The notes under the pieces are model-generated. The model was not told the origin of the DNA. It was given only the letters and a program-made list of their open reading frames with translations, and made no database searches. This document shows positions 1-64,000 of a stretch of 64,000 bases of DNA, one piece after another (within the stretch, counting starts at the first letter, position 1; the number at the start of each line of letters is the position of its first letter). Location of the stretch: NCBI GenBank assembly GCA_032358255.1, contig JAULBX010014425.1:35893-99892 (forward strand), read 5' to 3'. The position numbers and the translations under genes are program-made. This DNA is from Heterotrichella gracilis (lineage: Eukaryota; Sar; Xanthophyceae; Tribonematales; Xanthonemataceae).

Positions 1-1080
1 ACGCGCTTGTGTATTTAAAGTATAAACGCCTTTATTCTCTTCGAAATCGTTTTGTTTTTCACTTATCATTTTTAAAAAATGAGCGAGGATCTTTTCTCCA
101 AAAAGTTGTTTTATCTCTTCTGCATTGCAACCCCAAATGGTGCGCAAACGCGTTAAAACATATTCGTTATACCTATCGTTAACGCTCAATTCTTCTTTCT
201 CAAAATAGTTTGTGTTTTGTGAAATTGCTTTTATATAAAGTGAATTATTTTTTACATTCCATTGGCGAGATGTTCCGTTAAAAGAATGAGCAGATGGACC
301 AAGGCCTAAATATTCTTTTTGCAACCAATAATTGCTATTGTGTTTTGCGAAAAAACCCGGTTTGCCAAAATTAGAAATTTCGTAATGAATAAAATTGTTC
401 TGTTTCAAAATATCCGACATCATTAAAAACTGTTTGCTACTTAGATCATCATTTATTGAGGGTTCTTTTCCTTTGGCGTTTTGAATACCAAGAACTGTTT
501 TATTTTCTATAGTGAGGTTATAAGAAGAAATATGCTGTGTGTTTAAACTAACGGTTTGCAGCAGTGTGTTCTCCCAACTTTTAAGATCCTGAAATTTACT
601 ACCGTAAATAAGATCAATAGTTATATTGTTAAAACCTGCGTCCTGCGCCATTTTTACAGAATTTACAGATTGCGAGGAGTTATGAGCGCGGTTCATCCAT
701 TTTAGTTCTTCATCGTTAAAACTTTGCAATCCAATACTTAAACGATTGATACCTAATGATTTCCATTCGCTTAGGTTTTCTAAAGAAATATCATCGGGAT
801 TGGCTTCTATGGTAATCTCGGAAGCGTTATCATAACCAAACCGCTTATTTAAGGCTTCAAAAATAGCTTCAAATTCTGCTCTGTTTAGTAAACTCGGTGT
901 TCCACCACCGAAATATATACTTTCTAACCTCTTGTTTTTTAAATAGTTATACCTCAACTCGATCTCTTTAACAATTGAATTAACTAGCGAGTTTTTATCG
1001 TTTAAATTTGTGCTGAAATGAAAATCGCAATAGCTGCAAGCCTGCCTGCAATAAGGAATATGTAAGTAAATGCCCGCCAA
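1..1080 (-). CDS. hemW: HemW-type radical SAM protein, 3' end cut by window
   Basis: Radical SAM protein of the HemW (formerly oxygen-independent coproporphyrinogen III oxidase-like) family, which in studied bacteria acts as a heme chaperone rather than as an oxidase. Visible in the translation: CxxxCxxC iron-sulfur cluster motif at C11, C15 and C18, and GGGTP at about residues 58-62. There is no in-frame ATG; an in-frame stop lies 12 codons upstream and TTG at 1080 gives the typical start Met-Ala-Gly-Ile-Tyr, so TTG is chosen. The 360 codons present suggest only about 15-20 C-terminal residues are missing at the left edge. It is divergent from the PorE-like gene. Family assignment is firm; the choice between HemW and HemN rests on length and the motif context. 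Confidence 0.9.
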   Translation of the reverse strand, partial: MAGIYLHIPYCRQACSYCDFHFSTNLNDKNSLVNSIVKEIELRYNYLKNKRLESIYFGGGTPSLLNRAEFEAIFEALNKRFGYDNASEITIEANPDDISLENLSEWKSLGINRLSIGLQSFNDEELKWMNRAHNSSQSVNSVKMAQDAGFNNITIDLIYGSKFQDLKSWENTLLQTVSLNTQHISSYNLTIENKTVLGIQNAKGKEPSINDDLSSKQFLMMSDILKQNNFIHYEISNFGKPGFFAKHNSNYWLQKEYLGLGPSAHSFNGTSRQWNVKNNSLYIKAISQNTNYFEKEELSVNDRYNEYVLTRLRTIWGCNAEEIKQLFGEKILAHFLKMISEKQNDFEENKGVYTLNTQAR

Positions 1081-1121
1081 ATGCTTGTTATTATTGAGTT
1101 TATTGATGAAAGTTGTTTAAG

Positions 1122-1129
1122 CAAAGATA
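1122..1129 (-). promoter_or_regulatory. Possible -7 box for hemW
   Basis: On the minus strand this reads TATCTTTG, a match to the Bacteroidota TAnnTTTG consensus, and it lies about 40 bases upstream of the TTG start. No convincing -33 TTG sits at the usual spacing, so this is only a candidate. Confidence 0.3.
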
Positions 1130-1250
1130 AATGGGTAAATCTATTACATTAAATGCTCAAATTTGGGCTTTTTCCTCAAAAAAATTTAATTTTTTTAACG
1201 ATTTGTATAATATTTATTATATTAGCAGCCTATAAACTCATAATTAAAGT

Positions 1251-3311
1251 ATGAAAAACATTACTAAGTTTACTTTAACCGCAGCAGCTCTGGTTATTTT
1301 TGTTGCAAACGGATTCTCGCAAAAATTGCTTAAAAAGGCAGATGCAGCTTTTGAAGCTCGTCAGTACTATAACGCCATAAATATGTATAAACAGGCATAT
1401 GCAGGCGCTCCAAAAGATAAAAAGCCAATGATAATGTATAAATCAGGCTATGCAGCTCAGGAGATCAACGATTATAAAGGCGCTGAGACTTTTTATCAAA
1501 AAGCGATCGCTTCTAATTATGACGATCCTACAGTTTATTTACATTTAGCTGAAGTATTAAAAAGTCAGATGAAATATCCTGAGGCAATTGTTGAATATAA
1601 CAATTACAAAGCAAAAGGCGGAAACGCTAAAAAAGCTGACCTTGGTGTAAAATCTTGTGAATTAGCCCAGCAATGGAAAGACGCTCCTCAACGTTATAAG
1701 CTTGAGAATATGTCTTTAATGAATTCTAAAGAAAGTGATTACTCACCTAGCTTTGCAGATAAAAAGAATCAAACTTTAGTTATCACTTCTCGCAGAGAAG
1801 GTGCTTTAGGTTCTCAAGAGGTTAACATCGGTTCAAACCACTCAGATCTTTACGAAACAAAAATTGATAAGAACGGTAAATGGTCAACTCCTGTTTTATT
1901 ACCTCCAGCAATCTCTTCTCCGGTTAACGAAGGACAAGGTTGGGTAAGCAAAAAAGGTGATATGATCTTCTTTACTCGTTGCCCTGAAGAAAAGAATAAG
2001 CAAGTAAAATGCGGTTTATATATGGCAAAAAAACAAGGTAGTACTTGGGGTGTTGCTACACGTTTGCCGTTTAATAATGATACTGTACAATTTGGTCATC
2101 CAACTTTAACTGCTGATGGTAAATTTTTATATTTTGCTTCTCGTATGAATGGCGGATATGGTGGAATTGATATCTGGAGATGTACTTATGATGCAAAAGC
2201 AAATGTTTGGGGTCAACCTACAAATGCTGGTCCTGCTGTTAATACAGAAGGAGACGAAATGTATCCAACGGTTTCTGATGATGGTAAAAAATTATATTTC
2301 TCGTCAAACTATCACCCGGGAATGGGAGGTTTAGATATTTTTGTTGCTGAAGCTGGTGCTGATGGCAAATTCTCAAAAGCAGTAGAAAACCTTAAATACC
2401 CTATCAACTCTTCATACGATGATTTCGGAATTATATTTGAAGGTAAAAAACAACGTGGTTATTTAACTTCTAACCGTGAAGGCGGAAAAGGAAGCGATGA
2501 TATCTGGAGTTTTAACTTGCCTCCTTTAAATTTCAATATCAAAGGTATGGCAATGAGCAAAGGGGATGACAGAACCGGTGCAGGAAGAGGCGAAGCTGTT
2601 GAATTAGTTAAAGTTAAAATAGTTGGTAGCGATGGTTCTATAAACGAATTCACAACTCCAAAAGATGGTAACTATACATTTAAATTAAAAGAAAAAACAA
2701 CTTACACACTTTCAACTTCAACTGATAAAACAACTAAATCACCAACCTTTACAAAAGGTTATTTAGCTTCTAAAGATCAACGTGTTGTTACAACAGTTGG
2801 TTTAGGTGCTTCGAAAGATTTTATTGCTGATTTTGAATTAGCTCCGGTTGTACCGTTCATTCGTATGCCACAAATTCTTTATGCTTTAGGTAGTGCTGAA
2901 TTACTTCCTGAGTCAAAAGATTCACTACAATTCTTATATCAAACTTTAGTAGATAACCCTACAACCGTTGTTGAGTTAAACTCACACACAGATAGCCGTG
3001 GTGATGCTGCAAAAAATCAGGATCTATCGCAACGTCGTGCTCAATCTTGTGTTGATTATTTAGTAAAAGATAAAGGCATCAACCCTGCTCGTTTACAAGC
3101 TAAAGGTTATGGTAAAACTCAATTATTAATCGGCGATGATGTTATTGCAAAAGCAAAAACTAAACAAGAAAAAGAAGCTTTACACGCGTTAAACCGTAGA
3201 ACAGCTTTCCGTATCTTAAATTGGGATTTTGTTGATCCGAATGCTCCTAAAACTCCGGTTAAAGGTGGCGGAAACAATACCACTAAAGATCCAGATGAAG
3301 ACGAAGAATAA
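1251..3311 (+). CDS. PorE-like T9SS/OmpA-family outer membrane protein (TPR, PD40 propeller, OmpA)
   Basis: Envelope protein of 686 residues with the layout known for PorE, a peptidoglycan-anchoring part of the type IX secretion machinery. Order seen: signal peptide (about 1-23, no lipobox Cys), TPR-like helices (24-140), WD40-like PD40 blades (about 165-425) with repeated xGGxDIW/F signatures, a carboxypeptidase-regulatory-like beta domain (about 430-530), and an OmpA C-terminal domain from about 536 with HTDSRGD near 579-585 and NRRTAF near 648 for peptidoglycan binding. The tail is acidic. It stands alone, followed by a terminator. A general OmpA/PD40 role without T9SS function is possible, because such proteins are multiplied in this phylum. 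Compare the paralogue at 12269, which lacks OmpA. Confidence 0.8.
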   Translation: MKNITKFTLTAAALVIFVANGFSQKLLKKADAAFEARQYYNAINMYKQAYAGAPKDKKPMIMYKSGYAAQEINDYKGAETFYQKAIASNYDDPTVYLHLAEVLKSQMKYPEAIVEYNNYKAKGGNAKKADLGVKSCELAQQWKDAPQRYKLENMSLMNSKESDYSPSFADKKNQTLVITSRREGALGSQEVNIGSNHSDLYETKIDKNGKWSTPVLLPPAISSPVNEGQGWVSKKGDMIFFTRCPEEKNKQVKCGLYMAKKQGSTWGVATRLPFNNDTVQFGHPTLTADGKFLYFASRMNGGYGGIDIWRCTYDAKANVWGQPTNAGPAVNTEGDEMYPTVSDDGKKLYFSSNYHPGMGGLDIFVAEAGADGKFSKAVENLKYPINSSYDDFGIIFEGKKQRGYLTSNREGGKGSDDIWSFNLPPLNFNIKGMAMSKGDDRTGAGRGEAVELVKVKIVGSDGSINEFTTPKDGNYTFKLKEKTTYTLSTSTDKTTKSPTFTKGYLASKDQRVVTTVGLGASKDFIADFELAPVVPFIRMPQILYALGSAELLPESKDSLQFLYQTLVDNPTTVVELNSHTDSRGDAAKNQDLSQRRAQSCVDYLVKDKGINPARLQAKGYGKTQLLIGDDVIAKAKTKQEKEALHALNRRTAFRILNWDFVDPNAPKTPVKGGGNNTTKDPDEDEE

Positions 3312-3331
3312 TCGTTGTTCTTAAATCATAT

Positions 3332-3364
3332 TAAAAGGCTGCAAAATTTGTAGCCTTTTTTTTT
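3332..3364 (+). terminator. Rho-independent terminator after the PorE-like gene
   Basis: AAAAGGCT and AGCCTTTT form a stem around an 11-base spacer and run into nine T residues, 20 bases after the stop codon. Confidence 0.75.
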
Positions 3365-3399
3365 GCATTATTCTTACCTTTAAATGATAAGTAATTGAA

Positions 3400-6300
3400 T
3401 TGGAAAATTTTGTAGTTTATAGATCAAGTGCGGGAAGCGGAAAAACATTTACGCTCGTTAAAGAATACTTGCGCTTATCTCTATCCGATCCAAAAAAATT
3501 AAACAGTAACTACAAACGCATACTTGCTGTTACCTTCACTAATAAAGCAGCTGCAGAAATGAAACAGCGCATCCTCGATGCATTGGATCAAATTGCCAAT
3601 AAAACACAACTACCATTTGTTGGAAAACTCTTATGTGAAGAACTAAAAATTAAACAGGAAGAGTTAAAACAAAGGTCAAAGATCGTATTAAGCCAAATAC
3701 TACACCACTACTCCGATTTTTCTATTGGTACCATCGATAGCTTTACGCATAAAATTGTAAAGACCTTTGCGCACGATCTGAAACTACCGGTTAATTTTAA
3801 TCTCGAAATGGATGTGGAAGGCTTTTACGACAAAGTAATTTCAACACTGTTTAATCAAATTGGAGAAGATGAATATATAAGTAAATTATTAAAAGAGTTT
3901 GTTTTAAATAAAGCCGAAGAAAATGCCAGCTGGGATCCTGAAAAAGCAATCAAAGAATTTGCAAAGCTTTTGCAAAAGGAAAACTCCGACAGCTACCTCC
4001 AAAAATTAAAACACTTTAGTCCGCAAGAACTCGAAGAGATAAGGAAAGAACTATTTGCTTACATAAGTCATTATAACTCGCATTTAAAAACCGAGGGACA
4101 AAAAGCCATCGATCTTATTTCTAAAAATGGTTTAAGCGATAATGATTTTAGTTATAAAGCAAGCGGACCTCAAAGTTTTTTTAAAAAATGTGTTAATCAA
4201 AATGTAGATATTGAAGCCACCGTTAAAGGCAGAACCATTGATGCAATTGAAAAAAATGCATGGGCCAATAAAGAAACACCAAACAAAAATAAAGTAGAAG
4301 CCATTAGCTCTCAATTAACTTCAATTGCGCGCCACTTAATTGATTTTATAAAAGAAAATCATTCTTATTACAGTTTATGTAAATTATTAAGCACACAAAT
4401 TTACCCTTTGCTACTTTTGAAAAAAATTGAAGAAATAAGTAGCGATAAAAAACAAGAAGAACGTTTGGTATTTATAAGTGAGTTCAATAAAAACATTTTC
4501 GATTTAATTAATAATGAACCAACGCCCTTTATTTACGAAAGGTTGGGAGAAAAGTATCAGCATTACTTATTAGATGAGTTTCAGGACACGAGCACACTGC
4601 AATGGCATAACATCTTGCCTCTCATTGATAATTCATTATCAAACGGCTGGTTTAATTTAATTGTTGGCGATGGCAAACAAAGTATTTATAGATGGCGAAA
4701 TGCCAATGTGAAACAATTTATCGATCTACCTGAAATTGAAAATGCAACTGGCAATTTTTTGATAGAAGAAAGAAGTGACAACCTGAACCGCAATTTTAAA
4801 GAGAAATTACTGGACACCAATTATAGAAGCCTTTCTACGATCATAAACTTTAATAACGCTCTTTTTAATAAATTAAGTGATGATCTTTTGAGTGACTCCC
4901 ACAAAAAAATATATAAAGATCAACGCCAGGAAGTAAAACACTTAGGGACAGGGCTCATTACAGTAAATACCGGCAAAGTAAACCGTGAAGAGCTTGACGA
5001 GTTGAATTTTAATCTAATTAAAATGCAGATACAAAATGCGCTCAGTTCTAAATTTGAATATAAAGACATTTGTATTATTGTACGCAAAAACACACACGGC
5101 AACAACATTGCCGATTTTTTAATGCAGAACCAAATTCCAATTGTTTCATCTGACTCTTTATTATTAAAAAATAATCTTGAAGTAAATACAATTATTAGTT
5201 ACTTAAATTATCTTTCTAATAACCAGGATAAAGTTAGTGCCACCGCAGTAATTAATTATTTACAGCAAACGCAACAAATAAGCAATAAAGAATTTACAAC
5301 CGGCGCGCAAAAACTAGCTAAGAACATTCCACTCTTTGAAGTATTAAAAAGTTTTAATATTAACTTACCCGATCAAGATCTTTCATTGAACAATCTCTTC
5401 GATCATTGTTTAATAATTATCAACGCTCTTTCATTGAATAACAATGGCTATCCTTATATCCGTTTCTTTTTGGATGAAGTGAACGAATATCTCATAACAA
5501 AAAATTCTAACATTTCTTCTTTTTGTGAATGGTGGAAAGTACGCAGCCAAAAAGCATCTTTAATAATTCCTGCAAATACGAACGCGGTAAAAATAATGAC
5601 CATTCATGCAAGCAAGGGACTAGAATTTCCTGTGGTAATCGTTCCATATTGTAACAGCAATTTTTACAGAGCTAATGATAGCTGGGTAGAATTAAATAAC
5701 GCTAAAATAAAATTACCTGTAGCAGCCATTAATCTTTCTTCTAAAGTGAAAAACGCCGGCCTCGAAAAAGAATTTGCTTTAGAAGAACAGGAACAGATCC
5801 TTGAAAATTTGAATTTGCTTTATGTGGCATTTACACGCGCGTCAGAGAGGCTCCATATTATTTCAGCTTACTCAAATAATAGCAAAACACTTATTAGCCA
5901 TTGGATAGAAAAATATCTTACCGACAACTTAAAACCAAAAGCAACCAACTATTTTGAGATCGGCGAAATTAATAACAAACAATTGCAAGAATCAAAAGAA
6001 AGTCCGGAACATTTTAATTTGAAGCCGCTAAAATTTGACACATCAAACAATGTTATACAAATAAAAGCATCGCATCTACTTAACTCTGAAGATTCTCATG
6101 AAGCAAAAGAAATGGGCATTATTATTCACTGGATCTTGTCCAAGATCAATAATAACAAAGAGGTAGATGAAGCAATAAACCAGGCACTTTTAGAGGGCAT
6201 GATAAACACAACACAGATTATGCCTATTAAAGAGAAGCTGAACAGGTTAGTACATCATCCTGAATTAAGGAACTATTTTGAATCTGAAAAAAATTACAAA

Positions 6301-6528
6301 ATAGAAATGGAAATAGCCACTTTTAGTGGTGAAGTACTCCGGCCTGATAGGATAATACTTGAAGAGAAATTAACCACCATTATTGATTATAAAACAGGTA
6401 GGGAAAATAACAAAAAATATTTTAAACAATTATTAAAATACCAGGAGGCCATGATTAACATGGGATATAGCAACATTAAAAGTTTACTGGTTTATATAGA
6501 TGATCTTACAATTGTTGAACTAAAATAG
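3400..6528 (+). CDS. UvrD/AddA-like helicase with C-terminal PD-(D/E)XK nuclease
   Basis: Superfamily 1A helicase-nuclease of 1042 residues, the AddA/RecB type used in processing double-strand breaks for recombination. Seen: Walker A AGSGKT at 11-16, Walker B DEFQDT at 392-397, the motif IV-VI region including a HASKGLEFP helicase motif, then a C-terminal nuclease with D983 and D996-Y-K998 fitting PD-(D/E)XK. The start is TTG, giving the usual short N-terminus before motif I. In many Bacteroidota an AddB-like partner is encoded upstream; here the upstream neighbour is the unrelated PorE-like gene, so the partner must be elsewhere or absent. Downstream genes are unrelated by function. Confidence 0.85.
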   Translation: MENFVVYRSSAGSGKTFTLVKEYLRLSLSDPKKLNSNYKRILAVTFTNKAAAEMKQRILDALDQIANKTQLPFVGKLLCEELKIKQEELKQRSKIVLSQILHHYSDFSIGTIDSFTHKIVKTFAHDLKLPVNFNLEMDVEGFYDKVISTLFNQIGEDEYISKLLKEFVLNKAEENASWDPEKAIKEFAKLLQKENSDSYLQKLKHFSPQELEEIRKELFAYISHYNSHLKTEGQKAIDLISKNGLSDNDFSYKASGPQSFFKKCVNQNVDIEATVKGRTIDAIEKNAWANKETPNKNKVEAISSQLTSIARHLIDFIKENHSYYSLCKLLSTQIYPLLLLKKIEEISSDKKQEERLVFISEFNKNIFDLINNEPTPFIYERLGEKYQHYLLDEFQDTSTLQWHNILPLIDNSLSNGWFNLIVGDGKQSIYRWRNANVKQFIDLPEIENATGNFLIEERSDNLNRNFKEKLLDTNYRSLSTIINFNNALFNKLSDDLLSDSHKKIYKDQRQEVKHLGTGLITVNTGKVNREELDELNFNLIKMQIQNALSSKFEYKDICIIVRKNTHGNNIADFLMQNQIPIVSSDSLLLKNNLEVNTIISYLNYLSNNQDKVSATAVINYLQQTQQISNKEFTTGAQKLAKNIPLFEVLKSFNINLPDQDLSLNNLFDHCLIIINALSLNNNGYPYIRFFLDEVNEYLITKNSNISSFCEWWKVRSQKASLIIPANTNAVKIMTIHASKGLEFPVVIVPYCNSNFYRANDSWVELNNAKIKLPVAAINLSSKVKNAGLEKEFALEEQEQILENLNLLYVAFTRASERLHIISAYSNNSKTLISHWIEKYLTDNLKPKATNYFEIGEINNKQLQESKESPEHFNLKPLKFDTSNNVIQIKASHLLNSEDSHEAKEMGIIIHWILSKINNNKEVDEAINQALLEGMINTTQIMPIKEKLNRLVHHPELRNYFESEKNYKIEMEIATFSGEVLRPDRIILEEKLTTIIDYKTGRENNKKYFKQLLKYQEAMINMGYSNIKSLLVYIDDLTIVELK

Positions 6529-6564
6529 CTATATTCGTATCTCAAATTCAAACAATTTATTGAA

Positions 6565-8571
6565 ATGAAAAAAGCCATTTTATCCTTTTTAATACTTCAA
6601 GCGCTAAACTGTTTATCACAAAAGGCGGGTATTAATTTCTCCTATATTGACTCGAGTGCTAACCCTCGTAATGATTTTTATACTTTTTGCAATGGTAAAT
6701 GGCAAAAATCATTTGTGCTTCCTGAAAGCGACCCTCGTTACGGGAGTTTTAACGAGATAAATAATAATAATCTGAAAAACATAAAAGTTATTTTGGATAA
6801 TGCTTCAAAAAATAAAGCAGCTGCACCAAATTCTAACGCGCAAAAATTAAGAGACTTTTATAATATTGCTATGGACTCTGTAAATGCAGATAAATTAGCA
6901 TTCGCTCCAATAAGAGAGCAGTTAGCTAAAATTGATGCCGTTAAAACAGTAGATGAACTTATTGCTTTAAAATCCGACTTGGATTTTGATGGAGTAGCTT
7001 TATTTTTTGGCGGAGGTGTTAGTATTGATGCGAAGAATAGTAAAAAGAACAGATATAGTCTTTCGCAGGCAGGCCTTGGTCTTGGCGAAAGAGATTATTA
7101 TTATAATCCTCAATTCGAATCAATAAGAACAGAATACGTTAAATATCTTTCCAATTTATTTGAATTAATAGGCGTTGAAAAAAAATCAAGTTACGACAAT
7201 GCTAACCTTGTTTTTAATTTTGAAAAACAAATGGCGGACAATGCGCTTACCCGATTGGAAATGAGAAATCCCGAAAAATTGTATAACATTTTTACTCCCG
7301 CTAGTTTAAAACAATTGACACCAACAATAAACTGGGATACATATTTTAAGAAAAAGAATATCCAGCATCCCGATACAGTTATTGTTACTTCTTTAAAGTA
7401 TTTTAACAAATTAGGCGAACTGTTAAATTCCACTACGGTTGAAAGTTTAAAGCTGTACGCAAAAGCACAATTGTTAATGGAAGCAGCTCCTTACTTGTCA
7501 AGTAAATTTGAAGAAGTGAATTTTGCATTCAGGGGAAAGGTTCTTAGTGGCGCACCAAAAATGAAACCAAGATGGGAACGTGTTCAGGCCGCTATGGATA
7601 GAGTAATAGGTGATATTGTTTCGGAAGAATTCGTTAAAAAACACTTTACGCCAAAAGCAAAAGCAAAAGTGAATTCGCTTATTGATAATTTAATTTTGGC
7701 TTACCGTGAACGGATCAATTCAAGAACCTGGATGGATGATGGCACCAAAAAACAAGCCAATAGAAAATTAGACCTTTTAATTCGAAAAGTTGGTTATCCC
7801 GAAAAGTGGAAAGATTATTCAAAACTAACTATTGCTACTGATAATTATTGGGCCAATTATACCCGCGGTGTAAGATATGCAGTGATAGATAACCTTGGTG
7901 ATCTTAAAAAACCTGCTGACAGAACTAAGTGGCAAATGACTCCTGTAACTGTTAATGCATATTACGATCCAACCACTAACGAAATAACCTTTCCTGCAGC
8001 AATCATGCAACCTCCCTTCTTTGATCCGGAAGCAGAAGACGCTGCAAATTACGGCACAATGGGTGCTATCATTGGCCACGAATTAACGCACGGCTTTGAT
8101 GATCAGGGTGCGCAATTTGATGCAGATGGAAATATGAAAATGTGGTGGACAAAACAAGACTACGATAATTTTAAAACAAAAACTTTGCTTATTGTAAACC
8201 AGTTTAATAATTACATTGCAATTGATTCCATGAAAGTAAATGGCAGTATGACGCAAGGCGAGAACATTGCCGATCTAGGTGGCTTAACTATGGCCTATTA
8301 CGCTTACCAAAAATCTTTGAAAGGTAAACCCTCAGTAAAAATGGGCGGCTTCACAGGTGAGCAACGTTTCTTTATTGCCTGGGCTCAAGGCTGGAAAGGC
8401 GTTTGCAGAGACGCTGAATTAAAAAGATTAATAACTGTTGATTACCATTCTCCGGGATATTTCAGAGCCTTTGCACCGTTAAGCAATTTGCCGGAATTCT
8501 ACAAAGCGTTTGGCGTTAAAGAAGGTGATAAAATGTATACCCCGGAAAATAAACGCGTAGAGATTTGGTAA
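6565..8571 (+). CDS. M13 family zinc metallopeptidase (PepO/neprilysin-like), secreted
   Basis: Gluzincin endopeptidase of 668 residues, expected to cleave peptides in the periplasm or outside the cell. A signal peptide (about 1-19, ending Ser-Gln) precedes the Peptidase_M13_N part and the catalytic part. Catalytic HELTH is at 505-509 and the third zinc ligand lies in ENIADLGG starting at E566. The C-terminal AxxSNLPEFYxAF and Cys-containing WAQxWxxxCR motifs are typical. Its stop codon lies inside the start of the next gene, suggesting coupled translation with the PBP4-like gene. Family assignment is secure; the physiological substrate cannot be read from sequence. Confidence 0.93.
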   Translation: MKKAILSFLILQALNCLSQKAGINFSYIDSSANPRNDFYTFCNGKWQKSFVLPESDPRYGSFNEINNNNLKNIKVILDNASKNKAAAPNSNAQKLRDFYNIAMDSVNADKLAFAPIREQLAKIDAVKTVDELIALKSDLDFDGVALFFGGGVSIDAKNSKKNRYSLSQAGLGLGERDYYYNPQFESIRTEYVKYLSNLFELIGVEKKSSYDNANLVFNFEKQMADNALTRLEMRNPEKLYNIFTPASLKQLTPTINWDTYFKKKNIQHPDTVIVTSLKYFNKLGELLNSTTVESLKLYAKAQLLMEAAPYLSSKFEEVNFAFRGKVLSGAPKMKPRWERVQAAMDRVIGDIVSEEFVKKHFTPKAKAKVNSLIDNLILAYRERINSRTWMDDGTKKQANRKLDLLIRKVGYPEKWKDYSKLTIATDNYWANYTRGVRYAVIDNLGDLKKPADRTKWQMTPVTVNAYYDPTTNEITFPAAIMQPPFFDPEAEDAANYGTMGAIIGHELTHGFDDQGAQFDADGNMKMWWTKQDYDNFKTKTLLIVNQFNNYIAIDSMKVNGSMTQGENIADLGGLTMAYYAYQKSLKGKPSVKMGGFTGEQRFFIAWAQGWKGVCRDAELKRLITVDYHSPGYFRAFAPLSNLPEFYKAFGVKEGDKMYTPENKRVEIW

Positions 8572-10001
8572 AAAGTTATTATAAATTATTTTTAATTTGT
8601 TTGCTGCCATTATGTATTAATGCTCAGATAAGCTCTGTTGTTGAAGGTTGGAAAGCTGATAAGGATCTTAAAAGTGCTACACTCAGTTTTTGTGTAATAG
8701 ATACCAAGACCGGAGAAATTGTTTCTGAATTAAATTCACATCAATCTGTTGTGCCGGCAAGTACGCAAAAAGTAATAACTACCGCTGCCGCATTAGGCAC
8801 ATTGGGGGCAGGCTACAGGTATACAACCAAAATATATTACACAGGTACTTTTATAAAAGAAACTGGCGTTATAAACGGCGACATAATTATTTACGGTAGC
8901 GGCGACCCAACATTACAATCAGAAAATTTCGTGAAAGAAAAAGACACCATCCAGGTTACTGATAAATGGGCGGTTGCTTTAAAAGAAAAAGGCGTTAAAG
9001 AGATAAAAGGAAAAATAATTGGAGATGCTAGTTTTTTTGACAGAACAATTCCCGGCAATTGGATCTGGGCTGATATAAATAATTATTTTGGCGTTGCCCC
9101 TTGCGGCTTATCCTACAACGATAATAAATTTAAAATTATTTATACCAGTAAAGAAGTAGGTAGCAAAGCGACGGTAGAAAAAACAATTCCCGCATATTGT
9201 AATAATACAATCTGCATTAATTCAAATGTAATTTCTAAAGGTACCGAAGATGACGCTTTTGTTTACGGCGATCCATTCAGTTACACAAAAGAAGTTAGCG
9301 GAAAAATCCCCCCAAATAAAAAGGATTTTGAGGTGGAGGCCGCCCTACCCGACCCGGCTTTACTATGCGCTGAAAAATTTTCGATATCATTAGGCAAAGC
9401 AGGAATTAAATATAATGCCAAGTTGGTCGAATCAAATTATAAACGCCCCGATAGTACAATTACAAAACAACTGCTGTATACACATTTTTCCCCTTCACTT
9501 GAGAGAATAATTTTTTACACCAACCTAAAAAGTAATAACCATTATTGCGAAACTATTTTAAGAAGTGTTGGCCGGGGCAGTATGTATTTGGGAATTGATG
9601 CAGTGAAAAATTTCTGGCAAAAAAAAGGTTTGGATGTTACAGAACTTTATATGGTAGATGGAAGTGGTTTATCAAGAGCAAATACTGTAACAACAAATTT
9701 TCAGGCAAGCCTTTTAAATAAAATTTATAACGACAGCTCGCTTTACAAAATGTTTAACAACTCATTACCTGTTGCCGGTAAAAGTGGCAGCATGAGTAAT
9801 ATTGGTAAGGGGAAATTAATAGAGAACAATATGCGCGCTAAAACCGGTTATATTAATCGTGCCAGAGGCTATTGTGGTTTTGTTAAATCAAAATCCGGTA
9901 AAGATCTTGCCTTTTCCGTACTTTTCAATAACTATAACTGCTCGGCAAAAGACGCAAAAGTAAAGATCGAAAAATTTTTAGTTGAGCTGGGAGAATTATA
10001 A
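8565..10001 (+). CDS. dacB: D-Ala-D-Ala carboxypeptidase/endopeptidase, PBP4 (DacB) type
   Basis: Class C low-molecular-weight penicillin-binding protein of 478 residues that trims or cleaves peptidoglycan cross-links in the periplasm. Motifs seen: S66-x-x-K69, S323-N-N325 and K426-T-G428, in the order and spacing of S13 peptidases, plus DGSGLSRAN at 365-373. A signal peptide occupies about 1-20. The start is TTG at 8565, seven bases inside the M13 gene, and gives a normal signal peptide; no closer ATG does. It is followed after 9 bases by dihydroorotase, so it likely sits in a five-gene rightward run. Confidence 0.92.
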   Translation: MVKSYYKLFLICLLPLCINAQISSVVEGWKADKDLKSATLSFCVIDTKTGEIVSELNSHQSVVPASTQKVITTAAALGTLGAGYRYTTKIYYTGTFIKETGVINGDIIIYGSGDPTLQSENFVKEKDTIQVTDKWAVALKEKGVKEIKGKIIGDASFFDRTIPGNWIWADINNYFGVAPCGLSYNDNKFKIIYTSKEVGSKATVEKTIPAYCNNTICINSNVISKGTEDDAFVYGDPFSYTKEVSGKIPPNKKDFEVEAALPDPALLCAEKFSISLGKAGIKYNAKLVESNYKRPDSTITKQLLYTHFSPSLERIIFYTNLKSNNHYCETILRSVGRGSMYLGIDAVKNFWQKKGLDVTELYMVDGSGLSRANTVTTNFQASLLNKIYNDSSLYKMFNNSLPVAGKSGSMSNIGKGKLIENNMRAKTGYINRARGYCGFVKSKSGKDLAFSVLFNNYNCSAKDAKVKIEKFLVELGEL

Positions 10002-10010
10002 CTTTGTAAT

Positions 10011-11345
10011 ATGAAGTACCTTATAAAAAACGCAACGCTTGTCAACGAGGGAGAAATTGGTCCTTTTGATGTTCTCATCAAAGATCAGTTCATTGAAAAA
10101 ATAGACAGGAATATTGAAGTAGAAGGAAGTTATACCGAGATTAATGGCGAAGGTCTGTATTTATTACCAGGCGCGATAGATGACCAGGTGCATTTTCGGG
10201 AACCTGGTTTAATGCACAAGGGTGAAATTTATACAGAGGCAAAAGCTGCAGTTGCAGGTGGGGTTACCTCTTATATGGAAATGCCCAACACCAACCCTCA
10301 AGCTACTACTATTTTAGAATTAGAGAAAAAATATACGCGTGCGTCTGAGTGTTCGTTAGCCAACTATTCTTTTTTTATGGGTGGAACAAACCATAATTTA
10401 GAAGAGACGCTAAAAGTAGATTATTCTAAAGTGTGTGGCTTAAAAATATTTATGGGCTCATCTACGGGCGATATGTTAGTTGATCATCAGGAAGTACTTG
10501 AAGGTTTTTTTGCAAAAACAAATGCGCTTATTGCAACGCACTGTGAGTACGATCCCTTGGTAAAAGAAAATCAAAAACGCATCATCGAAGAGTATGGCGA
10601 AGATCTTGAGCCTTACTTCCATCCTATCATTCGTAACGAAGAAGCGTGTTACAAGTCATCTTCTATGGCCGTTGAACTTGCTAAAAAACATAATACGCGT
10701 TTACATGTCTTACATATTTCTACTGCCAAAGAACTAGCCTTATTCACAAATAAAATTCCTTTAAAACAAAAACGCATTACTTCCGAGGCTTGCATACACC
10801 ATTTATGGTTTAGCGATGAAGATTATAAAACAAAAGGCAATTTTATAAAATGGAATCCATCAGTAAAAACTTCCTACGATCGCGATAAGATCTTTGAAGC
10901 TGTTTTAGATGGCACTATTGACGTTATTGCCACCGACCATGCTCCGCACACGCTTGAAGAAAAAAATCTACCTTATTTAAAAGCGCCAAGTGGCGGGCCT
11001 TTGGTACAGCATAGTATTATAGCTATGCTTGATTTTTATCATGCTAAAAAAATAACATTACCTAAGATCGTTCAGAAAATGAGTCATAATGTGGCCGATC
11101 TTTTTAGGATAGAAAAAAGAGGTTACATTAAAGAAGGTTATTTTGCAGACCTTGTTTTAGTTAATTTAAACAAGCCGCAAACAGTTACCAAACAAAATAT
11201 TTTATATAAATGCGGATGGAGTCCTTTTGAAGGGCATACTTTTAAAAGCAGTATCGAAAAAACCTTTGTAAATGGCCATTTGGTTTATGATAATGGCACC
11301 TTTAACGAAACCAAATACGGTAGTCGTTTAGAGTTTAAAATTTAA
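10011..11345 (+). CDS. pyrC: Dihydroorotase
   Basis: Amidohydrolase converting carbamoyl aspartate to dihydroorotate in pyrimidine synthesis. The 444-residue length and the order of motifs fit class I dihydroorotase: metal-site region DDQVHFREPG at about 57-66, a lysine in LKIFMGSSTG for carbamylation, histidines in ATHCE and LHVLHIS, and ATDHAPH with the catalytic aspartate. The usual DxHxH motif has Gln in place of the first His; from memory this is normal in the Bacteroidota form. The gene lies between the PBP4 gene and the inositol-monophosphatase-like gene, both tightly spaced. Allantoinase is the main alternative. Confidence 0.9.
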   Translation: MKYLIKNATLVNEGEIGPFDVLIKDQFIEKIDRNIEVEGSYTEINGEGLYLLPGAIDDQVHFREPGLMHKGEIYTEAKAAVAGGVTSYMEMPNTNPQATTILELEKKYTRASECSLANYSFFMGGTNHNLEETLKVDYSKVCGLKIFMGSSTGDMLVDHQEVLEGFFAKTNALIATHCEYDPLVKENQKRIIEEYGEDLEPYFHPIIRNEEACYKSSSMAVELAKKHNTRLHVLHISTAKELALFTNKIPLKQKRITSEACIHHLWFSDEDYKTKGNFIKWNPSVKTSYDRDKIFEAVLDGTIDVIATDHAPHTLEEKNLPYLKAPSGGPLVQHSIIAMLDFYHAKKITLPKIVQKMSHNVADLFRIEKRGYIKEGYFADLVLVNLNKPQTVTKQNILYKCGWSPFEGHTFKSSIEKTFVNGHLVYDNGTFNETKYGSRLEFKI

Positions 11346-11348
11346 GTA

Positions 11349-12164
11349 ATGGAATTTGAAAAATTAAATTCTGTTTTGCCCTCTGTTATTGCAACTGCAA
11401 AAAAAGCGGGTACATTCATTCAAAAAGAAAGAGAAAGTTTTTCACTCGATAAAGTTGAAGTAAAAGGACTTAATGATCTTGTGAGTTATGTAGACAAAAC
11501 GGCCGAAGCTATTATTGTAAAAGAGCTTCAAACCATTTTACCACAAGCCGGTTTTATTGTTGAAGAAAATACACTATCAGAAAAAAAAGAATATAATTGG
11601 ATCGTTGATCCTTTGGACGGTACAACTAATTTTGTTCATGGTATTTTATGTTACGCGGTAAGCATTGCTTTAGAGCATAAAGGAGAAATTATTTTAGGAG
11701 TTGTTTTGGAAGTTAGTCGTAACGAATGTTTTTACGCAGTTAAAAATGGTGGTGCCTTTTTAAATGAAAAACCAATTAAAGTTTCAGAAAACAAAGAATT
11801 AAAAGATTGTTTAATAGCAACGGGTTTTCCCATTTATAATTTCGAAAGAATAGATCCTTATCTTAAAACGTTAGAGCAGTTAATGAGAAGCACACACGGT
11901 GTAAGACGAATTGGTGCTGCAGCTGCTGATCTTTGTTATTTAGCTTGCGGAAGAGTGGATGCTTTTTTTGAATATAACCTTAATTCATGGGATGTTGCTG
12001 CGGGTTCTCTGATAGTAACAGAGGCTGGCGGTAAGGTTTCTGATTTTGAACTCGGCAAAAACTGGCTATTTGGGAAAGAGCTAATTGCCTCTAATTTTGG
12101 GGTTTTTGACAGCTTTTCGGGCTTAATTGCCGGAAATTTCAAGAAAAACGAGCATTTTCAATAG
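11349..12164 (+). CDS. Inositol monophosphatase family protein (SuhB-like)
   Basis: Magnesium-dependent phosphatase of 271 residues from the FIG superfamily. Seen: metal ligands in VEEN (71-74), DPLDGTTNF starting at D87, and the C-terminal WDVAAGSLIVTEAGG motif. Such enzymes hydrolyse inositol-1-phosphate or related sugar phosphates; some members instead act in RNA processing or as CysQ nucleotidases. The gene starts 3 bases after the dihydroorotase stop, so the two are presumably co-transcribed. Substrate is not decidable from sequence. Confidence 0.9.
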   Translation: MEFEKLNSVLPSVIATAKKAGTFIQKERESFSLDKVEVKGLNDLVSYVDKTAEAIIVKELQTILPQAGFIVEENTLSEKKEYNWIVDPLDGTTNFVHGILCYAVSIALEHKGEIILGVVLEVSRNECFYAVKNGGAFLNEKPIKVSENKELKDCLIATGFPIYNFERIDPYLKTLEQLMRSTHGVRRIGAAAADLCYLACGRVDAFFEYNLNSWDVAAGSLIVTEAGGKVSDFELGKNWLFGKELIASNFGVFDSFSGLIAGNFKKNEHFQ

Positions 12165-12194
12165 ACTATTGTAAACAACTGGTGAGAATACTTT

Positions 12195-12224
12195 TTGTCT
12201 AATTGGTTTTTTTTTCTATATTTA
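12195..12224 (+). promoter_or_regulatory. Candidate Bacteroidota promoter for the TPR/PD40 gene
   Basis: TTG at 12195-12197 and TATATTTA at 12217-12224 are separated by 19 bases, near the usual -33/-7 spacing, and lie about 45 bases before the start at 12269. The -7 box is imperfect. Confidence 0.4.
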
Positions 12225-12268
12225 ATGCCTAATACAAAGCAAAAACCTGACCTTCTAAATTGTAACTT

Positions 12269-14269
12269 ATGAAACGTATTATTATATACTTGTTCGTGTT
12301 ATGCGTAACCACGCTTTATTCTCAAACAACCAATACCAGCCGATGGAGAAAATCTGAAAAAGATTCAATGGCTAATGCATTTTTACTTTATGAAGAAAAG
12401 AATTACAAAATGGCATTGCCCTATTTTGAAAATATCCATAAAGGTCATCCAAAAGAAGAATTTGTAAAGTATGTGTATGGTAAAACGTCGCTTTACCGTA
12501 GTGATAAATATCCTGACGCTTTACGTTTGTTACAGGAAGTTTATGACAAAAATCCAAAAGTAGATATTATTGAATATGATCTGGCACGTGCCATGCATTA
12601 CAATTACAAATTTGATGAGGCTCTGGTAATGGTTGACAGATTTCTTGCAAACAAACGTACAAAACCAGAAGAAAAACCTCAGGCTGAATTTTTGAAAAAA
12701 TATATTGAGAACGCAAAATATTACAGCGCAAATGCAACACAAGCAAAAATTACAACTGTTGGTACTCCAATAAACAGTAAGGACGAAGAGTATGTGCCAA
12801 CCATCTCTGCAGATGAATCCATGATGGTGTTTACCTATACCGGCGCAAAAAGTAAAGGTGGAAAAATAAATGAAGTTCTTATGATCCCTGATTCGGTGCA
12901 TGGTATTTATTTGGAAGATGTTTACATGTCGGTTAAAGCAAATGATCAATGGCAAACACCTGTTTCTCTTGAGAATATTAATTCAAAAACAAACGATGCC
13001 GCGATCTCCTTAAGTCAGGATGGACAGATTCTATTTATTTATAAAGATGATGCTGAAGGACATGGCGATATCTATCAAAGTAACTTAATTGGTGAGACTT
13101 TTTCTTTTCCAACAAAACTTAAAGGGCAAATAAATACTATTTCGCAAGAAGGACATTGTTCATTATCTCCAGATGGCAAAACACTTTATTTTACAAGCGA
13201 TCGTCCTGGCGGATTTGGTGGCAGAGATATTTACAAAGCTAAATTAATGGCAGATTCTACCTGGGGTAATGTAACTAATCTTGGAGACTCAGTAAACACT
13301 AAATACGACGAAGATTCTCCATTTATTCACCCTGACGGCGCTTCTTTATTCTTTAGTTCTAATGGGCCTAAAAGTAGTGGTGGTCATGACATTTTCAGGG
13401 CTTATATGGAAACAAGTGATTCTTCATTCAAAAAAGTGGAGAACTTAAGTTTCCCTATTAATACACCGGACGATGATAAATATTTTGTGCTTGCTGCAAA
13501 TGGAACCAGAGGTTATTACAGCAGTGGAAGAGCTGGTGGCGAGGGTTTAAACGATATCTATTTAGTAGAAACAGGTTTTGAAGCTAAGAAACCCGTGTTA
13601 TTATTTGTAAAAGGTAAAGTTACTTTTGATGGCGCGCCTGTAGAGTCTACAATAAAAGTAGAAGTGACTTCTAAGAACAATGCAGTATTTAATATCGTTA
13701 AAACAATTCCTGCTACAGGTAATTATATGGTTTCAATGCCTCCGGGCCAATCATATAAAATTATTTATTCTTACAAAGATGAGAAGCCAAAAACATTTGA
13801 ATTTGATGCTGCGCAGATTACTGCATACACAGAAAAGATTGTAGACATTAAATTTGAAACTCCAAAAGATACCATTCCGGTTGCGGCAATTGTGCCTGGT
13901 AAAGCTTTACCAAATGAATTTGATAAAGAAGCAATTACTTTATTACAGAAAAAAATAAGTAAATATTCTGCCGCATACGGTAAGATCTCTGCAGAAGGCT
14001 TAGAATTTAAAGTACAAGTTGCTGCCTACAAAAATCCAAAGAATTATAAATTCAAACACTTAAAAGGTTTAGGTAAAATTGATAAATTACTTTTAGGTGA
14101 TGGCATTACCCGCATGACCATTAACGGCACATTTAAAACTCTGGAAGCTGCCTGGATCCATAATAAGAAAGTAATCAAAGCAGGACAAGATGATGCCTTT
14201 GTAACTGTCTTATATCAAGGTAAACGTATCATGCTAGAGGAACTTACTAAAATGGGAATCTATAAATAG
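12269..14269 (+). CDS. TPR / PD40 beta-propeller envelope protein with SPOR-like C-terminus
   Basis: Secreted or outer-membrane-associated protein of 666 residues. Order seen: signal peptide (1-18), TPR-like repeats (about 30-150), PD40/WD40-like blades (about 160-440) with SPDGKTLYFTSDRPGGFGGRDIY-type signatures, a beta-sandwich regulatory-like segment (about 455-540), and a C-terminal segment (about 575-666) beginning FKVQVAAYKNP, which resembles SPOR peptidoglycan-binding domains. It shares architecture with the PorE-like protein at 1251 but replaces OmpA with the SPOR-like end. No neighbour shares a pathway, and a bidirectional terminator follows. Role is inferred only as envelope or T9SS-associated. 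Confidence 0.75.
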   Translation: MKRIIIYLFVLCVTTLYSQTTNTSRWRKSEKDSMANAFLLYEEKNYKMALPYFENIHKGHPKEEFVKYVYGKTSLYRSDKYPDALRLLQEVYDKNPKVDIIEYDLARAMHYNYKFDEALVMVDRFLANKRTKPEEKPQAEFLKKYIENAKYYSANATQAKITTVGTPINSKDEEYVPTISADESMMVFTYTGAKSKGGKINEVLMIPDSVHGIYLEDVYMSVKANDQWQTPVSLENINSKTNDAAISLSQDGQILFIYKDDAEGHGDIYQSNLIGETFSFPTKLKGQINTISQEGHCSLSPDGKTLYFTSDRPGGFGGRDIYKAKLMADSTWGNVTNLGDSVNTKYDEDSPFIHPDGASLFFSSNGPKSSGGHDIFRAYMETSDSSFKKVENLSFPINTPDDDKYFVLAANGTRGYYSSGRAGGEGLNDIYLVETGFEAKKPVLLFVKGKVTFDGAPVESTIKVEVTSKNNAVFNIVKTIPATGNYMVSMPPGQSYKIIYSYKDEKPKTFEFDAAQITAYTEKIVDIKFETPKDTIPVAAIVPGKALPNEFDKEAITLLQKKISKYSAAYGKISAEGLEFKVQVAAYKNPKNYKFKHLKGLGKIDKLLLGDGITRMTINGTFKTLEAAWIHNKKVIKAGQDDAFVTVLYQGKRIMLEELTKMGIYK

Positions 14270-14284
14270 CATTTAATATTAAAA

Positions 14285-14322
14285 CAAAAAAGCCTGCACG
14301 TAAAACATGCAGGCTTTTTTTT
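14285..14322. terminator. Bidirectional terminator between convergent genes
   Basis: AAAAAAGCCTGCA pairs with TGCAGGCTTTTTT around a loop of about nine bases, with A and T tracts on both sides, so it can end transcription of both the TPR/PD40 gene and prmA. Confidence 0.85.
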
Positions 14323-14336
14323 GCTCATTAAACTAA

Positions 14337-15164
14337 TTACATTTTTTCTAGCAACATCATTGCCCACTCGTTCTCATTTTTATAAGAACTAAATTTCAAA
14401 TTTTGTTTTGCCGCCACGTCTTTTAACTCCTCCATATCTGTAGTAAAAAAACCGCTTAAAAATAATTTTCCACCTGTTTTTAATTTTTTTGAATAAGCCG
14501 GTAAATGCGTTTTTAAAATATTCTTGTTAATATTGGCAATAATAATATCAAAGGGTTTTTCGTTCTCCAAGAGATCAACATCTCCCTTTTTAACGACGAT
14601 CTCTTTACAATTATTAGTAGCGCAATTCTCAATACTGTTCTCAACACTCCACTCGTCTATATCAATAGCTAAAATATCTTTTGCGCCCAAGAACTTCGCT
14701 AAAATAGCCAGTATGCCTGTACCGCAGCCCATATCTAAAATGCGTTTGTTCTTAAATTCCGTCTCAAACATAGCTTTACAAACCAGACGGGTTGTTTGGT
14801 GATGACCTGTACCGAAACTCATTTTTGGCATGATCACAATTTCATGCTTAAAATTTTTATTTTTTTCATGAAATGGTGCGCGGATAAAAAGAAGATCGTC
14901 AACCATCACGGGCTCAAAATTCTTTTCCCATTCAGCGTTCCAATTAGTGAGGGGTATTTTTTTAACCTCGCAGGTAAAAGTAAAATCATCAAAAACAAGA
15001 TCGCTTAGGTTAACACCTGCGGCATCTTCTTCTTTAATGTAAGCTGTAAATCCCACATCATTAAAATCAAAGCTCTCAAAGCCCAGATCAGAGATAACTG
15101 CCATTAAAATTTCAGAACCGGGTTCGGTGGGACTAACAATAAAATTGTAGCTTAAATAACTCAT
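14337..15164 (-). CDS. prmA: Ribosomal protein L11 methyltransferase
   Basis: S-adenosylmethionine-dependent methyltransferase of 275 residues that trimethylates ribosomal protein L11. Seen: FGTGHHQTT at 117-125, which is typical for PrmA, and the SAM-binding DMGCGTG at 144-150, followed by IIANINKN for the substrate-side NPPY-like motif. It overlaps the tpiA stop by one base (TAATG), indicating coupled translation downstream of tpiA. Length is near the family norm. Confidence 0.93.
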   Translation of the reverse strand: MSYLSYNFIVSPTEPGSEILMAVISDLGFESFDFNDVGFTAYIKEEDAAGVNLSDLVFDDFTFTCEVKKIPLTNWNAEWEKNFEPVMVDDLLFIRAPFHEKNKNFKHEIVIMPKMSFGTGHHQTTRLVCKAMFETEFKNKRILDMGCGTGILAILAKFLGAKDILAIDIDEWSVENSIENCATNNCKEIVVKKGDVDLLENEKPFDIIIANINKNILKTHLPAYSKKLKTGGKLFLSGFFTTDMEELKDVAAKQNLKFSSYKNENEWAMMLLEKM

Positions 15165-15922
15165 TAAAACGAAGCAATTATTTTACAAAAATCTACGGCT
15201 TTTAAACTAGCACCGCCAATTAAACCGCCATCAACATCAGCGCACGAAAATAATTCTTTAGCATTTTGCGCATTACAACTGCCACCATATAAAATTGGAA
15301 TGTTTTGTGCTAAAGCTGATGAAAATAATTCTGATATAATTTTACGAATATAAGCGTGCATTTCCTGCGCTTGTTGCGGAGTAGCGGTTTCACCGGTACC
15401 AATTGCCCACACTGGTTCGTAAGCTAAGTATATTTTGTTTAATTCACTTTCAGAAAAATTCTTTAAAACATTTTCTAATTGCTTTTTTACGGTCTCAAAA
15501 TGCTTCCCGCTTTTTCTTTCTTCAAGTTGTTCGCCAAAACAAAAAATTACTTTTAAATTATTTTTTAATGCGTTTTGAATTTTTAAAATTAATTGTTCAT
15601 CGCTTTCTTTAAAAAAAGTTCTTCTCTCGCTATGTCCAACCAAAACAAATTTACAACCAACAGAGCTTAACATCTCTGCAGAAACTTCGCCTGTAAAAGC
15701 GCCTTTAATGTGTTCGCTGCAATTTTGAGCACCAACAAAAAAAGTATTTTCACTTGCTAAACTATCGTTTGCATTTTTTAAAAAAGTAAATGGCGGGAAA
15801 ATTATTTTTTCGACTCCGGAAAATTGTTCTGATCCTTTTTTTATTTCAGAGATCAGTTCAAGTGCCTCATTTAAATTGGTATTCATTTTCCAATTACCGG
15901 CTACTATTTTTTTTCTGCCCAT
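15164..15922 (-). CDS. tpiA: Triose-phosphate isomerase
   Basis: Glycolytic enzyme interconverting dihydroxyacetone phosphate and glyceraldehyde-3-phosphate. All catalytic residues are present: N10-W-K12 near the N-terminus, H97 in VGHSER, E169 in AYEPVWAIGTG, and the phosphate-binding GGSC and GGA loops near the C-terminus. At 252 residues it has the usual length. It lies between a permease gene and prmA on the same strand. Confidence 0.97.
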   Translation of the reverse strand: MGRKKIVAGNWKMNTNLNEALELISEIKKGSEQFSGVEKIIFPPFTFLKNANDSLASENTFFVGAQNCSEHIKGAFTGEVSAEMLSSVGCKFVLVGHSERRTFFKESDEQLILKIQNALKNNLKVIFCFGEQLEERKSGKHFETVKKQLENVLKNFSESELNKIYLAYEPVWAIGTGETATPQQAQEMHAYIRKIISELFSSALAQNIPILYGGSCNAQNAKELFSCADVDGGLIGGASLKAVDFCKIIASF

Positions 15923-15929
15923 GTTAATT

Positions 15930-17009
15930 TTATTTTACTCTAACACGCGGATCAAGAATACCGTAAATAATATCTACAACAATATTAATTCCAACAAATA
16001 TGGTAGCAAAAATTAAAGTGGCACCCATTACAACAGGAAGATCATTTTTGCTTAATGCTTCCACAACTTCGTAACCAATACCTTTCCAGCTAAAGATCTT
16101 TTCTACAAAAACCGCACCGGCCATTAAACCCGCAAACCATCCAGAAATAGCAGTAACCACGGGATTCAGGGCGTTTTTGAGCGCATGTTTTACAATTATC
16201 TTCCGATAACTTAAGCCTTTGGCCCTGGCTGTTCGTATGTAATCCTGCGACAATACATCCAGTAATGAACTTCTGGTTAACTGTATGATAATGCTCAAAG
16301 GACGCATGCCCAGTGTAATTGCGGGTAATATGAGGTTCTTTAATTTTAGTGTTTCACCGTTCCAAACGTCAATATCATATAAACTTCCAGAGGGGTCCAA
16401 CCCGGTGTATTTAGACAAGACATAGCCAAAGAGCCAGGCCACAATCAAACCCACTAAAAAAGAGGGCGCACTCATGCCAAATACAGTTGCTAAGACAAAC
16501 ACTATCCGGTCAAAAAAGGAGTTTTTACGAGTAGCCGTCAATATTCCAAAAAATATCCCAATTACCGATGCAATAATGATGGCGGCAAAGGCTAGCACAG
16601 CGGTTTCGGGCAAGGTATCCTTAATGATCTCTGTAACGTCACGCTTGGTAATATAACTTCGCCGTAAATAAGGCCATTTAAAAACAACAACTTTCTCTGC
16701 ACCTATTGTAAACATTGAGACCCAGGAGTACTTCTCAGGATTTAAGAACCACAAACTCTTGCTGTTCTTGTAATTATGAACGGATACCGGAGAAAGGTCG
16801 TTAAGGTAGTGGCTGTATTGCACTATGATGGGTCTGTTTGTTCCAAGATCACGGTGAATGGCCTCCACAGCCTCTTTGCTGGCCCTTTGGCCAAGCATGA
16901 TTGTAGCTGGATCTCCTGGCAAAACATTAAATAAAAAGAATATGGTGGTGATAACACCAAAAAGCACCAAAATGCCATAAAAAAATTTTGAAAGAATAAA
17001 TTTTACCAC
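15930..17009 (-). CDS. ABC transporter permease, DppB/OppB type
   Basis: Inner-membrane permease of the dipeptide/oligopeptide ABC importer family. Seen: N-terminal transmembrane segment followed by FNVLPGDPA, several membrane segments, and the EAA loop region ARAKGLSYRKIIVKHALKNA that contacts the ATPase. An ATG at 17105 is in frame, but it adds 32 residues without family similarity and leaves only 6 bases to the divergent start at 17112. The GTG at 17009, giving Val-Val-Lys-Phe-Ile-Leu directly before the first membrane segment, is therefore preferred. No DppC, ATPase or binding-protein gene is adjacent, so the transporter is split across loci. Substrate unknown. Confidence 0.85.
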   Translation of the reverse strand: MVKFILSKFFYGILVLFGVITTIFFLFNVLPGDPATIMLGQRASKEAVEAIHRDLGTNRPIIVQYSHYLNDLSPVSVHNYKNSKSLWFLNPEKYSWVSMFTIGAEKVVVFKWPYLRRSYITKRDVTEIIKDTLPETAVLAFAAIIIASVIGIFFGILTATRKNSFFDRIVFVLATVFGMSAPSFLVGLIVAWLFGYVLSKYTGLDPSGSLYDIDVWNGETLKLKNLILPAITLGMRPLSIIIQLTRSSLLDVLSQDYIRTARAKGLSYRKIIVKHALKNALNPVVTAISGWFAGLMAGAVFVEKIFSWKGIGYEVVEALSKNDLPVVMGATLIFATIFVGINIVVDIIYGILDPRVRVK

Positions 17010-17111
17010 AGTTAAAAAAGTACAACCGCTAAGATAATTATTTATATTTATGAATAGAAACTGTTTTAGATAAAGTTTATTTTTGTACCCATAAGATTTT
17101 GCCATTTTTTC

Positions 17112-19409
17112 TTGAAAAAAACCATAAATACTCTAATTTTTTTACTCTTTTTACTTACAAATGGCCCTCTAAAAGCTCAAAAAATTGGTTTGGTTTTAAG
17201 TGGCGGCGGCGCCAGTGGCCTTTCTCATATTGGTGTTTTAAGGGCTTTAGAAGAAAATGGCATTCCTGTTGATTATATTACGGGCACTTCTATTGGCAGT
17301 TTAATTGGAGCTTATTATGCTATCGGCTATTCGCCGAAAGAAATAGAGATTTTGGTTAAAACTACCTTTTTTCAGAGTATAACCAAAGGAGATCTGCCCG
17401 CCAAGTATGAATACATGGTAAAAAAACGAGATGATTATGCATCTTGGCTCACATTTAAACTGGACTTCAGAGATCATTACCTTAAAAATTTACCTACCAA
17501 TGTTATCAATTCAATTCCTATAGATTATTATTTGATGGAAACATTTACCGGCGTATCTAATTCCGTAAATAATAATTTTGATAGTTTATTTGTTCCATAC
17601 CGTTGTGTTGCTTCTGATGTTGAACACAAAAAATCTGTAATATTTAAAAAAGGAGATCTTCCAAGTTCAGTAAGAGCCAGCATGAGTTATCCTTTTTATT
17701 TGCGCCCAATTCCGATTGATGGAAAATTGTTATTTGACGGTGGGTTGTATAATAATTTTCCAACCGATGTCATGTATAATGACTTCAATCCTGATTTTAT
17801 TATTGGTTCAAATGTTGCCGAAAAAAATCTGCCACCCGATGATGATAATTTGTACATGCAGTTAAGGAATTTATTAATGAACCAAACTAATTTTGATCCT
17901 GTTTGCGAGAACGGTGTTTTAATTGAGCCGTGGAGCGACGTAAGCATTTTTAATTTTGATAACGCACAAAGATTGATAGATAGCGGATATTCGGCAACTT
18001 TAAGAGCAATTCCACAAATAAAAAAACAAATTGAACGACAGGTATATGCAAAAGATCTTGAAGAAAAGCGTAACAGATTTAGAGGCTATCAAAAACTTGA
18101 AAATATTACTTACGATAATTTAGAGGTGAATGGATACACAAAGAACCAGACAAAATTTATTTCGAAAAGTCTTTTTTACAAGAATAAACCATTTACAATT
18201 GATCAATTAAAAAAACGTTATTTCCGCTTAGCAGGTGATGATAAAATAAAAAATATTTTTCCAATCTCAACAATTGATTCTGTAACTAAAAAATATACTT
18301 TAAAATTAAACGGGAAAAAAGAAAAACCCTTTTATGTGGATGCTGGCGCCATACTATCCAACAGACCAATTAGTGAGGCTTTCATTGGTATACAGTACAA
18401 TCGCTTAGGTAAAATAGGAACCAGTTTTTATGCCAATGGCTACTTGGGAAAATTATATTCAGGAACTCATTCGCACATACGTTTTGATTTTCCCGGGAAA
18501 TATCCTTTTTACGTTGAACCTTCTTTTACCTACTCGCGTTGGGACTATTACAGTAGCAGCGTTCTCTTCTATGATTTTTTAACTCCTGCTTTTTTGATTC
18601 AGGAAGATACTTATGGAGAAGTAAAAATTGGCGTGCCTGTAGGAAATATTTCGCAGGCAAATTTTGCTGCTGGTTATACAGAATGGACCAATGAATATTA
18701 TCAAAGCGATGTGTTTACACGTTTGGATACAACAGACAAAACCTATTTTGACTACGGCTATTTACAAACGAACTATACTATAAATACTTTGAACCGAAAA
18801 ATGTATGCTACTGAAGGAACCTTTTTAAATGTACGTGCACGTTACTTACAAGGTCGAGAAAGTCATTTGCCTGGCAATACAAGCATTGATACATCAACTT
18901 ACAAAAATGTAACACAGCCGGCCTGGTTACAATTAAAATTAACGGTTGATAAATATTTTAAAACAGCAAAAAGTTTTAAAGTCGGCATTTTTGGTGAGGC
19001 AGTTTATTCTACCCAAAGTTTTTTTAGTAATTATCAGGCAACTATTTTATCAACACCCGCGTTTAATCCAACTCCCGAGAGTCAAACCTTTTTTATTGAT
19101 GCCTATCGTGCAAATAAATACCTAGCAAGTGGTTTAAAAATAATTGTAACGCCGATAAAAAACGTTGATATTCGTACAGAAGCATATTTATTTCAACCAA
19201 TAGAATCTATTTTAAAAACAAGTGATGGTGGCTCAAAATACAGTACACCGTTCTTGTATCGTTATTTTTCCGGACTCGCGGCAGCTGTGTATAACAGTCC
19301 TATTGGACCAATTAGCCTTGGTGTAAATTATTATGACCAGAACGACAATTCATTCTCCTTTTTCTTCCACATAGGCTATATTATTTTTAACCGTAAGTCT
19401 ATCGATTAA
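17112..19409 (+). CDS. Patatin-like phospholipase with outer-membrane barrel (BamA/type Vd-like)
   Basis: Secreted lipid hydrolase of 765 residues. A signal peptide (1-22) is followed by a patatin domain with oxyanion GGGASG at 31-36, nucleophile S60 in GTSIG, and catalytic D209 in DGG. Residues about 330-400 resemble a POTRA domain, and about 400-765 form a beta-strand-rich region ending in an aromatic strand, as in surface-antigen barrels. This is the plan of PlpD-type V autotransporters in which the barrel carries the enzyme. The start is TTG. The gene converges with a glycosyltransferase, sharing the palindromic TTAA for both stop codons. Enzymatic type is confident; surface display is inferred. 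Confidence 0.88.
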   Translation: MKKTINTLIFLLFLLTNGPLKAQKIGLVLSGGGASGLSHIGVLRALEENGIPVDYITGTSIGSLIGAYYAIGYSPKEIEILVKTTFFQSITKGDLPAKYEYMVKKRDDYASWLTFKLDFRDHYLKNLPTNVINSIPIDYYLMETFTGVSNSVNNNFDSLFVPYRCVASDVEHKKSVIFKKGDLPSSVRASMSYPFYLRPIPIDGKLLFDGGLYNNFPTDVMYNDFNPDFIIGSNVAEKNLPPDDDNLYMQLRNLLMNQTNFDPVCENGVLIEPWSDVSIFNFDNAQRLIDSGYSATLRAIPQIKKQIERQVYAKDLEEKRNRFRGYQKLENITYDNLEVNGYTKNQTKFISKSLFYKNKPFTIDQLKKRYFRLAGDDKIKNIFPISTIDSVTKKYTLKLNGKKEKPFYVDAGAILSNRPISEAFIGIQYNRLGKIGTSFYANGYLGKLYSGTHSHIRFDFPGKYPFYVEPSFTYSRWDYYSSSVLFYDFLTPAFLIQEDTYGEVKIGVPVGNISQANFAAGYTEWTNEYYQSDVFTRLDTTDKTYFDYGYLQTNYTINTLNRKMYATEGTFLNVRARYLQGRESHLPGNTSIDTSTYKNVTQPAWLQLKLTVDKYFKTAKSFKVGIFGEAVYSTQSFFSNYQATILSTPAFNPTPESQTFFIDAYRANKYLASGLKIIVTPIKNVDIRTEAYLFQPIESILKTSDGGSKYSTPFLYRYFSGLAAAVYNSPIGPISLGVNYYDQNDNSFSFFFHIGYIIFNRKSID

Positions 19410-20818
19410 TTTTTCTTTTTGTAGAGATCAAATTGCAAAGTAGGTAATTCAACTTTATTATAATTTAAAACGGTGCTGTCTTTTGCGTTTTTATCAATGA
19501 TCCTGAATTCATTATCCGGATGTTGCGGATCTATGCTAATGTTATGATACCTTATCAAATAACACTGTAACGGCCAGTCGTTCCATCGGTGTTCGGATAT
19601 GCTTACAGCGGAAAATTCCGGGATAACTTTTCCAAATTCATGCACATCACTTATCATTTCAGCATCCCTACTTTTTTTTCCGATATTAGAAACTGAAAAA
19701 ATAATAACTGCACTAAACAAAAGAATTGAAAAAATAGTGATCCCATTTTTTGCCTTGCTGTTTAAAACCTTTTCAGACCAGACAGTCAATGGTTCAGAAA
19801 TAACTAAAGCAAAACCAATTGCAAAAAATGGTAGTGAGGGAATAAAATAAAATCCTTTTTGCACCATTGTAAGCGCTAAAGGAACAACACCCGCAAAACC
19901 TATAAGTATAAAAAATAATGCCAGCCTTTTCGTTTCATTTTGTAATTCAATCTTTTTTCTAAACATAAAAAACAAAATTGATGTAATCCCTACTGGCGGT
20001 AAAAGTTCGATAAATATTCTTCCTAAAATATAAAAATGAGATTCAACCGTTGGGTTCTCTCCTATTCTATGTAACACGCGTTTAATAAAATAATTTGCAA
20101 GACTTTCTTTTGCATCATCAAAACAAAGAAGAAGAGCGTAAATTAAAACCGGTACGAATAGCAAAATAAGTGACTGAAAAATTAACTGCTTTACGTTTAT
20201 TTTTTTTAAACAAAGCCAATAAATGAATGGGGCTGCTACTGGAAAAAAACCCGGAATACCTTTTGAGAAGGTGGCTAAAAAAATAAATGTTCCCGAAAGA
20301 AATAAAAACAAAAAAGAGTTTTCTTTAACTGATCTTAAATACAATAATAGGGAAGTCAAAATAAAAATGCCCATCGTGTTCTCTTGCATGTTATTGGTGA
20401 ACGACCAAAAACAAACAGGTATGCTGATCCAAAGGATAAGAGGCAACCAGCCAAGCTGTGCGCTATTGGAGCTTTTGTTAATGTACTTCCACATTAAAAC
20501 AATTAAATAACAAGTTGTAAAAAGTGTAAGAAGAACATAAATTCTTTCGGTGTACATACCATTACCAAGTATCTTAAAAAAAATGGCTTGTATGCCAAAG
20601 ATCAAAGGCGGGTGTTCATGAAAAGTTTGCAAACCACCAAAACCATACTTACTAAAAACAGGAAACCAAAAACTACCGATACCGTTTGCTAAATTTTTTG
20701 AAACGCAGGTGTAAAGCATACCATCCATGAACATACCATCCTGAATTAAAACAGGTAAGGTTAAGCCCAGTATCGCTGAAATAGAAATTAAGAAAAAAGG
20801 TAGTTGCTTATTGTACAC
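19406..20818 (-). CDS. PMT/ArnT-like (GT39/GT83) integral membrane glycosyltransferase
   Basis: Polytopic membrane protein of 470 residues. The first periplasmic loop carries an acidic pair (DGMFMDG, about residues 26-33) and the HEHPPL motif seen in ArnT and dolichyl/undecaprenyl-phosphate-sugar transferases, followed by about ten hydrophobic segments and a short soluble C-terminal region. Such enzymes transfer sugars from polyprenyl phosphate carriers to lipid A, glycans or proteins. No biosynthetic neighbours are present to suggest the acceptor. Confidence 0.8.
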   Translation of the reverse strand: MYNKQLPFFLISISAILGLTLPVLIQDGMFMDGMLYTCVSKNLANGIGSFWFPVFSKYGFGGLQTFHEHPPLIFGIQAIFFKILGNGMYTERIYVLLTLFTTCYLIVLMWKYINKSSNSAQLGWLPLILWISIPVCFWSFTNNMQENTMGIFILTSLLLYLRSVKENSFLFLFLSGTFIFLATFSKGIPGFFPVAAPFIYWLCLKKINVKQLIFQSLILLFVPVLIYALLLCFDDAKESLANYFIKRVLHRIGENPTVESHFYILGRIFIELLPPVGITSILFFMFRKKIELQNETKRLALFFILIGFAGVVPLALTMVQKGFYFIPSLPFFAIGFALVISEPLTVWSEKVLNSKAKNGITIFSILLFSAVIIFSVSNIGKKSRDAEMISDVHEFGKVIPEFSAVSISEHRWNDWPLQCYLIRYHNISIDPQHPDNEFRIIDKNAKDSTVLNYNKVELPTLQFDLYKKKN

Positions 20819-20865
20819 TTAAGTTCAATTATTTTAACTCATTAAATATACTTTATAATTGTTTC

Positions 20866-20894
20866 AAAAAAAAAGCCGCTCTTAAGCGGCTTTT
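20866..20894 (-). terminator. Terminator after the DUF2795-like gene
   Basis: On the minus strand AAAAGCCGCT, a TAAG loop and AGCGGCTTTT form a perfect 10-bp hairpin followed by a T run. It begins 7 bases after the stop of the small gene and separates it from the glycosyltransferase. Confidence 0.85.
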
Positions 20895-20900
20895 GAATAT

Positions 20901-21122
20901 TTAAAACTCATCCTCGTTAAAAAAGAAATCATCTTTTGTCGGATAATCCGGCCAAATTTCTTCAATTGTTTCGTAGCTTTCTCCTTCGTCCTCCATCTCT
21001 TGTAAATTTTCTATCACTTCCATAGGCGAACCACTTCGCATCGCGAAATCAATCAATTCATCTTTTGTTGCAGGCCATGGTGCGTCTTCTAACCAACTCG
21101 CTAATTCTAATGTCCAATACAT
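20901..21122 (-). CDS. Small acidic DUF2795-like protein
   Basis: Soluble protein of 73 residues, strongly acidic towards its C-terminus (ending DDFFFNEDEF), with the motif ATKDELIDFAMRSGSP followed by VIENLQEMEDEGE. This matches the short DUF2795-type proteins common in Bacteroidota, whose function is not known. It has its own terminator and a 190-base upstream region, so it is probably a single-gene unit. Confidence 0.75.
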   Translation of the reverse strand: MYWTLELASWLEDAPWPATKDELIDFAMRSGSPMEVIENLQEMEDEGESYETIEEIWPDYPTKDDFFFNEDEF

Positions 21123-21315
21123 GCTTTTATCTTTAAATTTTTACCGTTTTATTTTCATGCAAAGAAAATAATTTTTTGGTAAGAAGAAAGGATTATTTGT
21201 AAAAAAATATCTATTTCTTTAATTAACATAACTGTTTGTTTTTCAGATATTTACATTAAATAAAAATGAGCAAGCCTTTTTCTTAGTGGGGAATTTTGGT
21301 TTTTTTGGCCAAAAG

Positions 21316-24300
21316 CTATTCTTTTAAAAGCTTTTTATAAAATGCTTTGCCGTTTATTTCCACTTTTAAAAAATAAGTTCCTTGTTTTAAATTCAGATCA
21401 GAAACAATGAATTTTTGTTCAATCTTACCACTTTCTTCTTTTAATTCAATTGCTTTCAGTTCTCTTCCCAAAACATCAATCAGTGTAATTCTAATTTTTG
21501 AATTTTCTGGATTCAACATTTTAAAACTTACCTGATTCGTAAAAGGATTTGGAAATACTTCCAAACTAATAAGATCTGAATTTTCTTTAATACCAACGGT
21601 TGAAGTTGTTGTGTCAACTTTTTGCCCATTACTACTTATAACATTGCTAAATAAGCCTGCTCCATTTTCCGATTTCACATTAAAATAATAAATAAAATTT
21701 TGCGTGAGGTTTAATGTATGCGCTGTAACTGAAGTTGCACCAAGGTTATTTGTCCATGGTTGAGTATTTGTTGCGCCGGGACTTGTGCCAATACTATACC
21801 AATATGCAAAAACAGAAGAATTCGTATCTGTTGAGTTTCCCCAATTTGCTCGTAAGGAATCGGTAGTATTAACTGTTGCTATATCTGCAGCCGGGCCATC
21901 ATTTACAAACTGAATATTAGTTGGTGGCGTCCAATCTACATTTACGTCATGAAAATAAATGGATGATAAATTTCCTGCAGTATCCTGACAAATAGATTTT
22001 ATTTTTCCAGCAGGTTGTGTTGGACCCGGATTTAGGTACCGCATTTCATTTGCTAAACCTGTACCAACATTTACATTTACAGAGCCTGCTCTTGAACGAT
22101 ACACTTTTATCTCGTCAATACTAAATTTGCTGTTACCGCTTCTGAAAGAAACATAACTACCATTAGCATACGGTGCATTGTCTGTCCAGCTTGCAATTAA
22201 ACCATTGTTCCAATACACAGAGATCTTTCCGGTGATCCTGTCAAAAATAACTTTAATATCATACCATTGCCCGGCAGAAAATGTATGCGCCAAAGACACT
22301 TTAGGTGTGCCAATAACATCGCTAACAGTTTTATAAATTTCAACTTTTTGATCATCCAACCTGAACCAAACAAAATAAGAGTTGTTTCTATTTGGTAATG
22401 TCGGATTATCGCAAGCAAAATGTAAACCAGCGCGACGAGTAGTTCCCGTTCCCTCAAACTTCGCTAAAAAATGATACATGTATCGGTTGCTTAATGATTG
22501 CGTAAGCGCAGCATAAATATTTGTATTACCTGCGGCCGGACTTGTCTCGTCTGTTTGCACCAAAGCATTTCCGGAGATACCCCAAATACCAACAGTCGAC
22601 GTCCACTCAGGGTGAATGGCGTTATCAAAATTATCTGCTAAAAATCCTTTGGTATAATTGGCGCGCCATTCTGTTCCATTAAAATCAATTACCTGGTAAT
22701 ATCCCTTTTCTACGCCACTTCCCCCAACATTATCAACATCGGTTACAGACGCAGTAAATGCGGCAGTCTTCCAGGCGTTAGTAGTTGCCACTGTAGTTGT
22801 TGGTGCAATATTATCAACCGGCGTTGCAACAACTGTTCCATTCATCACAAAATTTGCGGCCCAGCCGGCAGCTGTAGTAGCGCAATCGCTTCGGAACTCA
22901 ACGAGCACACTATCATTAACAGACGTTACAGGTCCCGGATTTACTGTTCCCGAATATTGTCCTACCAAAGGAGAATTGATGGACCCACCATTATAAATGA
23001 ACAAATGATCGTAACCACTTTCTAAATTAAATGTCGTAAAACTTAAAGTAATATTTGTGGTTCCTGCTTTTGTAAATAACCAAAATTTGCGCTCATCATT
23101 ACTATAATTTGCCGCTGAACCTCCGCTGTCGTAAAATGCACCAGTTGCAGTTGTATAAGTAGCAGTAATAGAATATGTATTATTTATTATTTTATAATAT
23201 TTTGCCCAGTTCCAATATTGTCCCGGGTCGTTATGGGTTTGGTTAGGGAACATCTGATGGCCTTTTACTTTTACGCAAGAGCCAAGTCCGCATTGCTGTG
23301 TAGTACCGTTACAACCCGGACCGTAAAATGTACGAAGCGGATTAATTGAATTATCGATGCATATATCTTTTACCAAAGCGCCTGATGAATTGTACATTGC
23401 ATTAGTGTACCAAGATGCATTATTGTTATACCCCTCATGCTCCAAGCCAACCGTGTATGGGTTCTCGCTACCAACATGCCAAGCCTTTGCAGACTCTAAA
23501 ACCATTTGTGTTATTTGTCCGTCAGAACTTCTAATAACATAATGAGCAGATACACCAGCTGCACAATTTTGAAACCAGGAAATGCAACCCGCATAACTTC
23601 CTTCTACATCATGAATAGTAACTGCAGAGATCTGTGTGCCGCTTCTGCTGCTGTAATTGCAGCTTCCTGCAGGAGTATAATTGGCAGAAGGATAATCGGG
23701 CGACATCACATTAGAAGCAGATGTTAATTTATACGTTTCGCCATGCGAATTTGAAATGGAGTTTTTGTTTATAACAATACTTTTTGAACTTAGGATATTA
23801 TAATTATCCCCAAATATTTTTGGCAGATCTATTTTATGATCAGGAAAATCGTACATATCCTGGAACTCAGAATTTGACAGGAACCAATATAACTGATACA
23901 AATGCGCGTTCAATGCGTAATTATTTTGAATATCGTCATCAACAGGTAACTCACTTAACTCGATCAAAATAGATTGAAATTTATTGAGGTCGGCAGAAAA
24001 AATGCTTTTTTGTACTTGTAAAGCATTAAACGCTTTTGCATATGCCAATATTGAACTTTCGGGTGAAGCAATAATCTCATTTTCGGAAATGCCCGAAAGT
24101 TGTGAAACACGGCCAAGATTATTTCGGAAATAGTTTTTACCATCCATTACCAAACCCATTACACCATATGTTCTTGGATAGCCAATACAACTTGGCTCTG
24201 TCGTATTATCCAAATGATGAAAACGTGTTTGTGTAAAAGAAATCGCCTCTAAAATTCCTTTAGGAATAGAGGGATATAAAGCATAAGCTTTTTTAAACGA

Positions 24301-24387
24301 GCGCGAAAATGGATTCTCAACCAAAAGATCGTTAGCGTTTGCAATTAAAAAAGTAAAAGAAATAAGTGCTGTAAATATCCTTCTCAT
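21316..24387 (-). CDS. Secreted N-acetylmuramoyl-L-alanine amidase with CUB-like and T9SS sorting domains
   Basis: Large extracellular enzyme of 1023 residues. Order seen: signal peptide (1-18); an uncharacterised N-terminal domain (about 25-200); an Amidase_2 domain with zinc ligands H259 (TIHD), H377 (KGHQMFP) and H385 before DPGQYW; a CUB-like beta domain (about 410-520); a laminin-G/concanavalin-like segment (about 590-770); a fibronectin-III-like segment (about 815-920); and a C-terminal T9SS type A sorting domain (about 945-1023, beginning EVFPNPF). The amidase family cuts the amide bond between muramic acid and stem peptide. Export by the T9SS suggests action on other cells' peptidoglycan or scavenging, which is inference. 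Confidence 0.9.
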   Translation of the reverse strand: MRRIFTALISFTFLIANANDLLVENPFSRSFKKAYALYPSIPKGILEAISFTQTRFHHLDNTTEPSCIGYPRTYGVMGLVMDGKNYFRNNLGRVSQLSGISENEIIASPESSILAYAKAFNALQVQKSIFSADLNKFQSILIELSELPVDDDIQNNYALNAHLYQLYWFLSNSEFQDMYDFPDHKIDLPKIFGDNYNILSSKSIVINKNSISNSHGETYKLTSASNVMSPDYPSANYTPAGSCNYSSRSGTQISAVTIHDVEGSYAGCISWFQNCAAGVSAHYVIRSSDGQITQMVLESAKAWHVGSENPYTVGLEHEGYNNNASWYTNAMYNSSGALVKDICIDNSINPLRTFYGPGCNGTTQQCGLGSCVKVKGHQMFPNQTHNDPGQYWNWAKYYKIINNTYSITATYTTATGAFYDSGGSAANYSNDERKFWLFTKAGTTNITLSFTTFNLESGYDHLFIYNGGSINSPLVGQYSGTVNPGPVTSVNDSVLVEFRSDCATTAAGWAANFVMNGTVVATPVDNIAPTTTVATTNAWKTAAFTASVTDVDNVGGSGVEKGYYQVIDFNGTEWRANYTKGFLADNFDNAIHPEWTSTVGIWGISGNALVQTDETSPAAGNTNIYAALTQSLSNRYMYHFLAKFEGTGTTRRAGLHFACDNPTLPNRNNSYFVWFRLDDQKVEIYKTVSDVIGTPKVSLAHTFSAGQWYDIKVIFDRITGKISVYWNNGLIASWTDNAPYANGSYVSFRSGNSKFSIDEIKVYRSRAGSVNVNVGTGLANEMRYLNPGPTQPAGKIKSICQDTAGNLSSIYFHDVNVDWTPPTNIQFVNDGPAADIATVNTTDSLRANWGNSTDTNSSVFAYWYSIGTSPGATNTQPWTNNLGATSVTAHTLNLTQNFIYYFNVKSENGAGLFSNVISSNGQKVDTTTSTVGIKENSDLISLEVFPNPFTNQVSFKMLNPENSKIRITLIDVLGRELKAIELKEESGKIEQKFIVSDLNLKQGTYFLKVEINGKAFYKKLLKE

Positions 24388-24531
24388 GAGCGTTTTTTTA
24401 GTGAGGTGAAGATAAAAAATTTAAGGCCAAATATATCCGACAAATAATTAAAAATGAGAATGATTTTACTCTCAAAAAGCCCTGAAAGCCTTATTGGATA
24501 TAGCCTAAATCGATTTTAGAAATAATAATAA

Positions 24532-25308
24532 TTAGAAATTTAAAGTATAATTGGCCCTAAAGAGAATTCTCTTGTTCCATCTATTGAAAAAAAATCGATC
24601 ACTAAGGTTTATATCAACTTTTACACCAAAAAGATGTTGACAATATTTCTTATCGAATAAAATCCCACTTCCAAACATTAATTGAAAATTAGTTTCAGCT
24701 GAAAACCTTTTTCCTTTGGTTTCGTTAATGTCAGATCTAAGTAATGTGTAAGTAGACGCTAGGCTATCTCTTTCATATTTATATGTCTGTGTGTAATTTT
24801 GATAAACGCCCTGTTTCACAGCGAAGCCTGAAAGTATAAGGAATTTCATTTTCTCGTTTTTAAAAGGCGAAAATAACTTAGTAAAATCAAGGTCTAAATT
24901 AATGAAGGAGGTCTTAACCGAATACGATTCAAAATAAAATTCTGTTACCCTACCTCCCGTTACATATGTATTTGTGGTGGGTGATGCAACATAATTAAAC
25001 GGCTGATAATTTGTGTTACTAAGGCTAAAATACGCTTCCTGAAAAATGTAGGAGATCTTTGGCGTAAAATAAAATTGATTTTTCACCCTAAAATTATAGC
25101 CAAAACCAATTTTATAATGTGGAAATAATTTAACTGTTGGGGTGCGACCATATTCACTAAATGCATTGGCTCTAGGGTAAGGAGAAAGTCCAACATCAAA
25201 AAAAACAACCTTCCTTTTTAATTTAAAAACCGAAGAGTCTTTAGTTTGGGCTAAAGTAAAGCCACTCAAGAATACTATACAAAACAAATATTTAAAAATC
25301 CGACTCAT
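24532..25308 (-). CDS. Outer-membrane beta-barrel protein of unknown function
   Basis: Protein of 258 residues with a signal peptide (1-20, ending Ala-Gln) and alternating hydrophobic/polar strands throughout, ending in an aromatic strand (RANYTLNF) as expected for a Bacteroidota outer-membrane barrel. I do not recognise a named family. It stands alone between the amidase and meaB and may be a porin-like or PorT-like barrel. Confidence 0.6.
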   Translation of the reverse strand: MSRIFKYLFCIVFLSGFTLAQTKDSSVFKLKRKVVFFDVGLSPYPRANAFSEYGRTPTVKLFPHYKIGFGYNFRVKNQFYFTPKISYIFQEAYFSLSNTNYQPFNYVASPTTNTYVTGGRVTEFYFESYSVKTSFINLDLDFTKLFSPFKNEKMKFLILSGFAVKQGVYQNYTQTYKYERDSLASTYTLLRSDINETKGKRFSAETNFQLMFGSGILFDKKYCQHLFGVKVDINLSDRFFFNRWNKRILFRANYTLNF

Positions 25309-25360
25309 TTAAAATTATTGTTTGATTTGTATAACGTAAATTATTTATCTTTTATTAAAG

Positions 25361-26362
25361 CTAATTATTCCTTTTAAAAAAATCTTCGAGCAGTTTTTTT
25401 GCCAAAGAAAAAGGTTGAATAGTTTGATCATTTTTATTTGTTTTTAACTCTTCAATGGCAGAATTAACTTTTGGATCGGAATAAAATTTTTGTTTTAGCT
25501 GCTCATCGATTGTATTTAAAAAAAGGTCAAATTGTTGTTCTTTTCTTTTTTGGCTAAAGAAACCATTTGCAGTTGTAAAATTTTTATACTCTTCTATCAT
25601 TTTAAATACATCAACAATACCTTTATTCTCAGTACTTGAACAAACCAGTGTTTTTGGGATCCAGCCGCTATCCGATGCCTGAAATAAATGCATAGCATGA
25701 GCGTATTCTGCCCTTGCCATTTTCGCCTTTTCTAAATTTGATCCATCTGCTTTTGTAATTACAAGTGCGTCGGCCATTTCCATAATGCCACGCTTAATAC
25801 CTTGTAGCTCATCGCCTGCTCCTGCTAACATCAATAATAAAAAGAAATCGGTTATTTTACTTACAGAAATTTCGCTTTGTCCAACACCCACTGTTTCGAT
25901 AATAATAAAATTAAAACCAGCGGCTTCGCATAATAAAATTGTTTCGTAAGTTGATCTTGCAACACCACCCAAATTACCGCTACTTGGCGAAGGTCGAATA
26001 AAAACATCTTTTTTGGTAGACAATTCTTCCATCCTTGTTTTATCGCCCAAAATGCTTCCTTTGGTTTTATCACTTGATGGATCAATGGCTAGCACAGCTA
26101 GTTTATGTCCATATTTTAAAACTTCATTCCCAAAACTTTCTATGAACGTACTTTTACCAACACCCGGCACACCAGTAATTCCAAGCCTAAAAGAATTTCC
26201 GGTTTTTGAAACGATTCCATCGATTATTTTTTCAGCAAGTGCATGATGGGATTCATTTTGCGATTCAATAATAGTAATGGCCTTGCTTAAAATAGCGATA
26301 TCACTTTTTAAAATCCCATCAATATAAAATTGAGCCGGTTGATTATGAAAAGGAGAAGCCAA
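25361..26362 (-). CDS. meaB: Methylmalonyl-CoA mutase-associated GTPase MeaB
   Basis: P-loop GTPase of 333 residues (ArgK/MeaB family) that protects and gates cobalamin loading of methylmalonyl-CoA mutase. Walker A GVPGVGKS is at 64-71, followed by the MeaB signature DPSS (LAIDPSSDKTKGSILGDKTRM), the G3-like ETVGVGQSE and the specificity motif TKADG. It follows amn with one base between stop and start, so the two are co-transcribed. No mutase gene is in the window. The presence of MeaB implies a B12-dependent mutase in the host. Confidence 0.95.
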   Translation of the reverse strand: MASPFHNQPAQFYIDGILKSDIAILSKAITIIESQNESHHALAEKIIDGIVSKTGNSFRLGITGVPGVGKSTFIESFGNEVLKYGHKLAVLAIDPSSDKTKGSILGDKTRMEELSTKKDVFIRPSPSSGNLGGVARSTYETILLCEAAGFNFIIIETVGVGQSEISVSKITDFFLLLMLAGAGDELQGIKRGIMEMADALVITKADGSNLEKAKMARAEYAHAMHLFQASDSGWIPKTLVCSSTENKGIVDVFKMIEEYKNFTTANGFFSQKRKEQQFDLFLNTIDEQLKQKFYSDPKVNSAIEELKTNKNDQTIQPFSLAKKLLEDFFKRNN

Positions 26363-26363
26363 A

Positions 26364-27137
26364 TTACTCGAACCTTAAATGTTTTACAGAGATACCTTTG
26401 TTTTGAAGTTCTTTCAAAGAATTGATGCCAATCTCTAAGTGATTAGTTACAAAATCGGAAGTCACTTTTTTATCGCTCTCTTCTGTTTTTACGCCTTCAG
26501 GTATCATTGGCTGATCGCTCACCAATAACAATGCACCCACAGGTATCTCGTTGTGAAAACCTACACTAAAAATGGTAGCGGTTTCCATATCAATTGCCAT
26601 TGCCCTTATCTCGCGTAAGTATTCTTTAAATCTTTCATCATGCTCCCAAACCCTTCTGTTAGTGGTATAAACAGTACCTGTCCAATAATCCAATCCTTTT
26701 AAACGGATGGTGTAAGAAATTGCTTTTTGCAAACTAAAAGATGGTAATGCAGGCACTTCTAATGGTAAATAATCGTTCGAAGTTCCCTCGCCTCTTATTG
26801 CTGCAATTGGTAAAATAAGATCTCCAATATTATTTTTCTTTTTTAAACCTCCGCATTTACCCAAAAACAAAACTGCCTTTGGATGAATTGCAGTGAGTAG
26901 GTCCATGATAGTTGCAGCCATGGCGCTGCCCATACTAAAATTAATAATAGTAATGCCATTACAGGTGGCAGTTTGCATTGGCTTATCAAGGCCTTCTACC
27001 TCAACATTATTCCATTCGGCAAACAACTTAACGTACCCGCCAAAATTGGTGAGTAAGATATACGATCCAAACTCACTTAATTTTTTTCCAGTATATCGTG
27101 GTAACCAATTATTTACAATTTCTTCTTTTGTTTTCAT
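26364..27137 (-). CDS. amn: AMP nucleosidase
   Basis: Nucleoside phosphorylase-fold enzyme of 257 residues matching the short Bacteroidota AMP nucleosidase, which splits AMP into adenine and ribose-5-phosphate. Seen: NFSMGSAMAATIMDLL, the phosphate/ribose region LGKCGGLK, MAIDMETATIFSVG with the Met-Glu pair that binds ribose, and VSDQPMIPEGVKT. It lacks the extra N-terminal domain of the E. coli enzyme. meaB follows immediately. Confidence 0.88.
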   Translation of the reverse strand: MKTKEEIVNNWLPRYTGKKLSEFGSYILLTNFGGYVKLFAEWNNVEVEGLDKPMQTATCNGITIINFSMGSAMAATIMDLLTAIHPKAVLFLGKCGGLKKKNNIGDLILPIAAIRGEGTSNDYLPLEVPALPSFSLQKAISYTIRLKGLDYWTGTVYTTNRRVWEHDERFKEYLREIRAMAIDMETATIFSVGFHNEIPVGALLLVSDQPMIPEGVKTEESDKKVTSDFVTNHLEIGINSLKELQNKGISVKHLRFE

Positions 27138-27305
27138 ATGTAGATATTTACTGTTTTTTTATTGTCATATGGAATTCGCCATGTATCTTTATCTGTTTTT
27201 GTCCGCTCTGGCACATGGCTATTTCATCTATGCTTGTATTTTGTGGAGTAAATCTCTCTTAAAAATCAATTAATGTAAATATATTTAAAAAATATTTGTC
27301 AATAG

Positions 27306-27740
27306 TTGAACTTAGCGTTAAAATATCCATTATTTAATACCAAACTCAAAAAGCAAAAGGACCAAACCTATATTTTTGACGAAGTACGAAAGAAATGGCT
27401 GCTTTTAACACCAGAAGAATGGGTAAGGCAACATTTGATACATTATTTGATCCTCGAAAAAAAATACCCTGTTTCATTGATCTCCATTGAAAAAGAAATT
27501 ATTTTAAACGACCTTAAAAAACGTTACGATATTGTTATTTACAACAAACAGTTGGTGCCCGTTGTAGTAATTGAATGTAAAGCGCCCTATATTGAGTTAG
27601 ACAAAACTGTAGTTGAACAGGCGTTGCGTTACAACCTTATTATAAAGGCAAAATATTTAATGATCAGTAACGGTGTAAGCGATGTTACATTTAACAGTTT
27701 GAACCAGACAGTTATTTTACCCGATTATTCTGAGCTTTAA
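27306..27740 (+). CDS. Type I restriction HsdR N-terminal-like nuclease domain protein (stand-alone)
   Basis: Small protein of 144 residues related to the N-terminal nuclease domain of HsdR. The segment KKRYDIVIYNKQLVPVVVIECKAP gives a PD-(D/E)XK site: Asp in RYDIV, then E-C-K. The start is TTG at 27306; the first in-frame residues NLALKYPLFNTKLK fit members common across Bacteroidota. There is no helicase or methylase nearby, so it is not part of a type I system here. It converges with the esterase gene and shares the TTAA stop overlap. Function unknown. Confidence 0.75.
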   Translation: MNLALKYPLFNTKLKKQKDQTYIFDEVRKKWLLLTPEEWVRQHLIHYLILEKKYPVSLISIEKEIILNDLKKRYDIVIYNKQLVPVVVIECKAPYIELDKTVVEQALRYNLIIKAKYLMISNGVSDVTFNSLNQTVILPDYSEL

Positions 27741-28867
27741 TTTTTAATGAATTTCACAACGTTTTGCTCTGTACCGTTATTTATATTCAAAAAATAAATT
27801 CCGTTCGCCAAAGCGCTTACATCTACAGTGTTTGTAATACTTTCAGCAATAATTAGTTTTCCCAAAAGGTCGGTTACTTTTAATTTTATTTCTGAAACAC
27901 CTTCCACAAATAATTTTTCAGTAACAGGGTTTGGATAAACTTTTACATTATTCTTTAAATAATTTTGTTTCACGCCAACATTTGGAATGAACTGGTTAAG
28001 TTTATACTGCCTGAAAAAACGCCAGATCTCAACACTAGCATTAAAATCCTGATTGGTATTTGCTATTACAGGAAAAGCACCTGGCCACGAATGGCTTCCG
28101 CCGGTTACTTTATAAAGTTCAACTGTTGCGCCCATATTACCATTTACATACTTGTAGTTTACCGCTGTTGAATTATCGCTGGTATTAATATTTGGAACAG
28201 AAAAAGTAACGGGTGCGGTATTACAATTATTATGAACGCGCCATTTTTTTACTACACTATCAATTGGCGCAAAAGTAGCATCGCCATTATAATTAACTGT
28301 TCCATCAGCCGTACCGTGAATTTCCATTACCGGAAAAGGTCGTGTAGGAGCACAGGTAAACCAGGTGTTTAACATACTGCCTGTTACAGACGCAATAGCT
28401 GCAATCCTATTTGGTAAATTACAGGCCAAATAATAACTCATAATTCCTCCATTGCTCATACCACAACTATAAACAGAATTAAGATCGATGTTGTAAATAA
28501 GATCAAGAGAATCGATAAGATCACTCATAAACAGAACATCGTTCTCTGTTCCGCCAAAACCGGCATTCCAATATTGATTTCCGGCAGGTGCTTTTCCATC
28601 AGGAAATACCATTAAGAATTTTGCCGTATCGGCAATTGGCATAAAATTAGTGTATTGTTTCTGTTGCGTTGAGTTGGATGTGTAACCGTGCAAATTCAAA
28701 ATAAGCGGCACAACCTGCCCCGTGTAACTGTTTGGCACATATAGTCTGAATTTCCGCATGATGTTGTTTGACTTGATACTATCAACAATAGTAACACCGT
28801 TTTGCGCGAAATAAAAAAAGCCTGTCATTAAGAACAGGCTTGTTATTATAAGTTTTTTTAGTCTCAT
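27737..28867 (-). CDS. Secreted polyhydroxybutyrate-depolymerase/feruloyl-esterase-like hydrolase with T9SS domain
   Basis: Alpha/beta hydrolase of 376 residues (LpqC/PHB-depolymerase type). Signal peptide (1-21), nucleophile serine in GMSNGG, catalytic region HGTADGTVNY and histidine in GGSHSWPG are all seen. The last 75 residues form a T9SS type A sorting domain starting KVYPNP and ending NVVKFIKN. The enzyme is expected to be exported and to cleave an ester-linked polymer or plant-derived ester. Substrate is not resolved by sequence. Confidence 0.85.
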   Translation of the reverse strand: MRLKKLIITSLFLMTGFFYFAQNGVTIVDSIKSNNIMRKFRLYVPNSYTGQVVPLILNLHGYTSNSTQQKQYTNFMPIADTAKFLMVFPDGKAPAGNQYWNAGFGGTENDVLFMSDLIDSLDLIYNIDLNSVYSCGMSNGGIMSYYLACNLPNRIAAIASVTGSMLNTWFTCAPTRPFPVMEIHGTADGTVNYNGDATFAPIDSVVKKWRVHNNCNTAPVTFSVPNINTSDNSTAVNYKYVNGNMGATVELYKVTGGSHSWPGAFPVIANTNQDFNASVEIWRFFRQYKLNQFIPNVGVKQNYLKNNVKVYPNPVTEKLFVEGVSEIKLKVTDLLGKLIIAESITNTVDVSALANGIYFLNINNGTEQNVVKFIKN

Positions 28868-28886
28868 AGACTAAAGGTAAGGAAAA

Positions 28887-30008
28887 TTAATTGTTTAACA
28901 TAACCGGCATTACCAGCATTAAAATATCCTCTGAAGGATTAGCTTTATTATTAGGCAAAATAATACCTGCACGGTTTGGGGCACTCATTTCAATTGTAAT
29001 TTCATCGCACTCTAAATTGCTTACCATTTCCATTAAAAAGCGCGAGTTAAATCCAATTTCCATGTCTTCGCCAACATAAGTACAGGTTAATAATTCGTGG
29101 CCTTCATTAGCGAAATCAAGATCCTCCGCGCTAACGCGTAATTGACTTCCAGCAACCTTAACACGTATTTGGTGGGTTGCCTTATTGGAGAATACAGAAA
29201 CGCGTTTTAAAGCTCCTAAAAATGCGCTTCTGTCAACCGTTAATTTATTTGGATTTTGTTTTGGAATAACCGCTTCGTAGTTTGGATATTTACCATCAAT
29301 TAAACGGCAAACTAAATTTACATTTCCAAAACTGAATAAAGCGTTTGTTTTATTAAAATCAACTTTTACTGCATCATCAACCCCGGCCAATAAACTTTTT
29401 AAAACATTCAACGGCTTTTTTGGCATGATAAAAGATGCAGAAGCACCCGCCTTAGCATCATTACGTGTATAGCGCACTAATTTGTGCGCATCAGTTGCAA
29501 CAAAAATAGAATTTGTTTCAGTGAATTGGCAAAACACGCCACTCATTACCGGACGAAGATCATCATTACCTGTAGCAAAAATTGTTTTGTTAATTGCATT
29601 TGCAAGCACATCGCTTTTTATTACAATAGATGATTGAGATTCAAGTGCAGGAAGTTTTGGATACTCATCACCATTTTGTCCTGAAATATTATAATCTCCT
29701 GTTTCGGTCTTTAATTTTATAGAGTGTTTTGTTTTGTCTAGAATAAAAGAAATTGGTTGCTCAGGTAAATTAGCAAGCGAGTCTAATAGAGTTTTGGCGG
29801 GAATAGCAATACTTCCCGTCTCATTAGATTCAACTTTTAATGAAGTTGTAATTGTCGTTTCCATGTCGCTGGCGGAAAGCACCAACTCATCTTTGTTGAT
29901 CTCGAATAAAAAACAATCTAAAATTGGAATAGTGTTATTTGAATTTAAAACACCACCAATTGATTTTAAATGTTTTAATAAAGTAGATGCTGATACAACA
30001 AAATTCAT
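28887..30008 (-). CDS. dnaN: DNA polymerase III beta subunit (sliding clamp)
   Basis: Processivity clamp of 373 residues with the three-domain layout: MNFVVSASTLLKHLKSIGGVL at the N-terminus split over domain 1, GVFCQF with TDAHKLVRY in domain 2, and the C-terminal NPSEDILMLVMPVML that includes the hydrophobic pocket. It is separated from dnaA and recF, as is usual in this phylum. Upstream is the DUF4340 gene on the same strand, 72 bases away. Confidence 0.97.
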   Translation of the reverse strand: MNFVVSASTLLKHLKSIGGVLNSNNTIPILDCFLFEINKDELVLSASDMETTITTSLKVESNETGSIAIPAKTLLDSLANLPEQPISFILDKTKHSIKLKTETGDYNISGQNGDEYPKLPALESQSSIVIKSDVLANAINKTIFATGNDDLRPVMSGVFCQFTETNSIFVATDAHKLVRYTRNDAKAGASASFIMPKKPLNVLKSLLAGVDDAVKVDFNKTNALFSFGNVNLVCRLIDGKYPNYEAVIPKQNPNKLTVDRSAFLGALKRVSVFSNKATHQIRVKVAGSQLRVSAEDLDFANEGHELLTCTYVGEDMEIGFNSRFLMEMVSNLECDEITIEMSAPNRAGIILPNNKANPSEDILMLVMPVMLNN

Positions 30009-30080
30009 AATAGTTAGATTTAATCAACAAAATTAAAGTTAGCAGCCTAATAAAAGCCTAAAACTACCTTTAGTTTTAAA

Positions 30081-31121
30081 CTATTTTTTAACACTTCCGG
30101 GCGGTGTAAAATAGTTTGGTGTGATCAATAATTTGCCAAAAACAAAATATTGAATTAACGCCCATTCTTTATCGTTTGCAAAACGCAGGTATAACCTGTC
30201 GGGATCGTTTTGATAGGTAACCCCGTGTTCGGGAGTTATCATGGCGTTTGGCTGTTTATGATAGAATTTATATTCACTTGTTTTAAAATCTGTTGTGGTA
30301 ATACTGATCACACAAAAAGGTTTATTTGCGGAAAGGGAATCGTTCAGTTTTTTATTCATTCCTGTGATAAGCGCCTCGTATGAAATATTTTGGTAATAAG
30401 CCAGATATTGTTTCATTCTTGCTTCATCAAAAGCAATTTCGCTATTCTTAGCATCTTTAAGCGAGAACGATGTTGTGCTATTAAGATCAATTGTAAAAGA
30501 TGAATCGGGCATATTAAAGTGTTGCACCTTGATCTGTTTCAACTGTGGAGGAATGTAATTTAAAACAATCCTATCACGCCATTCATTTTCCTTCGCAATA
30601 AAACGTGGTTGCAAATAGCCTTTAAATCCCGGAATAAAACAAACAAATGGATCGGGATAATTTTTTCCAGAACTGGGATCAGTTAAAAGCATATAAGATC
30701 CTTCAGAGTCGGGCGTTTCATGACCGATATAATATTGTTTAACTAAATCGTTACCCGTGTAGATCTCTATCTTTAAAGCGGTAGAAGCCATGAACTTTAA
30801 AACGCCTTCCTTTGCAGCTTTTTCAACAGGCATTTTTACTTCAACCTGTTTTATCGCTTCCATAAGATTAATAATCGCATCGCTGCGGCAATTGTATTTA
30901 TCATTTACGATCCAGCCTTTAGCAGTTCGTGTGATTATAGATTTATCGCCTTCTTTATCTGCAATAAAAATTTTAGTGATAGCAGCTGTATCTTTGAATT
31001 TAAAATTCCTGGCATCTTCATCAACGGTTGTTGAATTATGTTTTGACTTGTAGATGAAAATGGAAACAACAGAAAGAATCAGTAAAATTGTAATAATAAC
31101 AATTGAAGACTTTTTTTTCAT
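30081..31121 (-). CDS. DUF4340 domain-containing membrane-anchored protein
   Basis: Protein of 346 residues with one N-terminal membrane segment (about 6-24) and a large soluble part matching the DUF4340 pattern: ITKIFIADKEGDKSIITR, WIVNDKYNCRSDAI, then KIEIYTGNDLVKQYYIGHETPDSEGSYM. The same family is found next to gliding/ABC-export genes in some Bacteroidota, but here it lies between porP and dnaN. Function unknown. Confidence 0.75.
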   Translation of the reverse strand: MKKKSSIVIITILLILSVVSIFIYKSKHNSTTVDEDARNFKFKDTAAITKIFIADKEGDKSIITRTAKGWIVNDKYNCRSDAIINLMEAIKQVEVKMPVEKAAKEGVLKFMASTALKIEIYTGNDLVKQYYIGHETPDSEGSYMLLTDPSSGKNYPDPFVCFIPGFKGYLQPRFIAKENEWRDRIVLNYIPPQLKQIKVQHFNMPDSSFTIDLNSTTSFSLKDAKNSEIAFDEARMKQYLAYYQNISYEALITGMNKKLNDSLSANKPFCVISITTTDFKTSEYKFYHKQPNAMITPEHGVTYQNDPDRLYLRFANDKEWALIQYFVFGKLLITPNYFTPPGSVKK

Positions 31122-31145
31122 TTCAAATAGTAAAGAAGGTCCGTT

Positions 31146-32189
31146 CTATTTAAATTCGCTGCGCGATTCAAACAAAGAACTTGCTAAATTATTAAAGCGG
31201 AAACCAACTTCAAAACCACCGGCATACTTAGTTGCAGCGCGATATCCTGAAACGTTTACATCATAAGAAGTAAAGAAAGCAATGTCACCTATTTCATAGA
31301 TCAGTGAAGGAATAAAAGAATCTTTTGAACGATAAAATAATCCGATTCCAATTCCATTCTCGGTTCTTTGTCCGGTTACTTTTGTTCCTGATTTTACGCG
31401 GTATTTTACATAAGACCCAACAATAAATTGCCATGCTTGTCCTTGGCGACTATATAAAAATGTTGGTGTGCAAGAGAATTTAGTGTCCTCGAAATCAAAA
31501 TGAGTAATGATCTGACCTGTTAATTTAACAGGAATACGATACACTGAACCAGGACCAAAATCCTGAACGGGCTTATTTAAATGGAAGGCACCAACCGCAA
31601 TTTTTATTGATGAAGCATCGTCATGATCCTGATCGATCTTCACGCTAGTATATTCCCAGGCTGCTCCGGCTGCAATATCAGTAGTGGTAAACTGTCTGTA
31701 CACAACTGTTTCGCCACTTACCAAAGTATTATCAATATTGTTTCCATCAAACTGAGAGCTGTATGTAAGTTTACTGTAATTTGCATTGTTTGCAGAAACG
31801 CCACCGGCAATACCAACGCTAAAAGCACTCCTCTTTCCGGTTTTAATAATACCGCTCACATTTAATAACGCGTTAGTTTTTTGCAAATTTGCAGAACCGG
31901 CTTTATCATTAAAAACTGTCAAGCCGAGTCCTAGAAAAGCTTTACGCCTTCTCGATTTGAATAAACCACCATCAACAGATATGGCAATGGTTTGAAAAGC
32001 CTTGTTCATGGCTGCCCACTGACTGCGATAGCTGGCAATTGCCCTAACATATCCATTAAAGAAACCAGTATTAGCCGGGCTATTAAATAAAGGCGCTTCG
32101 TTAACATTAGAAAAGTGAATGTCCTGTGCTTTTAAATTCACATGACAAACAACCATCAAAAAGCTAAAAATAAATATTATTTTTTTCAT
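31146..32189 (-). CDS. PorP/SprF family type IX secretion membrane protein
   Basis: Outer-membrane barrel of 347 residues with signal peptide (1-21) followed by QDIHFSNVNEAPLFNSPANTG-type start, the hallmark of the PorP/SprF family, and beta strands to the end. These proteins help to export or anchor specific T9SS cargo with CHU_C-type C-terminal domains. The gene lies 18 bases downstream of a large CotH protein carrying such a domain, as commonly seen for a cargo-carrier pair. Confidence 0.9.
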   Translation of the reverse strand: MKKIIFIFSFLMVVCHVNLKAQDIHFSNVNEAPLFNSPANTGFFNGYVRAIASYRSQWAAMNKAFQTIAISVDGGLFKSRRRKAFLGLGLTVFNDKAGSANLQKTNALLNVSGIIKTGKRSAFSVGIAGGVSANNANYSKLTYSSQFDGNNIDNTLVSGETVVYRQFTTTDIAAGAAWEYTSVKIDQDHDDASSIKIAVGAFHLNKPVQDFGPGSVYRIPVKLTGQIITHFDFEDTKFSCTPTFLYSRQGQAWQFIVGSYVKYRVKSGTKVTGQRTENGIGIGLFYRSKDSFIPSLIYEIGDIAFFTSYDVNVSGYRAATKYAGGFEVGFRFNNLASSLFESRSEFK

Positions 32190-32207
32190 AGAATTTTATA
32201 CTAAGTG

Positions 32208-34937
32208 CTACCTCACTAATGTAACATTACCTTTTAATATTTTTGGTTCACCAAAAATATTTTTATATGTTATTAAATACGCGTAAACGCCTGTTATAGC
32301 CTGCTGTCCGCTATAATAACCATCCCATCCAGAAGCCGGATCAGTGCTACGGAATACTTCCTGACCCCATCTGTTCCAGATACGGAAATCAAAATCAGTT
32401 GTAAAAAAAGCACTTCCAACCGGGCTGAACATATCATTATTTCCATCACCATTTGGTGAGAACCCTGTTGGCATTATCACGTCAGTCGTTTTATCTGTAA
32501 ATACCGCTATAACTTCATCTGGCTGATTAAATGCAATGGAAACAGAATCCATACTTAATGGCCTTGAGTTTAAAGTTGTATGATTCTTAAATTCCCAATG
32601 ATGAAAAACATGATTCGTTGTGGTTGGAATTGCTTTAAAAGACATTAGAGCAGTTGCATAGTAATTACCACTCCATTTGTAATTTGACAGCGGGAGTGTA
32701 TTAAGGATCACATTACCCGAACCAGCAGGTTCCACATCCACAGTAATTGCATACGGACCTGTCATCCCATAACATCCAACGGCACTAAAACCATAATTAT
32801 ACAGATTACACCTTTTGTAAATATTACGTCTAAGCTCTGCTGTCAAAGTGTCCCAAAGATCGATGGTAGAATTAAAAGCACCGGCATTTGGTGTTGACGC
32901 AGGATCTTCATGATACTTCATTTCCTTTAAGTATAAACTTTTTACGTAGTCAAAATGCGCTAAAATATTTTCGCATTTTAAAGGCCCGTTTAAGAGATCC
33001 TGATACCTATTCTTATAATCTAATTGGAAAGAAGAGTTTCCGGTATTTGCATTCATTAATGCTCTCAACATCATGCCATGGCCATTACCACCACCCGGAC
33101 TTACAGCATAAGTTGCATTGTGCACTGCGCAAGGAGATGTTAAAAAGCTATTATAAGTTAATGTATTTGTAGCAACCGCAGTAAAATTAAAGATCGCGGG
33201 CATGTTCCACATATAATAATGGAATTTGCTTCCAGGTTTGGTTGGCTGACCGCCTCTGGCATAAGCTATATTATAATTCCATAAGTCGCTATTCATAGCA
33301 TAACTGTTAAGCACCATATAGTCTATAAAACTTGCTTTATCTAAACGACTCATCGCTGTGGCATAGCGCGAAGCGTTATTCATTGGTTGGGTGGTAATCC
33401 AATCGTAGACGCTTGTCTTAAAATTATTCGAGAATGTTTTAACAGAACCATCAATGTTGTGATAAAAAAGCATGTCTAATGAATCCGGTGACTGATGATT
33501 GTAGTATTTTTCATATTCAACATCATAACACTCTCTTAGATCATAAACTCCTTGATATCTACCATTTTTAAAGACCACAACTGGTTTTATGTGCAATGGG
33601 CTAACGTTTAAATTATTTTTAGCAGCGAGTGATTGATAGAATACATCTCTTATACCCGTACCAAATGCAATACCTGCATTAGTTGGTGAAGGAACAGACG
33701 AAAAACTCTCAATATCTCCAGCCTTCAAATGCAAGGTATAGAATGATCGTCGAGGTGTAGTACCTAAACCCGCAACGTTAAATATATCCCCTTCAAAATT
33801 ACAGCCAAAACCACGTCGGTCATCTATTGTAACAAAAAAACCTTTTTGTGCAGTTAACCAACTTTCGTTTGGCGGCCGGTTTATTTGAGCATAACCTTCA
33901 GTGACCTGTGCTTTTTTATCGTAATATTCAAGGTGTATGACTGGTCCGGGATTTATACCTCCGGAGTTGAGCCAATTGGTATCAGCCTTGTCAACCGACA
34001 AAGAAACGACCCCAAATTCGGAACTAAAAGTATTATGCTCCTGATCCTGGAAATAAGTATTGGTCTCGCAAAAACTTGGTAAATAATCTGCAGTACAGGT
34101 AGGAATAGGTGTTAATGTTGTTGGAAAGGTTACAGCCCTTACAACAGCAGTATTTACAATAATAATTGGTGTTAAGAACGAGTACAATGCATCGGTCATG
34201 GTTGGTACACTTCCGTCCAAAGTATAGTGCACCTCAAAACAACTGCCCGCAGAATCGGCTGCGCCGCCCAGGAATATATCCACCTGATTTATGGGAGAAG
34301 AGGGAGGGTAGAACCCGCCTGCACACACAGTACTTCCCAGCGGCGTGGTAGCAGGCGTAAATGTTGGTGTTGGGCAATAATCCTTATAGTAACTGCCTGG
34401 TAGCTGAGGGTTTGCTAAAGTAAAAGAGTTAGAAGTATAAAGCCTCCACGCTCCTATACCCATAACCGCATAATCTATGCGACCCCTGGTGTGATTAGCC
34501 ATGGTTCTTTGCACAAATACCGAGTCCCTTATAACCCCTTGTGCAGTTGATAATATCAACCATTGATTTTTACACTGATCCAAAGTAAAATTAGCATGGT
34601 AGTTATTGTTGACGGTAACGTTCTTACCACTTAACCAAACCGCTTTGTGCGCTCCAACAGCCATTGTAAATGTTGACGGAAAAGCCCATTTTTTTAAATT
34701 GTATCTATCATTACTTAACCAATAACCTGACAAAGTCACGCTGCCAGTGTGAACATTACGAAGTTCCACCCAATCACTCTGGTTCCCAAAATTATCAATA
34801 ACACCAGAGTAATTAGTAGCGCAGTATTCGTTTATTGCAATAACAATGCTCGAGGTAACCACTTGGGCCTTAAGCCTGTTTAAGCCATTTAATAACAGTA
34901 ATAAACTAAAAACTAAAATAAGTTTTCTTTTTAACAT
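32208..34937 (-). CDS. Large secreted CotH-kinase / lamin-tail protein with gliding-type C-terminal domain
   Basis: Extracellular protein of 909 residues. Order seen: signal peptide (1-24), lamin-tail domain (about 28-160) with INEYCATN and WVELRN, a chitobiase C-terminal-like repeat (about 235-275), a CotH-kinase-like domain (about 300-700) with YQGVYDLRECYD and LDMLFYHN, and a C-terminal gliding/CHU_C domain (about 820-909) with PTGFSPNGDGNND and FRIWNRWGQEVF. CotH proteins are atypical protein kinases in spore coats; the kinase role here is inferred only. It pairs with the downstream porP gene and is divergent from the PurF-like gene. Confidence 0.88.
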   Translation of the reverse strand: MLKRKLILVFSLLLLLNGLNRLKAQVVTSSIVIAINEYCATNYSGVIDNFGNQSDWVELRNVHTGSVTLSGYWLSNDRYNLKKWAFPSTFTMAVGAHKAVWLSGKNVTVNNNYHANFTLDQCKNQWLILSTAQGVIRDSVFVQRTMANHTRGRIDYAVMGIGAWRLYTSNSFTLANPQLPGSYYKDYCPTPTFTPATTPLGSTVCAGGFYPPSSPINQVDIFLGGAADSAGSCFEVHYTLDGSVPTMTDALYSFLTPIIIVNTAVVRAVTFPTTLTPIPTCTADYLPSFCETNTYFQDQEHNTFSSEFGVVSLSVDKADTNWLNSGGINPGPVIHLEYYDKKAQVTEGYAQINRPPNESWLTAQKGFFVTIDDRRGFGCNFEGDIFNVAGLGTTPRRSFYTLHLKAGDIESFSSVPSPTNAGIAFGTGIRDVFYQSLAAKNNLNVSPLHIKPVVVFKNGRYQGVYDLRECYDVEYEKYYNHQSPDSLDMLFYHNIDGSVKTFSNNFKTSVYDWITTQPMNNASRYATAMSRLDKASFIDYMVLNSYAMNSDLWNYNIAYARGGQPTKPGSKFHYYMWNMPAIFNFTAVATNTLTYNSFLTSPCAVHNATYAVSPGGGNGHGMMLRALMNANTGNSSFQLDYKNRYQDLLNGPLKCENILAHFDYVKSLYLKEMKYHEDPASTPNAGAFNSTIDLWDTLTAELRRNIYKRCNLYNYGFSAVGCYGMTGPYAITVDVEPAGSGNVILNTLPLSNYKWSGNYYATALMSFKAIPTTTNHVFHHWEFKNHTTLNSRPLSMDSVSIAFNQPDEVIAVFTDKTTDVIMPTGFSPNGDGNNDMFSPVGSAFFTTDFDFRIWNRWGQEVFRSTDPASGWDGYYSGQQAITGVYAYLITYKNIFGEPKILKGNVTLVR

Positions 34938-35043
34938 AATAAATTAACGTTTTAGTTCAAAAATAAGTAATTCCAAATATACACATTAGTACGTAAAAAC
35001 TAAAAAAAACGTTGGGTGGGCGGTCATAATTATTAAATTGTTG

Positions 35044-35075
35044 TTGTTAATTACCAAATCAAAAGGCTAACTTTG
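35044..35075 (+). promoter_or_regulatory. Bacteroidota promoter for the PurF-like gene
   Basis: TTG at 35044-35046 and TAACTTTG at 35068-35075 are 21 bases apart and 10 bases before the ATG at 35086. This matches TTG/TAnnTTTG well and leaves a very short leader. Confidence 0.55.
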
Positions 35076-35085
35076 CAGTTCTGAT

Positions 35086-36987
35086 ATGAGCGATATAATA
35101 CATCACGAATGCGGCGTTGCACTTATTAGGTTGCTAAAGCCGCTTGAATACTACAAAACTAAGTACGGTTCCGCGAGATATGGTTTGCATAAACTATACC
35201 AGGTGATGGAAAAAATGATCAATCGCGGGCAGGACGGGGCCGGTATTGCTACCATAAAATTTGATGCAAAACCGGGTACTACTTATCTCGATCGTTTAAG
35301 ATCCATAGAACCTAAGGCTACGCAGGACATTTTCGGACAAATAAACAATTTGTTCGTTAATGCTAATATCAACCATCCTCAAGAATACAAGAGCGCCAAT
35401 TGGCAAAAAGAGAACATTCCGTTTTTAGGTGAATTAATGCTGGGTCACTTGCGCTATGGCACTTTTGGCAAGAACAGTGTACATAGTTGTCACCCTTTTA
35501 AACGTCAGAATAACTGGATGAGCCGCAACCTGGTTGTAGCCGGAAATTTTAATTTAACCAATGTGGATGAATTATTCACTCATTTGGTGGAACTCGGCCA
35601 ACACCCTGTAGAGAAAGCCGACACAGTTACTGTGATGGAAAAAATTGGTCACTTTTTAGATAAAGATAACGACCGTTTATTTAAAAAATTCAAAGAACAG
35701 AATGATAAGAATTTCGAGATAAGTAAACTCATACAAGCTAATATTGATGTTGCCGGTATCTTACGTGAGAGTAGTAAACGCTGGGATGGTGGTTATGTTA
35801 TGTGTGGCATGATAGGTCATGGTGACGCTTTTGTTTTGCGTGATCCGAACGGTATCAGGCCCGGGTATTTTTATCAAGATGATGAAGTAATTGTTGTAGC
35901 AAGTGAGAGACCAGTAATACAAACTGTTTTTAACGTGCCCTTTGAAAATGTAAAAGAAATTAAACCGGGTCACGCTATTATCATAAAAAAAGATGGTACG
36001 CTTACTGAAGAAGAAATTATTGAGCCTCAAAAAAAATTATCATGTTCATTTGAGCGCATTTATTTTAGTCGTGGTAACGATGCTGATATTTACAAAGAGC
36101 GTAATCAATTAGGCAGAAATTTAACGCAGAGTGTTTTAAAATCGGTTAACTACGATCTTGAAAATACAGTATTCAGTTACATTCCCAATACTGCAGAAGT
36201 GGCATTTGGTGGGCTAATTGAAGGTTTAGATGACCACACAAATACCTGGAAAGCCGAAGAGATAATAAAATTGAACGGTAATTTATCCGGACCTGAATTA
36301 AAAAAAATATTAGCAACACATCCGCGCATTCATAAAGTTGTTTTAAAAGATGCCAAGCAACGCACCTTTATTACTGCCGATGAAGGCCGCGACAGTCTTG
36401 TAAATTTGGTGTATGATATAACTTATGGCACTGTAAAAAAAGGTGTAGATAGTTTAGTTATTTTGGATGACAGTATTGTAAGAGGTACTACTTTAAAACA
36501 AAGTATCTTAAGTATTTTGGATCGTCTTGGACCAAAAAAAATAATTGTTGTTAGCTCTGCGCCGCAAATAAGATATCCTGATTGTTATGGTATTGATATG
36601 GCTGTAATGAGCAAATTTGTTGCCTTTGAGGCCGCTATTGCTTTATTAAAGCAGCTAGGTAAAGATTCATTTATTAAAGATCTTTATGAGCGGACTAAAA
36701 AAGAAGTTGAAAAACCAAAAGAAGAGCAAGCAAATTTGGTAAAAGAAATTTACGCAAATTTTTCAGCTGAGCAGATCTCTGATAAAATTGCCGAATTAAT
36801 TAAACCTAAGAATTTAAATGCCGAATTAGTTCTTATCTATCAAAAATTAGATGGACTTCACAGCGCTTGTCCTAACAATTTGGGCGATTGGTACTTTAGT
36901 GGCAACTACCCTACTCCGGGTGGAAATAAAGTAAGTAATCAAGCCTTTGTAAATTACATGGAAGGTAAAAACGTGAGGGCTTATTAA
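35086..36987 (+). CDS. Amidophosphoribosyltransferase-like protein (PurF family)
   Basis: Ntn-hydrolase/PRTase fusion of 633 residues, longer than standard PurF (about 500). The glutaminase nucleophile is C9 in HECGVALI, followed by RGQDGAGIA and GHLRYGTFG. The phosphoribosyltransferase site VILDDSIVRGTT is at 458-468 with D461-D462. The standard enzyme makes phosphoribosylamine from PRPP and glutamine in purine synthesis. Many Bacteroidota carry this long form besides a shorter PurF, so it may be the second copy. purC lies 6 kb away on the same strand but is not adjacent. Confidence 0.85.
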   Translation: MSDIIHHECGVALIRLLKPLEYYKTKYGSARYGLHKLYQVMEKMINRGQDGAGIATIKFDAKPGTTYLDRLRSIEPKATQDIFGQINNLFVNANINHPQEYKSANWQKENIPFLGELMLGHLRYGTFGKNSVHSCHPFKRQNNWMSRNLVVAGNFNLTNVDELFTHLVELGQHPVEKADTVTVMEKIGHFLDKDNDRLFKKFKEQNDKNFEISKLIQANIDVAGILRESSKRWDGGYVMCGMIGHGDAFVLRDPNGIRPGYFYQDDEVIVVASERPVIQTVFNVPFENVKEIKPGHAIIIKKDGTLTEEEIIEPQKKLSCSFERIYFSRGNDADIYKERNQLGRNLTQSVLKSVNYDLENTVFSYIPNTAEVAFGGLIEGLDDHTNTWKAEEIIKLNGNLSGPELKKILATHPRIHKVVLKDAKQRTFITADEGRDSLVNLVYDITYGTVKKGVDSLVILDDSIVRGTTLKQSILSILDRLGPKKIIVVSSAPQIRYPDCYGIDMAVMSKFVAFEAAIALLKQLGKDSFIKDLYERTKKEVEKPKEEQANLVKEIYANFSAEQISDKIAELIKPKNLNAELVLIYQKLDGLHSACPNNLGDWYFSGNYPTPGGNKVSNQAFVNYMEGKNVRAY

Positions 36988-37050
36988 TATTTCGGGTTTC
37001 TTTGTTTCGAGTTCTAGCCGCACTAAAAACACTTAGTCTTATTCCTTGCT

Positions 37051-37122
37051 AAATTGCTCTTCGCTTTGTGAACCCCATTAAATTGCTCTTCGCTTTGTGA
37101 ACCCCATTAAATTGCTCTTCGC
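37051..37122. repeat. 29-bp tandem direct repeat (2.5 copies)
   Basis: Two identical 29-base units starting at 37051 and 37080 are followed by a 14-base partial third copy. The last copy also forms a short inverted repeat AAATTGC-TCTTC-GCAATTT (37109-37127). It lies in the convergent gap between the PurF-like gene and a lipoprotein gene. Confidence 0.85.
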
Positions 37123-37125
37123 AAT

Positions 37126-37458
37126 TTAATCTTCTAGCACGCTGATCCTATTCAATCCATCTATTTGAATGGTACGTTTCCCTGTACCTTTTTTAGGAAC
37201 TGAAAGAGTGGAAGTATATTCTTTTTTTGTTTTTGTAATAACACGGATAAACTGATCGCCCGAATCTATTTTTTTATACTCAGTTGTTGTTTGTCGCTCT
37301 ATCTTCGCAAAAATGATCGGCTCTTTGCCAACAATTACAGTATCTAAAAGTTCAGTATTGTAATTGGTTACCCTTACTTCGTAACCCTTTCCACAAGAGG
37401 AAAAGAAGATGCCTGTGCATATTAAAACAGTCTCAAAAAGAATTTTAATTTTTTCCAT
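37126..37458 (-). CDS. Small predicted lipoprotein of unknown function
   Basis: Protein of 110 residues with a hydrophobic N-terminus and lipobox FFSSCGKG (Cys about 22), so it is likely lipid-anchored. The rest is a short beta-rich segment with several Lys/Thr-rich stretches and no family I recognise. It is 17 bases downstream of smpB on the same strand and may be co-transcribed. Confidence 0.65.
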   Translation of the reverse strand: MEKIKILFETVLICTGIFFSSCGKGYEVRVTNYNTELLDTVIVGKEPIIFAKIERQTTTEYKKIDSGDQFIRVITKTKKEYTSTLSVPKKGTGKRTIQIDGLNRISVLED

Positions 37459-37475
37459 TTTTCAAAATTTTATAA

Positions 37476-37928
37476 TTAAAACTTACGATTCATTTCCCTT
37501 TCAATGTCACGCTTTTTAATGTCATCGCGCTTATCAAATACTTTTTTTCCTTTGGCTAATGCAATTTCCATTTTTGCAAAACCTTTATCGTTAATAAACA
37601 AACGTGTTGGTATAACGGTTAGGCCTTGGTCTTTTACTTTTCTTAATAGTTTGTTTAGTTCCTGTCTGCTTAATAGCAATTTCCGTTCCCGTAAAGCCTC
37701 ATGTTGATAAAAAGAGGCATCAGTGTATTCGGAAATATGGAGATTTTTCACGAATAATTCATCGTTCCTAAAATAACAATAACTGTCTGAAAGTCCCGCC
37801 TTTCCTTCACGGATAGACTTTATCTCGGTTCCTTTCAGTACCAACCCTGCAACTAAAGTATCTAAAAACTGGTAATCAAATTTAGCCCTTCGGTTCTCAA
37901 TGTTGATGGTATTGCTTAATTTAGCCAC
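37476..37928 (-). CDS. smpB: SsrA-binding protein SmpB
   Basis: Trans-translation factor of 150 residues that binds tmRNA and delivers it to stalled ribosomes. Seen: NRRAKFDYQFLDTLVAGLVLKGTEIKSIREGKA across the OB-fold start, KLLLSRQELNKLL, IPTRLFINDKGFAKMEIALAKGKK and the C-terminal tail DKRDDIKKRDIEREMNR that enters the mRNA channel. Length and order are normal. Confidence 0.97.
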   Translation of the reverse strand: MAKLSNTINIENRRAKFDYQFLDTLVAGLVLKGTEIKSIREGKAGLSDSYCYFRNDELFVKNLHISEYTDASFYQHEALRERKLLLSRQELNKLLRKVKDQGLTVIPTRLFINDKGFAKMEIALAKGKKVFDKRDDIKKRDIEREMNRKF

Positions 37929-37949
37929 ATAACAAAGTTACAATTAAAA

Positions 37950-38450
37950 ATGCAAGATTCAGCCATTTTATTAAAAGCGGTTCAGGTAAATGAAATTGAA
38001 AAAGTTGCCAGCCTGGCCAAAATAATTTGGGCAAAACATTACCCGTCTATTATCGGACAAGAACAGGTAGACTATATGTTAACCAACATGTACAATACCG
38101 AAAGCCTTTTAAAACAGGTGAACGAAAAAAAGCAATTATTCTATTTCATAACTATGAATAACGAAAACATAGGCTTTTTATCTGTAACACCTGAAGGTGA
38201 AGATCATTGGATGCTCAATAAATTTTATGTTCTGGCAGAGAAAGCCGGAAAGGGAATTGGTACGTTGATCTTAGAAGAATTAAAAAAACTCATTCACCCA
38301 AAAAAAATAAGCTTAACGGTTAACCGCAAAAATTATAAATCCATTAACTTTTATTTTAAGAACGGATTTAAGATCGAATCAACTGCCGTTTTTGATATTG
38401 GTAATAATTTCGTGATGGATGATTTTGTGATGGCATGGAACGCAAGCTAG
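37950..38450 (+). CDS. GNAT family N-acetyltransferase
   Basis: Acetyltransferase of 166 residues. The acetyl-CoA-binding segment KFYVLAEKAGKGIGTLILEEL (loop R/Q-x-x-G-x-G/A form, here EKAGKGIG) and the later NRKNYKSINFYFKNGFKIE give the GNAT core. The start lies 21 bases from smpB on the other strand. The acceptor substrate is unknown. Confidence 0.85.
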   Translation: MQDSAILLKAVQVNEIEKVASLAKIIWAKHYPSIIGQEQVDYMLTNMYNTESLLKQVNEKKQLFYFITMNNENIGFLSVTPEGEDHWMLNKFYVLAEKAGKGIGTLILEELKKLIHPKKISLTVNRKNYKSINFYFKNGFKIESTAVFDIGNNFVMDDFVMAWNAS

Positions 38451-38491
38451 TCGTTAGTCGCCAGACTTTAGTCATTAGAAAGAGCTAGAAA

Positions 38492-40522
38492 CTAAGAACT
38501 TTTCCCTTCCAACATTTTTTCTAAAGAATACATTTCATCGCGTAAACGAGCAGCTTCATTAAAATTCATTTCTTTAGCGGCGCGCAACATCGCAGATTTT
38601 GCTTTTGCAATTTGCTTTTTTAATTCATCCTGGCTCATGTATTGAACCACTGGATCGGCAGCTACATCATAAGCTTCCGGCTCAACGTAAACCTTTACCA
38701 GTTTGCCATCAATAGTAACTTCTGTGCCACTAAAGGTTGGTTGTAATAATTGTTTTCTACCGGCTTGTATTGGTGTAATATTGTGTTTAAAATTATATTC
38801 AATTTGTTTTTTTCTTCTACGTTCGGTCTCTTCCATAGTTGCTTTCATACTATCTGTAATTCTATCGGCGTACATAATTACGCGCCCATTAACATTCCTG
38901 GCAGCACGCCCAACAGTTTGCACTAAACTTCTTACATTCCTTAAAAAGCCTTCCTTATCAGCATCCAAAATAGCCACCAAACTTACTTCCGGCAGATCCA
39001 ATCCTTCGCGTAATAAATTAATTCCAATTAATACATCAAACATACCGACACGTAGTTGACGTAAAATTTCAACCCGCTCTAACGTATCCACTTCGCTATG
39101 TATGTAACGACAGCGTACATTTAATTTGGTGAGATATTTTGTCAACTCCTCGGCCATTCGTTTTGTTAAAGTAGTTACCAAAACACGTTCATCTTTTTCA
39201 ACTACTTTGTGGATCTCATCCAACAGATCATCTACCTGATTAGAACAAGGCCTTACTTCAATTAAAGGATCTAAGATTCCGGTCGGTCGGATCAATTGTT
39301 CCACCACAATGCCACCCGCTTGCTCTAGCTCAAAATTAGCAGGCGTTGCACTTATATATATTACTTGCTTAAGCATGGAGAAAAATTCTTCGAACTTAAG
39401 CGGACGATTATCCAATGCCGAAGGCAAGCGGAAACCATACTCCACTAAATTTGTTTTACGACTAAGATCACCGCCATACATAGCGCCAACTTGCGGAATA
39501 GACACGTGGCTTTCATCTACCAACATTAAAAAATCTTCCGGAAAATAATCTATCAAACAGAATGGTCTTGTGCCGGGCAAACGTCCGTCAAAGTACCGCG
39601 AGTAATTTTCGATGCCGCTACAATAACCTAATTCGCGCATCATTTCCAGATCAAAATTAACACGTTCTTCCAGGCGTTTTGCTTCTAATGTTCTCCCATG
39701 CTTATTAAAAAATTGAACCTGTGTTTGCATGTCTTCATAAATAAAGTGCATGGCTTTTTGTAAGGTATCAGGTGCGGTAACAAAAATATTTGCAGGATAA
39801 ACGCTAAAGGATTCAAATTTTTCTATCACGTGATTATTAGCACTGTCAAAGGTTTCAATGCTTTCTATCTCATCGCCAAAGAACAGTATGCGCACACAAT
39901 AATCCGCGTAGGGTAAATTCACATCTACCGTATCGCCTTTAACTCTAAAAGTTCCGCGATCAAATTCACCGGTTGTTCTTGAATAAAGTGAACCTACAAA
40001 TTGGTGCAACAATTTATTTCTCGAAACCAATTGGCCAACATGAATTGGAATAATATTCTTTTTAAAATCGGAAGGATTGCCCATACCATAAATACAACTC
40101 ACAGAACTTATAACGATCACATCCCTTCTTCCCGATAATAAAGCAGAAGTTGTACTCAAACGTAATTTTTCTATTTCCTGATTAATAGCAAGATCTTTCT
40201 CGATGTATGTTCCTGTAGTTGGCAGAAATGCTTCGGGTTGATAATAATCATAATAGCTCACAAAATATTCTACAGCGTTGTTTGGAAAAAATTGTTTGAA
40301 CTCACTGAATAATTGTGCAGCCAACGTTTTATTATGACATAAAATTAATGTTGGCTTACTTACTTGTTGAATAACATTTGCTGCGGTAAATGTTTTTCCG
40401 GAACCTGTAACTCCCAATAAAACCTGATGAGCTGTGCCTGAACGAATGCCCTCAACCAATTGCCTGATAGCTTCGGGTTGATCGCCCGTAGGTTGAAATT
40501 CAGATGTAAGTTCAAAGTTCAT
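38492..40522 (-). CDS. uvrB: Excinuclease ABC subunit B
   Basis: Damage-recognition helicase of nucleotide excision repair, 676 residues. Walker A GVTGSGKT at 37-44, the beta-hairpin region YYDYYQPEAFLPTTGTYIEKD, motif DESHVSIPQ, helicase motifs in GINLLREGLDLPEV and QTVGRAARN, and a C-terminal UVR motif (about 635-670) that contacts UvrC. All features and length are normal. Confidence 0.98.
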   Translation of the reverse strand: MNFELTSEFQPTGDQPEAIRQLVEGIRSGTAHQVLLGVTGSGKTFTAANVIQQVSKPTLILCHNKTLAAQLFSEFKQFFPNNAVEYFVSYYDYYQPEAFLPTTGTYIEKDLAINQEIEKLRLSTTSALLSGRRDVIVISSVSCIYGMGNPSDFKKNIIPIHVGQLVSRNKLLHQFVGSLYSRTTGEFDRGTFRVKGDTVDVNLPYADYCVRILFFGDEIESIETFDSANNHVIEKFESFSVYPANIFVTAPDTLQKAMHFIYEDMQTQVQFFNKHGRTLEAKRLEERVNFDLEMMRELGYCSGIENYSRYFDGRLPGTRPFCLIDYFPEDFLMLVDESHVSIPQVGAMYGGDLSRKTNLVEYGFRLPSALDNRPLKFEEFFSMLKQVIYISATPANFELEQAGGIVVEQLIRPTGILDPLIEVRPCSNQVDDLLDEIHKVVEKDERVLVTTLTKRMAEELTKYLTKLNVRCRYIHSEVDTLERVEILRQLRVGMFDVLIGINLLREGLDLPEVSLVAILDADKEGFLRNVRSLVQTVGRAARNVNGRVIMYADRITDSMKATMEETERRRKKQIEYNFKHNITPIQAGRKQLLQPTFSGTEVTIDGKLVKVYVEPEAYDVAADPVVQYMSQDELKKQIAKAKSAMLRAAKEMNFNEAARLRDEMYSLEKMLEGKSS

Positions 40523-40531
40523 TTTACAAAG

Positions 40532-41302
40532 TTACTTAATCAATTTGAAATTTATGGATGCAAATTCTTTGTTACAAAAATTAAAATGCCACCATTCGCT
40601 GGTGATTGGGAAAAAATTAGCCAGTTGCATCACTTTTCTTAACAATTTTCTGTTCTCAAAAGCTTCCTGCGTTAACTCACCTGTTTTTAAAAATTGCCAT
40701 TCATAGACGGGTTGTGATAGTTTTCCAAAATGATCAAATTCGGTTCCCATCTCCAGTAATTTATTTGTTTTAAGATCAATGATAGAAAGGTCCACAGCAC
40801 AGCCATAATTATGTAACGAGATAGAAAATGGTGGAGACAAATAGGCGTATTTAATGTCAGGCGGCATATCCAGGCTGTCCCACATCATTTGTTGTATGTG
40901 AAACGGACGTGTTGCGTCAAAAATTATCAATGAATAATTTGGATTTATTTGTTTTAAATAGTGTTGCGCGTTAAAGATCCGTATGGCTACTTCGCATGGG
41001 AAATAAGCTTTCCGGAGGCCATCATAAACATTGATCTTTAAAAAATTATCTGTCCCTGCGTATTTAAGGTCTACCTTTATGGAGCTGTCAAGGCTTTGAA
41101 CGTTAATAAGGTCATAACACTTAAATACAAATTCAAGATAAGAGGTATCAACATTTATTTTGTTCTTTAGAAGAAGGCTAAGCGATTGTTTTGAGACGGC
41201 ATCAGGTCGCTTTTCAATCTGATTACCTTTTGCTTCTTTATCTGGTTTACAAGCAAAAAGAAGTAAAACAACAATCAAAAAATATAGCTGATAAATTTTC
41301 AA
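40532..41302 (-). CDS. D-alanyl-D-alanine dipeptidase-like lipoprotein (VanX/M15D family)
   Basis: Zinc dipeptidase of 256 residues. Lipobox LLFAC gives C18 as the anchor. Zinc ligands H164 and D171 are in SLHNYGCAVDLS, with E236 and H239 in EWWHF, and R132 in DATRPF supports catalysis. Chromosomal homologues trim cell-wall D-Ala-D-Ala; VanX itself acts in vancomycin resistance, but no vanH/vanA genes are seen here, so a housekeeping role is likelier. Confidence 0.88.
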   Translation of the reverse strand: MKIYQLYFLIVVLLLFACKPDKEAKGNQIEKRPDAVSKQSLSLLLKNKINVDTSYLEFVFKCYDLINVQSLDSSIKVDLKYAGTDNFLKINVYDGLRKAYFPCEVAIRIFNAQHYLKQINPNYSLIIFDATRPFHIQQMMWDSLDMPPDIKYAYLSPPFSISLHNYGCAVDLSIIDLKTNKLLEMGTEFDHFGKLSQPVYEWQFLKTGELTQEAFENRKLLRKVMQLANFFPITSEWWHFNFCNKEFASINFKLIK

Positions 41303-41367
41303 AAAATAATCTTTTCTTTCTTTAATTTCAAAAGCAAATACTTAATTTTAGATTCAAATTAAATTTT

Positions 41368-41856
41368 ATGCCTTCGTTTGATATAGCCAGCAAATTAGAT
41401 GCCCAACTACTGGATAATGCAGTAAATGTAGCTAAAAAAGACATACTTAACCGTTGGGATTTTAAAGACAGTAAAAGTACGATCGAATTAAATAAAAAAG
41501 ACCTGCTTATTAACGTAAGTACCGAAAATGATATGCGTTTGGATGCCATTTTAGACGCTATTCACTCACGTATGATCAAACAAGGACTCGATCCACGCGG
41601 GTTAGATGAAAGTAAAGAGCATTATCCCAGCGGACCGATGATAAAAAAAGACATTAAGGTTAGACAGGGTTTAGAAAAGGAAGCCTGCAAAAAAATAATG
41701 AAAGATATTAAAGACAGCAAATTAAAAGTTACTGCTCAAATAATGGATGAAATTATTCGTGTGAGTGCAAAAAAAATTGATGACCTGCAGGCTGTAATTG
41801 CACTTTGTCGCAAAGGTGATTATGAAGTGCCTTTACAGTTTATAAATATGAAGTAG
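41368..41856 (+). CDS. YajQ family nucleotide-binding protein
   Basis: Small ferredoxin-fold protein of 162 residues. N-terminus PSFDIASKLD and NRWDFKDSK, then DIKVRQGLEKE and the C-terminal ending with KGDYEVPLQFINMK-like residues are diagnostic. YajQ-type proteins bind c-di-GMP in Xanthomonas and bind nucleic acids or nucleotides elsewhere; function in this organism is not known. Confidence 0.93.
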   Translation: MPSFDIASKLDAQLLDNAVNVAKKDILNRWDFKDSKSTIELNKKDLLINVSTENDMRLDAILDAIHSRMIKQGLDPRGLDESKEHYPSGPMIKKDIKVRQGLEKEACKKIMKDIKDSKLKVTAQIMDEIIRVSAKKIDDLQAVIALCRKGDYEVPLQFINMK

Positions 41857-41903
41857 ATTTAACCACAAAGTTCACAAAGAAGGCAAAGAGCACGCAAAGA
41901 ATT

Positions 41904-42935
41904 ATGATAATAAGAAGTAAGGCACCTTTAAGGATAGGTTTAGCGGGCGGAGGAACAGATGTTAGTCCATACGCTGATATTTACGGTGGCGCCATTTTAA
42001 ATGCAACTATTGATCTTTATGCCTATGCTTCCTTAGAACCATTAAGTAATGGAAAAATAGAATTTTGCTACGATGGCACAGATCGCTGCATAATTTTAGA
42101 CAGCAAAAAGGAACTAGAATTGGTTGAAGGCTTTGAATTATTTATTGGCGTTTACAACCGTTTGGTAAAACAATTTAACTTAGATAAATTATCATGTCGT
42201 TTAACATCCTATATCGAAGCGCCACAAGGCTCTGGGCTTGGAACCTCGTCTACCATTGTGGTTTCTTTGATCGGTGCATTTGTTGAATGGTTAAAATTGC
42301 CGCTCGCAAAATACGACATTGCACACTTAGCTTATGAAATTGAACGCGTTGATCTGGGAATGAGTGGTGGACGCCAGGATCAATACGCTGCTACTTTTGG
42401 CGGCATCAATTACATGGAGTTTTTAAGTAACGACCGTGTTATCGTCAATCCTTTGCATTTAAAAGATGAGATCGTTAATGAGCTTGAGTTTAATTTACTT
42501 TTATACTTTACAGCTACACAGCGTTTGTCTGCTACTATCATTAACGAGCAGGTGCAAAATGTAAAAGATAAAAATGAAAAGTCGGTAGATGCTATGCACA
42601 ATTTAAAAGAGCAGGCGCATCAAATGAAAGATAGTTTGTTGCGTGGAGAAATAAATAAAATTGGAGAGATCTTAAATTTTGGTTGGAAAAATAAAAAAGC
42701 TATGGCCAATTCTATCAGCAATCCATTAATTGATAATATTTACGACACAGCTTTAAAAAACGGTGCTACTGGTGGCAAGATAAGCGGTGCTGGAGGTGGC
42801 GGCTTTATGTTCTTTTTATGTCCTGGTGTTACAAAAGTAAAAGTGGCAAAATCGCTCGAAGCGCTGGGTGGAAAAGTACAATCATTTAAATTTACAAAAG
42901 AAGGTTTAGTTACCTGGACAATATTAGATAATTAA
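41904..42935 (+). CDS. GHMP kinase, D-glycero-alpha-D-manno-heptose-7-phosphate kinase-like
   Basis: Sugar kinase of 343 residues. The start IIRSKAPLRIGLAGGGTDVSPY is typical for HddA-like kinases, and the ATP-binding loop PQGSGLGTSST and C-terminal GGKISGAGGGGFMFF motif complete the GHMP fold. HddA makes GDP-heptose precursors for S-layer or O-antigen glycans. No other heptose gene is in the window, so the exact sugar substrate is inferred. purC follows after 9 bases. Confidence 0.82.
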   Translation: MIIRSKAPLRIGLAGGGTDVSPYADIYGGAILNATIDLYAYASLEPLSNGKIEFCYDGTDRCIILDSKKELELVEGFELFIGVYNRLVKQFNLDKLSCRLTSYIEAPQGSGLGTSSTIVVSLIGAFVEWLKLPLAKYDIAHLAYEIERVDLGMSGGRQDQYAATFGGINYMEFLSNDRVIVNPLHLKDEIVNELEFNLLLYFTATQRLSATIINEQVQNVKDKNEKSVDAMHNLKEQAHQMKDSLLRGEINKIGEILNFGWKNKKAMANSISNPLIDNIYDTALKNGATGGKISGAGGGGFMFFLCPGVTKVKVAKSLEALGGKVQSFKFTKEGLVTWTILDN

Positions 42936-42944
42936 AATAGTAAT

Positions 42945-43907
42945 ATGGAAACTATGAGCAGTATTAAAACATTAGATGCAACAAATTTTAAATTCGAAAA
43001 TCAAACTGCATATTACAAAGGCAAAGTACGTGATGTATATACTATCGGAAACTCAATACTGGTAATGATCGCCAGCGATCGCATTAGTGCCTTCGATGTA
43101 GTGTTGCCAAGAGGAATTCCTTATAAAGGGCAAGTATTAAATCAAATAGCCGCACATTTTTTAGATGCTACCAAAGATATTATTCCTAACTGGTTAATTT
43201 CCTCACCACACTCGCACGTGAGCATTGGTAAGATGTGCCAGCCATTTAAAGTAGAAATGGTTGTGCGTGGTTATTTAGCGGGGCATGCTGCGAGAACTTA
43301 TACAAGTGGATTAAGAACTTTGTGCGGTGTTACTTTGCCGGAAGGATTGAAAGAGAACGATAAATTACCTCAACCTATTATTACTCCTACTACCAAGGCT
43401 TCCGAAGGACATGATGAAGACATTAGTCGCGAAGAAATAATTAAACAAGGCATCGTTAGCAAAGAACATTACGAGCAATTAGAAAAATATACGTTGGCAT
43501 TGTATGCACGCGGACAAGAAATTGCCAATAAAATGGGATTGATATTAGTAGATACAAAATATGAATTTGGTTTATACAACGGCCAGATCACTTTAATGGA
43601 CGAAATTCATACGCCTGATTCATCACGTTATTTTTATAAGGAAGGCTATGAAGAGCGCCAAAAAAAAGGTGAGGAACAAAAACAATTAAGTAAAGAATTT
43701 GTAAGACGGTGGCTAATTGAGAATGGTTTCCAGGGCAAAGAAGGGCAAACAATTCCAGCGATGAGTGACGAATGGTTGACCGAAATTAGCAACCGTTATA
43801 TTGAATTATACGAAAAAGTTACTGGCAAAACCTTTGTTAAAGCCAACTATAGCAACATGTTAGCCGATATTGAAAATTCAATTAAAAATGAGCTAAAAAA
43901 ATCTTAA
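42945..43907 (+). CDS. purC: Phosphoribosylaminoimidazole-succinocarboxamide synthase
   Basis: SAICAR synthetase joining CAIR and aspartate in purine synthesis, 320 residues. Seen: [28 protein letters not shown] split over the N-lobe, [28 protein letters not shown] for phosphate binding, and LVDTKYEFG with [14 protein letters not shown] second in-frame ATG four codons later is an equally possible start. The length is that of the longer purC form in Bacteroidota. Confidence 0.96.
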
Positions 43908-43933
43908 CTTTACCCATCAATTAAACAAGCAGA

Positions 43934-45193
43934 ATGAAAGATATTTTCGAAAAAATTAAAGCGAATTTAGGTCCTATTGGCGAGCACGCAAAAGAATCTC
44001 ACGGTTATTTTACATTTCCAAAATTAACGGGTGATATTAACCCGCACATGGATTTTCGTGGTAAAAAATTATTGAACTGGAGTTTAAATAACTATTTAGG
44101 ATTAGCAAATCATCCCGAAGTTAGGCAAGCGGATATTGAAGGTGCAACAAAATTTGGTTTAGCGGCTCCAATGGGCGCACGTATGATGAGTGGAAACTCT
44201 GATTACCACGAAGAATTAGAAAGAGGCTTATCTAAATTAGTTCAAAAAGAAGACACTATACTTTGTAATTTCGGTTACCAAGCAATGGTTTCAGCCATTG
44301 ATGCTATTGTTGACCGTCATGATGTAATTGTTTATGATGCAGAAAGTCATGCTTGTATTTTAGATGGTGTGCGTTTACACATGGGCAAGCGTTATGTTTT
44401 TAAACATAATGATATTGAAGATTTTGAAAAACAAATGGTGCGTGCCACTAAATTGGCTGAAACTACCGGTGGTGCTATTTTGGTAATAACCGAAGGTGTT
44501 TTTGGTATGCGTGGTGATCAAGGGAAATTGAAGGAGATCATAGAAATGAAAAAGAAATTCTCTTTCCGTTTATTTGTTGATGATGCACATGGCATTGGCA
44601 CAATGGGCCCTAAAGGTGGTGGTACCGGAGAAGCACAAGGTTGCAACGATGGTATTGATATTTATTTTGGAACATTTGCAAAATCGTTTGCTTTGATCGG
44701 TGGATTCATTAGTTCAACAAAAGAGATCATTACCTTTTTACGTTACAATATGCGTTCTCAAATTTTTGCAAAATCATTACCAATGCCATTGGTATATGGT
44801 TTATTAAAACGTTTGGAATTATTAAATAAACATCCTGAGTACCGTACAAAATTATGGGAGATCGCAAACAGCCTTCAGAAAGGTTTGGTTGATGCAGGCT
44901 TTAATATTGGAGATACAAACACAATGGTAACACCGGTTTATATGAACGGTTCAATACCTGAAGCGACGAATATGGTGATCGATCTTCGTGAGAATTTTGG
45001 CATCTTCTGTTCAATGGTAGTATATCCGGTAATTCCAAAGGGTATGATCATTTTACGTTTAATTCCAACAGCAACGCATACACAGGAAGATGTAAAATAT
45101 ACAATTGAATCTTTCAGTAAAATAAAAGATAAATTATACGGTGGTATTTATAAAGCAGATAAGATCCGTGATGGATTTTCTCAGGCACTATAA
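43934..45193 (+). CDS. PLP-dependent alpha-oxoamine synthase (SPT/KBL/BioF-like acyltransferase)
   Basis: Fold-type I aminotransferase family enzyme of 419 residues that condenses an amino acid with an acyl-CoA. Seen: NNYLGLANHPEV, FVDDAHGIGTMGPKGGGTGE for cofactor binding, and the internal aldimine lysine K250 in GTFAKSFALIGG. Serine palmitoyltransferase (sphingolipids occur in Bacteroidota), 2-amino-3-ketobutyrate CoA ligase and CAI-1-like synthase are all possible; I do not choose between them. A terminator follows. Confidence 0.85.
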   Translation: MKDIFEKIKANLGPIGEHAKESHGYFTFPKLTGDINPHMDFRGKKLLNWSLNNYLGLANHPEVRQADIEGATKFGLAAPMGARMMSGNSDYHEELERGLSKLVQKEDTILCNFGYQAMVSAIDAIVDRHDVIVYDAESHACILDGVRLHMGKRYVFKHNDIEDFEKQMVRATKLAETTGGAILVITEGVFGMRGDQGKLKEIIEMKKKFSFRLFVDDAHGIGTMGPKGGGTGEAQGCNDGIDIYFGTFAKSFALIGGFISSTKEIITFLRYNMRSQIFAKSLPMPLVYGLLKRLELLNKHPEYRTKLWEIANSLQKGLVDAGFNIGDTNTMVTPVYMNGSIPEATNMVIDLRENFGIFCSMVVYPVIPKGMIILRLIPTATHTQEDVKYTIESFSKIKDKLYGGIYKADKIRDGFSQAL

Positions 45194-45218
45194 TAACCTA
45201 ACACAAAATTCAGTATTG

Positions 45219-45249
45219 ATCCCAATCTTAACCGGTTGGGATTTTTTTT
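45219..45249 (+). terminator. Terminator after the acyltransferase gene
   Basis: ATCCCAA and TTGGGAT pair across a ten-base interior and run into eight T residues, 26 bases after the stop. Confidence 0.75.
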
Positions 45250-45330
45250 GCTATTAACAATTTAAGGTGTCCTGTTAAAAAGTAAGTACCGTAAATACCT
45301 TATGGATATCGTATCTTTAATGTCCGCGCT

Positions 45331-47964
45331 ATGGCAAAATCAGAAGATAAAGAAACCCCTTTAATGAAACAATACAATGCTATCAAGGCTAAATACCCTG
45401 ATGCAATATTGTTATTTCGTGTGGGAGATTTTTACGAAACATTTGGAGAGGATGCTGTCAAAGCTTCTAAGATCTTAGGTATAACTTTAACCAAACGAGC
45501 TAACGGACAAGCTTCTCATATCGAATTGGCTGGTTTCCCTCACCATTCGGTAGATTCGTATTTACCAAAACTTGTGCGCGCAGGTTATCGTGTAGCAATA
45601 TGCGATCAGTTAGAAGATCCAAAAACCGTTAAAGGAATTGTAAAACGTGGCATTACCGAGTTAGTGACACCTGGTGTAAGTTTTAATGATAAGATATTAA
45701 ATCATCAGCAAAATAATTTTTTAGCTTCTATTCATTTTGATAAAGATCAGGGAGGCCTTGCCCTTTGCGATATTTCAACCGGTGAGTTTTTAGTGGCGCA
45801 GGGTTCTATTACCTATTTAGAAAAATTAATTCAGAATTTTAAACCCAACGAATTACTTTACGAAAAAAACAAACGTAATCAATTGAATGATCTTTTAGGC
45901 GATCGTTTTTATTCTTTTGGTTTGGATGACTGGGCTTTTACTTACGATTTTGGTTACGAAAGTTTAACAAAACATTTTGAGACCAACTCGGTTAAAGGTT
46001 TTGGTATCGAGGGTCAAAACCTTGCTATTTGTGCCTGCGGTGCCATCCTGCATTATCTAGGAGAGACCAAACATGATAAATTAAAACACATTAATAAGAT
46101 CAGCCGTATTGATGAAGATCAATATGTATGGTTAGATAAATTTACTATTCGCAATTTAGAATTATACTCTTCCAATAACGAGAATGGAAAAAGTTTAATT
46201 GATGTTATTGATAAAACAGTTAGCCCCATGGGCTCGCGTTTGTTAAAACGCTGGCTGGCCTTGCCGTTAAAAAATGTGGATTCTATAAAAGAAAGACAGG
46301 CTGCAGTAGAATATTTTGTTACCAATATTGAGAACCGTTATGAGGTTGCCGCGTTGTTAAAAGAAGTTGGCGATCTTGAACGGTTAATTTCTAAAGTGGC
46401 TGCTTTGCGCACCAATCCTAGAGAATTGGTTCATTTAAAAAAATCGTTATTGATCATCAGCGAGATCAAAGAAAAAATAGCTTCTTCAAAAAATCCAACA
46501 CTTCAAAAGATTGCCGATCAGCTAAATCCTTGTCAATTAATTTGTGAACGTTTACAAAACGAATTGAATGAAGATGCGCCTGTAAATATTTTAAAAGGCA
46601 ATGCCATTAATAAAGGTATTAATGCAGAGTTAGATGAATTAAGAAGTATTGCTTTTAGTGGCAAAGATTATTTGTTGCAGATACAGCAGCGTGAGGTTGA
46701 AAAGACGGGAATTTCCTCTTTAAAAGTGGCATACAATTCTGTTTTTGGTTATTATTTAGAAGTAACCCATTTGCACAAAGATAAAGTGCCGGCAGAATGG
46801 ATCCGTAAACAAACGCTTACTAATGCAGAGCGTTATATTACACCTGAACTAAAAGTTTACGAAGAAAAAATATTAGGCGCTGAGGATAAAATTATGTCTT
46901 TAGAGCAACAGTTATTTGAAGCTTTGGTGCGCGATATTGGTGATTATTTGTTGCCAATACAATTGAACGCATCGCTGCTTGCCAAGCTGGACGTGCTTTG
47001 TGGCTTTGCAACATTAGCTTCAGAAAACAATTATAATAAACCAGAGATCGCTGATGATCACGCTTTAAATATTGTTGAAGGAAGACATCCTGTTATTGAA
47101 AAACAATTACCCGTAGGCACTGAATACGTTACTAATAATGTTTTTTTAGATAACGATACTTGCCAGATCATGATGATCACCGGGCCAAACATGAGTGGTA
47201 AATCGGCCTTGTTAAGGCAAACAGCTTTAATAGTTTTGCTGGCGCAGATAGGAAGTTTTGTTCCGGCCGATGCTGCTACTTTAGGAATCATCGATAAGAT
47301 CTTTACTCGCGTTGGCGCGACAGATAATATAAGTTCAGGCGAATCTACCTTTATGGTGGAGATGAATGAAACAGCAAGTATCTTAAATAATTTAAGCGAT
47401 AGGAGTTTAATTTTATTGGATGAGATCGGAAGGGGAACCTCCACATATGATGGTATATCTATAGCCTGGAGCATCGCGGAATATATTCATAACCAACCAA
47501 AGAACAGAGCTAAAACATTATTCGCTACTCATTATCACGAGTTAAATGATATGTGTACTTTTTTTCCACGCATAAAGAATTTTAATGTTTCGGTAAAAGA
47601 GAGCGGAAACAAAATTATTTTTTTACGGAAGTTGGCGGAGGGCGGAAGCGAACATAGTTTTGGTATACATGTAGCGCGCATGGCAGGTATGCCTAAATTT
47701 GTGGTTGAGCGGGCGAACGAAATCTTAAAAAAATTAGAGAAAGAACATGAATTTGAATTTGCAGATGGTGACGAATTGTTAGTTAATGGACAGGAAAAAA
47801 ACAATCCAAAAAAATCGAACGATATGCAATTAAGTTTTTTTCAGTTGAACGACCCATTGCTGCAGCAGATAAAAGAAGATATTTTAAGAACTGACATTAA
47901 TACCCTAACACCCGTTGAAGCGCTTCTAAAATTGAATGAAATAAAGAAACTGGTAGGGGGTTAA
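45331..47964 (+). CDS. mutS: DNA mismatch repair protein MutS
   Basis: Mismatch-recognition ATPase of 877 residues. The N-terminal mismatch-binding Phe-x-Glu is in [13 protein letters not shown], the ATPase Walker A GPNMSGKS is at 618-625, and later motifs [28 protein letters not shown] and FATHYHEL are complete. The length and order match MutS1. It is the last protein gene before the tRNA pair. Confidence 0.98.
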
Positions 47965-48000
47965 TCCTTGCTTTATTTCTATAATTCCACAAAAAAAGTT

Positions 48001-48029
48001 TTGGTAAATAAAAATTATCAGTACATTTG
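48001..48029 (+). promoter_or_regulatory. Promoter for the tRNA-Gly gene
   Basis: TTG at 48001-48003 and TACATTTG at 48022-48029 are 18 bases apart, a near-perfect Bacteroidota promoter about 20 bases before the tRNA. Confidence 0.65.
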
Positions 48030-48049
48030 CACTCCCCAAAAGGGAAAAA

Positions 48050-48122
48050 GCGAAAGTAGCTCAGTTGGTAGAGCGTAACCTTGCCAAGGTTAAGGTCGCG
48101 GGTTCGAGACCCGTCTTTCGCT
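48050..48122 (+). tRNA. tRNA-Gly (anticodon GCC)
   Basis: A 73-base cloverleaf: acceptor GCGAAAG/CTTTCGC, D arm GCTC/GAGC, anticodon stem TAACC/GGTTA with loop TTGCCAA, T arm GCGGG/CCCGT with loop TTCGAGA. Discriminator base is T; CCA is not encoded. Confidence 0.95.
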
Positions 48123-48123
48123 C

Positions 48124-48149
48124 AAAAAGAGCTGAAAAGCTCTTTTTTT
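48124..48149 (+). terminator. Terminator between the two tRNA genes
   Basis: AAAAAGAGCT, GAAA loop, AGCTCTTTTTTT: strong hairpin with U-tract placed directly after tRNA-Gly. Confidence 0.85.
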
Positions 48150-48171
48150 AATCACCTCCCGCAAGGGAAAT

Positions 48172-48255
48172 GCCTGGGTGGTGGAATTGGTAGACACGCA
48201 GGACTTAAAATCCTGTATCTTCACGGATGTACGGGTTCAAGTCCCGTCCCGGGTA
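48172..48255 (+). tRNA. tRNA-Leu (anticodon TAA)
   Basis: An 84-base class II tRNA: acceptor GCCTGGG/CCCGGGT (G-T and T-G at two positions), anticodon stem CAGGA/TCCTG with loop CTTAAAA, a long variable arm, and T arm ACGGG/CCCGT with loop TTCAAGT. Discriminator is A. It lies at the edge of the mobile element. Confidence 0.95.
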
Positions 48256-48268
48256 CAAATGTAACAGC

Positions 48269-48294
48269 GAGAGCCTTGATTTATCAGGGCTCTC
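48269..48294. terminator. Imperfect hairpin downstream of tRNA-Leu
   Basis: GAGAGCCTTGAT and ATCAGGGCTCTC are complementary with one G-T pair. It lacks a long T run. It sits between tRNA-Leu and the convergent first element gene, so it may stop transcription from both sides or belong to the attachment region. Confidence 0.5.
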
Positions 48295-48332
48295 AACGTT
48301 TAAAGAAAAAGGTTGTGACGGTTTTGTGATTA

Positions 48333-48866
48333 TTAATCTTCTAAAGTTTCTTCGGGATATCGTTTTCTGATAATTTCTTTACAGGCCGGTTCGATCTTTT
48401 CCTCATACAATTTGGCCAGCTCCATAAGTTCTTCACCCCAATATTCGTTATCTTTAAAATAAAGCCTGCCTTCCCAGACACCCCTCCAGCAATACGAGCC
48501 TGATAGCTTCAAATATTCTTCTTCCGTGTCCATATGAAAAACATTGAATTGGAGCCAATCTCCTGAAGTATCGATATGAACCATGTAATCTTCAAATTGA
48601 ACCTTTAAAATAAGGTCTTTGGCGCATTTAGAGCATGTATAAACAAGGTCTTTATCCATTTTCATCTGGCCAATTGGATAAACATCCCCACATTTACAAA
48701 AATCCAGTTCCGCGGAGCCATACTTCGCTATAAGGTCTCTGTATATTTTTTCAACAAAAGTTTTACCTGATGCCAACCCTCCATGAAAAATAGAACCGTT
48801 CTCTCCTTTAATCATGTGACGAAGCCAACTAATTTGATTTGGCGTTAAGTCTTTTCTTATTTCCAT
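48333..48866 (-). CDS. Unknown protein with two Cys pairs and a P-loop-like motif
   Basis: Protein of 177 residues, last gene of the minus-strand run and nearest to tRNA-Leu. GGLASGKT at 29-36 fits the Walker A pattern, but there is no clear Walker B and the motif lies in a short segment, so ATPase function is doubtful. C57/C59 and C78/C81 look like a zinc ribbon. The C-terminal third is acidic and helical. I do not recognise a family. Confidence 0.6.
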   Translation of the reverse strand: MEIRKDLTPNQISWLRHMIKGENGSIFHGGLASGKTFVEKIYRDLIAKYGSAELDFCKCGDVYPIGQMKMDKDLVYTCSKCAKDLILKVQFEDYMVHIDTSGDWLQFNVFHMDTEEEYLKLSGSYCWRGVWEGRLYFKDNEYWGEELMELAKLYEEKIEPACKEIIRKRYPEETLED

Positions 48867-48882
48867 GTTACATTCATGTAAG

Positions 48883-49269
48883 TTACACTTTTGTTACTTT
48901 CCAAACCAACTCATGTTGTTGGATATAATAATAAACGTTTTGTAGGTGGTGAACGTGTTTAAAAGGCATCGTTTTTGGCACCGTTGTTTTAAGAGGTAGC
49001 GTGTAAGGCATTTCATGGCTGGGCTTTAAAATCAGTTTTGCTTGTATCAATACAAAATCTTCCTTTTCGCATTGCCAGAAGTCGCCCATGTCATGAATTG
49101 AAAAGCCAAGGTTATCGCGAAGTATCTCTTTTGTTAATGCAATTGGATTAAAATCTTCTTCGTTATACTGACTTTGACCTATATCTTCAAATGTTTGTAT
49201 TGTAACTTCATGTTCTTCGCCTAAACGTAACACTAAATTTCCAACTCTTAAATCTTCAATTCTTATCAT
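48883..49269 (-). CDS. Conserved mobile-element protein of unknown function
   Basis: Protein of 128 residues. It begins IRIEDLRVGNLVL, has PIALTKEILRDNLGF in the middle and ends with HVHHLQNVYYYIQQHELVW. The combination of an opening DLRxGNLV, an I-x-LT-x-E-x-L segment and a closing HxLQNxYY is one I associate with small proteins on Bacteroidota phages and conjugative elements, function unknown. It overlaps the upstream glycosyltransferase by 4 bases. Confidence 0.65.
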   Translation of the reverse strand: MIRIEDLRVGNLVLRLGEEHEVTIQTFEDIGQSQYNEEDFNPIALTKEILRDNLGFSIHDMGDFWQCEKEDFVLIQAKLILKPSHEMPYTLPLKTTVPKTMPFKHVHHLQNVYYYIQQHELVWKVTKV

Positions 49270-49865
49270 TTCAAAATATTAAATCTTTTACCGTATAACC
49301 TATTGTACTGTGTTACATACTTCATATTGTCTGAGTATCCATCCAATTGCATTGCGCAAAACTCATGCATTACAAAAACCTTAAACTGGTTAAGGCTGAT
49401 CCATCGATCGATATGATCATCAAATTTATAATTTTCTTTTATTCTTTCGAAGGCTGGCCGATTAATAATATAAAAGTGCAGTCCACTGAAGGTATTTAAA
49501 CGATCCCAGTGTTCATTAAATGGTGCTTGTCCTTCTTGCTGATAAAGGCCACCAAGAAGGATATCCCAGTCAGCTGGCAGATCACTTAAACATTTATTGA
49601 TGTGTTCAATTGTTTTGTGCCTACCGGGAAGCGTGACATCGTCTTCCAATACTAAAACGAAATCGCTTTTTTTAAACCCTTCCTCCATGGCATTAACATG
49701 AGCCATCCCTATTCCTCGGGATGGCTTTTCATCTATTACTCCGGGAATAAAAGTAAAAGCATTTTCATTTAATCCTAAATGAGAAACCTCCCGAATAAAG
49801 GATTGTTTTCTATCCACGCGATGCGGTAGATGGATAACTATTTTTGGAAGTGTTAAGAAATTCAT
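49266..49865 (-). CDS. Glycosyltransferase family 25-like protein
   Basis: Protein of 199 residues with the LPS-type GT25 layout: IVIHLPHRVDRK at the start, GIGMAHVNAME, then the acidic LEDD at 73-76 that stands for the metal/nucleotide-sugar site. Members transfer galactose or related sugars to lipooligosaccharide or protein. It is the first from the tRNA side of a five-gene block of sugar and methyl transferases linked by short overlaps. Acceptor unknown; phage- or element-encoded surface modification is the likely use. Confidence 0.75.
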   Translation of the reverse strand: MNFLTLPKIVIHLPHRVDRKQSFIREVSHLGLNENAFTFIPGVIDEKPSRGIGMAHVNAMEEGFKKSDFVLVLEDDVTLPGRHKTIEHINKCLSDLPADWDILLGGLYQQEGQAPFNEHWDRLNTFSGLHFYIINRPAFERIKENYKFDDHIDRWISLNQFKVFVMHEFCAMQLDGYSDNMKYVTQYNRLYGKRFNILK

Positions 49866-50476
49866 CTTGTGAATATTATATTACAGAAGTTTTTAAAATA
49901 AACAGTGAAACCAAAGCCGGCCATGTAATCGATATATTTTTTATCTTCTACAGAGTTGGTTTCTACAACAACCATGCAAGTATTCAAAAGGTCAAAAGGT
50001 ATTTGAATTAATATTTCATAGTCCACACCTTCGCAGTCAATGCTTATAAGATCTGCAGTGAAGCATTTACTTTCATACATAAATGTTTCAAACGTTTTAC
50101 ACTTTACTGTTGTTTTTTCAAACTGTGCAGTATTTCCCCAGCGCTTTATTTCTTCAGAGCTCGTTGACGATAATAGGGAATGATCGCCTTTACCTAAATG
50201 CTCGCCTGATTCATAAAAATCAACTGTACCATCCTTTGTACCAATAGCAAAATTATGGCATTTAACTTGTTTGTTATCCTTGTGCCGGGCTTTCAATTCA
50301 GTAAACGACCGTTTGCATGGTTCAACCAAATGACCCTTCCAGCCAGCCTCTAAAAGGCCTAATACATTCGAAAGTGTTTTGCCATCGTTCTCACCTAATG
50401 AAACAAGAGTGCCAATTTTATCTTTAAAGAAGTCAGCAATAATCTTACCTTCTCCATGTTGTGAATAGTCGTTCAT
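49862..50476 (-). CDS. FkbM family methyltransferase
   Basis: SAM-dependent methyltransferase of 204 residues. YSQHGEGKIIADFF at the N-terminus, a SAM motif region LVSLGENDGKTLSN, and VEP, then SIDCEGVDYEIL near residue 148 are FkbM features. FkbM-type enzymes O-methylate sugars or lipids. Its place inside a glycosyltransferase block suggests methylation of the glycan made by the neighbours. It overlaps the GT25 gene by 4 bases. Confidence 0.8.
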   Translation of the reverse strand: MNDYSQHGEGKIIADFFKDKIGTLVSLGENDGKTLSNVLGLLEAGWKGHLVEPCKRSFTELKARHKDNKQVKCHNFAIGTKDGTVDFYESGEHLGKGDHSLLSSTSSEEIKRWGNTAQFEKTTVKCKTFETFMYESKCFTADLISIDCEGVDYEILIQIPFDLLNTCMVVVETNSVEDKKYIDYMAGFGFTVYFKNFCNIIFTR

Positions 50477-50477
50477 A

Positions 50478-51152
50478 TTACATCCCCCTCATAAAAAAAA
50501 TTAGTGAATCCTTTATTTCGTTTTGATAATAGCTGGAATAGATTCCCGGATCATACATTTCCATGTCCAGAAGTCCAATAATTACTGAGGCACATGCTTG
50601 GTCTTGCCTGTGGAACATAAAGCGCGGATCCTGACTTTGATTATCATGTTCTCGTGAACCACTAAAAGCTCCATTCCTAGCAGCTTCAATAAATTCATTA
50701 ATGAACTGTGCAGATCTTTCGTTGTTCATATTTACTCCAAACATAGATGTTGAACAGTCTTCCATTTGTTCAGCTGTATCGCGATCGATACCAAAATATT
50801 CAAGGCACTTATCAGAGCACACTTGTGCGCAGTTGTAACCGCTTTTCCAGAAATAGTGTCCCTCGGAGTTAATTACATCAAATATTTTATTCGGATCATT
50901 TATGGCCCAAACAGAACAGTCCAACCAAAGAATGTGTGTATATCCTAATTTTATGGCCTCTTCGAACGCAGCTGCTTTTATGTTATAAGGACAGCTCTCG
51001 TCATAGTTATTATTTGGAAATTTATCCCAGGTTAATATATCACCATTGAAGCCGTGATGAATTAACGATCTTTTTAATCGCTCAGTGCCTTTTGGATACC
51101 AGCCGGCGCCATTACTTGCATTAATGATGCAATGTTTAATCTGTGATTCCAT
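50478..51152 (-). CDS. Putative nucleotide-sugar glycosyltransferase (GT-A fold)
   Basis: Protein of 224 residues with YTHILWLDCSVW at about 72-82, where D78 stands in the position of the DxD-like metal motif, and later cysteine-rich and His-containing segments such as FMFHRQDQACASV. The pattern resembles galactosyltransferase-like members without a clear family. Assignment rests on fold-like features and on the surrounding glycosyltransferase genes. It overlaps the next gene by 17 bases. Confidence 0.55.
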   Translation of the reverse strand: MESQIKHCIINASNGAGWYPKGTERLKRSLIHHGFNGDILTWDKFPNNNYDESCPYNIKAAAFEEAIKLGYTHILWLDCSVWAINDPNKIFDVINSEGHYFWKSGYNCAQVCSDKCLEYFGIDRDTAEQMEDCSTSMFGVNMNNERSAQFINEFIEAARNGAFSGSREHDNQSQDPRFMFHRQDQACASVIIGLLDMEMYDPGIYSSYYQNEIKDSLIFFMRGM

Positions 51153-51720
51153 ACTTTGTTTTTGGGTCTTGAAATTTATAATTGTAATTGTATAATACTT
51201 TATTGATAAATACTTCTTTTTTCAGAAGTCCGCTTTCTTTCAGACGTTTAGCATAATCGTAGTCCTCCGCATAGCGCATATCTTTAAATCCAATCTTCAA
51301 AGCAATGGATCGTTTAACAGGCGTTTTATGATAGATGGTTCTAACGTAACGGAATCCGTCAGTGTGATCGCCCCAGTCCTTATATACGTTTGAAGCTTTA
51401 GCCATACACATTCTTCCTTCCATATTACATGAAATTAAAAAGCCGATACAATCAGGATCTTGCGCAATGGCTTTTAAAAGTTCATTTACATAATTATGCG
51501 CAGGGAAGTCGTCGCTGTCAAAATAAACAATATAGTCACCATTTGCTCTAAGCAATAGTTTTTGGCGTTTGGCACCTACTGATATCTCTTTATTATCTTC
51601 TTCATAAAGGATTTCAATGTTTTCAGTTTCTTTAACAGCTTGTCTGCAAAATTCATTAAACAATTCTTCAAACATTTGTCTTCTGTCAACTGTTGTGCAA
51701 ATTAAAATGGATAGTTTCAT
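51136..51720 (-). CDS. Glycosyltransferase family 2-like protein
   Basis: Protein of 194 residues, shorter than typical GT2 but with the core: LSILICTTVDRR at the N-terminus, GAKRQKLLLRANGDYIVYFDSDD around residues 49-71 where D68, D70 and D71 supply the metal site, and YAEDYDYAKRL for the acceptor-side acidic motif. Expected to use a nucleotide sugar. ATGA overlap joins it to the next transferase. Confidence 0.78.
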   Translation of the reverse strand: MKLSILICTTVDRRQMFEELFNEFCRQAVKETENIEILYEEDNKEISVGAKRQKLLLRANGDYIVYFDSDDFPAHNYVNELLKAIAQDPDCIGFLISCNMEGRMCMAKASNVYKDWGDHTDGFRYVRTIYHKTPVKRSIALKIGFKDMRYAEDYDYAKRLKESGLLKKEVFINKVLYNYNYKFQDPKTKYGITD

Positions 51721-52403
51721 ATTGTAAAATTTTTTCTAAAGCGTTCTGTGAATAAATCTTGATCATGCTTCCAGTGTTGATCATTCTTTTTATATAAAGC
51801 ATCCGTTTTGCAATTTGAATCCCATCCCGGATGAAAATGCCTGATAATACATTCCCTGATCTGAATTAATTTGCCTCGCTTTATTGCCACGGCGGTGCTT
51901 TCATTATCACAAAAGAAAGATTTATACTCAGGGTAGTAAATGTATTTGTCTCGGTTATAATAATTGAACCCTAGTATTTCCATTGTATTAATGCTGTTTT
52001 GGTGGCCATCATTAAACCATAAGGACGCGTCAAGATCTGCCGGCATAAAAGCCCTTATTTTATCATCATATCCTTTTTCAATTGGAACCTGATCATCGGA
52101 AATATTTAGAAGTATATCCCATTTATCTTCAATACCGTCAACGTCCCGATTAATTGCATAAATTTTACTTTCAGAATTGCCTATGCGAAATTTAACCAAT
52201 CCAGTCATTAAACCTTTTTGATCGAAAAGGTCTATGATCTTTGGAATAACTGTTGATCCATTTCGTATATCATCTTCATCAAGCGTGAAGAGCCAAATCA
52301 TATTGATAGGATCTGCAGCTAATTCCAAATAAGCATTTATTGTTTTTACAAGCTGGTCCTCTCTTTCTCGTGAAGTGACCTTCATTAAAATTGTTTTTTT
52401 CAT
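51717..52403 (-). CDS. Glycosyltransferase-like protein of phage type
   Basis: Protein of 228 residues. It starts TILMKVTSREREDQLVKT, has LFTLDEDDIRN, and a likely metal site in LNISDDQVP near residues 94-102, then ECIIRHFHPGWD near the C-terminus. This is a GT2-like pattern seen in element- or phage-encoded transferases. It closes the block on its upstream side and overlaps its neighbours by 4 bases. Confidence 0.6.
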   Translation of the reverse strand: MKKTILMKVTSREREDQLVKTINAYLELAADPINMIWLFTLDEDDIRNGSTVIPKIIDLFDQKGLMTGLVKFRIGNSESKIYAINRDVDGIEDKWDILLNISDDQVPIEKGYDDKIRAFMPADLDASLWFNDGHQNSINTMEILGFNYYNRDKYIYYPEYKSFFCDNESTAVAIKRGKLIQIRECIIRHFHPGWDSNCKTDALYKKNDQHWKHDQDLFTERFRKNFTI

Positions 52404-52813
52404 TTGTCTTTATTTTTGCTAAGCATTAAAATTTTATGTATTAACTCCTTGCCTTCAGTCCGAAGTTTAGAAATTGTTTTGTTTGCTTCGATGAGTTCCT
52501 TCTTTAGTTTTGAAATTTCTGGATCATGCTTCAACGCAACAACGGCTTTGTGTGCGTTCTTACGTGTTAAAAACTCTACCTCTTCTTTGAGGTCAACGAT
52601 CTCTTTTACAAGCTCAATTGCTTGCGCTCGAACTTCATCATTCTCGAGTCGAAGATCTTCGAATGAAATACGGCTTGTAAGATGCCAGGCTCCGCACTCG
52701 CATTTGTATGTACGAATGGGAATCCTGTTTCTATCAGAATTTAGTTTCAATTTGTTAATGTGAAACAAGGCTATCTGTTCGCTGCCAAAGCTTACTTTTT
52801 TACAATTCGCCAT
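52400..52813 (-). CDS. Zinc-ribbon/coiled-coil element protein
   Basis: Protein of 137 residues starting MANCKKVSFGSEQIALFH. An ATG four codons upstream (52825) is also in frame but overlaps the previous gene; the inner start is favoured because it begins the MANCKK block and leaves a 2-base gap. Cys at position 4 and CECGAWHLTS near residue 40 are a small Cys/His cluster, and residues about 55-130 form a charged coiled coil. Similar short proteins occur in Bacteroidota mobile elements. Function unknown. Confidence 0.65.
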   Translation of the reverse strand: MANCKKVSFGSEQIALFHINKLKLNSDRNRIPIRTYKCECGAWHLTSRISFEDLRLENDEVRAQAIELVKEIVDLKEEVEFLTRKNAHKAVVALKHDPEISKLKKELIEANKTISKLRTEGKELIHKILMLSKNKDK

Positions 52814-52815
52814 GA

Positions 52816-53286
52816 TTAAGGACATCTTGGTTTTGCTTTTTTCATTCGCACGACCGTATATCCATGCCGTTTTAGCATTTTATTATATTTGGGCCACTTA
52901 CAATTACCTTCTTTTGATCTAAGATATTCGGGAATGTTATTTGAAAATTCAACGCAAACAGCAATGTCTTTTTTTAGTTGGCTTATTTCCTTCAATTGTT
53001 CTTCGATCAAATTAAGAAGCTTTTTTACAATCAATACAGTATCGCCTTTAATAGTTACCGTGGCGCTATCATAACCTAAACTTGCATAGCCTTTGTTATT
53101 GTCTGCCTCGACTCTTAAACGGGAATGGTTATAAATTTTTCCAATTATATAAGTAGTGCCGGTTGCGTTCCACCTTCCGTTAAATTCTATTGAATCTATT
53201 TTAAATGAAACGGGGTTACTTGTCGTATCAAATTTTTGCGCGTTTAAACTACCTGCTAATAGTAGTAACATAATTATTTTTTTCAT
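52816..53286 (-). CDS. Small secreted protein of unknown function
   Basis: Protein of 156 residues with a signal peptide (about 1-16, Ala-Gln cleavage), then a beta-rich stretch and a helix-rich part with KKLLNLIEEQLKEISQLKK. The C-terminal quarter is basic. Its start is preceded by an unusually strong Shine-Dalgarno sequence. No family recognised. Confidence 0.6.
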   Translation of the reverse strand: MKKIIMLLLLAGSLNAQKFDTTSNPVSFKIDSIEFNGRWNATGTTYIIGKIYNHSRLRVEADNNKGYASLGYDSATVTIKGDTVLIVKKLLNLIEEQLKEISQLKKDIAVCVEFSNNIPEYLRSKEGNCKWPKYNKMLKRHGYTVVRMKKAKPRCP

Positions 53287-53291
53287 TTTTT

Positions 53292-53462
53292 TTACCTCCT
53301 GTTTGCTTCTAAATGTTGAATATGTTTTTTACAAGCGTTTAGCTCATTTTGCTGGTTCTCAATTATTAAATTCTGATCTTCCATGTCTGGACGGTATAAA
53401 CTATAATATACTCCAGCACCACCGGCAGCTATTCCAATTATTAACCAAAATGCTTCTTCCAT
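53292..53462 (-). CDS. Small membrane protein (56 residues)
   Basis: Short gene starting at 53462 directly after the TAG of its upstream neighbour. The product has one hydrophobic segment (FWLIIGIAAGGAGVYYSLY, about residues 5-23) followed by a charged, helical cytosolic or periplasmic tail rich in Glu, Asn and Gln. It resembles spanin or holin-like small proteins only by shape. Its last codons AGG AGG overlap the ribosome-binding site of the next gene. Confidence 0.55.
   Translation of the reverse strand: MEEAFWLIIGIAAGGAGVYYSLYRPDMEDQNLIIENQQNELNACKKHIQHLEANRR
53294..53300 (-). promoter_or_regulatory. Strong Shine-Dalgarno sequence AGGAGGT
   Basis: AGGAGGT ends 7 bases before the ATG at 53286. 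Most genes in this window have no such sequence. Confidence 0.7.
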
Positions 53463-53870
53463 CTATTTATTTTTTAAGTTTATCCAGTAATATCCAACAG
53501 GTGCAAGGAATTTTAAGCCATTACTGAACTCATGCAGTTGTTCGTGCTTTGTTTCAAAAAATCCATCAAATAAAAAAGTCTTTCTTTGAACTGGTTGCCT
53601 TGTGCCTAATTGTATGGTAACCGTATCGTAATGTCTTTTAGAGCCATCCTTATTAAATAGGCGTTGTTTTATCCATTTACTTGGACTTCTTAGTTCAAAA
53701 GGTTTTTCTTCCGTGCCAGTAACTTCGTATGCTTCTTTTTTAAGAACTAAGAATAAATCTGTTTTTTCCATTTGCTTAATTATTTCTTGTTTATCGCTCT
53801 CTTCCAATCCCCATTGCCAGAAGCAAAAGAGAAGGAAGAGAACTTTGATTAATATTTTTATAAATTTCAA
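53463..53870 (-). CDS. Unknown membrane-anchored element protein
   Basis: Protein of 135 residues with a hydrophobic N-terminus (KILIKVLFLLFCFWQWG, about 4-20) followed by a charged soluble part containing TIQLGTRQPVQRKTFLFDGFF. No family recognised. It lies between the YopX-like gene (4-base overlap) and the 56-residue membrane protein. Confidence 0.55.
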   Translation of the reverse strand: MKFIKILIKVLFLLFCFWQWGLEESDKQEIIKQMEKTDLFLVLKKEAYEVTGTEEKPFELRSPSKWIKQRLFNKDGSKRHYDTVTIQLGTRQPVQRKTFLFDGFFETKHEQLHEFSNGLKFLAPVGYYWINLKNK

Positions 53871-54304
53871 ATCTGGTTTACTAAGTCAGGACTTTCGATC
53901 AGGTTACCGATGCGCTCGTACTTGCGCTTCTTCCAAAGATTTCTTTCCATTGAAAGCAATTCATCAGCTGGTTCTTTCTCATTTATAAACTCGATCATGA
54001 AGCATCCAGCAGAGAATACCACTTTACCAATTCCGATATCAGTTTTAATCACATCGTGCTGATATGTTTTTACGTCATTTGTATCTTTTACTCCAGTGTA
54101 AAGGCAAGGGATAAACCGGCCACCTTTATCAGGAATATGCGTAAGCTTGTCGCACGGATCAACTCCATCGTTCTCCCGGAGATACATTTCACCCGATTGC
54201 GAAAAGAAGATCTCTTCTGTATTTTTTACTTTGTCCTTTGGGTACGTTGGTTTAAACCAACAGTTCTTTTGACTATCCCAGATAATAAATTTTTGTGTGT
54301 TCAT
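53867..54304 (-). CDS. YopX-like phage protein
   Basis: Protein of 145 residues. LYTGVKDTNDVKTYQHDVIKTD followed by VVFSAGCFMIEF is the YopX pattern seen widely in phage and element genes; function is unknown. N-terminal residues FIIWDSQKNCWFKP also suit the family. It supports a phage-like origin for this arm. Confidence 0.75.
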   Translation of the reverse strand: MNTQKFIIWDSQKNCWFKPTYPKDKVKNTEEIFFSQSGEMYLRENDGVDPCDKLTHIPDKGGRFIPCLYTGVKDTNDVKTYQHDVIKTDIGIGKVVFSAGCFMIEFINEKEPADELLSMERNLWKKRKYERIGNLIESPDLVNQI

Positions 54305-54305
54305 A

Positions 54306-54605
54306 TTATTGTTTTTTCAATTGATTTTTATATCGTGTATTTAAACTTCTTAATGAAGCGTTTGCTTTTTTCTCTTTGTTGTATGCGTTGCGATACCATT
54401 CCAAATCTGCATTTGCCTTATTTAAATCGCCCTGCATCTGGACATGGTTTTGCGACATTGCTTCAGTTGCATCAGCGATCCGTAAAAGGCAGCCTAATTG
54501 AATTTGATCCCGATCGACTTTTTGACCTTTTTCAAAATAAGAGCCCCAATCGATGCGTGACTCTTGCCTGTAATGTTTAAATGTTTTTTCTTCTGTGTCT
54601 GCCAT
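54306..54605 (-). CDS. Small coiled-coil protein
   Basis: Protein of 99 residues, highly charged, with a long predicted helix (about 40-95) rich in Asn, Lys and Glu (for example LNKANADLEWYRNAYNKEKK). No motif or family recognised. It lies 2 bases downstream of the dnaB stop region and is probably co-translated. Confidence 0.5.
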   Translation of the reverse strand: MADTEEKTFKHYRQESRIDWGSYFEKGQKVDRDQIQLGCLLRIADATEAMSQNHVQMQGDLNKANADLEWYRNAYNKEKKANASLRSLNTRYKNQLKKQ

Positions 54606-54607
54606 AA

Positions 54608-56041
54608 TTAATCAATTAAAAAGTTTTTGTTTGATTCTAGTTTTGCCATGCTTTCAATAACAGCATCAAGTGTGTTGAAGTCATAATTTTCTATCTTCAT
54701 AAATTCACCATCGAATTTTAAAGGTTGTTCGCAGATCTGCAACTCGCGACCTTTAGCGATATCAAAAATTAAAAGCCCTTTTGTGTTTAAAGTTCTGTTA
54801 GCAAAAGGATACCCTTCCGGAAACAAATCGTAATATTCAGGTCTGAATAAAAATGATACTGTGTCAGCATCCTGTTCTATGGCGCCTGATTCTCTTAAGT
54901 CGCTTAATTGAGGACGGTATGCATCTGGGCCTGACGCTCTGCTTTCCACTTGCCTACTTAATTGTGATAATGCGATAATTGGGATATCCAACTCTTTTGA
55001 AAGTGTTTTTAAATTCCTGCTGATAAATGAAATTTCAGCTTCGCGATTTCCTTTTCCTTCACCAGACATCAATTGTAAATAATCAATAATGATCAACTCG
55101 ATCTTATTTTCATAAAACAATTTTTTTGCTTTTGCGCGAAGGTCCGAGTAAGTTAAGCCAGCAGTATCGTCAATGTAAATTGGCGCTGCCATCAATTTAA
55201 AACAGTTCCCTGTTAATTGTTGCAACTCCTGTAAATTAATTTTCTTTTGGTTAATTCTGGTTGAACTAATGTTTTTACCTTCTTCGCCTTCTGATGCAGC
55301 TAACCTTCCAACTAATTGTCTGGCCGTCATCTCCAAAGAAAATATTGCAATTGGTCTGTTAAACATCATGGCAGCATTTTTGGCAATAGCTAATGCAAAG
55401 GCTGTTTTTCCCATACCCGGACGAGCAGCTATAATGTTTAAAGTTCCTTTTTGCCAGCCCCCCATGTGTTTATCCAAATTTTCAAGTCCAGTTAACAGAC
55501 CGGTGGGCAATCCGTTTTCAATAACATTTTTAATATCTTTTACCATTTCGGAAAAAACATCTCCAACAGTTTTGATATTGTTTGAAGTGAATGAAGTGAT
55601 CTCTTGAATTTTTTTATTGATTTTATCTACCAATTCAAAAGGATCTGCGTTTGGAGTACCAGCCAGATAATTCATTTCGCGGCCTAAAGATTCTATTTCT
55701 CGAAGCAAATAAAATTGAGTTATAATCAATACATGATGTTCGATGTTGGCATCACTGGCAACTCTGTTTGTTAATTGGGAAATATAATACGGCCCACCAA
55801 TATCTTCCAGCCGGCCCATTTTTTTTAATTCTTTGGTTACTGTTAAAATATCTATCGGTTCGCTTCTTTGCCAAATTGCTTTAATTGCCCTGTAAACGAA
55901 TTGATTTTGTTTTAAGTAGAAATACTCATCTTTTAAAATTGGAGCGATCTTTGGCAGGTTCTCTGCGCTTAAAAGCAAAGCTCCAAGCACTACTCCTTCA
56001 ATTTCTTTATCGTGTGGTGGTGTTTTTCCTATTTCGTTCAT
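54608..56041 (-). CDS. dnaB: Replicative DNA helicase, DnaB family
   Basis: Hexameric helicase of 477 residues. The N-terminal domain begins PPHDKEIEGVVLGALLL and contains PIDILTVTKELK; the RecA core has Walker A RPGMGKT at 207-213, LFSLEM-type IFSLEMTARQLVGRL, LIIIDYLQLM (Walker B) and LSQLSRQVESR. The length is full. The host must have its own copy; this one is in an element operon beside a DnaD-like initiator, so it probably serves replication of the element. Confidence 0.93.
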   Translation of the reverse strand: MNEIGKTPPHDKEIEGVVLGALLLSAENLPKIAPILKDEYFYLKQNQFVYRAIKAIWQRSEPIDILTVTKELKKMGRLEDIGGPYYISQLTNRVASDANIEHHVLIITQFYLLREIESLGREMNYLAGTPNADPFELVDKINKKIQEITSFTSNNIKTVGDVFSEMVKDIKNVIENGLPTGLLTGLENLDKHMGGWQKGTLNIIAARPGMGKTAFALAIAKNAAMMFNRPIAIFSLEMTARQLVGRLAASEGEEGKNISSTRINQKKINLQELQQLTGNCFKLMAAPIYIDDTAGLTYSDLRAKAKKLFYENKIELIIIDYLQLMSGEGKGNREAEISFISRNLKTLSKELDIPIIALSQLSRQVESRASGPDAYRPQLSDLRESGAIEQDADTVSFLFRPEYYDLFPEGYPFANRTLNTKGLLIFDIAKGRELQICEQPLKFDGEFMKIENYDFNTLDAVIESMAKLESNKNFLID

Positions 56042-56730
56042 ACTGGTTGGTGTCTTTTTTTAGCAGTTGTTTGTTCAGCTACAGGTTTAAAATTTTTATC
56101 ATTCTTAGCCCAGGTCTCTAACCTTCGGCTTACATCCCATGTTTTTTCTAATTCGCGTCTGAATTTTGTTCCTGAAGTATTTGGTTCGGTCCAGTATTTA
56201 TAAAAATCATTAAGCAGGTTCTTCCCATACTTTTCTAAAAAAGGTTTGAGTGTGTCAGCAAATTTTAATTTGCGCTCTTCAATATTATTTTCTTTTATCT
56301 TATTTTCTTTACTCTTATCTCCTCTTATCTTATTTGTTGAGTTTAGTTGACCGTCTGTTGAACCAGTTTCAACCGATGTTGAATTTTGGTTGGAATTTTC
56401 AAGCTTTTTATCAGCCCTAATTTTGGCAGACTTTTGACCTTTTTCGGAGTTCTTTTTTGATGTGCTTTGAATTTCAAGCATTTGATCATCAAGGAAATCT
56501 ACTTTTATAAATTCCTCATCAAGCTTTAATATTTTATAATTTAAAAGTTCTGAGATCTCGTCATCACCAAAATCAAGTTTTGCATCTTCAAGTGTCATTA
56601 CGCACTCATCATGCCAGTACTTACATATCAAATCCATGAAGGCAACTTTTGCTTCTTTGCTTCTTTTTTGGATCCGGCCAAATTTCCATCCGGCAGGTTC
56701 AAACTTAAAATATGGTAGTTCTTTGCTCAT
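56038..56730 (-). CDS. DnaD-like replication initiation protein
   Basis: Protein of 230 residues. N-terminal half (about 5-90) looks like a winged-helix domain of element replication proteins (ELPYFKFEPAGWKFGRIQ). A polar, low-complexity linker (about 90-155) leads to a C-terminal helix set (YGKNLLNDFYKYWTEPN, TWDVSRRLETWAKND). Both ends are typical of Bacteroidota element proteins that load DnaB. It overlaps dnaB by 4 bases and follows the ThiF gene by the same coupling. Confidence 0.75.
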   Translation of the reverse strand: MSKELPYFKFEPAGWKFGRIQKRSKEAKVAFMDLICKYWHDECVMTLEDAKLDFGDDEISELLNYKILKLDEEFIKVDFLDDQMLEIQSTSKKNSEKGQKSAKIRADKKLENSNQNSTSVETGSTDGQLNSTNKIRGDKSKENKIKENNIEERKLKFADTLKPFLEKYGKNLLNDFYKYWTEPNTSGTKFRRELEKTWDVSRRLETWAKNDKNFKPVAEQTTAKKRHQPV

Positions 56731-57539
56731 AAATAAATTGGTGCAATTTTTAAGGTTTCTAAATTGATGAAGGTGCCATGGTAAGTGATCTTAGTTTCTC
56801 GAAACATTTTCCATAGTGTGTGCATCGCGAATTGTGTCAGTATCGGATTAATAAAAAGATCTTGTTTTTCCAATGCTTCAGCTAAAGAACATGAAGGACC
56901 AGTGTCTTTATCCTTTTGATCTTTAAAGCCCGGGAACTTATCAAATACGTCCGGTAATATATCCAGAGCTTCGCCGTCAACTGCCTGTGGATTATTTGCA
57001 CATGCAGAAGGTTGCGCAATTGATCTTAACGTTCCAATAACGAACTGGCCAGCATTTTGTGTGTTGCCAAGATCCATCCAATAGTAACTTGTTTTAAAAG
57101 GCTCTCCTTCATTGGATTTAATTTGATAAAGACATTTTTGAATTATTTTCCTGGCCTCAACTGTATCAACACATGATATAGAAATATTTGCGCTCCGGTC
57201 TTCGAGCAGGATTTTTTCATTAAATTTAAATGGTACTGCTTTCCATGAAGTTCCAAAGTACCTGTTGTAACGTGTAATCAATACAACGGCTTTGTTTAAT
57301 CCTATATCGACAGGAGAGAATAATTGCCGGCCCATATTTGCTTCAGATACAACATCATCATCAAATAAAGTTACATGAAGTCCCGTGTGGCCTAATGCTT
57401 TTAAAGCTTTATCCATTCGCGCCAGCTGGGTAAGGACCTGACAACCATTTCCTCCTGCTCCTATTACTTGGACTGTAACAGGATGCTGTGGATTGATCAG
57501 GTAAGGTGCTGTGTAATGTATTTTTAATTTATTTTTCAT
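56727..57539 (-). CDS. PRTRC system ThiF-family (E1-like) protein
   Basis: E1/ThiF adenylating protein of 270 residues, fifth gene of the PRTRC cassette. ATP-binding loop GAGGNG at 27-32; D60-D62, N68, R71, Q72 and K83 complete the E1 adenylation signature. D125 in SCVD fits the nucleotide-sugar ribose contact. C217 in GPSCSLAEAL is the candidate catalytic cysteine. In known E1 enzymes these activate the C-terminus of a ubiquitin-like protein as an adenylate. Here the likely partner is protein C (59446-59676) and E2-like protein B (57536-58249). It is coupled by 4-base overlaps on both sides. Confidence 0.9.
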   Translation of the reverse strand: MKNKLKIHYTAPYLINPQHPVTVQVIGAGGNGCQVLTQLARMDKALKALGHTGLHVTLFDDDVVSEANMGRQLFSPVDIGLNKAVVLITRYNRYFGTSWKAVPFKFNEKILLEDRSANISISCVDTVEARKIIQKCLYQIKSNEGEPFKTSYYWMDLGNTQNAGQFVIGTLRSIAQPSACANNPQAVDGEALDILPDVFDKFPGFKDQKDKDTGPSCSLAEALEKQDLFINPILTQFAMHTLWKMFRETKITYHGTFINLETLKIAPIYL

Positions 57540-58249
57540 TTAATAATTCTGTTGATTAATGATTCCAGTTTTTTGATCGGTGAAGCAGCAAGCGCATCTT
57601 CATTAAATTTTCTGTTCACAGCTGCTTTTAACGTCACATTAATATTATAGCCAGCCGCCATATTGTTACCGCCATGTGTGAAGCGAGAATTAAAAAACCT
57701 TTTTTCCCATCTTGCAATCTCTTCCTGCAGGATCCTTTTCTTTTTTGTTTCACCGGCATTACCAAGACACACATCACCAGTATTAGAAGTATTATGAAAT
57801 GGTCCTTTAAATAGTTTGGTTTTTAAATTTGGCTTAGAAGATCCTTTTACCGCAAATACATATAAGCTTTTACCATTTACAGAAAATATTAATCCCGGTA
57901 AGTTGTAGGTTGTATTTTCAAGCTTAAGATCCTTTGCAAAATATAACATCCGCTTTGATGGTGGTAGCCACCATACAAGGTGTATATCAGTAAATGTCTG
58001 TTTGAAGTATAAAACGTTTTCAGGAAACAATCCTTTTATTTCAAGTGGTGTGAATGTTTGATCACCCAATGCCATTGAAAGTTCTGCCAACTGCTCCTTG
58101 TGAAAAGGTTTCCCTTCAGACCAGGTATATCCTTTTTCAGATTTAATAACATTGTGCGTTTCGAGATATTGCTCGCCCTCTCTTTTGTAAATCACCACTA
58201 CTTGGTGAGGTTCAAAGTTCGAGATGGATTCTTCTTTTATTGTATTCAT
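57536..58249 (-). CDS. PRTRC system protein B (E2-like, Prok-E2 family D)
   Basis: Protein of 237 residues matching PRTRC B, which falls in the bacterial E2/UBC-like fold set. Visible: NLPGLIFSVNGKSLYVFAV at about 116-134, a KLFKGPFHNTSNTGDVCLG segment with the candidate active cysteine C161, then WEKRFFNSRFTHGG. PGL, FHN..GDVCLG and F-x-SxFTH are the usual landmarks. If active it would carry a thioester-linked protein C. Its start lies 38 bases inside the end of the F-like gene, so translation is probably coupled. The ThiF gene follows with a 4-base overlap. Confidence 0.88.
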   Translation of the reverse strand: MNTIKEESISNFEPHQVVVIYKREGEQYLETHNVIKSEKGYTWSEGKPFHKEQLAELSMALGDQTFTPLEIKGLFPENVLYFKQTFTDIHLVWWLPPSKRMLYFAKDLKLENTTYNLPGLIFSVNGKSLYVFAVKGSSKPNLKTKLFKGPFHNTSNTGDVCLGNAGETKKKRILQEEIARWEKRFFNSRFTHGGNNMAAGYNINVTLKAAVNRKFNEDALAASPIKKLESLINRIIK

Positions 58250-59411
58250 TTTTTAATTTTTCATCATAGTGTTTGAAATAAATACTCCGACCTATTTTAA
58301 AGAACTTCTGTAGTTTCTTTAACCCTTCCGGAGACGAAGGTTCTTTTGAGTTCTTTTCTTTATAATATCCATGCATTACAGGTTCTAGTGAACCAGTTTC
58401 TTGTTCAATACTGTTGATCCAACTTTCTGTATGATCAAACACGGCATCGTGGAAAGACCATTCAAAAGTCATTGTTTGATCTACACCCACAGGTTCACCA
58501 TCAGAGCATTCAGGATCTATGTATGGAAAACTAAAGTCGTAAATGCAGAATTTATGTTCCAATACTTCACAACCAGCCATTAGCCATCTTTTTATTTCAC
58601 GTTGTTTTGAATTATTTGGACGATAATTTTTAGCTAATTCTTTAACGCTCTCTTGTGAATTGTTAACTAATAACCTTTTACATTCTTGTGCAAACTCATA
58701 GGCTACACCTTTCTTTTCGTATTTTGCCACATCCATATATAAAATAGCATCATCATCGTCATCATTTCCATTTGTATAAGCTTCAATATCGTTGATGACC
58801 ATGTCATTATAATTATTGTATATGAATGAGATACTGAACTCTTTAGCAATACTATAAATCATCATTTGAATAAGATTCCTGAGCTCCGGATTTTTACTTT
58901 TTAAAGTATCTATCCATTCCAAAGGGCAGTAAAAGATATCATCACTTAACTCAGGTAAAGGTTTGTAATAGTTAATCGCCAAGCTTTCGTAGTTGCTATA
59001 TTTGCTTGAACCTGTTATTACGTAATTAAATCCTTTTGGGATAATTTTCTTTACTTCAGCGAAAAGGTATTCTGCAAGTTCTTCAAGAGAAGGAAATCCG
59101 TTCCATTGCTTATCATCTTTAAACTCAGGAACAGTCTTTAGCACCTTGTATAATTGTGGTAACATTATTTTGAGATCTTCACTACTTACAGATATTCGCT
59201 CAGAATTAATTTTAAAAGCGCTTATCGGTTTAATCGGCCAGTTTAAAAAATTGGTTCTATAAACTGGCTCGGTGGCAACGCTAACTCCTCCCCTTCTATT
59301 TCTTCCTGAAATCCTGTGTGCAGGTAATTCTTTTTTGAATTTCTTGCTTTGCGGAATATTTGCGCGAAGGTTCTTTGCTGATCTGTGTTTATTTCTGGAT
59401 TTGTTTTGCAT
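58212..59411 (-). CDS. PRTRC protein F-like
   Basis: Protein of 399 residues between C and B, the place of protein F in known PRTRC cassettes. The N-terminus is strongly basic (to about residue 45, many Lys/Arg) and could bind nucleic acid; the middle holds helix-rich and acidic stretches (GNDDDDDAI near 216) and the C-terminus ends RRIHLEL. I see no catalytic motif. The name is mainly by position and order; sequence similarity was not tested. Confidence 0.65.
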   Translation of the reverse strand: MQNKSRNKHRSAKNLRANIPQSKKFKKELPAHRISGRNRRGGVSVATEPVYRTNFLNWPIKPISAFKINSERISVSSEDLKIMLPQLYKVLKTVPEFKDDKQWNGFPSLEELAEYLFAEVKKIIPKGFNYVITGSSKYSNYESLAINYYKPLPELSDDIFYCPLEWIDTLKSKNPELRNLIQMMIYSIAKEFSISFIYNNYNDMVINDIEAYTNGNDDDDDAILYMDVAKYEKKGVAYEFAQECKRLLVNNSQESVKELAKNYRPNNSKQREIKRWLMAGCEVLEHKFCIYDFSFPYIDPECSDGEPVGVDQTMTFEWSFHDAVFDHTESWINSIEQETGSLEPVMHGYYKEKNSKEPSSPEGLKKLQKFFKIGRSIYFKHYDEKLKNEYNKRRIHLEL

Positions 59412-59445
59412 TTGCTGATGTTTCTAATAACATGTTGCGTTTTCA

Positions 59446-59676
59446 TTACCCTTTATCACCTATTACAGTTGTGAATTTATATACCGCCACTCCGTCTTCC
59501 ATAGTTGGACCATCAATAGAAGCTGTTACTAGCTCAGGATGCTTACGACTATGATGATTAATAACTTCTTGAATTGACATATTAGGATGCGGGTCCGTCA
59601 ATTCAACTTGATCCTTTTTACCTTTTCCTTTTTCAAGGACAAATTTTCGTTTTGCGTTTTTTACTTCGTATGCCAT
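59446..59676 (-). CDS. PRTRC system protein C (ubiquitin-like protein)
   Basis: Small protein of 76 residues. An upstream ATG at 59736 adds 20 residues with no family similarity and would overlap gene E; the start MAYEVKNAKR at 59676 matches PRTRC C. The body includes LTDPHPNMSIQEVINHHSRKHPEL and GPTMEDGVAVYKF, then the end TTVIGDKG. From the literature, this family is the prokaryotic ubiquitin-like (Prok_Ub) member of the cassette. The C-terminal glycine (G76) would be the attachment point, as in ubiquitin-like proteins activated directly without processing. This is inference. Confidence 0.88.
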   Translation of the reverse strand: MAYEVKNAKRKFVLEKGKGKKDQVELTDPHPNMSIQEVINHHSRKHPELVTASIDGPTMEDGVAVYKFTTVIGDKG

Positions 59677-59686
59677 GGTTTCAATT

Positions 59687-60292
59687 TTAAGTGGTTTGTG
59701 TTTCTTCTTTTGGTTTTGGTAAGTTGCTAACTGCATTTGCCCATTTGCGTTCCATAGCTAAAGCGTTGTTTGCTTTGTCCGGGAATATCTCATAAGCTTT
59801 TACATAAGCTTCAACTGCCTCATGATATTTTCTTTCTTGGTGTAATCTTTTACCGTCAGCCATGTGAGCATCGAATTGTTCTTTTTTAGACGGTCCTTCT
59901 TCTTTAACAGCCTCAGTCTTTTCAACAACTTCTTTCTTTGGCTTTTCAACTTTTTTAGGAGCTGGCTTTTTCTTAGTGTCCTTTTTTGATTTTTGCTTTG
60001 CATCTTTCTTTTCAGCATCATCCTTTTCTTCTTGCTCTTCTTCTTCAAGCTCTTCCTTTACTTTGTCAGCATTTGAACTGAATGCCGCTTTAACTTCTAA
60101 AGGCTTTTTAATTTCATTGATGAAGTTCTCATCCATCTCTTCCGGAGAGCCAGACATCTCAATGTTTTTAGTTGCTTCTTTAAAGTTTGGTGTTACGGTT
60201 ACAACCAGATCTTCACCAATTTTTTTTACGTTCATGCGCAGTTCCTGTCTATCATCTAAGGCAGCTGCTAATTGTTTGAAAAAATCACTCAT
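59687..60292 (-). CDS. PRTRC system protein E
   Basis: Protein of 201 residues. The first 75 residues (FFKQLAAALDDRQELRMNVKK, IGEDLVVTVTPNF, then SGSPEEMDENFINEI) match the conserved N-terminus of PRTRC E. Residues about 80-150 are a Lys/Glu-rich low-complexity linker, and about 150-195 form a TPR-like repeat with AVEAYVKAYEIFPDKANNA. It opens the cassette in the direction of transcription, 10 bases before protein C. Role unknown. Confidence 0.82.
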   Translation of the reverse strand: MSDFFKQLAAALDDRQELRMNVKKIGEDLVVTVTPNFKEATKNIEMSGSPEEMDENFINEIKKPLEVKAAFSSNADKVKEELEEEEQEEKDDAEKKDAKQKSKKDTKKKPAPKKVEKPKKEVVEKTEAVKEEGPSKKEQFDAHMADGKRLHQERKYHEAVEAYVKAYEIFPDKANNALAMERKWANAVSNLPKPKEETQTT

Positions 60293-60316
60293 TTTTATTT
60301 GTTTTTGGGGGTTAAT

Positions 60317-60664
60317 TTATTTTTGTGTTACTCTTAAAAAATCATCTGTGGCCGCGATCAATAATACTACTGGTACTTTACCGATTTGTCCACGCGCTTT
60401 CATTGCAGTTTCATAAGCCTGGTCTTCCAGTGACTGAATAACTTTTATTTCTTTATTATTCAGTTCATTCTTTCGTGTGTGCAAGCTGCCGTTCAAATTC
60501 AAAACGTTTTTGAAAACCTTATAATTTTTCCAATATTCGGAGCTACATATTTTACACCTGTGGCGATGCACGCCTTTATGAAATTCATCGATCGGCTTGT
60601 CTGTTTTACAGCAAGTGCAAAACTTCATTTCAAGTTTTACTTCAGTGTTTGTCTCTTCGTTCAT
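60317..60664 (-). CDS. Zinc-ribbon element protein
   Basis: Protein of 115 residues. The inner ATG at 60664 overlaps the previous stop as ATGA and is preferred to the ATG at 60682. C16, C18, C19 and the pair C37/C40 form a zinc-binding module of the C-T-C-C..HRCKIC type, often found at the front of phage HNH or DNA-binding proteins; no HNH motif follows. The remainder is helical and basic. It sits immediately before the PRTRC cassette. Confidence 0.6.
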   Translation of the reverse strand: MNEETNTEVKLEMKFCTCCKTDKPIDEFHKGVHRHRCKICSSEYWKNYKVFKNVLNLNGSLHTRKNELNNKEIKVIQSLEDQAYETAMKARGQIGKVPVVLLIAATDDFLRVTQK

Positions 60665-61071
60665 TTTATTTTTGATAACCAAGGTTTACATAATTCAATA
60701 ACTTTTTTGCACTCTTCAACATCCATCATTCCTATGTGAGTAAATTTTATTGGAATGTTCATGTTAGTGCTTAACCATATATAGGCGAGATCTCTGGACT
60801 GGTTTTTTGTAAAACCTCTTTTAATTTTGTTTTTCCATAACAAATCAAAATATGAATGCGCTTCTTTTTTCCATTGTCGAAGCTCACTATTAGCGAGACG
60901 TCCTAATGCTTTGTTTGTTCCTTTGTGAACACCTACCCAGGCCTCGCACAAACCACATAAGTAAATCATCCCATAGCTTCTTCCATAAACTATTTTGCTA
61001 TCTACATATGCAGTCTTACCAAAACAGTAAGGGCATAACTTTCCTTTTAATATTAGTTCCTTCTGTTTCAA
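60661..61071 (-). CDS. DUF3268-type zinc-finger protein
   Basis: Protein of 136 residues with C13/C16 and C39/C42 zinc ligands, SYGMIYLCG, then LGRLANSELRQWKKEAHSYFD and FTKNQSRDLAYIWLS. These match the phage-borne DUF3268 zinc-finger family. The start is TTG at 61071 overlapping the helicase stop as TTGA. Function unknown, likely in DNA metabolism. Confidence 0.75.
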   Translation of the reverse strand: MKQKELILKGKLCPYCFGKTAYVDSKIVYGRSYGMIYLCGLCEAWVGVHKGTNKALGRLANSELRQWKKEAHSYFDLLWKNKIKRGFTKNQSRDLAYIWLSTNMNIPIKFTHIGMMDVEECKKVIELCKPWLSKIK

Positions 61072-62222
61072 TTTCTAGTGAATGCTACATTCGTTAACTG
61101 CCTGTTATTATTCCAAATGGAATACAATCCTTTTGGGCACTGTGTTATTTTCATAGTCTCGATCTTTCCAAACAAATTGATGTTTCCCCCGAGGTCAACT
61201 ATCCACGCCGTTTCTTTATCCTTGTGTGGTCTCATAGCCCGACCAACGATTTGGTAATATAAAGCCAGGGACATTGTAGACCTTGCAATCAATACCGCTT
61301 CTAATTCAGGATAGTCAAATCCTGTTGTCAACACACCTACATTGATCACACATTTAATTACACCGGCTTTAAATTGTGTAAGGATCCTTTCACGTTCTTT
61401 CTTTTCAGTATCACCAGTTAAAACAATTGATCCCGGTATGCCAGCAGCTACTTCATGCGCTTCCGATATCAGTGAGCAGAAGATCAAAAGGTTTTTACGT
61501 TTGGCCAGTACACGATTTGCATAACCAATTGTGATCCTTGGCATATCAATTTTCCTGTAATAACTTTTGATCGAAGCGTCCGTGAAATCAGTTCCAGAAG
61601 AGTTCATCTGGAGCATGGTCCTATCAACCACATTAAAACTGAAGTATTCTAATTTTGCCAGATGCCCGGCATTGAATAGCACATCATTTTGAATGTAGTA
61701 AAGGACCTTATTAAAAACTCTTGGCCTTGTTCTGTTTAAGAATTTAAGCATCGCGCCATCAAAGCTTGCGCTTAGTCGATAAGGTGTAGCTGTTAAACCT
61801 AATACCTTTGCTTCTGGCACGCTTTTAATGAAGTCTTCATACATTCCACCTTCCGAATTAACCAAGTGGCACTCATCAATTATAATGTGTTTTACATCTC
61901 TAAATAAATGATGCTTCTTTGCTACGCTTCCAATAGTGGCGAATGTAATTTTGTCAATGAACTTTGAGCCTGCAGATGCTGAGTATACCCCCGCCCTAAA
62001 ACCATAAGACATAAACTTTTTTAAATTCTGCTCAAGGATCTCTTTGGAAGGTTGGAACACAATTGTCTTTCCTTCAAGGGACATAGCAATGTTTGCAATG
62101 ACAACACTTTTTCCTGATCCGGTTGGCAGGATTTCAAATGCATTCACCTTCTCATTATTTTTGAAGAAATTGATTGCAGCGTTTATAGCTTCTGTTTGAT
62201 ATGGGCGGGGAGTAAAGCTCAT
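61068..62222 (-). CDS. Superfamily 2 DEAD/DEAH-box helicase
   Basis: Helicase of 384 residues. Walker A PTGSGKS at 33-39, DECH at 116-119, TATPYR motif III, and VGRAMRP motif VI are present. The enzyme has only the two core domains and no nuclease part. Such helicases in phages act in replication or recombination. It lies 1 base after the 203-residue protein and precedes the zinc protein. Confidence 0.88.
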   Translation of the reverse strand: MSFTPRPYQTEAINAAINFFKNNEKVNAFEILPTGSGKSVVIANIAMSLEGKTIVFQPSKEILEQNLKKFMSYGFRAGVYSASAGSKFIDKITFATIGSVAKKHHLFRDVKHIIIDECHLVNSEGGMYEDFIKSVPEAKVLGLTATPYRLSASFDGAMLKFLNRTRPRVFNKVLYYIQNDVLFNAGHLAKLEYFSFNVVDRTMLQMNSSGTDFTDASIKSYYRKIDMPRITIGYANRVLAKRKNLLIFCSLISEAHEVAAGIPGSIVLTGDTEKKERERILTQFKAGVIKCVINVGVLTTGFDYPELEAVLIARSTMSLALYYQIVGRAMRPHKDKETAWIVDLGGNINLFGKIETMKITQCPKGLYSIWNNNRQLTNVAFTRN

Positions 62223-62223
62223 C

Positions 62224-62835
62224 TTAATCTACTTTAGCGGTCTCAAATTCTTCTTCGCTCTTTTCAATTTCACTTGAAATTGTCAGCTGTGCAGGATCTT
62301 TCTTTTCTTCTTGCTCAACAGCTGTGTATTTACCGCCGTGATACAGTTCAACTTCTAAGCGAACTTTATCAGAAGCTTCCTTCAATTCTGCGAACCATGG
62401 GTAAGATGACAATTTATCCATTGGGATCTTTGGAGTTACTAATTCCATGCGGCCACCAGTTGAGGTTAAATACTTGTTACCTTTTAAAATGATGCACTCA
62501 TCATCTTTGCTTCCTTTAATGATAAAGCCGGTTACTGAATAAAGCCCTACAAGCTCATTGTTGTGCATGGCATTGATGTCAACGATCTCAACACCACTGT
62601 GCTTAAATACATCATCAATTACTGCCAGGTGAGCATTTAAAGTTCTAAAGGCGATGTGCATATCCGGATCAATAATTCCAGTGCCTTTTACTTTGTGATT
62701 AAAGCCAGCGCCTGTTCCTGTCTTAACATCGTAGGAATAATTACAGAAATCATCTTTTATCGTACCTTCTACGATTTCAAGTGGCTTTTGAATTTCCTCT
62801 TGGTCATTTTTCTTTTTGCTTGGTTTTTTTGCCAT
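62224..62835 (-). CDS. Unknown conserved element protein, possible DNA-recombination factor
   Basis: Protein of 203 residues with a Lys-rich N-terminus, a beta-rich core (CNYSYDVKTGTGAGFN, then DDECIILKGNKYLTS) and an acidic C-terminus. It resembles no named family to me. Its place between a nuclease and a helicase suggests a role in DNA metabolism, such as single-strand annealing or binding, but that is inference only. Confidence 0.55.
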   Translation of the reverse strand: MAKKPSKKKNDQEEIQKPLEIVEGTIKDDFCNYSYDVKTGTGAGFNHKVKGTGIIDPDMHIAFRTLNAHLAVIDDVFKHSGVEIVDINAMHNNELVGLYSVTGFIIKGSKDDECIILKGNKYLTSTGGRMELVTPKIPMDKLSSYPWFAELKEASDKVRLEVELYHGGKYTAVEQEEKKDPAQLTISSEIEKSEEEFETAKVD

Positions 62836-62844
62836 TTGTTTATT

Positions 62845-63141
62845 TTATTTATTGGTTAATACTTCCTTGATAAGATCAATTGTTTTAGTTTGCATTAATT
62901 CTTTTGGCGTGGTTCTGAAAATTCTCCAGCCTAACATTGCTGCAGCATTATATTTTTCAATGTCACCTAAAAAACCGCTTCCCCTTGTATGCCGACCTCC
63001 TGTCCATACACCACCTTCTACTTCAAGCGCAATCTTTTTATCTGGCCAGGCATAATCAAATCGCCATTTTCGTGTTGGATGGAATTTATGTTCCTTTACT
63101 GGCACTTGTATTTTTAATGATTCGAGAACTTTTTCAAACAT
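62845..63141 (-). CDS. Vsr/DUF559-like endonuclease
   Basis: Protein of 98 residues with a PD-(D/E)XK-like core: KWRFDYAWPDKKIALEVEGG, where D29 and E40-V-E42 are the likely metal site, then WTGGRHTRG. This pattern recurs in phage-encoded small nucleases. The start overlaps the upstream gene by 8 bases. Substrate (resolving junctions, restriction or packaging) is unknown. Confidence 0.78.
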   Translation of the reverse strand: MFEKVLESLKIQVPVKEHKFHPTRKWRFDYAWPDKKIALEVEGGVWTGGRHTRGSGFLGDIEKYNAAAMLGWRIFRTTPKELMQTKTIDLIKEVLTNK

Positions 63142-63466
63142 TTTTTACCTCTTTGCTTTCTTCATTGTATTTTAAATTGAATTGCCATTTATGATTTGGA
63201 GCGCCATGTCTTTCATTGACTTTTTCCTCCAGTTTTATTAGTTTTTTTTCAGATGTTAGATCTGTTATAGTTCTTCTGATGCTTCCAATTAAATAACCAT
63301 ATCCTTGTAGGCTCACCCATTTCTGAACTTCCAATGGAGTGTAAGCAGCGTATTTATTCAATTCAAAGAATTGAAATATTACAACCTTTTGTTTTTCAGC
63401 TTTCTCTGTAAAATCCAAAAGCATTTGCCCTTGCGCGTGTATGGTATTATAGAAGCCTTTACTCAT
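63134..63466 (-). CDS. Winged-helix-like element protein
   Basis: Protein of 110 residues, helical, with YTPLEVQKWVSLQGYGYLIG and SIRRTITDLTSEKKLIK, which look like a winged helix-turn-helix (recognition helix then wing). It is probably a DNA-binding phage protein; regulator versus replication role cannot be told. Confidence 0.55.
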   Translation of the reverse strand: MSKGFYNTIHAQGQMLLDFTEKAEKQKVVIFQFFELNKYAAYTPLEVQKWVSLQGYGYLIGSIRRTITDLTSEKKLIKLEEKVNERHGAPNHKWQFNLKYNEESKEVKNV

Positions 63467-63521
63467 TTAGAACCTCCCATAAACTTTATTTGTTTCAACC
63501 TTTGTTATTGTTGGTGTAGCT

Positions 63522-64000
63522 CTATTTTTCATCTTCAACAATTTTAAGTTTGCCATTTTTTAAAGTGTAAAAAGTATCTTCTTTCACAGTCTTGCCATCA
63601 ACCAAAAATGTTTTAACTGATTTGCGATGCCAGTTATAATTTTTGTCTTGCTTCCATTCCGAAAGAACTATCCAGCAACCCTTCTTGCCTCTCGCCTTTC
63701 CTTCAATCCCTAATGAACTTGCTACTGATTGCTCTCCTTCTACTGTGGCAGCGGAGTAATCTCCCGTGTTAGTGGCAGCGGACTTAGATCCCGTGTTAGT
63801 GGCAGCGGACTTAGATCCCGTGTTAGTGGCAGCGGAGTAATCTCCCGTGTTAGTGGCAGCGGAGTAATCTCCCGTGTTAGTGGCAGCGGAGTAATCTCCC
63901 GTGTTAGTGGCAGCGGAGTAATCTCCCGTGTTAGTGGCAGCGGAGTAATCTCCCGTGTTAGTGGCAGCGGAGTAATCTCCCGTGTTAGTGGCAGCGGAGT
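63522..64000 (-). CDS. Repeat-containing element protein, N-terminal part outside window
   Basis: C-terminal 158 residues of a larger minus-strand protein. The visible N-side is about nine repeats of TNTGDYSAA (two copies read TNTGSKSAA), followed by VEGEQSVASSLGIEGKARGKKGCWIVL and an ending KNGKLKIVEDEK. I recall similar repeat-plus-GCWIVL proteins in phages and mobile elements, possibly forming beta-helix or coiled surfaces; function unknown. The stop is TAG at 63522-63524. Frame is open to the window edge. Confidence 0.7.
   Translation of the reverse strand, partial: SAATNTGDYSAATNTGDYSAATNTGDYSAATNTGDYSAATNTGDYSAATNTGDYSAATNTGSKSAATNTGSKSAATNTGDYSAATVEGEQSVASSLGIEGKARGKKGCWIVLSEWKQDKNYNWHRKSVKTFLVDGKTVKEDTFYTLKNGKLKIVEDEK
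63747..64000 (-). repeat. 27-bp tandem repeat, about 9.4 copies, running off the window
   Basis: Units begin at 63747 and recur every 27 bases. Units 2 and 3 (63774 and 63801) differ from the others by a few bases (SK instead of DY); the remaining visible copies appear identical. It codes for a 9-residue repeat in the partial gene. Confidence 0.92.

Follow-up and report, generated by a model that had tools for sequence, protein, structure and literature searches.

The window, a 64,000-nucleotide stretch of DNA, contains a five-gene minus-strand operon at 56727–60292 that encodes E, C (ubiquitin-like), an F-like protein, B (E2-like) and ThiF (E1-like). The sequence-only reading had described this order and a tight coupling of the genes, and all five open reading frames (ORFs) are found as it gave them; they overlap or stand 10–34 bases apart, with a 4-base overlap between B and ThiF. 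The cassette lies within a longer run of minus-strand genes, from 63466 down to 53463, in which neighbours overlap or are separated by gaps of at most 34 bases, and it is flanked by a RadD-like helicase on one side and by a primosomal-type protein and DnaB on the other (Table 1).

Table 1. Annotated features of the prophage half in the window
Feature	Position	Strand	Evidence or remark
tRNA-Leu (taa), integration site	48172..48256	+	
attL, last 14 bases of tRNA-Leu	48243..48256	+	repeated at C68:339195-339208 beside integrase
Prophage half lying in the window, about 15.7 kb out of a total of about 50.2 kb	48257..64000		
YopX-family phage protein	53867..54304	-	PF09643 1e-7; phrog_98
DnaB-type replicative helicase	54608..56041	-	TIGR00665 419 bits; phrog_19 5.8e-108
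Primosomal-type protein	56038..56730	-	phrog_19415 (unknown) 7.9e-28; phrog_9327 primosomal 1.5e-4
ThiF, E1-like adenylating enzyme with C217 (predicted)	56727..57539	-	TIGR03736 261.1 bits
B, E2-like protein with C161 and N153	57536..58249	-	Prok-E2_D
F-like, 399 aa, model mostly helical	58212..59411	-	own HMM family F
C, ubiquitin-like, 76 aa, ends ...GDKG	59446..59676	-	Prok_Ub, TIGR03738; longest ORF reaches 59736
PRTRC E-like, 201 aa, C-terminal part weakly TPR-like	59687..60292	-	Pfam PRTRC_E
Endonuclease VII / HNH-like protein, weak	60317..60682	-	phrog_1035 6.1e-7
Zinc-finger-containing DUF3268 protein	60661..61071	-	PF11672 2.9e-36; phrog_1934
RadD-like helicase	61068..62222	-	NF053632 1.5e-69, below cut-off; phrog_16 2.4e-79
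Conserved phage protein before helicase	62224..62835	-	cluster 16, 9 loci including the window
phrog_503 family protein	62845..63141	-	phrog_503
Repeat protein, C-terminal part	63522..64000	-	contig ends within repeat; N-terminal part ends C68

The E1-like, E2-like and ubiquitin-like identities proposed for the PRTRC-type cassette are borne out by profile matches. ThiF exceeds the TIGR03736 cut-off of 144.75 bits and scores 50 bits against the Pfam ThiF profile. The GAGGNG motif (residues 27–32), D60, D62, N68, R71, Q72, K83, D125 and C217 can be read directly, so that the intact glycine motif, D-N-R-Q-K signature and cysteine that had been claimed are present; with the exception of N31, the ATP-site residues and C217 are conserved in six sequences. 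Compared with PDB, the ThiF profile (A5) matched eukaryotic E1 chains at E values of about 1e-8, the best matches being the E1 enzymes for NEDD8, UBA6 and UBA1; Cap2 was also matched, and E. coli ThiF more weakly.

B was recognized by Pfam Prok-E2_D (120.1 bits, above the cut-off of 25) and scored slightly below the cut-off of TIGR03737 (125.5 bits against 131.45). Its C161, also named beforehand, and N153 are invariant across 50 sequences, and their 8-residue spacing is that found in the HPN motif of eukaryotic E2s. When the predicted model of B was compared with known structures, the top 17 rows were all E2/UEV folds, with weak but consistent Z scores, pointing to an E2-like fold. C passes the cut-offs of both Pfam Prok_Ub (69.7 bits; cut-off 25) and TIGR03738 (54.9 bits; cut-off 45.95) and ends in GDKG, as expected of the small Prok_Ub-type protein with a terminal glycine that had been read from the letters; its sequence found no match in PDB, and judging from relatives its start is probably at 59676, giving 76 residues.

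E matches Pfam PRTRC_E (47 bits; cut-off 26) and falls 0.25 bits short of the TIGR03741 cut-off (37.7 against 37.95), and its TPR matches lie below cut-off. Profile searches thus recover ThiF, C and, through Pfam, B and E, and F-like is the one protein of the five with no match in Pfam or NCBIfam (including TIGR03742) at an E value of 0.1. One protein search likewise returned no F-like homologue at E ≤ 1e-3, and its AlphaFold2 model (pLDDT 83.4) gave no clear match in PDB. We assigned F-like from its place in the gene order and from an iterated HMM for which three F proteins of the Bacteroidota type served as seeds; three F proteins from Bacteroidota plasmids are likewise without an NCBIfam match. 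Judged by sequence, the profile scores and the finding of this gene order in dozens of further loci exclude a chance origin of the cassette. The A gene (JAB) is absent: our own A HMM found no match in 506 ORFs from both prophage halves and the nearest related phage (L013/G002). No D (ParM-like) or ParB was found among the proteins scanned with Pfam, NCBIfam and phrog profiles. The cassette is a JAB-less, phage-borne variant of PRTRC.

The element that carries it is a complete-looking temperate tailed phage of about 50.2 kb, integrated in a bacterial chromosome. Its second half lies on another contig of the same assembly (C68:339195-373712) and carries an integrase, the 14-bp attR, a terminase, a portal protein, a tape-measure protein and a CI-like repressor. 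Both contigs terminate in the same coding repeat, and the operon direction carries on from the genes adjoining the CI-like repressor; the same module, together with terminase, portal and tape measure, is present in the nearest phage, L013/G002. The two halves would thus form one prophage, joined by the coding repeat common to both contigs, by the paired att sites and by synteny with L013/G002 rather than by read-through sequence. Because 21 of 2,000 trials with a shuffled tRNA gave some 14-mer that also occurs in the C68 stretch, the att repeat alone is modest evidence, and it is the integrase beside the repeat, together with the matching coding repeat, that carries the case. A 27-base tRNA-Leu end occurs only once in the assembly, and attR shares just 14 bases of it. 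The element had been described as adjacent to tRNA-Leu; the insertion holds, with its 14-bp attL and attR, and what changes is its nature. A mere tRNA-adjacent island was rejected once the other phage half was found on C68. No sliding clamp was found in the prophage. The phage also encodes glycosyltransferases and an FkbM-type methyltransferase.

Among uncultivated phages, related cassettes are common: one scan detected 163 contigs, of which the best 80 hits were fetched; from a further scan the best 80 of 265 hits were fetched, PRTRC being shown for only part of them. L001–L003 and L009–L012 had been excluded as fragments, repeats or broken loci; since some contigs were retrieved twice, ThiF sequences at ≥85% identity were removed, and the 95 loci left of 156 are the basis of the counts. 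The placement among replication genes recurs in these phages, as do clamp and primosome or helicase neighbours, and the embedding that had been noted for the cassette therefore extends beyond this prophage. Of the 45 non-redundant F-type loci counted, 16 have a sliding-clamp gene immediately ahead of E, nine of 54 having been dropped from the count (the window, loci with no E hit, and those with less than 1.3 kb upstream and no clamp), whereas the next commonest gene cluster in that position reached 2 of 47. In L048, outside this count, a clamp precedes C and E has no hit. A clamp was present anywhere in the locus in 20/45 F-type loci compared with 12/75 helicase-selected loci lacking PRTRC (Fisher P = 0.0012); within the helicase-selected loci alone, the comparison was 2/5 with PRTRC against 12/75 without (P = 0.21), those five being contigs already in the set. 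On the ThiF tree (46 rows), the clamp-before-E state requires 6 changes against a shuffled mean of 13.2, indicating that it is clustered by kinship. An alignment of 21 clamps contained no invariant column, lysine included.

Among the 147 loci in which C could be read (88 non-redundant), it stops exactly at the glycine in 64/64 JAB-less loci, whereas residues extend beyond the glycine in 79 of the 83 JAB-bearing ones; in ten JAB-bearing loci the tail has only 0–7 residues. Placed on the tree, under a looser tail rule and with L164 mis-scored, JAB and tail provided only two independent pairs and no significance. A C made already ending at glycine would need no maturation.

We propose, with a probability of about one in two, that this is a phage ubiquitin-like conjugation system within the lytic DNA-replication operon that tags a protein of the replication fork; tagging of fork proteins during lytic growth is the most likely reading. 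ThiF would adenylate C at its C-terminal glycine and may hold C as a thioester on C217, before handing it to C161 of B. B, probably with E and/or F as adaptors, would then couple C to a protein of the phage replication fork, and without a JAB peptidase the tag would stay in place unless an enzyme of the host removed it. In clamp-bearing phages E is preferentially neighboured by the clamp gene, which makes the clamp, or whatever loads onto it, the leading candidate for the target; as this prophage has no clamp, tagging here would fall on the clamp of the host or on a different replisome protein. Eukaryotic PCNA is modified by ubiquitin and SUMO, which provides an analogy for tagging of a clamp. 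Sequence or modelling shows the prophage, the operon, the protein families, the conserved catalytic positions, the E2-like fold (weak Z scores) of B, the terminal glycine of C and the recurrent clamp, primosome or helicase neighbours; we infer the chemistry, the roles of E and F, the target and the irreversibility. A wider version is tentative and, in our judgement, more doubtful: that a large group of tailed phages tags the sliding clamp (their own or that of the host) or a different protein of the fork, so that polymerases are switched or host replication is locked, as a counterpart of PCNA modification; the tag would be permanent without JAB, and where JAB is present this peptidase would first trim the C-terminal tail of the modifier.

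The location in an early operon, and the lack of a clamp of its own, would also suit a phage that tags host proteins (polymerase, nucleases or host replication) early in infection and uses the operon only for timing. The clamp directly before E in 16/45 F-type loci and the primosomal-type gene downstream point instead to phage replication, and we consider such a host take-over unlikely. A role in defence or anti-defence, in which the cassette protects the lysogen or disarms host defence in the manner of the E1 and E2 components of CBASS or Bil, is rather improbable. Bacterial E1/E2/JAB systems with tested roles act against phages, according to the accessible portions of the literature on CBASS (PMC10097602) and Bil (PMC11354881), and the available text of Iyer et al. 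(PMC1779556) compares the mobility of such cassettes with that of restriction and toxin–antitoxin systems; yet no effector or nucleotidyltransferase was recognized beside the cassette, and its genes sit inside the replication operon rather than forming a separate unit. Nothing observed in our analysis points to the defence role that the sequence-only reading had entertained.

Maintenance, a further role it had entertained, is less probable still. Partition is a frequent annotation of PRTRC on plasmids, a ThiF relative is present in 376 plasmid records, a plasmid map in the part of PMC7466150 available to us labels PRTRC as a partition system, and in L163 a ParB-like gene, identified by eye, precedes C. 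This element, however, is an integrated phage with an integrase and att sites, and the Pfam, NCBIfam and phrog scans recognized no partition gene beside the cassette, making partition very unlikely. We give still less credence to sulfur or small-molecule chemistry, in which ThiF would charge C as a thiocarboxylate, as happens with ThiS or MoaD, in order to modify nucleotides or cofactors. Membership of the ThiF family and the glycosyltransferases and FkbM-type methyltransferase of the phage would fit such a use, but the E2-like partner B has invariant C161 and N153, the NEDD8, UBA6 and UBA1 enzymes outscore E. coli ThiF in the PDB profile matches, and no rhodanese or sulfurtransferase gene was recognized among the scanned proteins. 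Returning to replication-fork tagging, we infer, as the first reading had suggested, that conjugation serves the replication of the element.

With classical PRTRC the cassette shares an E1-like ThiF, an E2-like B, a ubiquitin-like C with a conserved glycine, protein E, a largely helical partner F and the order E-C-F-B-(A)-ThiF. It differs in having no JAB (A) between B and ThiF, an F missed by the PRTRC_F profile, a C that ends at glycine and, as carrier, a temperate phage with the cassette within replication genes and no D or ParB among the scanned proteins. By gene content, PRTRC (NCBIfam TIGR03735–TIGR03742) would correspond to what Iyer et al. (2006, PMC1779556) list as a fourth type of operon (row 6d); in the sections available, they describe a JAB protein as always present. 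Burkholderia phage BgVeeders33 (OK665841.1) likewise has E, C, F, B and ThiF in a genome with capsid, portal and terminase but, unlike the prophage, encodes A (JAB; TIGR03735, 224 bits), a C with a 62-residue tail and an F that matches TIGR03742, and has DnaB on the other strand. PRTRC on Bacteroidota plasmids (Parabacteroides, Phocaeicola and Tunicatimonas) also runs E-C-F-B-ThiF without A and has a C ending in KG, but no phage replication genes are annotated beside it in the stretches inspected (L005 and L006; L007 is unannotated). The likeness to ubiquitin or SUMO modification of eukaryotic PCNA would be hypothetical, drawn here from gene neighbourhood in relatives only.

In the accessible parts of the literature (PMC1779556, PMC7466150), PRTRC genes are met mostly on plasmids and other elements, and we found no tested function for them. 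The replication-gene setting in many uncultivated phages, with a clamp before E in about one-third of F-type loci, offers a process and a candidate target, and the JAB-less form, in which the modifier already ends at glycine, comprises few parts (E1, E2, modifier and two helpers), which suits it to reconstitution. As far as the available text of PMC10097602 and PMC11354881 goes, CBASS Cap2/Cap3 and Bil share the E1/E2 chemistry, and the protein that they conjugate likewise ends in glycine (or alanine), but they are defence systems with JAB, and CBASS conjugates a cyclase; the prophage instead has a stand-alone ubiquitin-like protein, no JAB and a phage replication operon. If the reading proposed here is true, use in phage replication would reverse the antiphage role described in those sources for bacterial E1/E2 systems with tested roles.

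The five minus-strand open reading frames of the cassette are present as the sequence-only reading described, and the window proteins contain the residues it listed. Its family assignments held in profile searches for ThiF, B, C and E, which fall in PRTRC or Prok-E2/Prok_Ub families (B and E passed the Pfam cut-offs but narrowly missed those of NCBIfam), but not for the F-like protein, which had no Pfam or NCBIfam match and, in one protein search, no homologue at E ≤ 1e-3. An iterated HMM, started from three F proteins of Bacteroidota type (a pair from plasmids and a third from an unverified record of the phage collection), recruited the window F together with F proteins from 63 further loci. 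The cassette lies within a long run of closely spaced genes (see table).

Judged from its encoded proteins, the left part of the window can be read as Bacteroidota chromosome. The assembly (68.5 Mb in 903 contigs) reads as containing more than one organism, because another of its contigs, C760, bears a proteobacterial-looking PRTRC locus. In this second cassette of the assembly, L004, JAB (A) lies between B and ThiF, and F matches Pfam alpha-hel2.

The window ends at the end of its contig, within a repeat coding for SAATNTGDY-type units. At its terminus a further contig, C68, encodes the beginning of a repeat protein of this type, and the first genes read from that end share the direction of the window operon; the table lists the later ones in order, from repressor to integrase. 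The record of the nearest related phage, L013/G002, starts with another repeat, GVIPDSGVIPDS, which differs from that of the prophage. At the far end of C68, a 14-base copy of the tRNA-Leu end adjoins the integrase and, under the proposed contig join, is in direct orientation to its window counterpart. The joined contigs give a prophage of about 50.2 kb, close to the 51.4 kb of L013/G002. The early module of that phage corresponds to the one in the window (order helicase-x-E-C-F-B-ThiF-primosomal-DnaB), and its structural proteins share 31–64% identity with those of C68 (portal and tail protein, 52% and 33–37%). The evidence that the window contig and C68 form one prophage is strong, the link being made without read-through sequence, and the element is apparently a complete temperate phage.

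Coordinates of the features discussed, with profile matches where available
Feature	Location	Match or remark
Genes separated by overlaps or gaps of ≤34 bases	window, from 63134-63466 down to one at 53463	following gap, 176
tRNA-Leu end, 14 bases repeated on C68	window 48243-48256	
Row of glycosyltransferase-like genes with FkbM-type methyltransferase	window 49266-52403	tRNA end of prophage
27-base tandem repeat	window 63745-64000 and C68 end	SAATNTGDY/SAATNTGSK units; interrupts assembly inside prophage
CI-like repressor	C68, opposite strand	phrog_4, 1e-17
Terminase	C68	phrog_2, 7.3e-17
Portal	C68	phrog_7376, 4.4e-20
Virion protein (weak match)	C68	phrog_7231, 0.0016
Tape measure	C68	phrog_20660, 6.8e-13
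Integrase	C68, far end from repeat	phrog_1, 7.6e-21
tRNA-Met	L253:3642-3716 (C68:360641-360715)	within structural half of prophage
Second cassette, L004	G000:C760:153000-162999	
ParB-like protein, by eye	L163:25-1431	immediately before C
691-aa phage protein, cluster 15	L068:13538-15613	also in 9 other loci
Second Ub-like system	L006:15059-17259	Tunicatimonas plasmid

With six ThiF proteins as queries, 163 viral contigs were found to encode a ThiF relative, and the best 80 of 163 were fetched; a second scan, led by JAB-type ThiF, gave 265 matches, of which the best 80 were fetched. The phrog_2 terminase, the sole terminase family searched, occurs in 25 of the 80 first-scan records (21/50 plus 4/30), many of which are fragments. 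The full cassette was confirmed in one phages-collection record, Burkholderia phage BgVeeders33. After removal of near copies, 95 of 156 loci remained, among them the window itself and a small number from plasmid and phage records. These loci fall into two types: F-type, JAB-less with one exception (L089), and Fp-type, with JAB present except in three non-redundant loci (L074, L163 and L164). L163, a viral contig, is nearer the classical ParB-PRTRC layout. The cluster 15 protein, a few kb past the cassette, fuses amidoligase, DAM-like and GNAT-like phage domains, and the second Ub-like system of the Tunicatimonas plasmid (multiubiquitin protein, ThiF and DUF6527) lies ~7 kb from that plasmid's own PRTRC cassette.

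C ends exactly at glycine in all 64 JAB-less loci (55/55 non-redundant). In JAB-bearing loci, its tail exceeds 7 residues in 73 of 83, spans 1–7 in 6 and is missing in 4 (27, 3 and 3 in the non-redundant set). L089, with JAB and an unrecognised F, falls in the tree on the F-type side, which L004 aside is otherwise JAB-less; its C carries a tail of 48 residues. In the JAB-less, Fp-type loci L163 and L164, C has no tail. The tails (for example in L077, L085 and L089) are mostly 48–100 residues long and fall into several kinds that look unrelated, some of which share an ending. The pattern of JAB and tail fits JAB as the putative maturation peptidase of C, with few independent events.

The family adjacent to E in relatives is a DnaN-like clamp (PF00712, PF02767 and PF02768; phrog_947). 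Among the 45 F-type loci with an E match and sufficient upstream sequence, the clamp stands directly before E in 16 (gaps of -14 to 108 bases) and at another position of the locus in 4, with none seen in 25; of the 47 F-type genes immediately upstream of E, the runner-up cluster accounts for two. Immediately downstream of ThiF, the window protein and its homologue in L013, both matching primosomal PHROGs, belong to the largest cluster (8/54 F-type loci). Over whole records, the clamp family occurs in 22/50, nearly all F-type, versus 2/39, mostly JAB type (L089 and L074). As a control, 12 of 75 helicase-selected loci without PRTRC carry a clamp, against 20/45 F-type loci (Fisher p = 0.0012, kinship ignored); within the helicase-selected set, the difference between loci with and without PRTRC was not significant (p = 0.21). 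In the clamp tree, E-adjacent clamps are diverged and spread over several groups, with weak support for several separate origins, whereas 11 of 12 clamps from PRTRC-less phages group with or near host DnaN. An HMM search found no clamp in the prophage.

Position, operon, conserved active-site residues and the glycine end of C support a ubiquitin-like conjugation cascade, produced together with the lytic replication genes. That the cassette acts instead in defence seems less likely, because its genes are embedded in a replication operon. From the gene neighbourhood in relatives, we infer the clamp as the first candidate target of the conjugation cascade, since no other gene adjoins the cassette directly as often there; in a prophage without its own clamp, that role would fall to the clamp of the host or to a different fork protein. 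Tagging would be irreversible, given that JAB is missing.

The sequence-only finding is real and was exceeded: the element looks like a complete temperate phage, the cassette is a reduced form of PRTRC, and its association with phage replication genes recurs. Among the titles and abstract openings retrieved from the open-licence literature, a scope outside which most subscription papers lie, none linked PRTRC to phage replication or a sliding clamp. By its sequence features the cassette is a reduced variant rather than full PRTRC, because the window F and B fall below profile cut-offs and JAB is absent. Iyer et al. (PMC1779556) suggested that JAB cleaves the Ub-like proteins of phage tails at the glycine; here the glycine end is tied to the presence or absence of JAB within one family, through few independent events.
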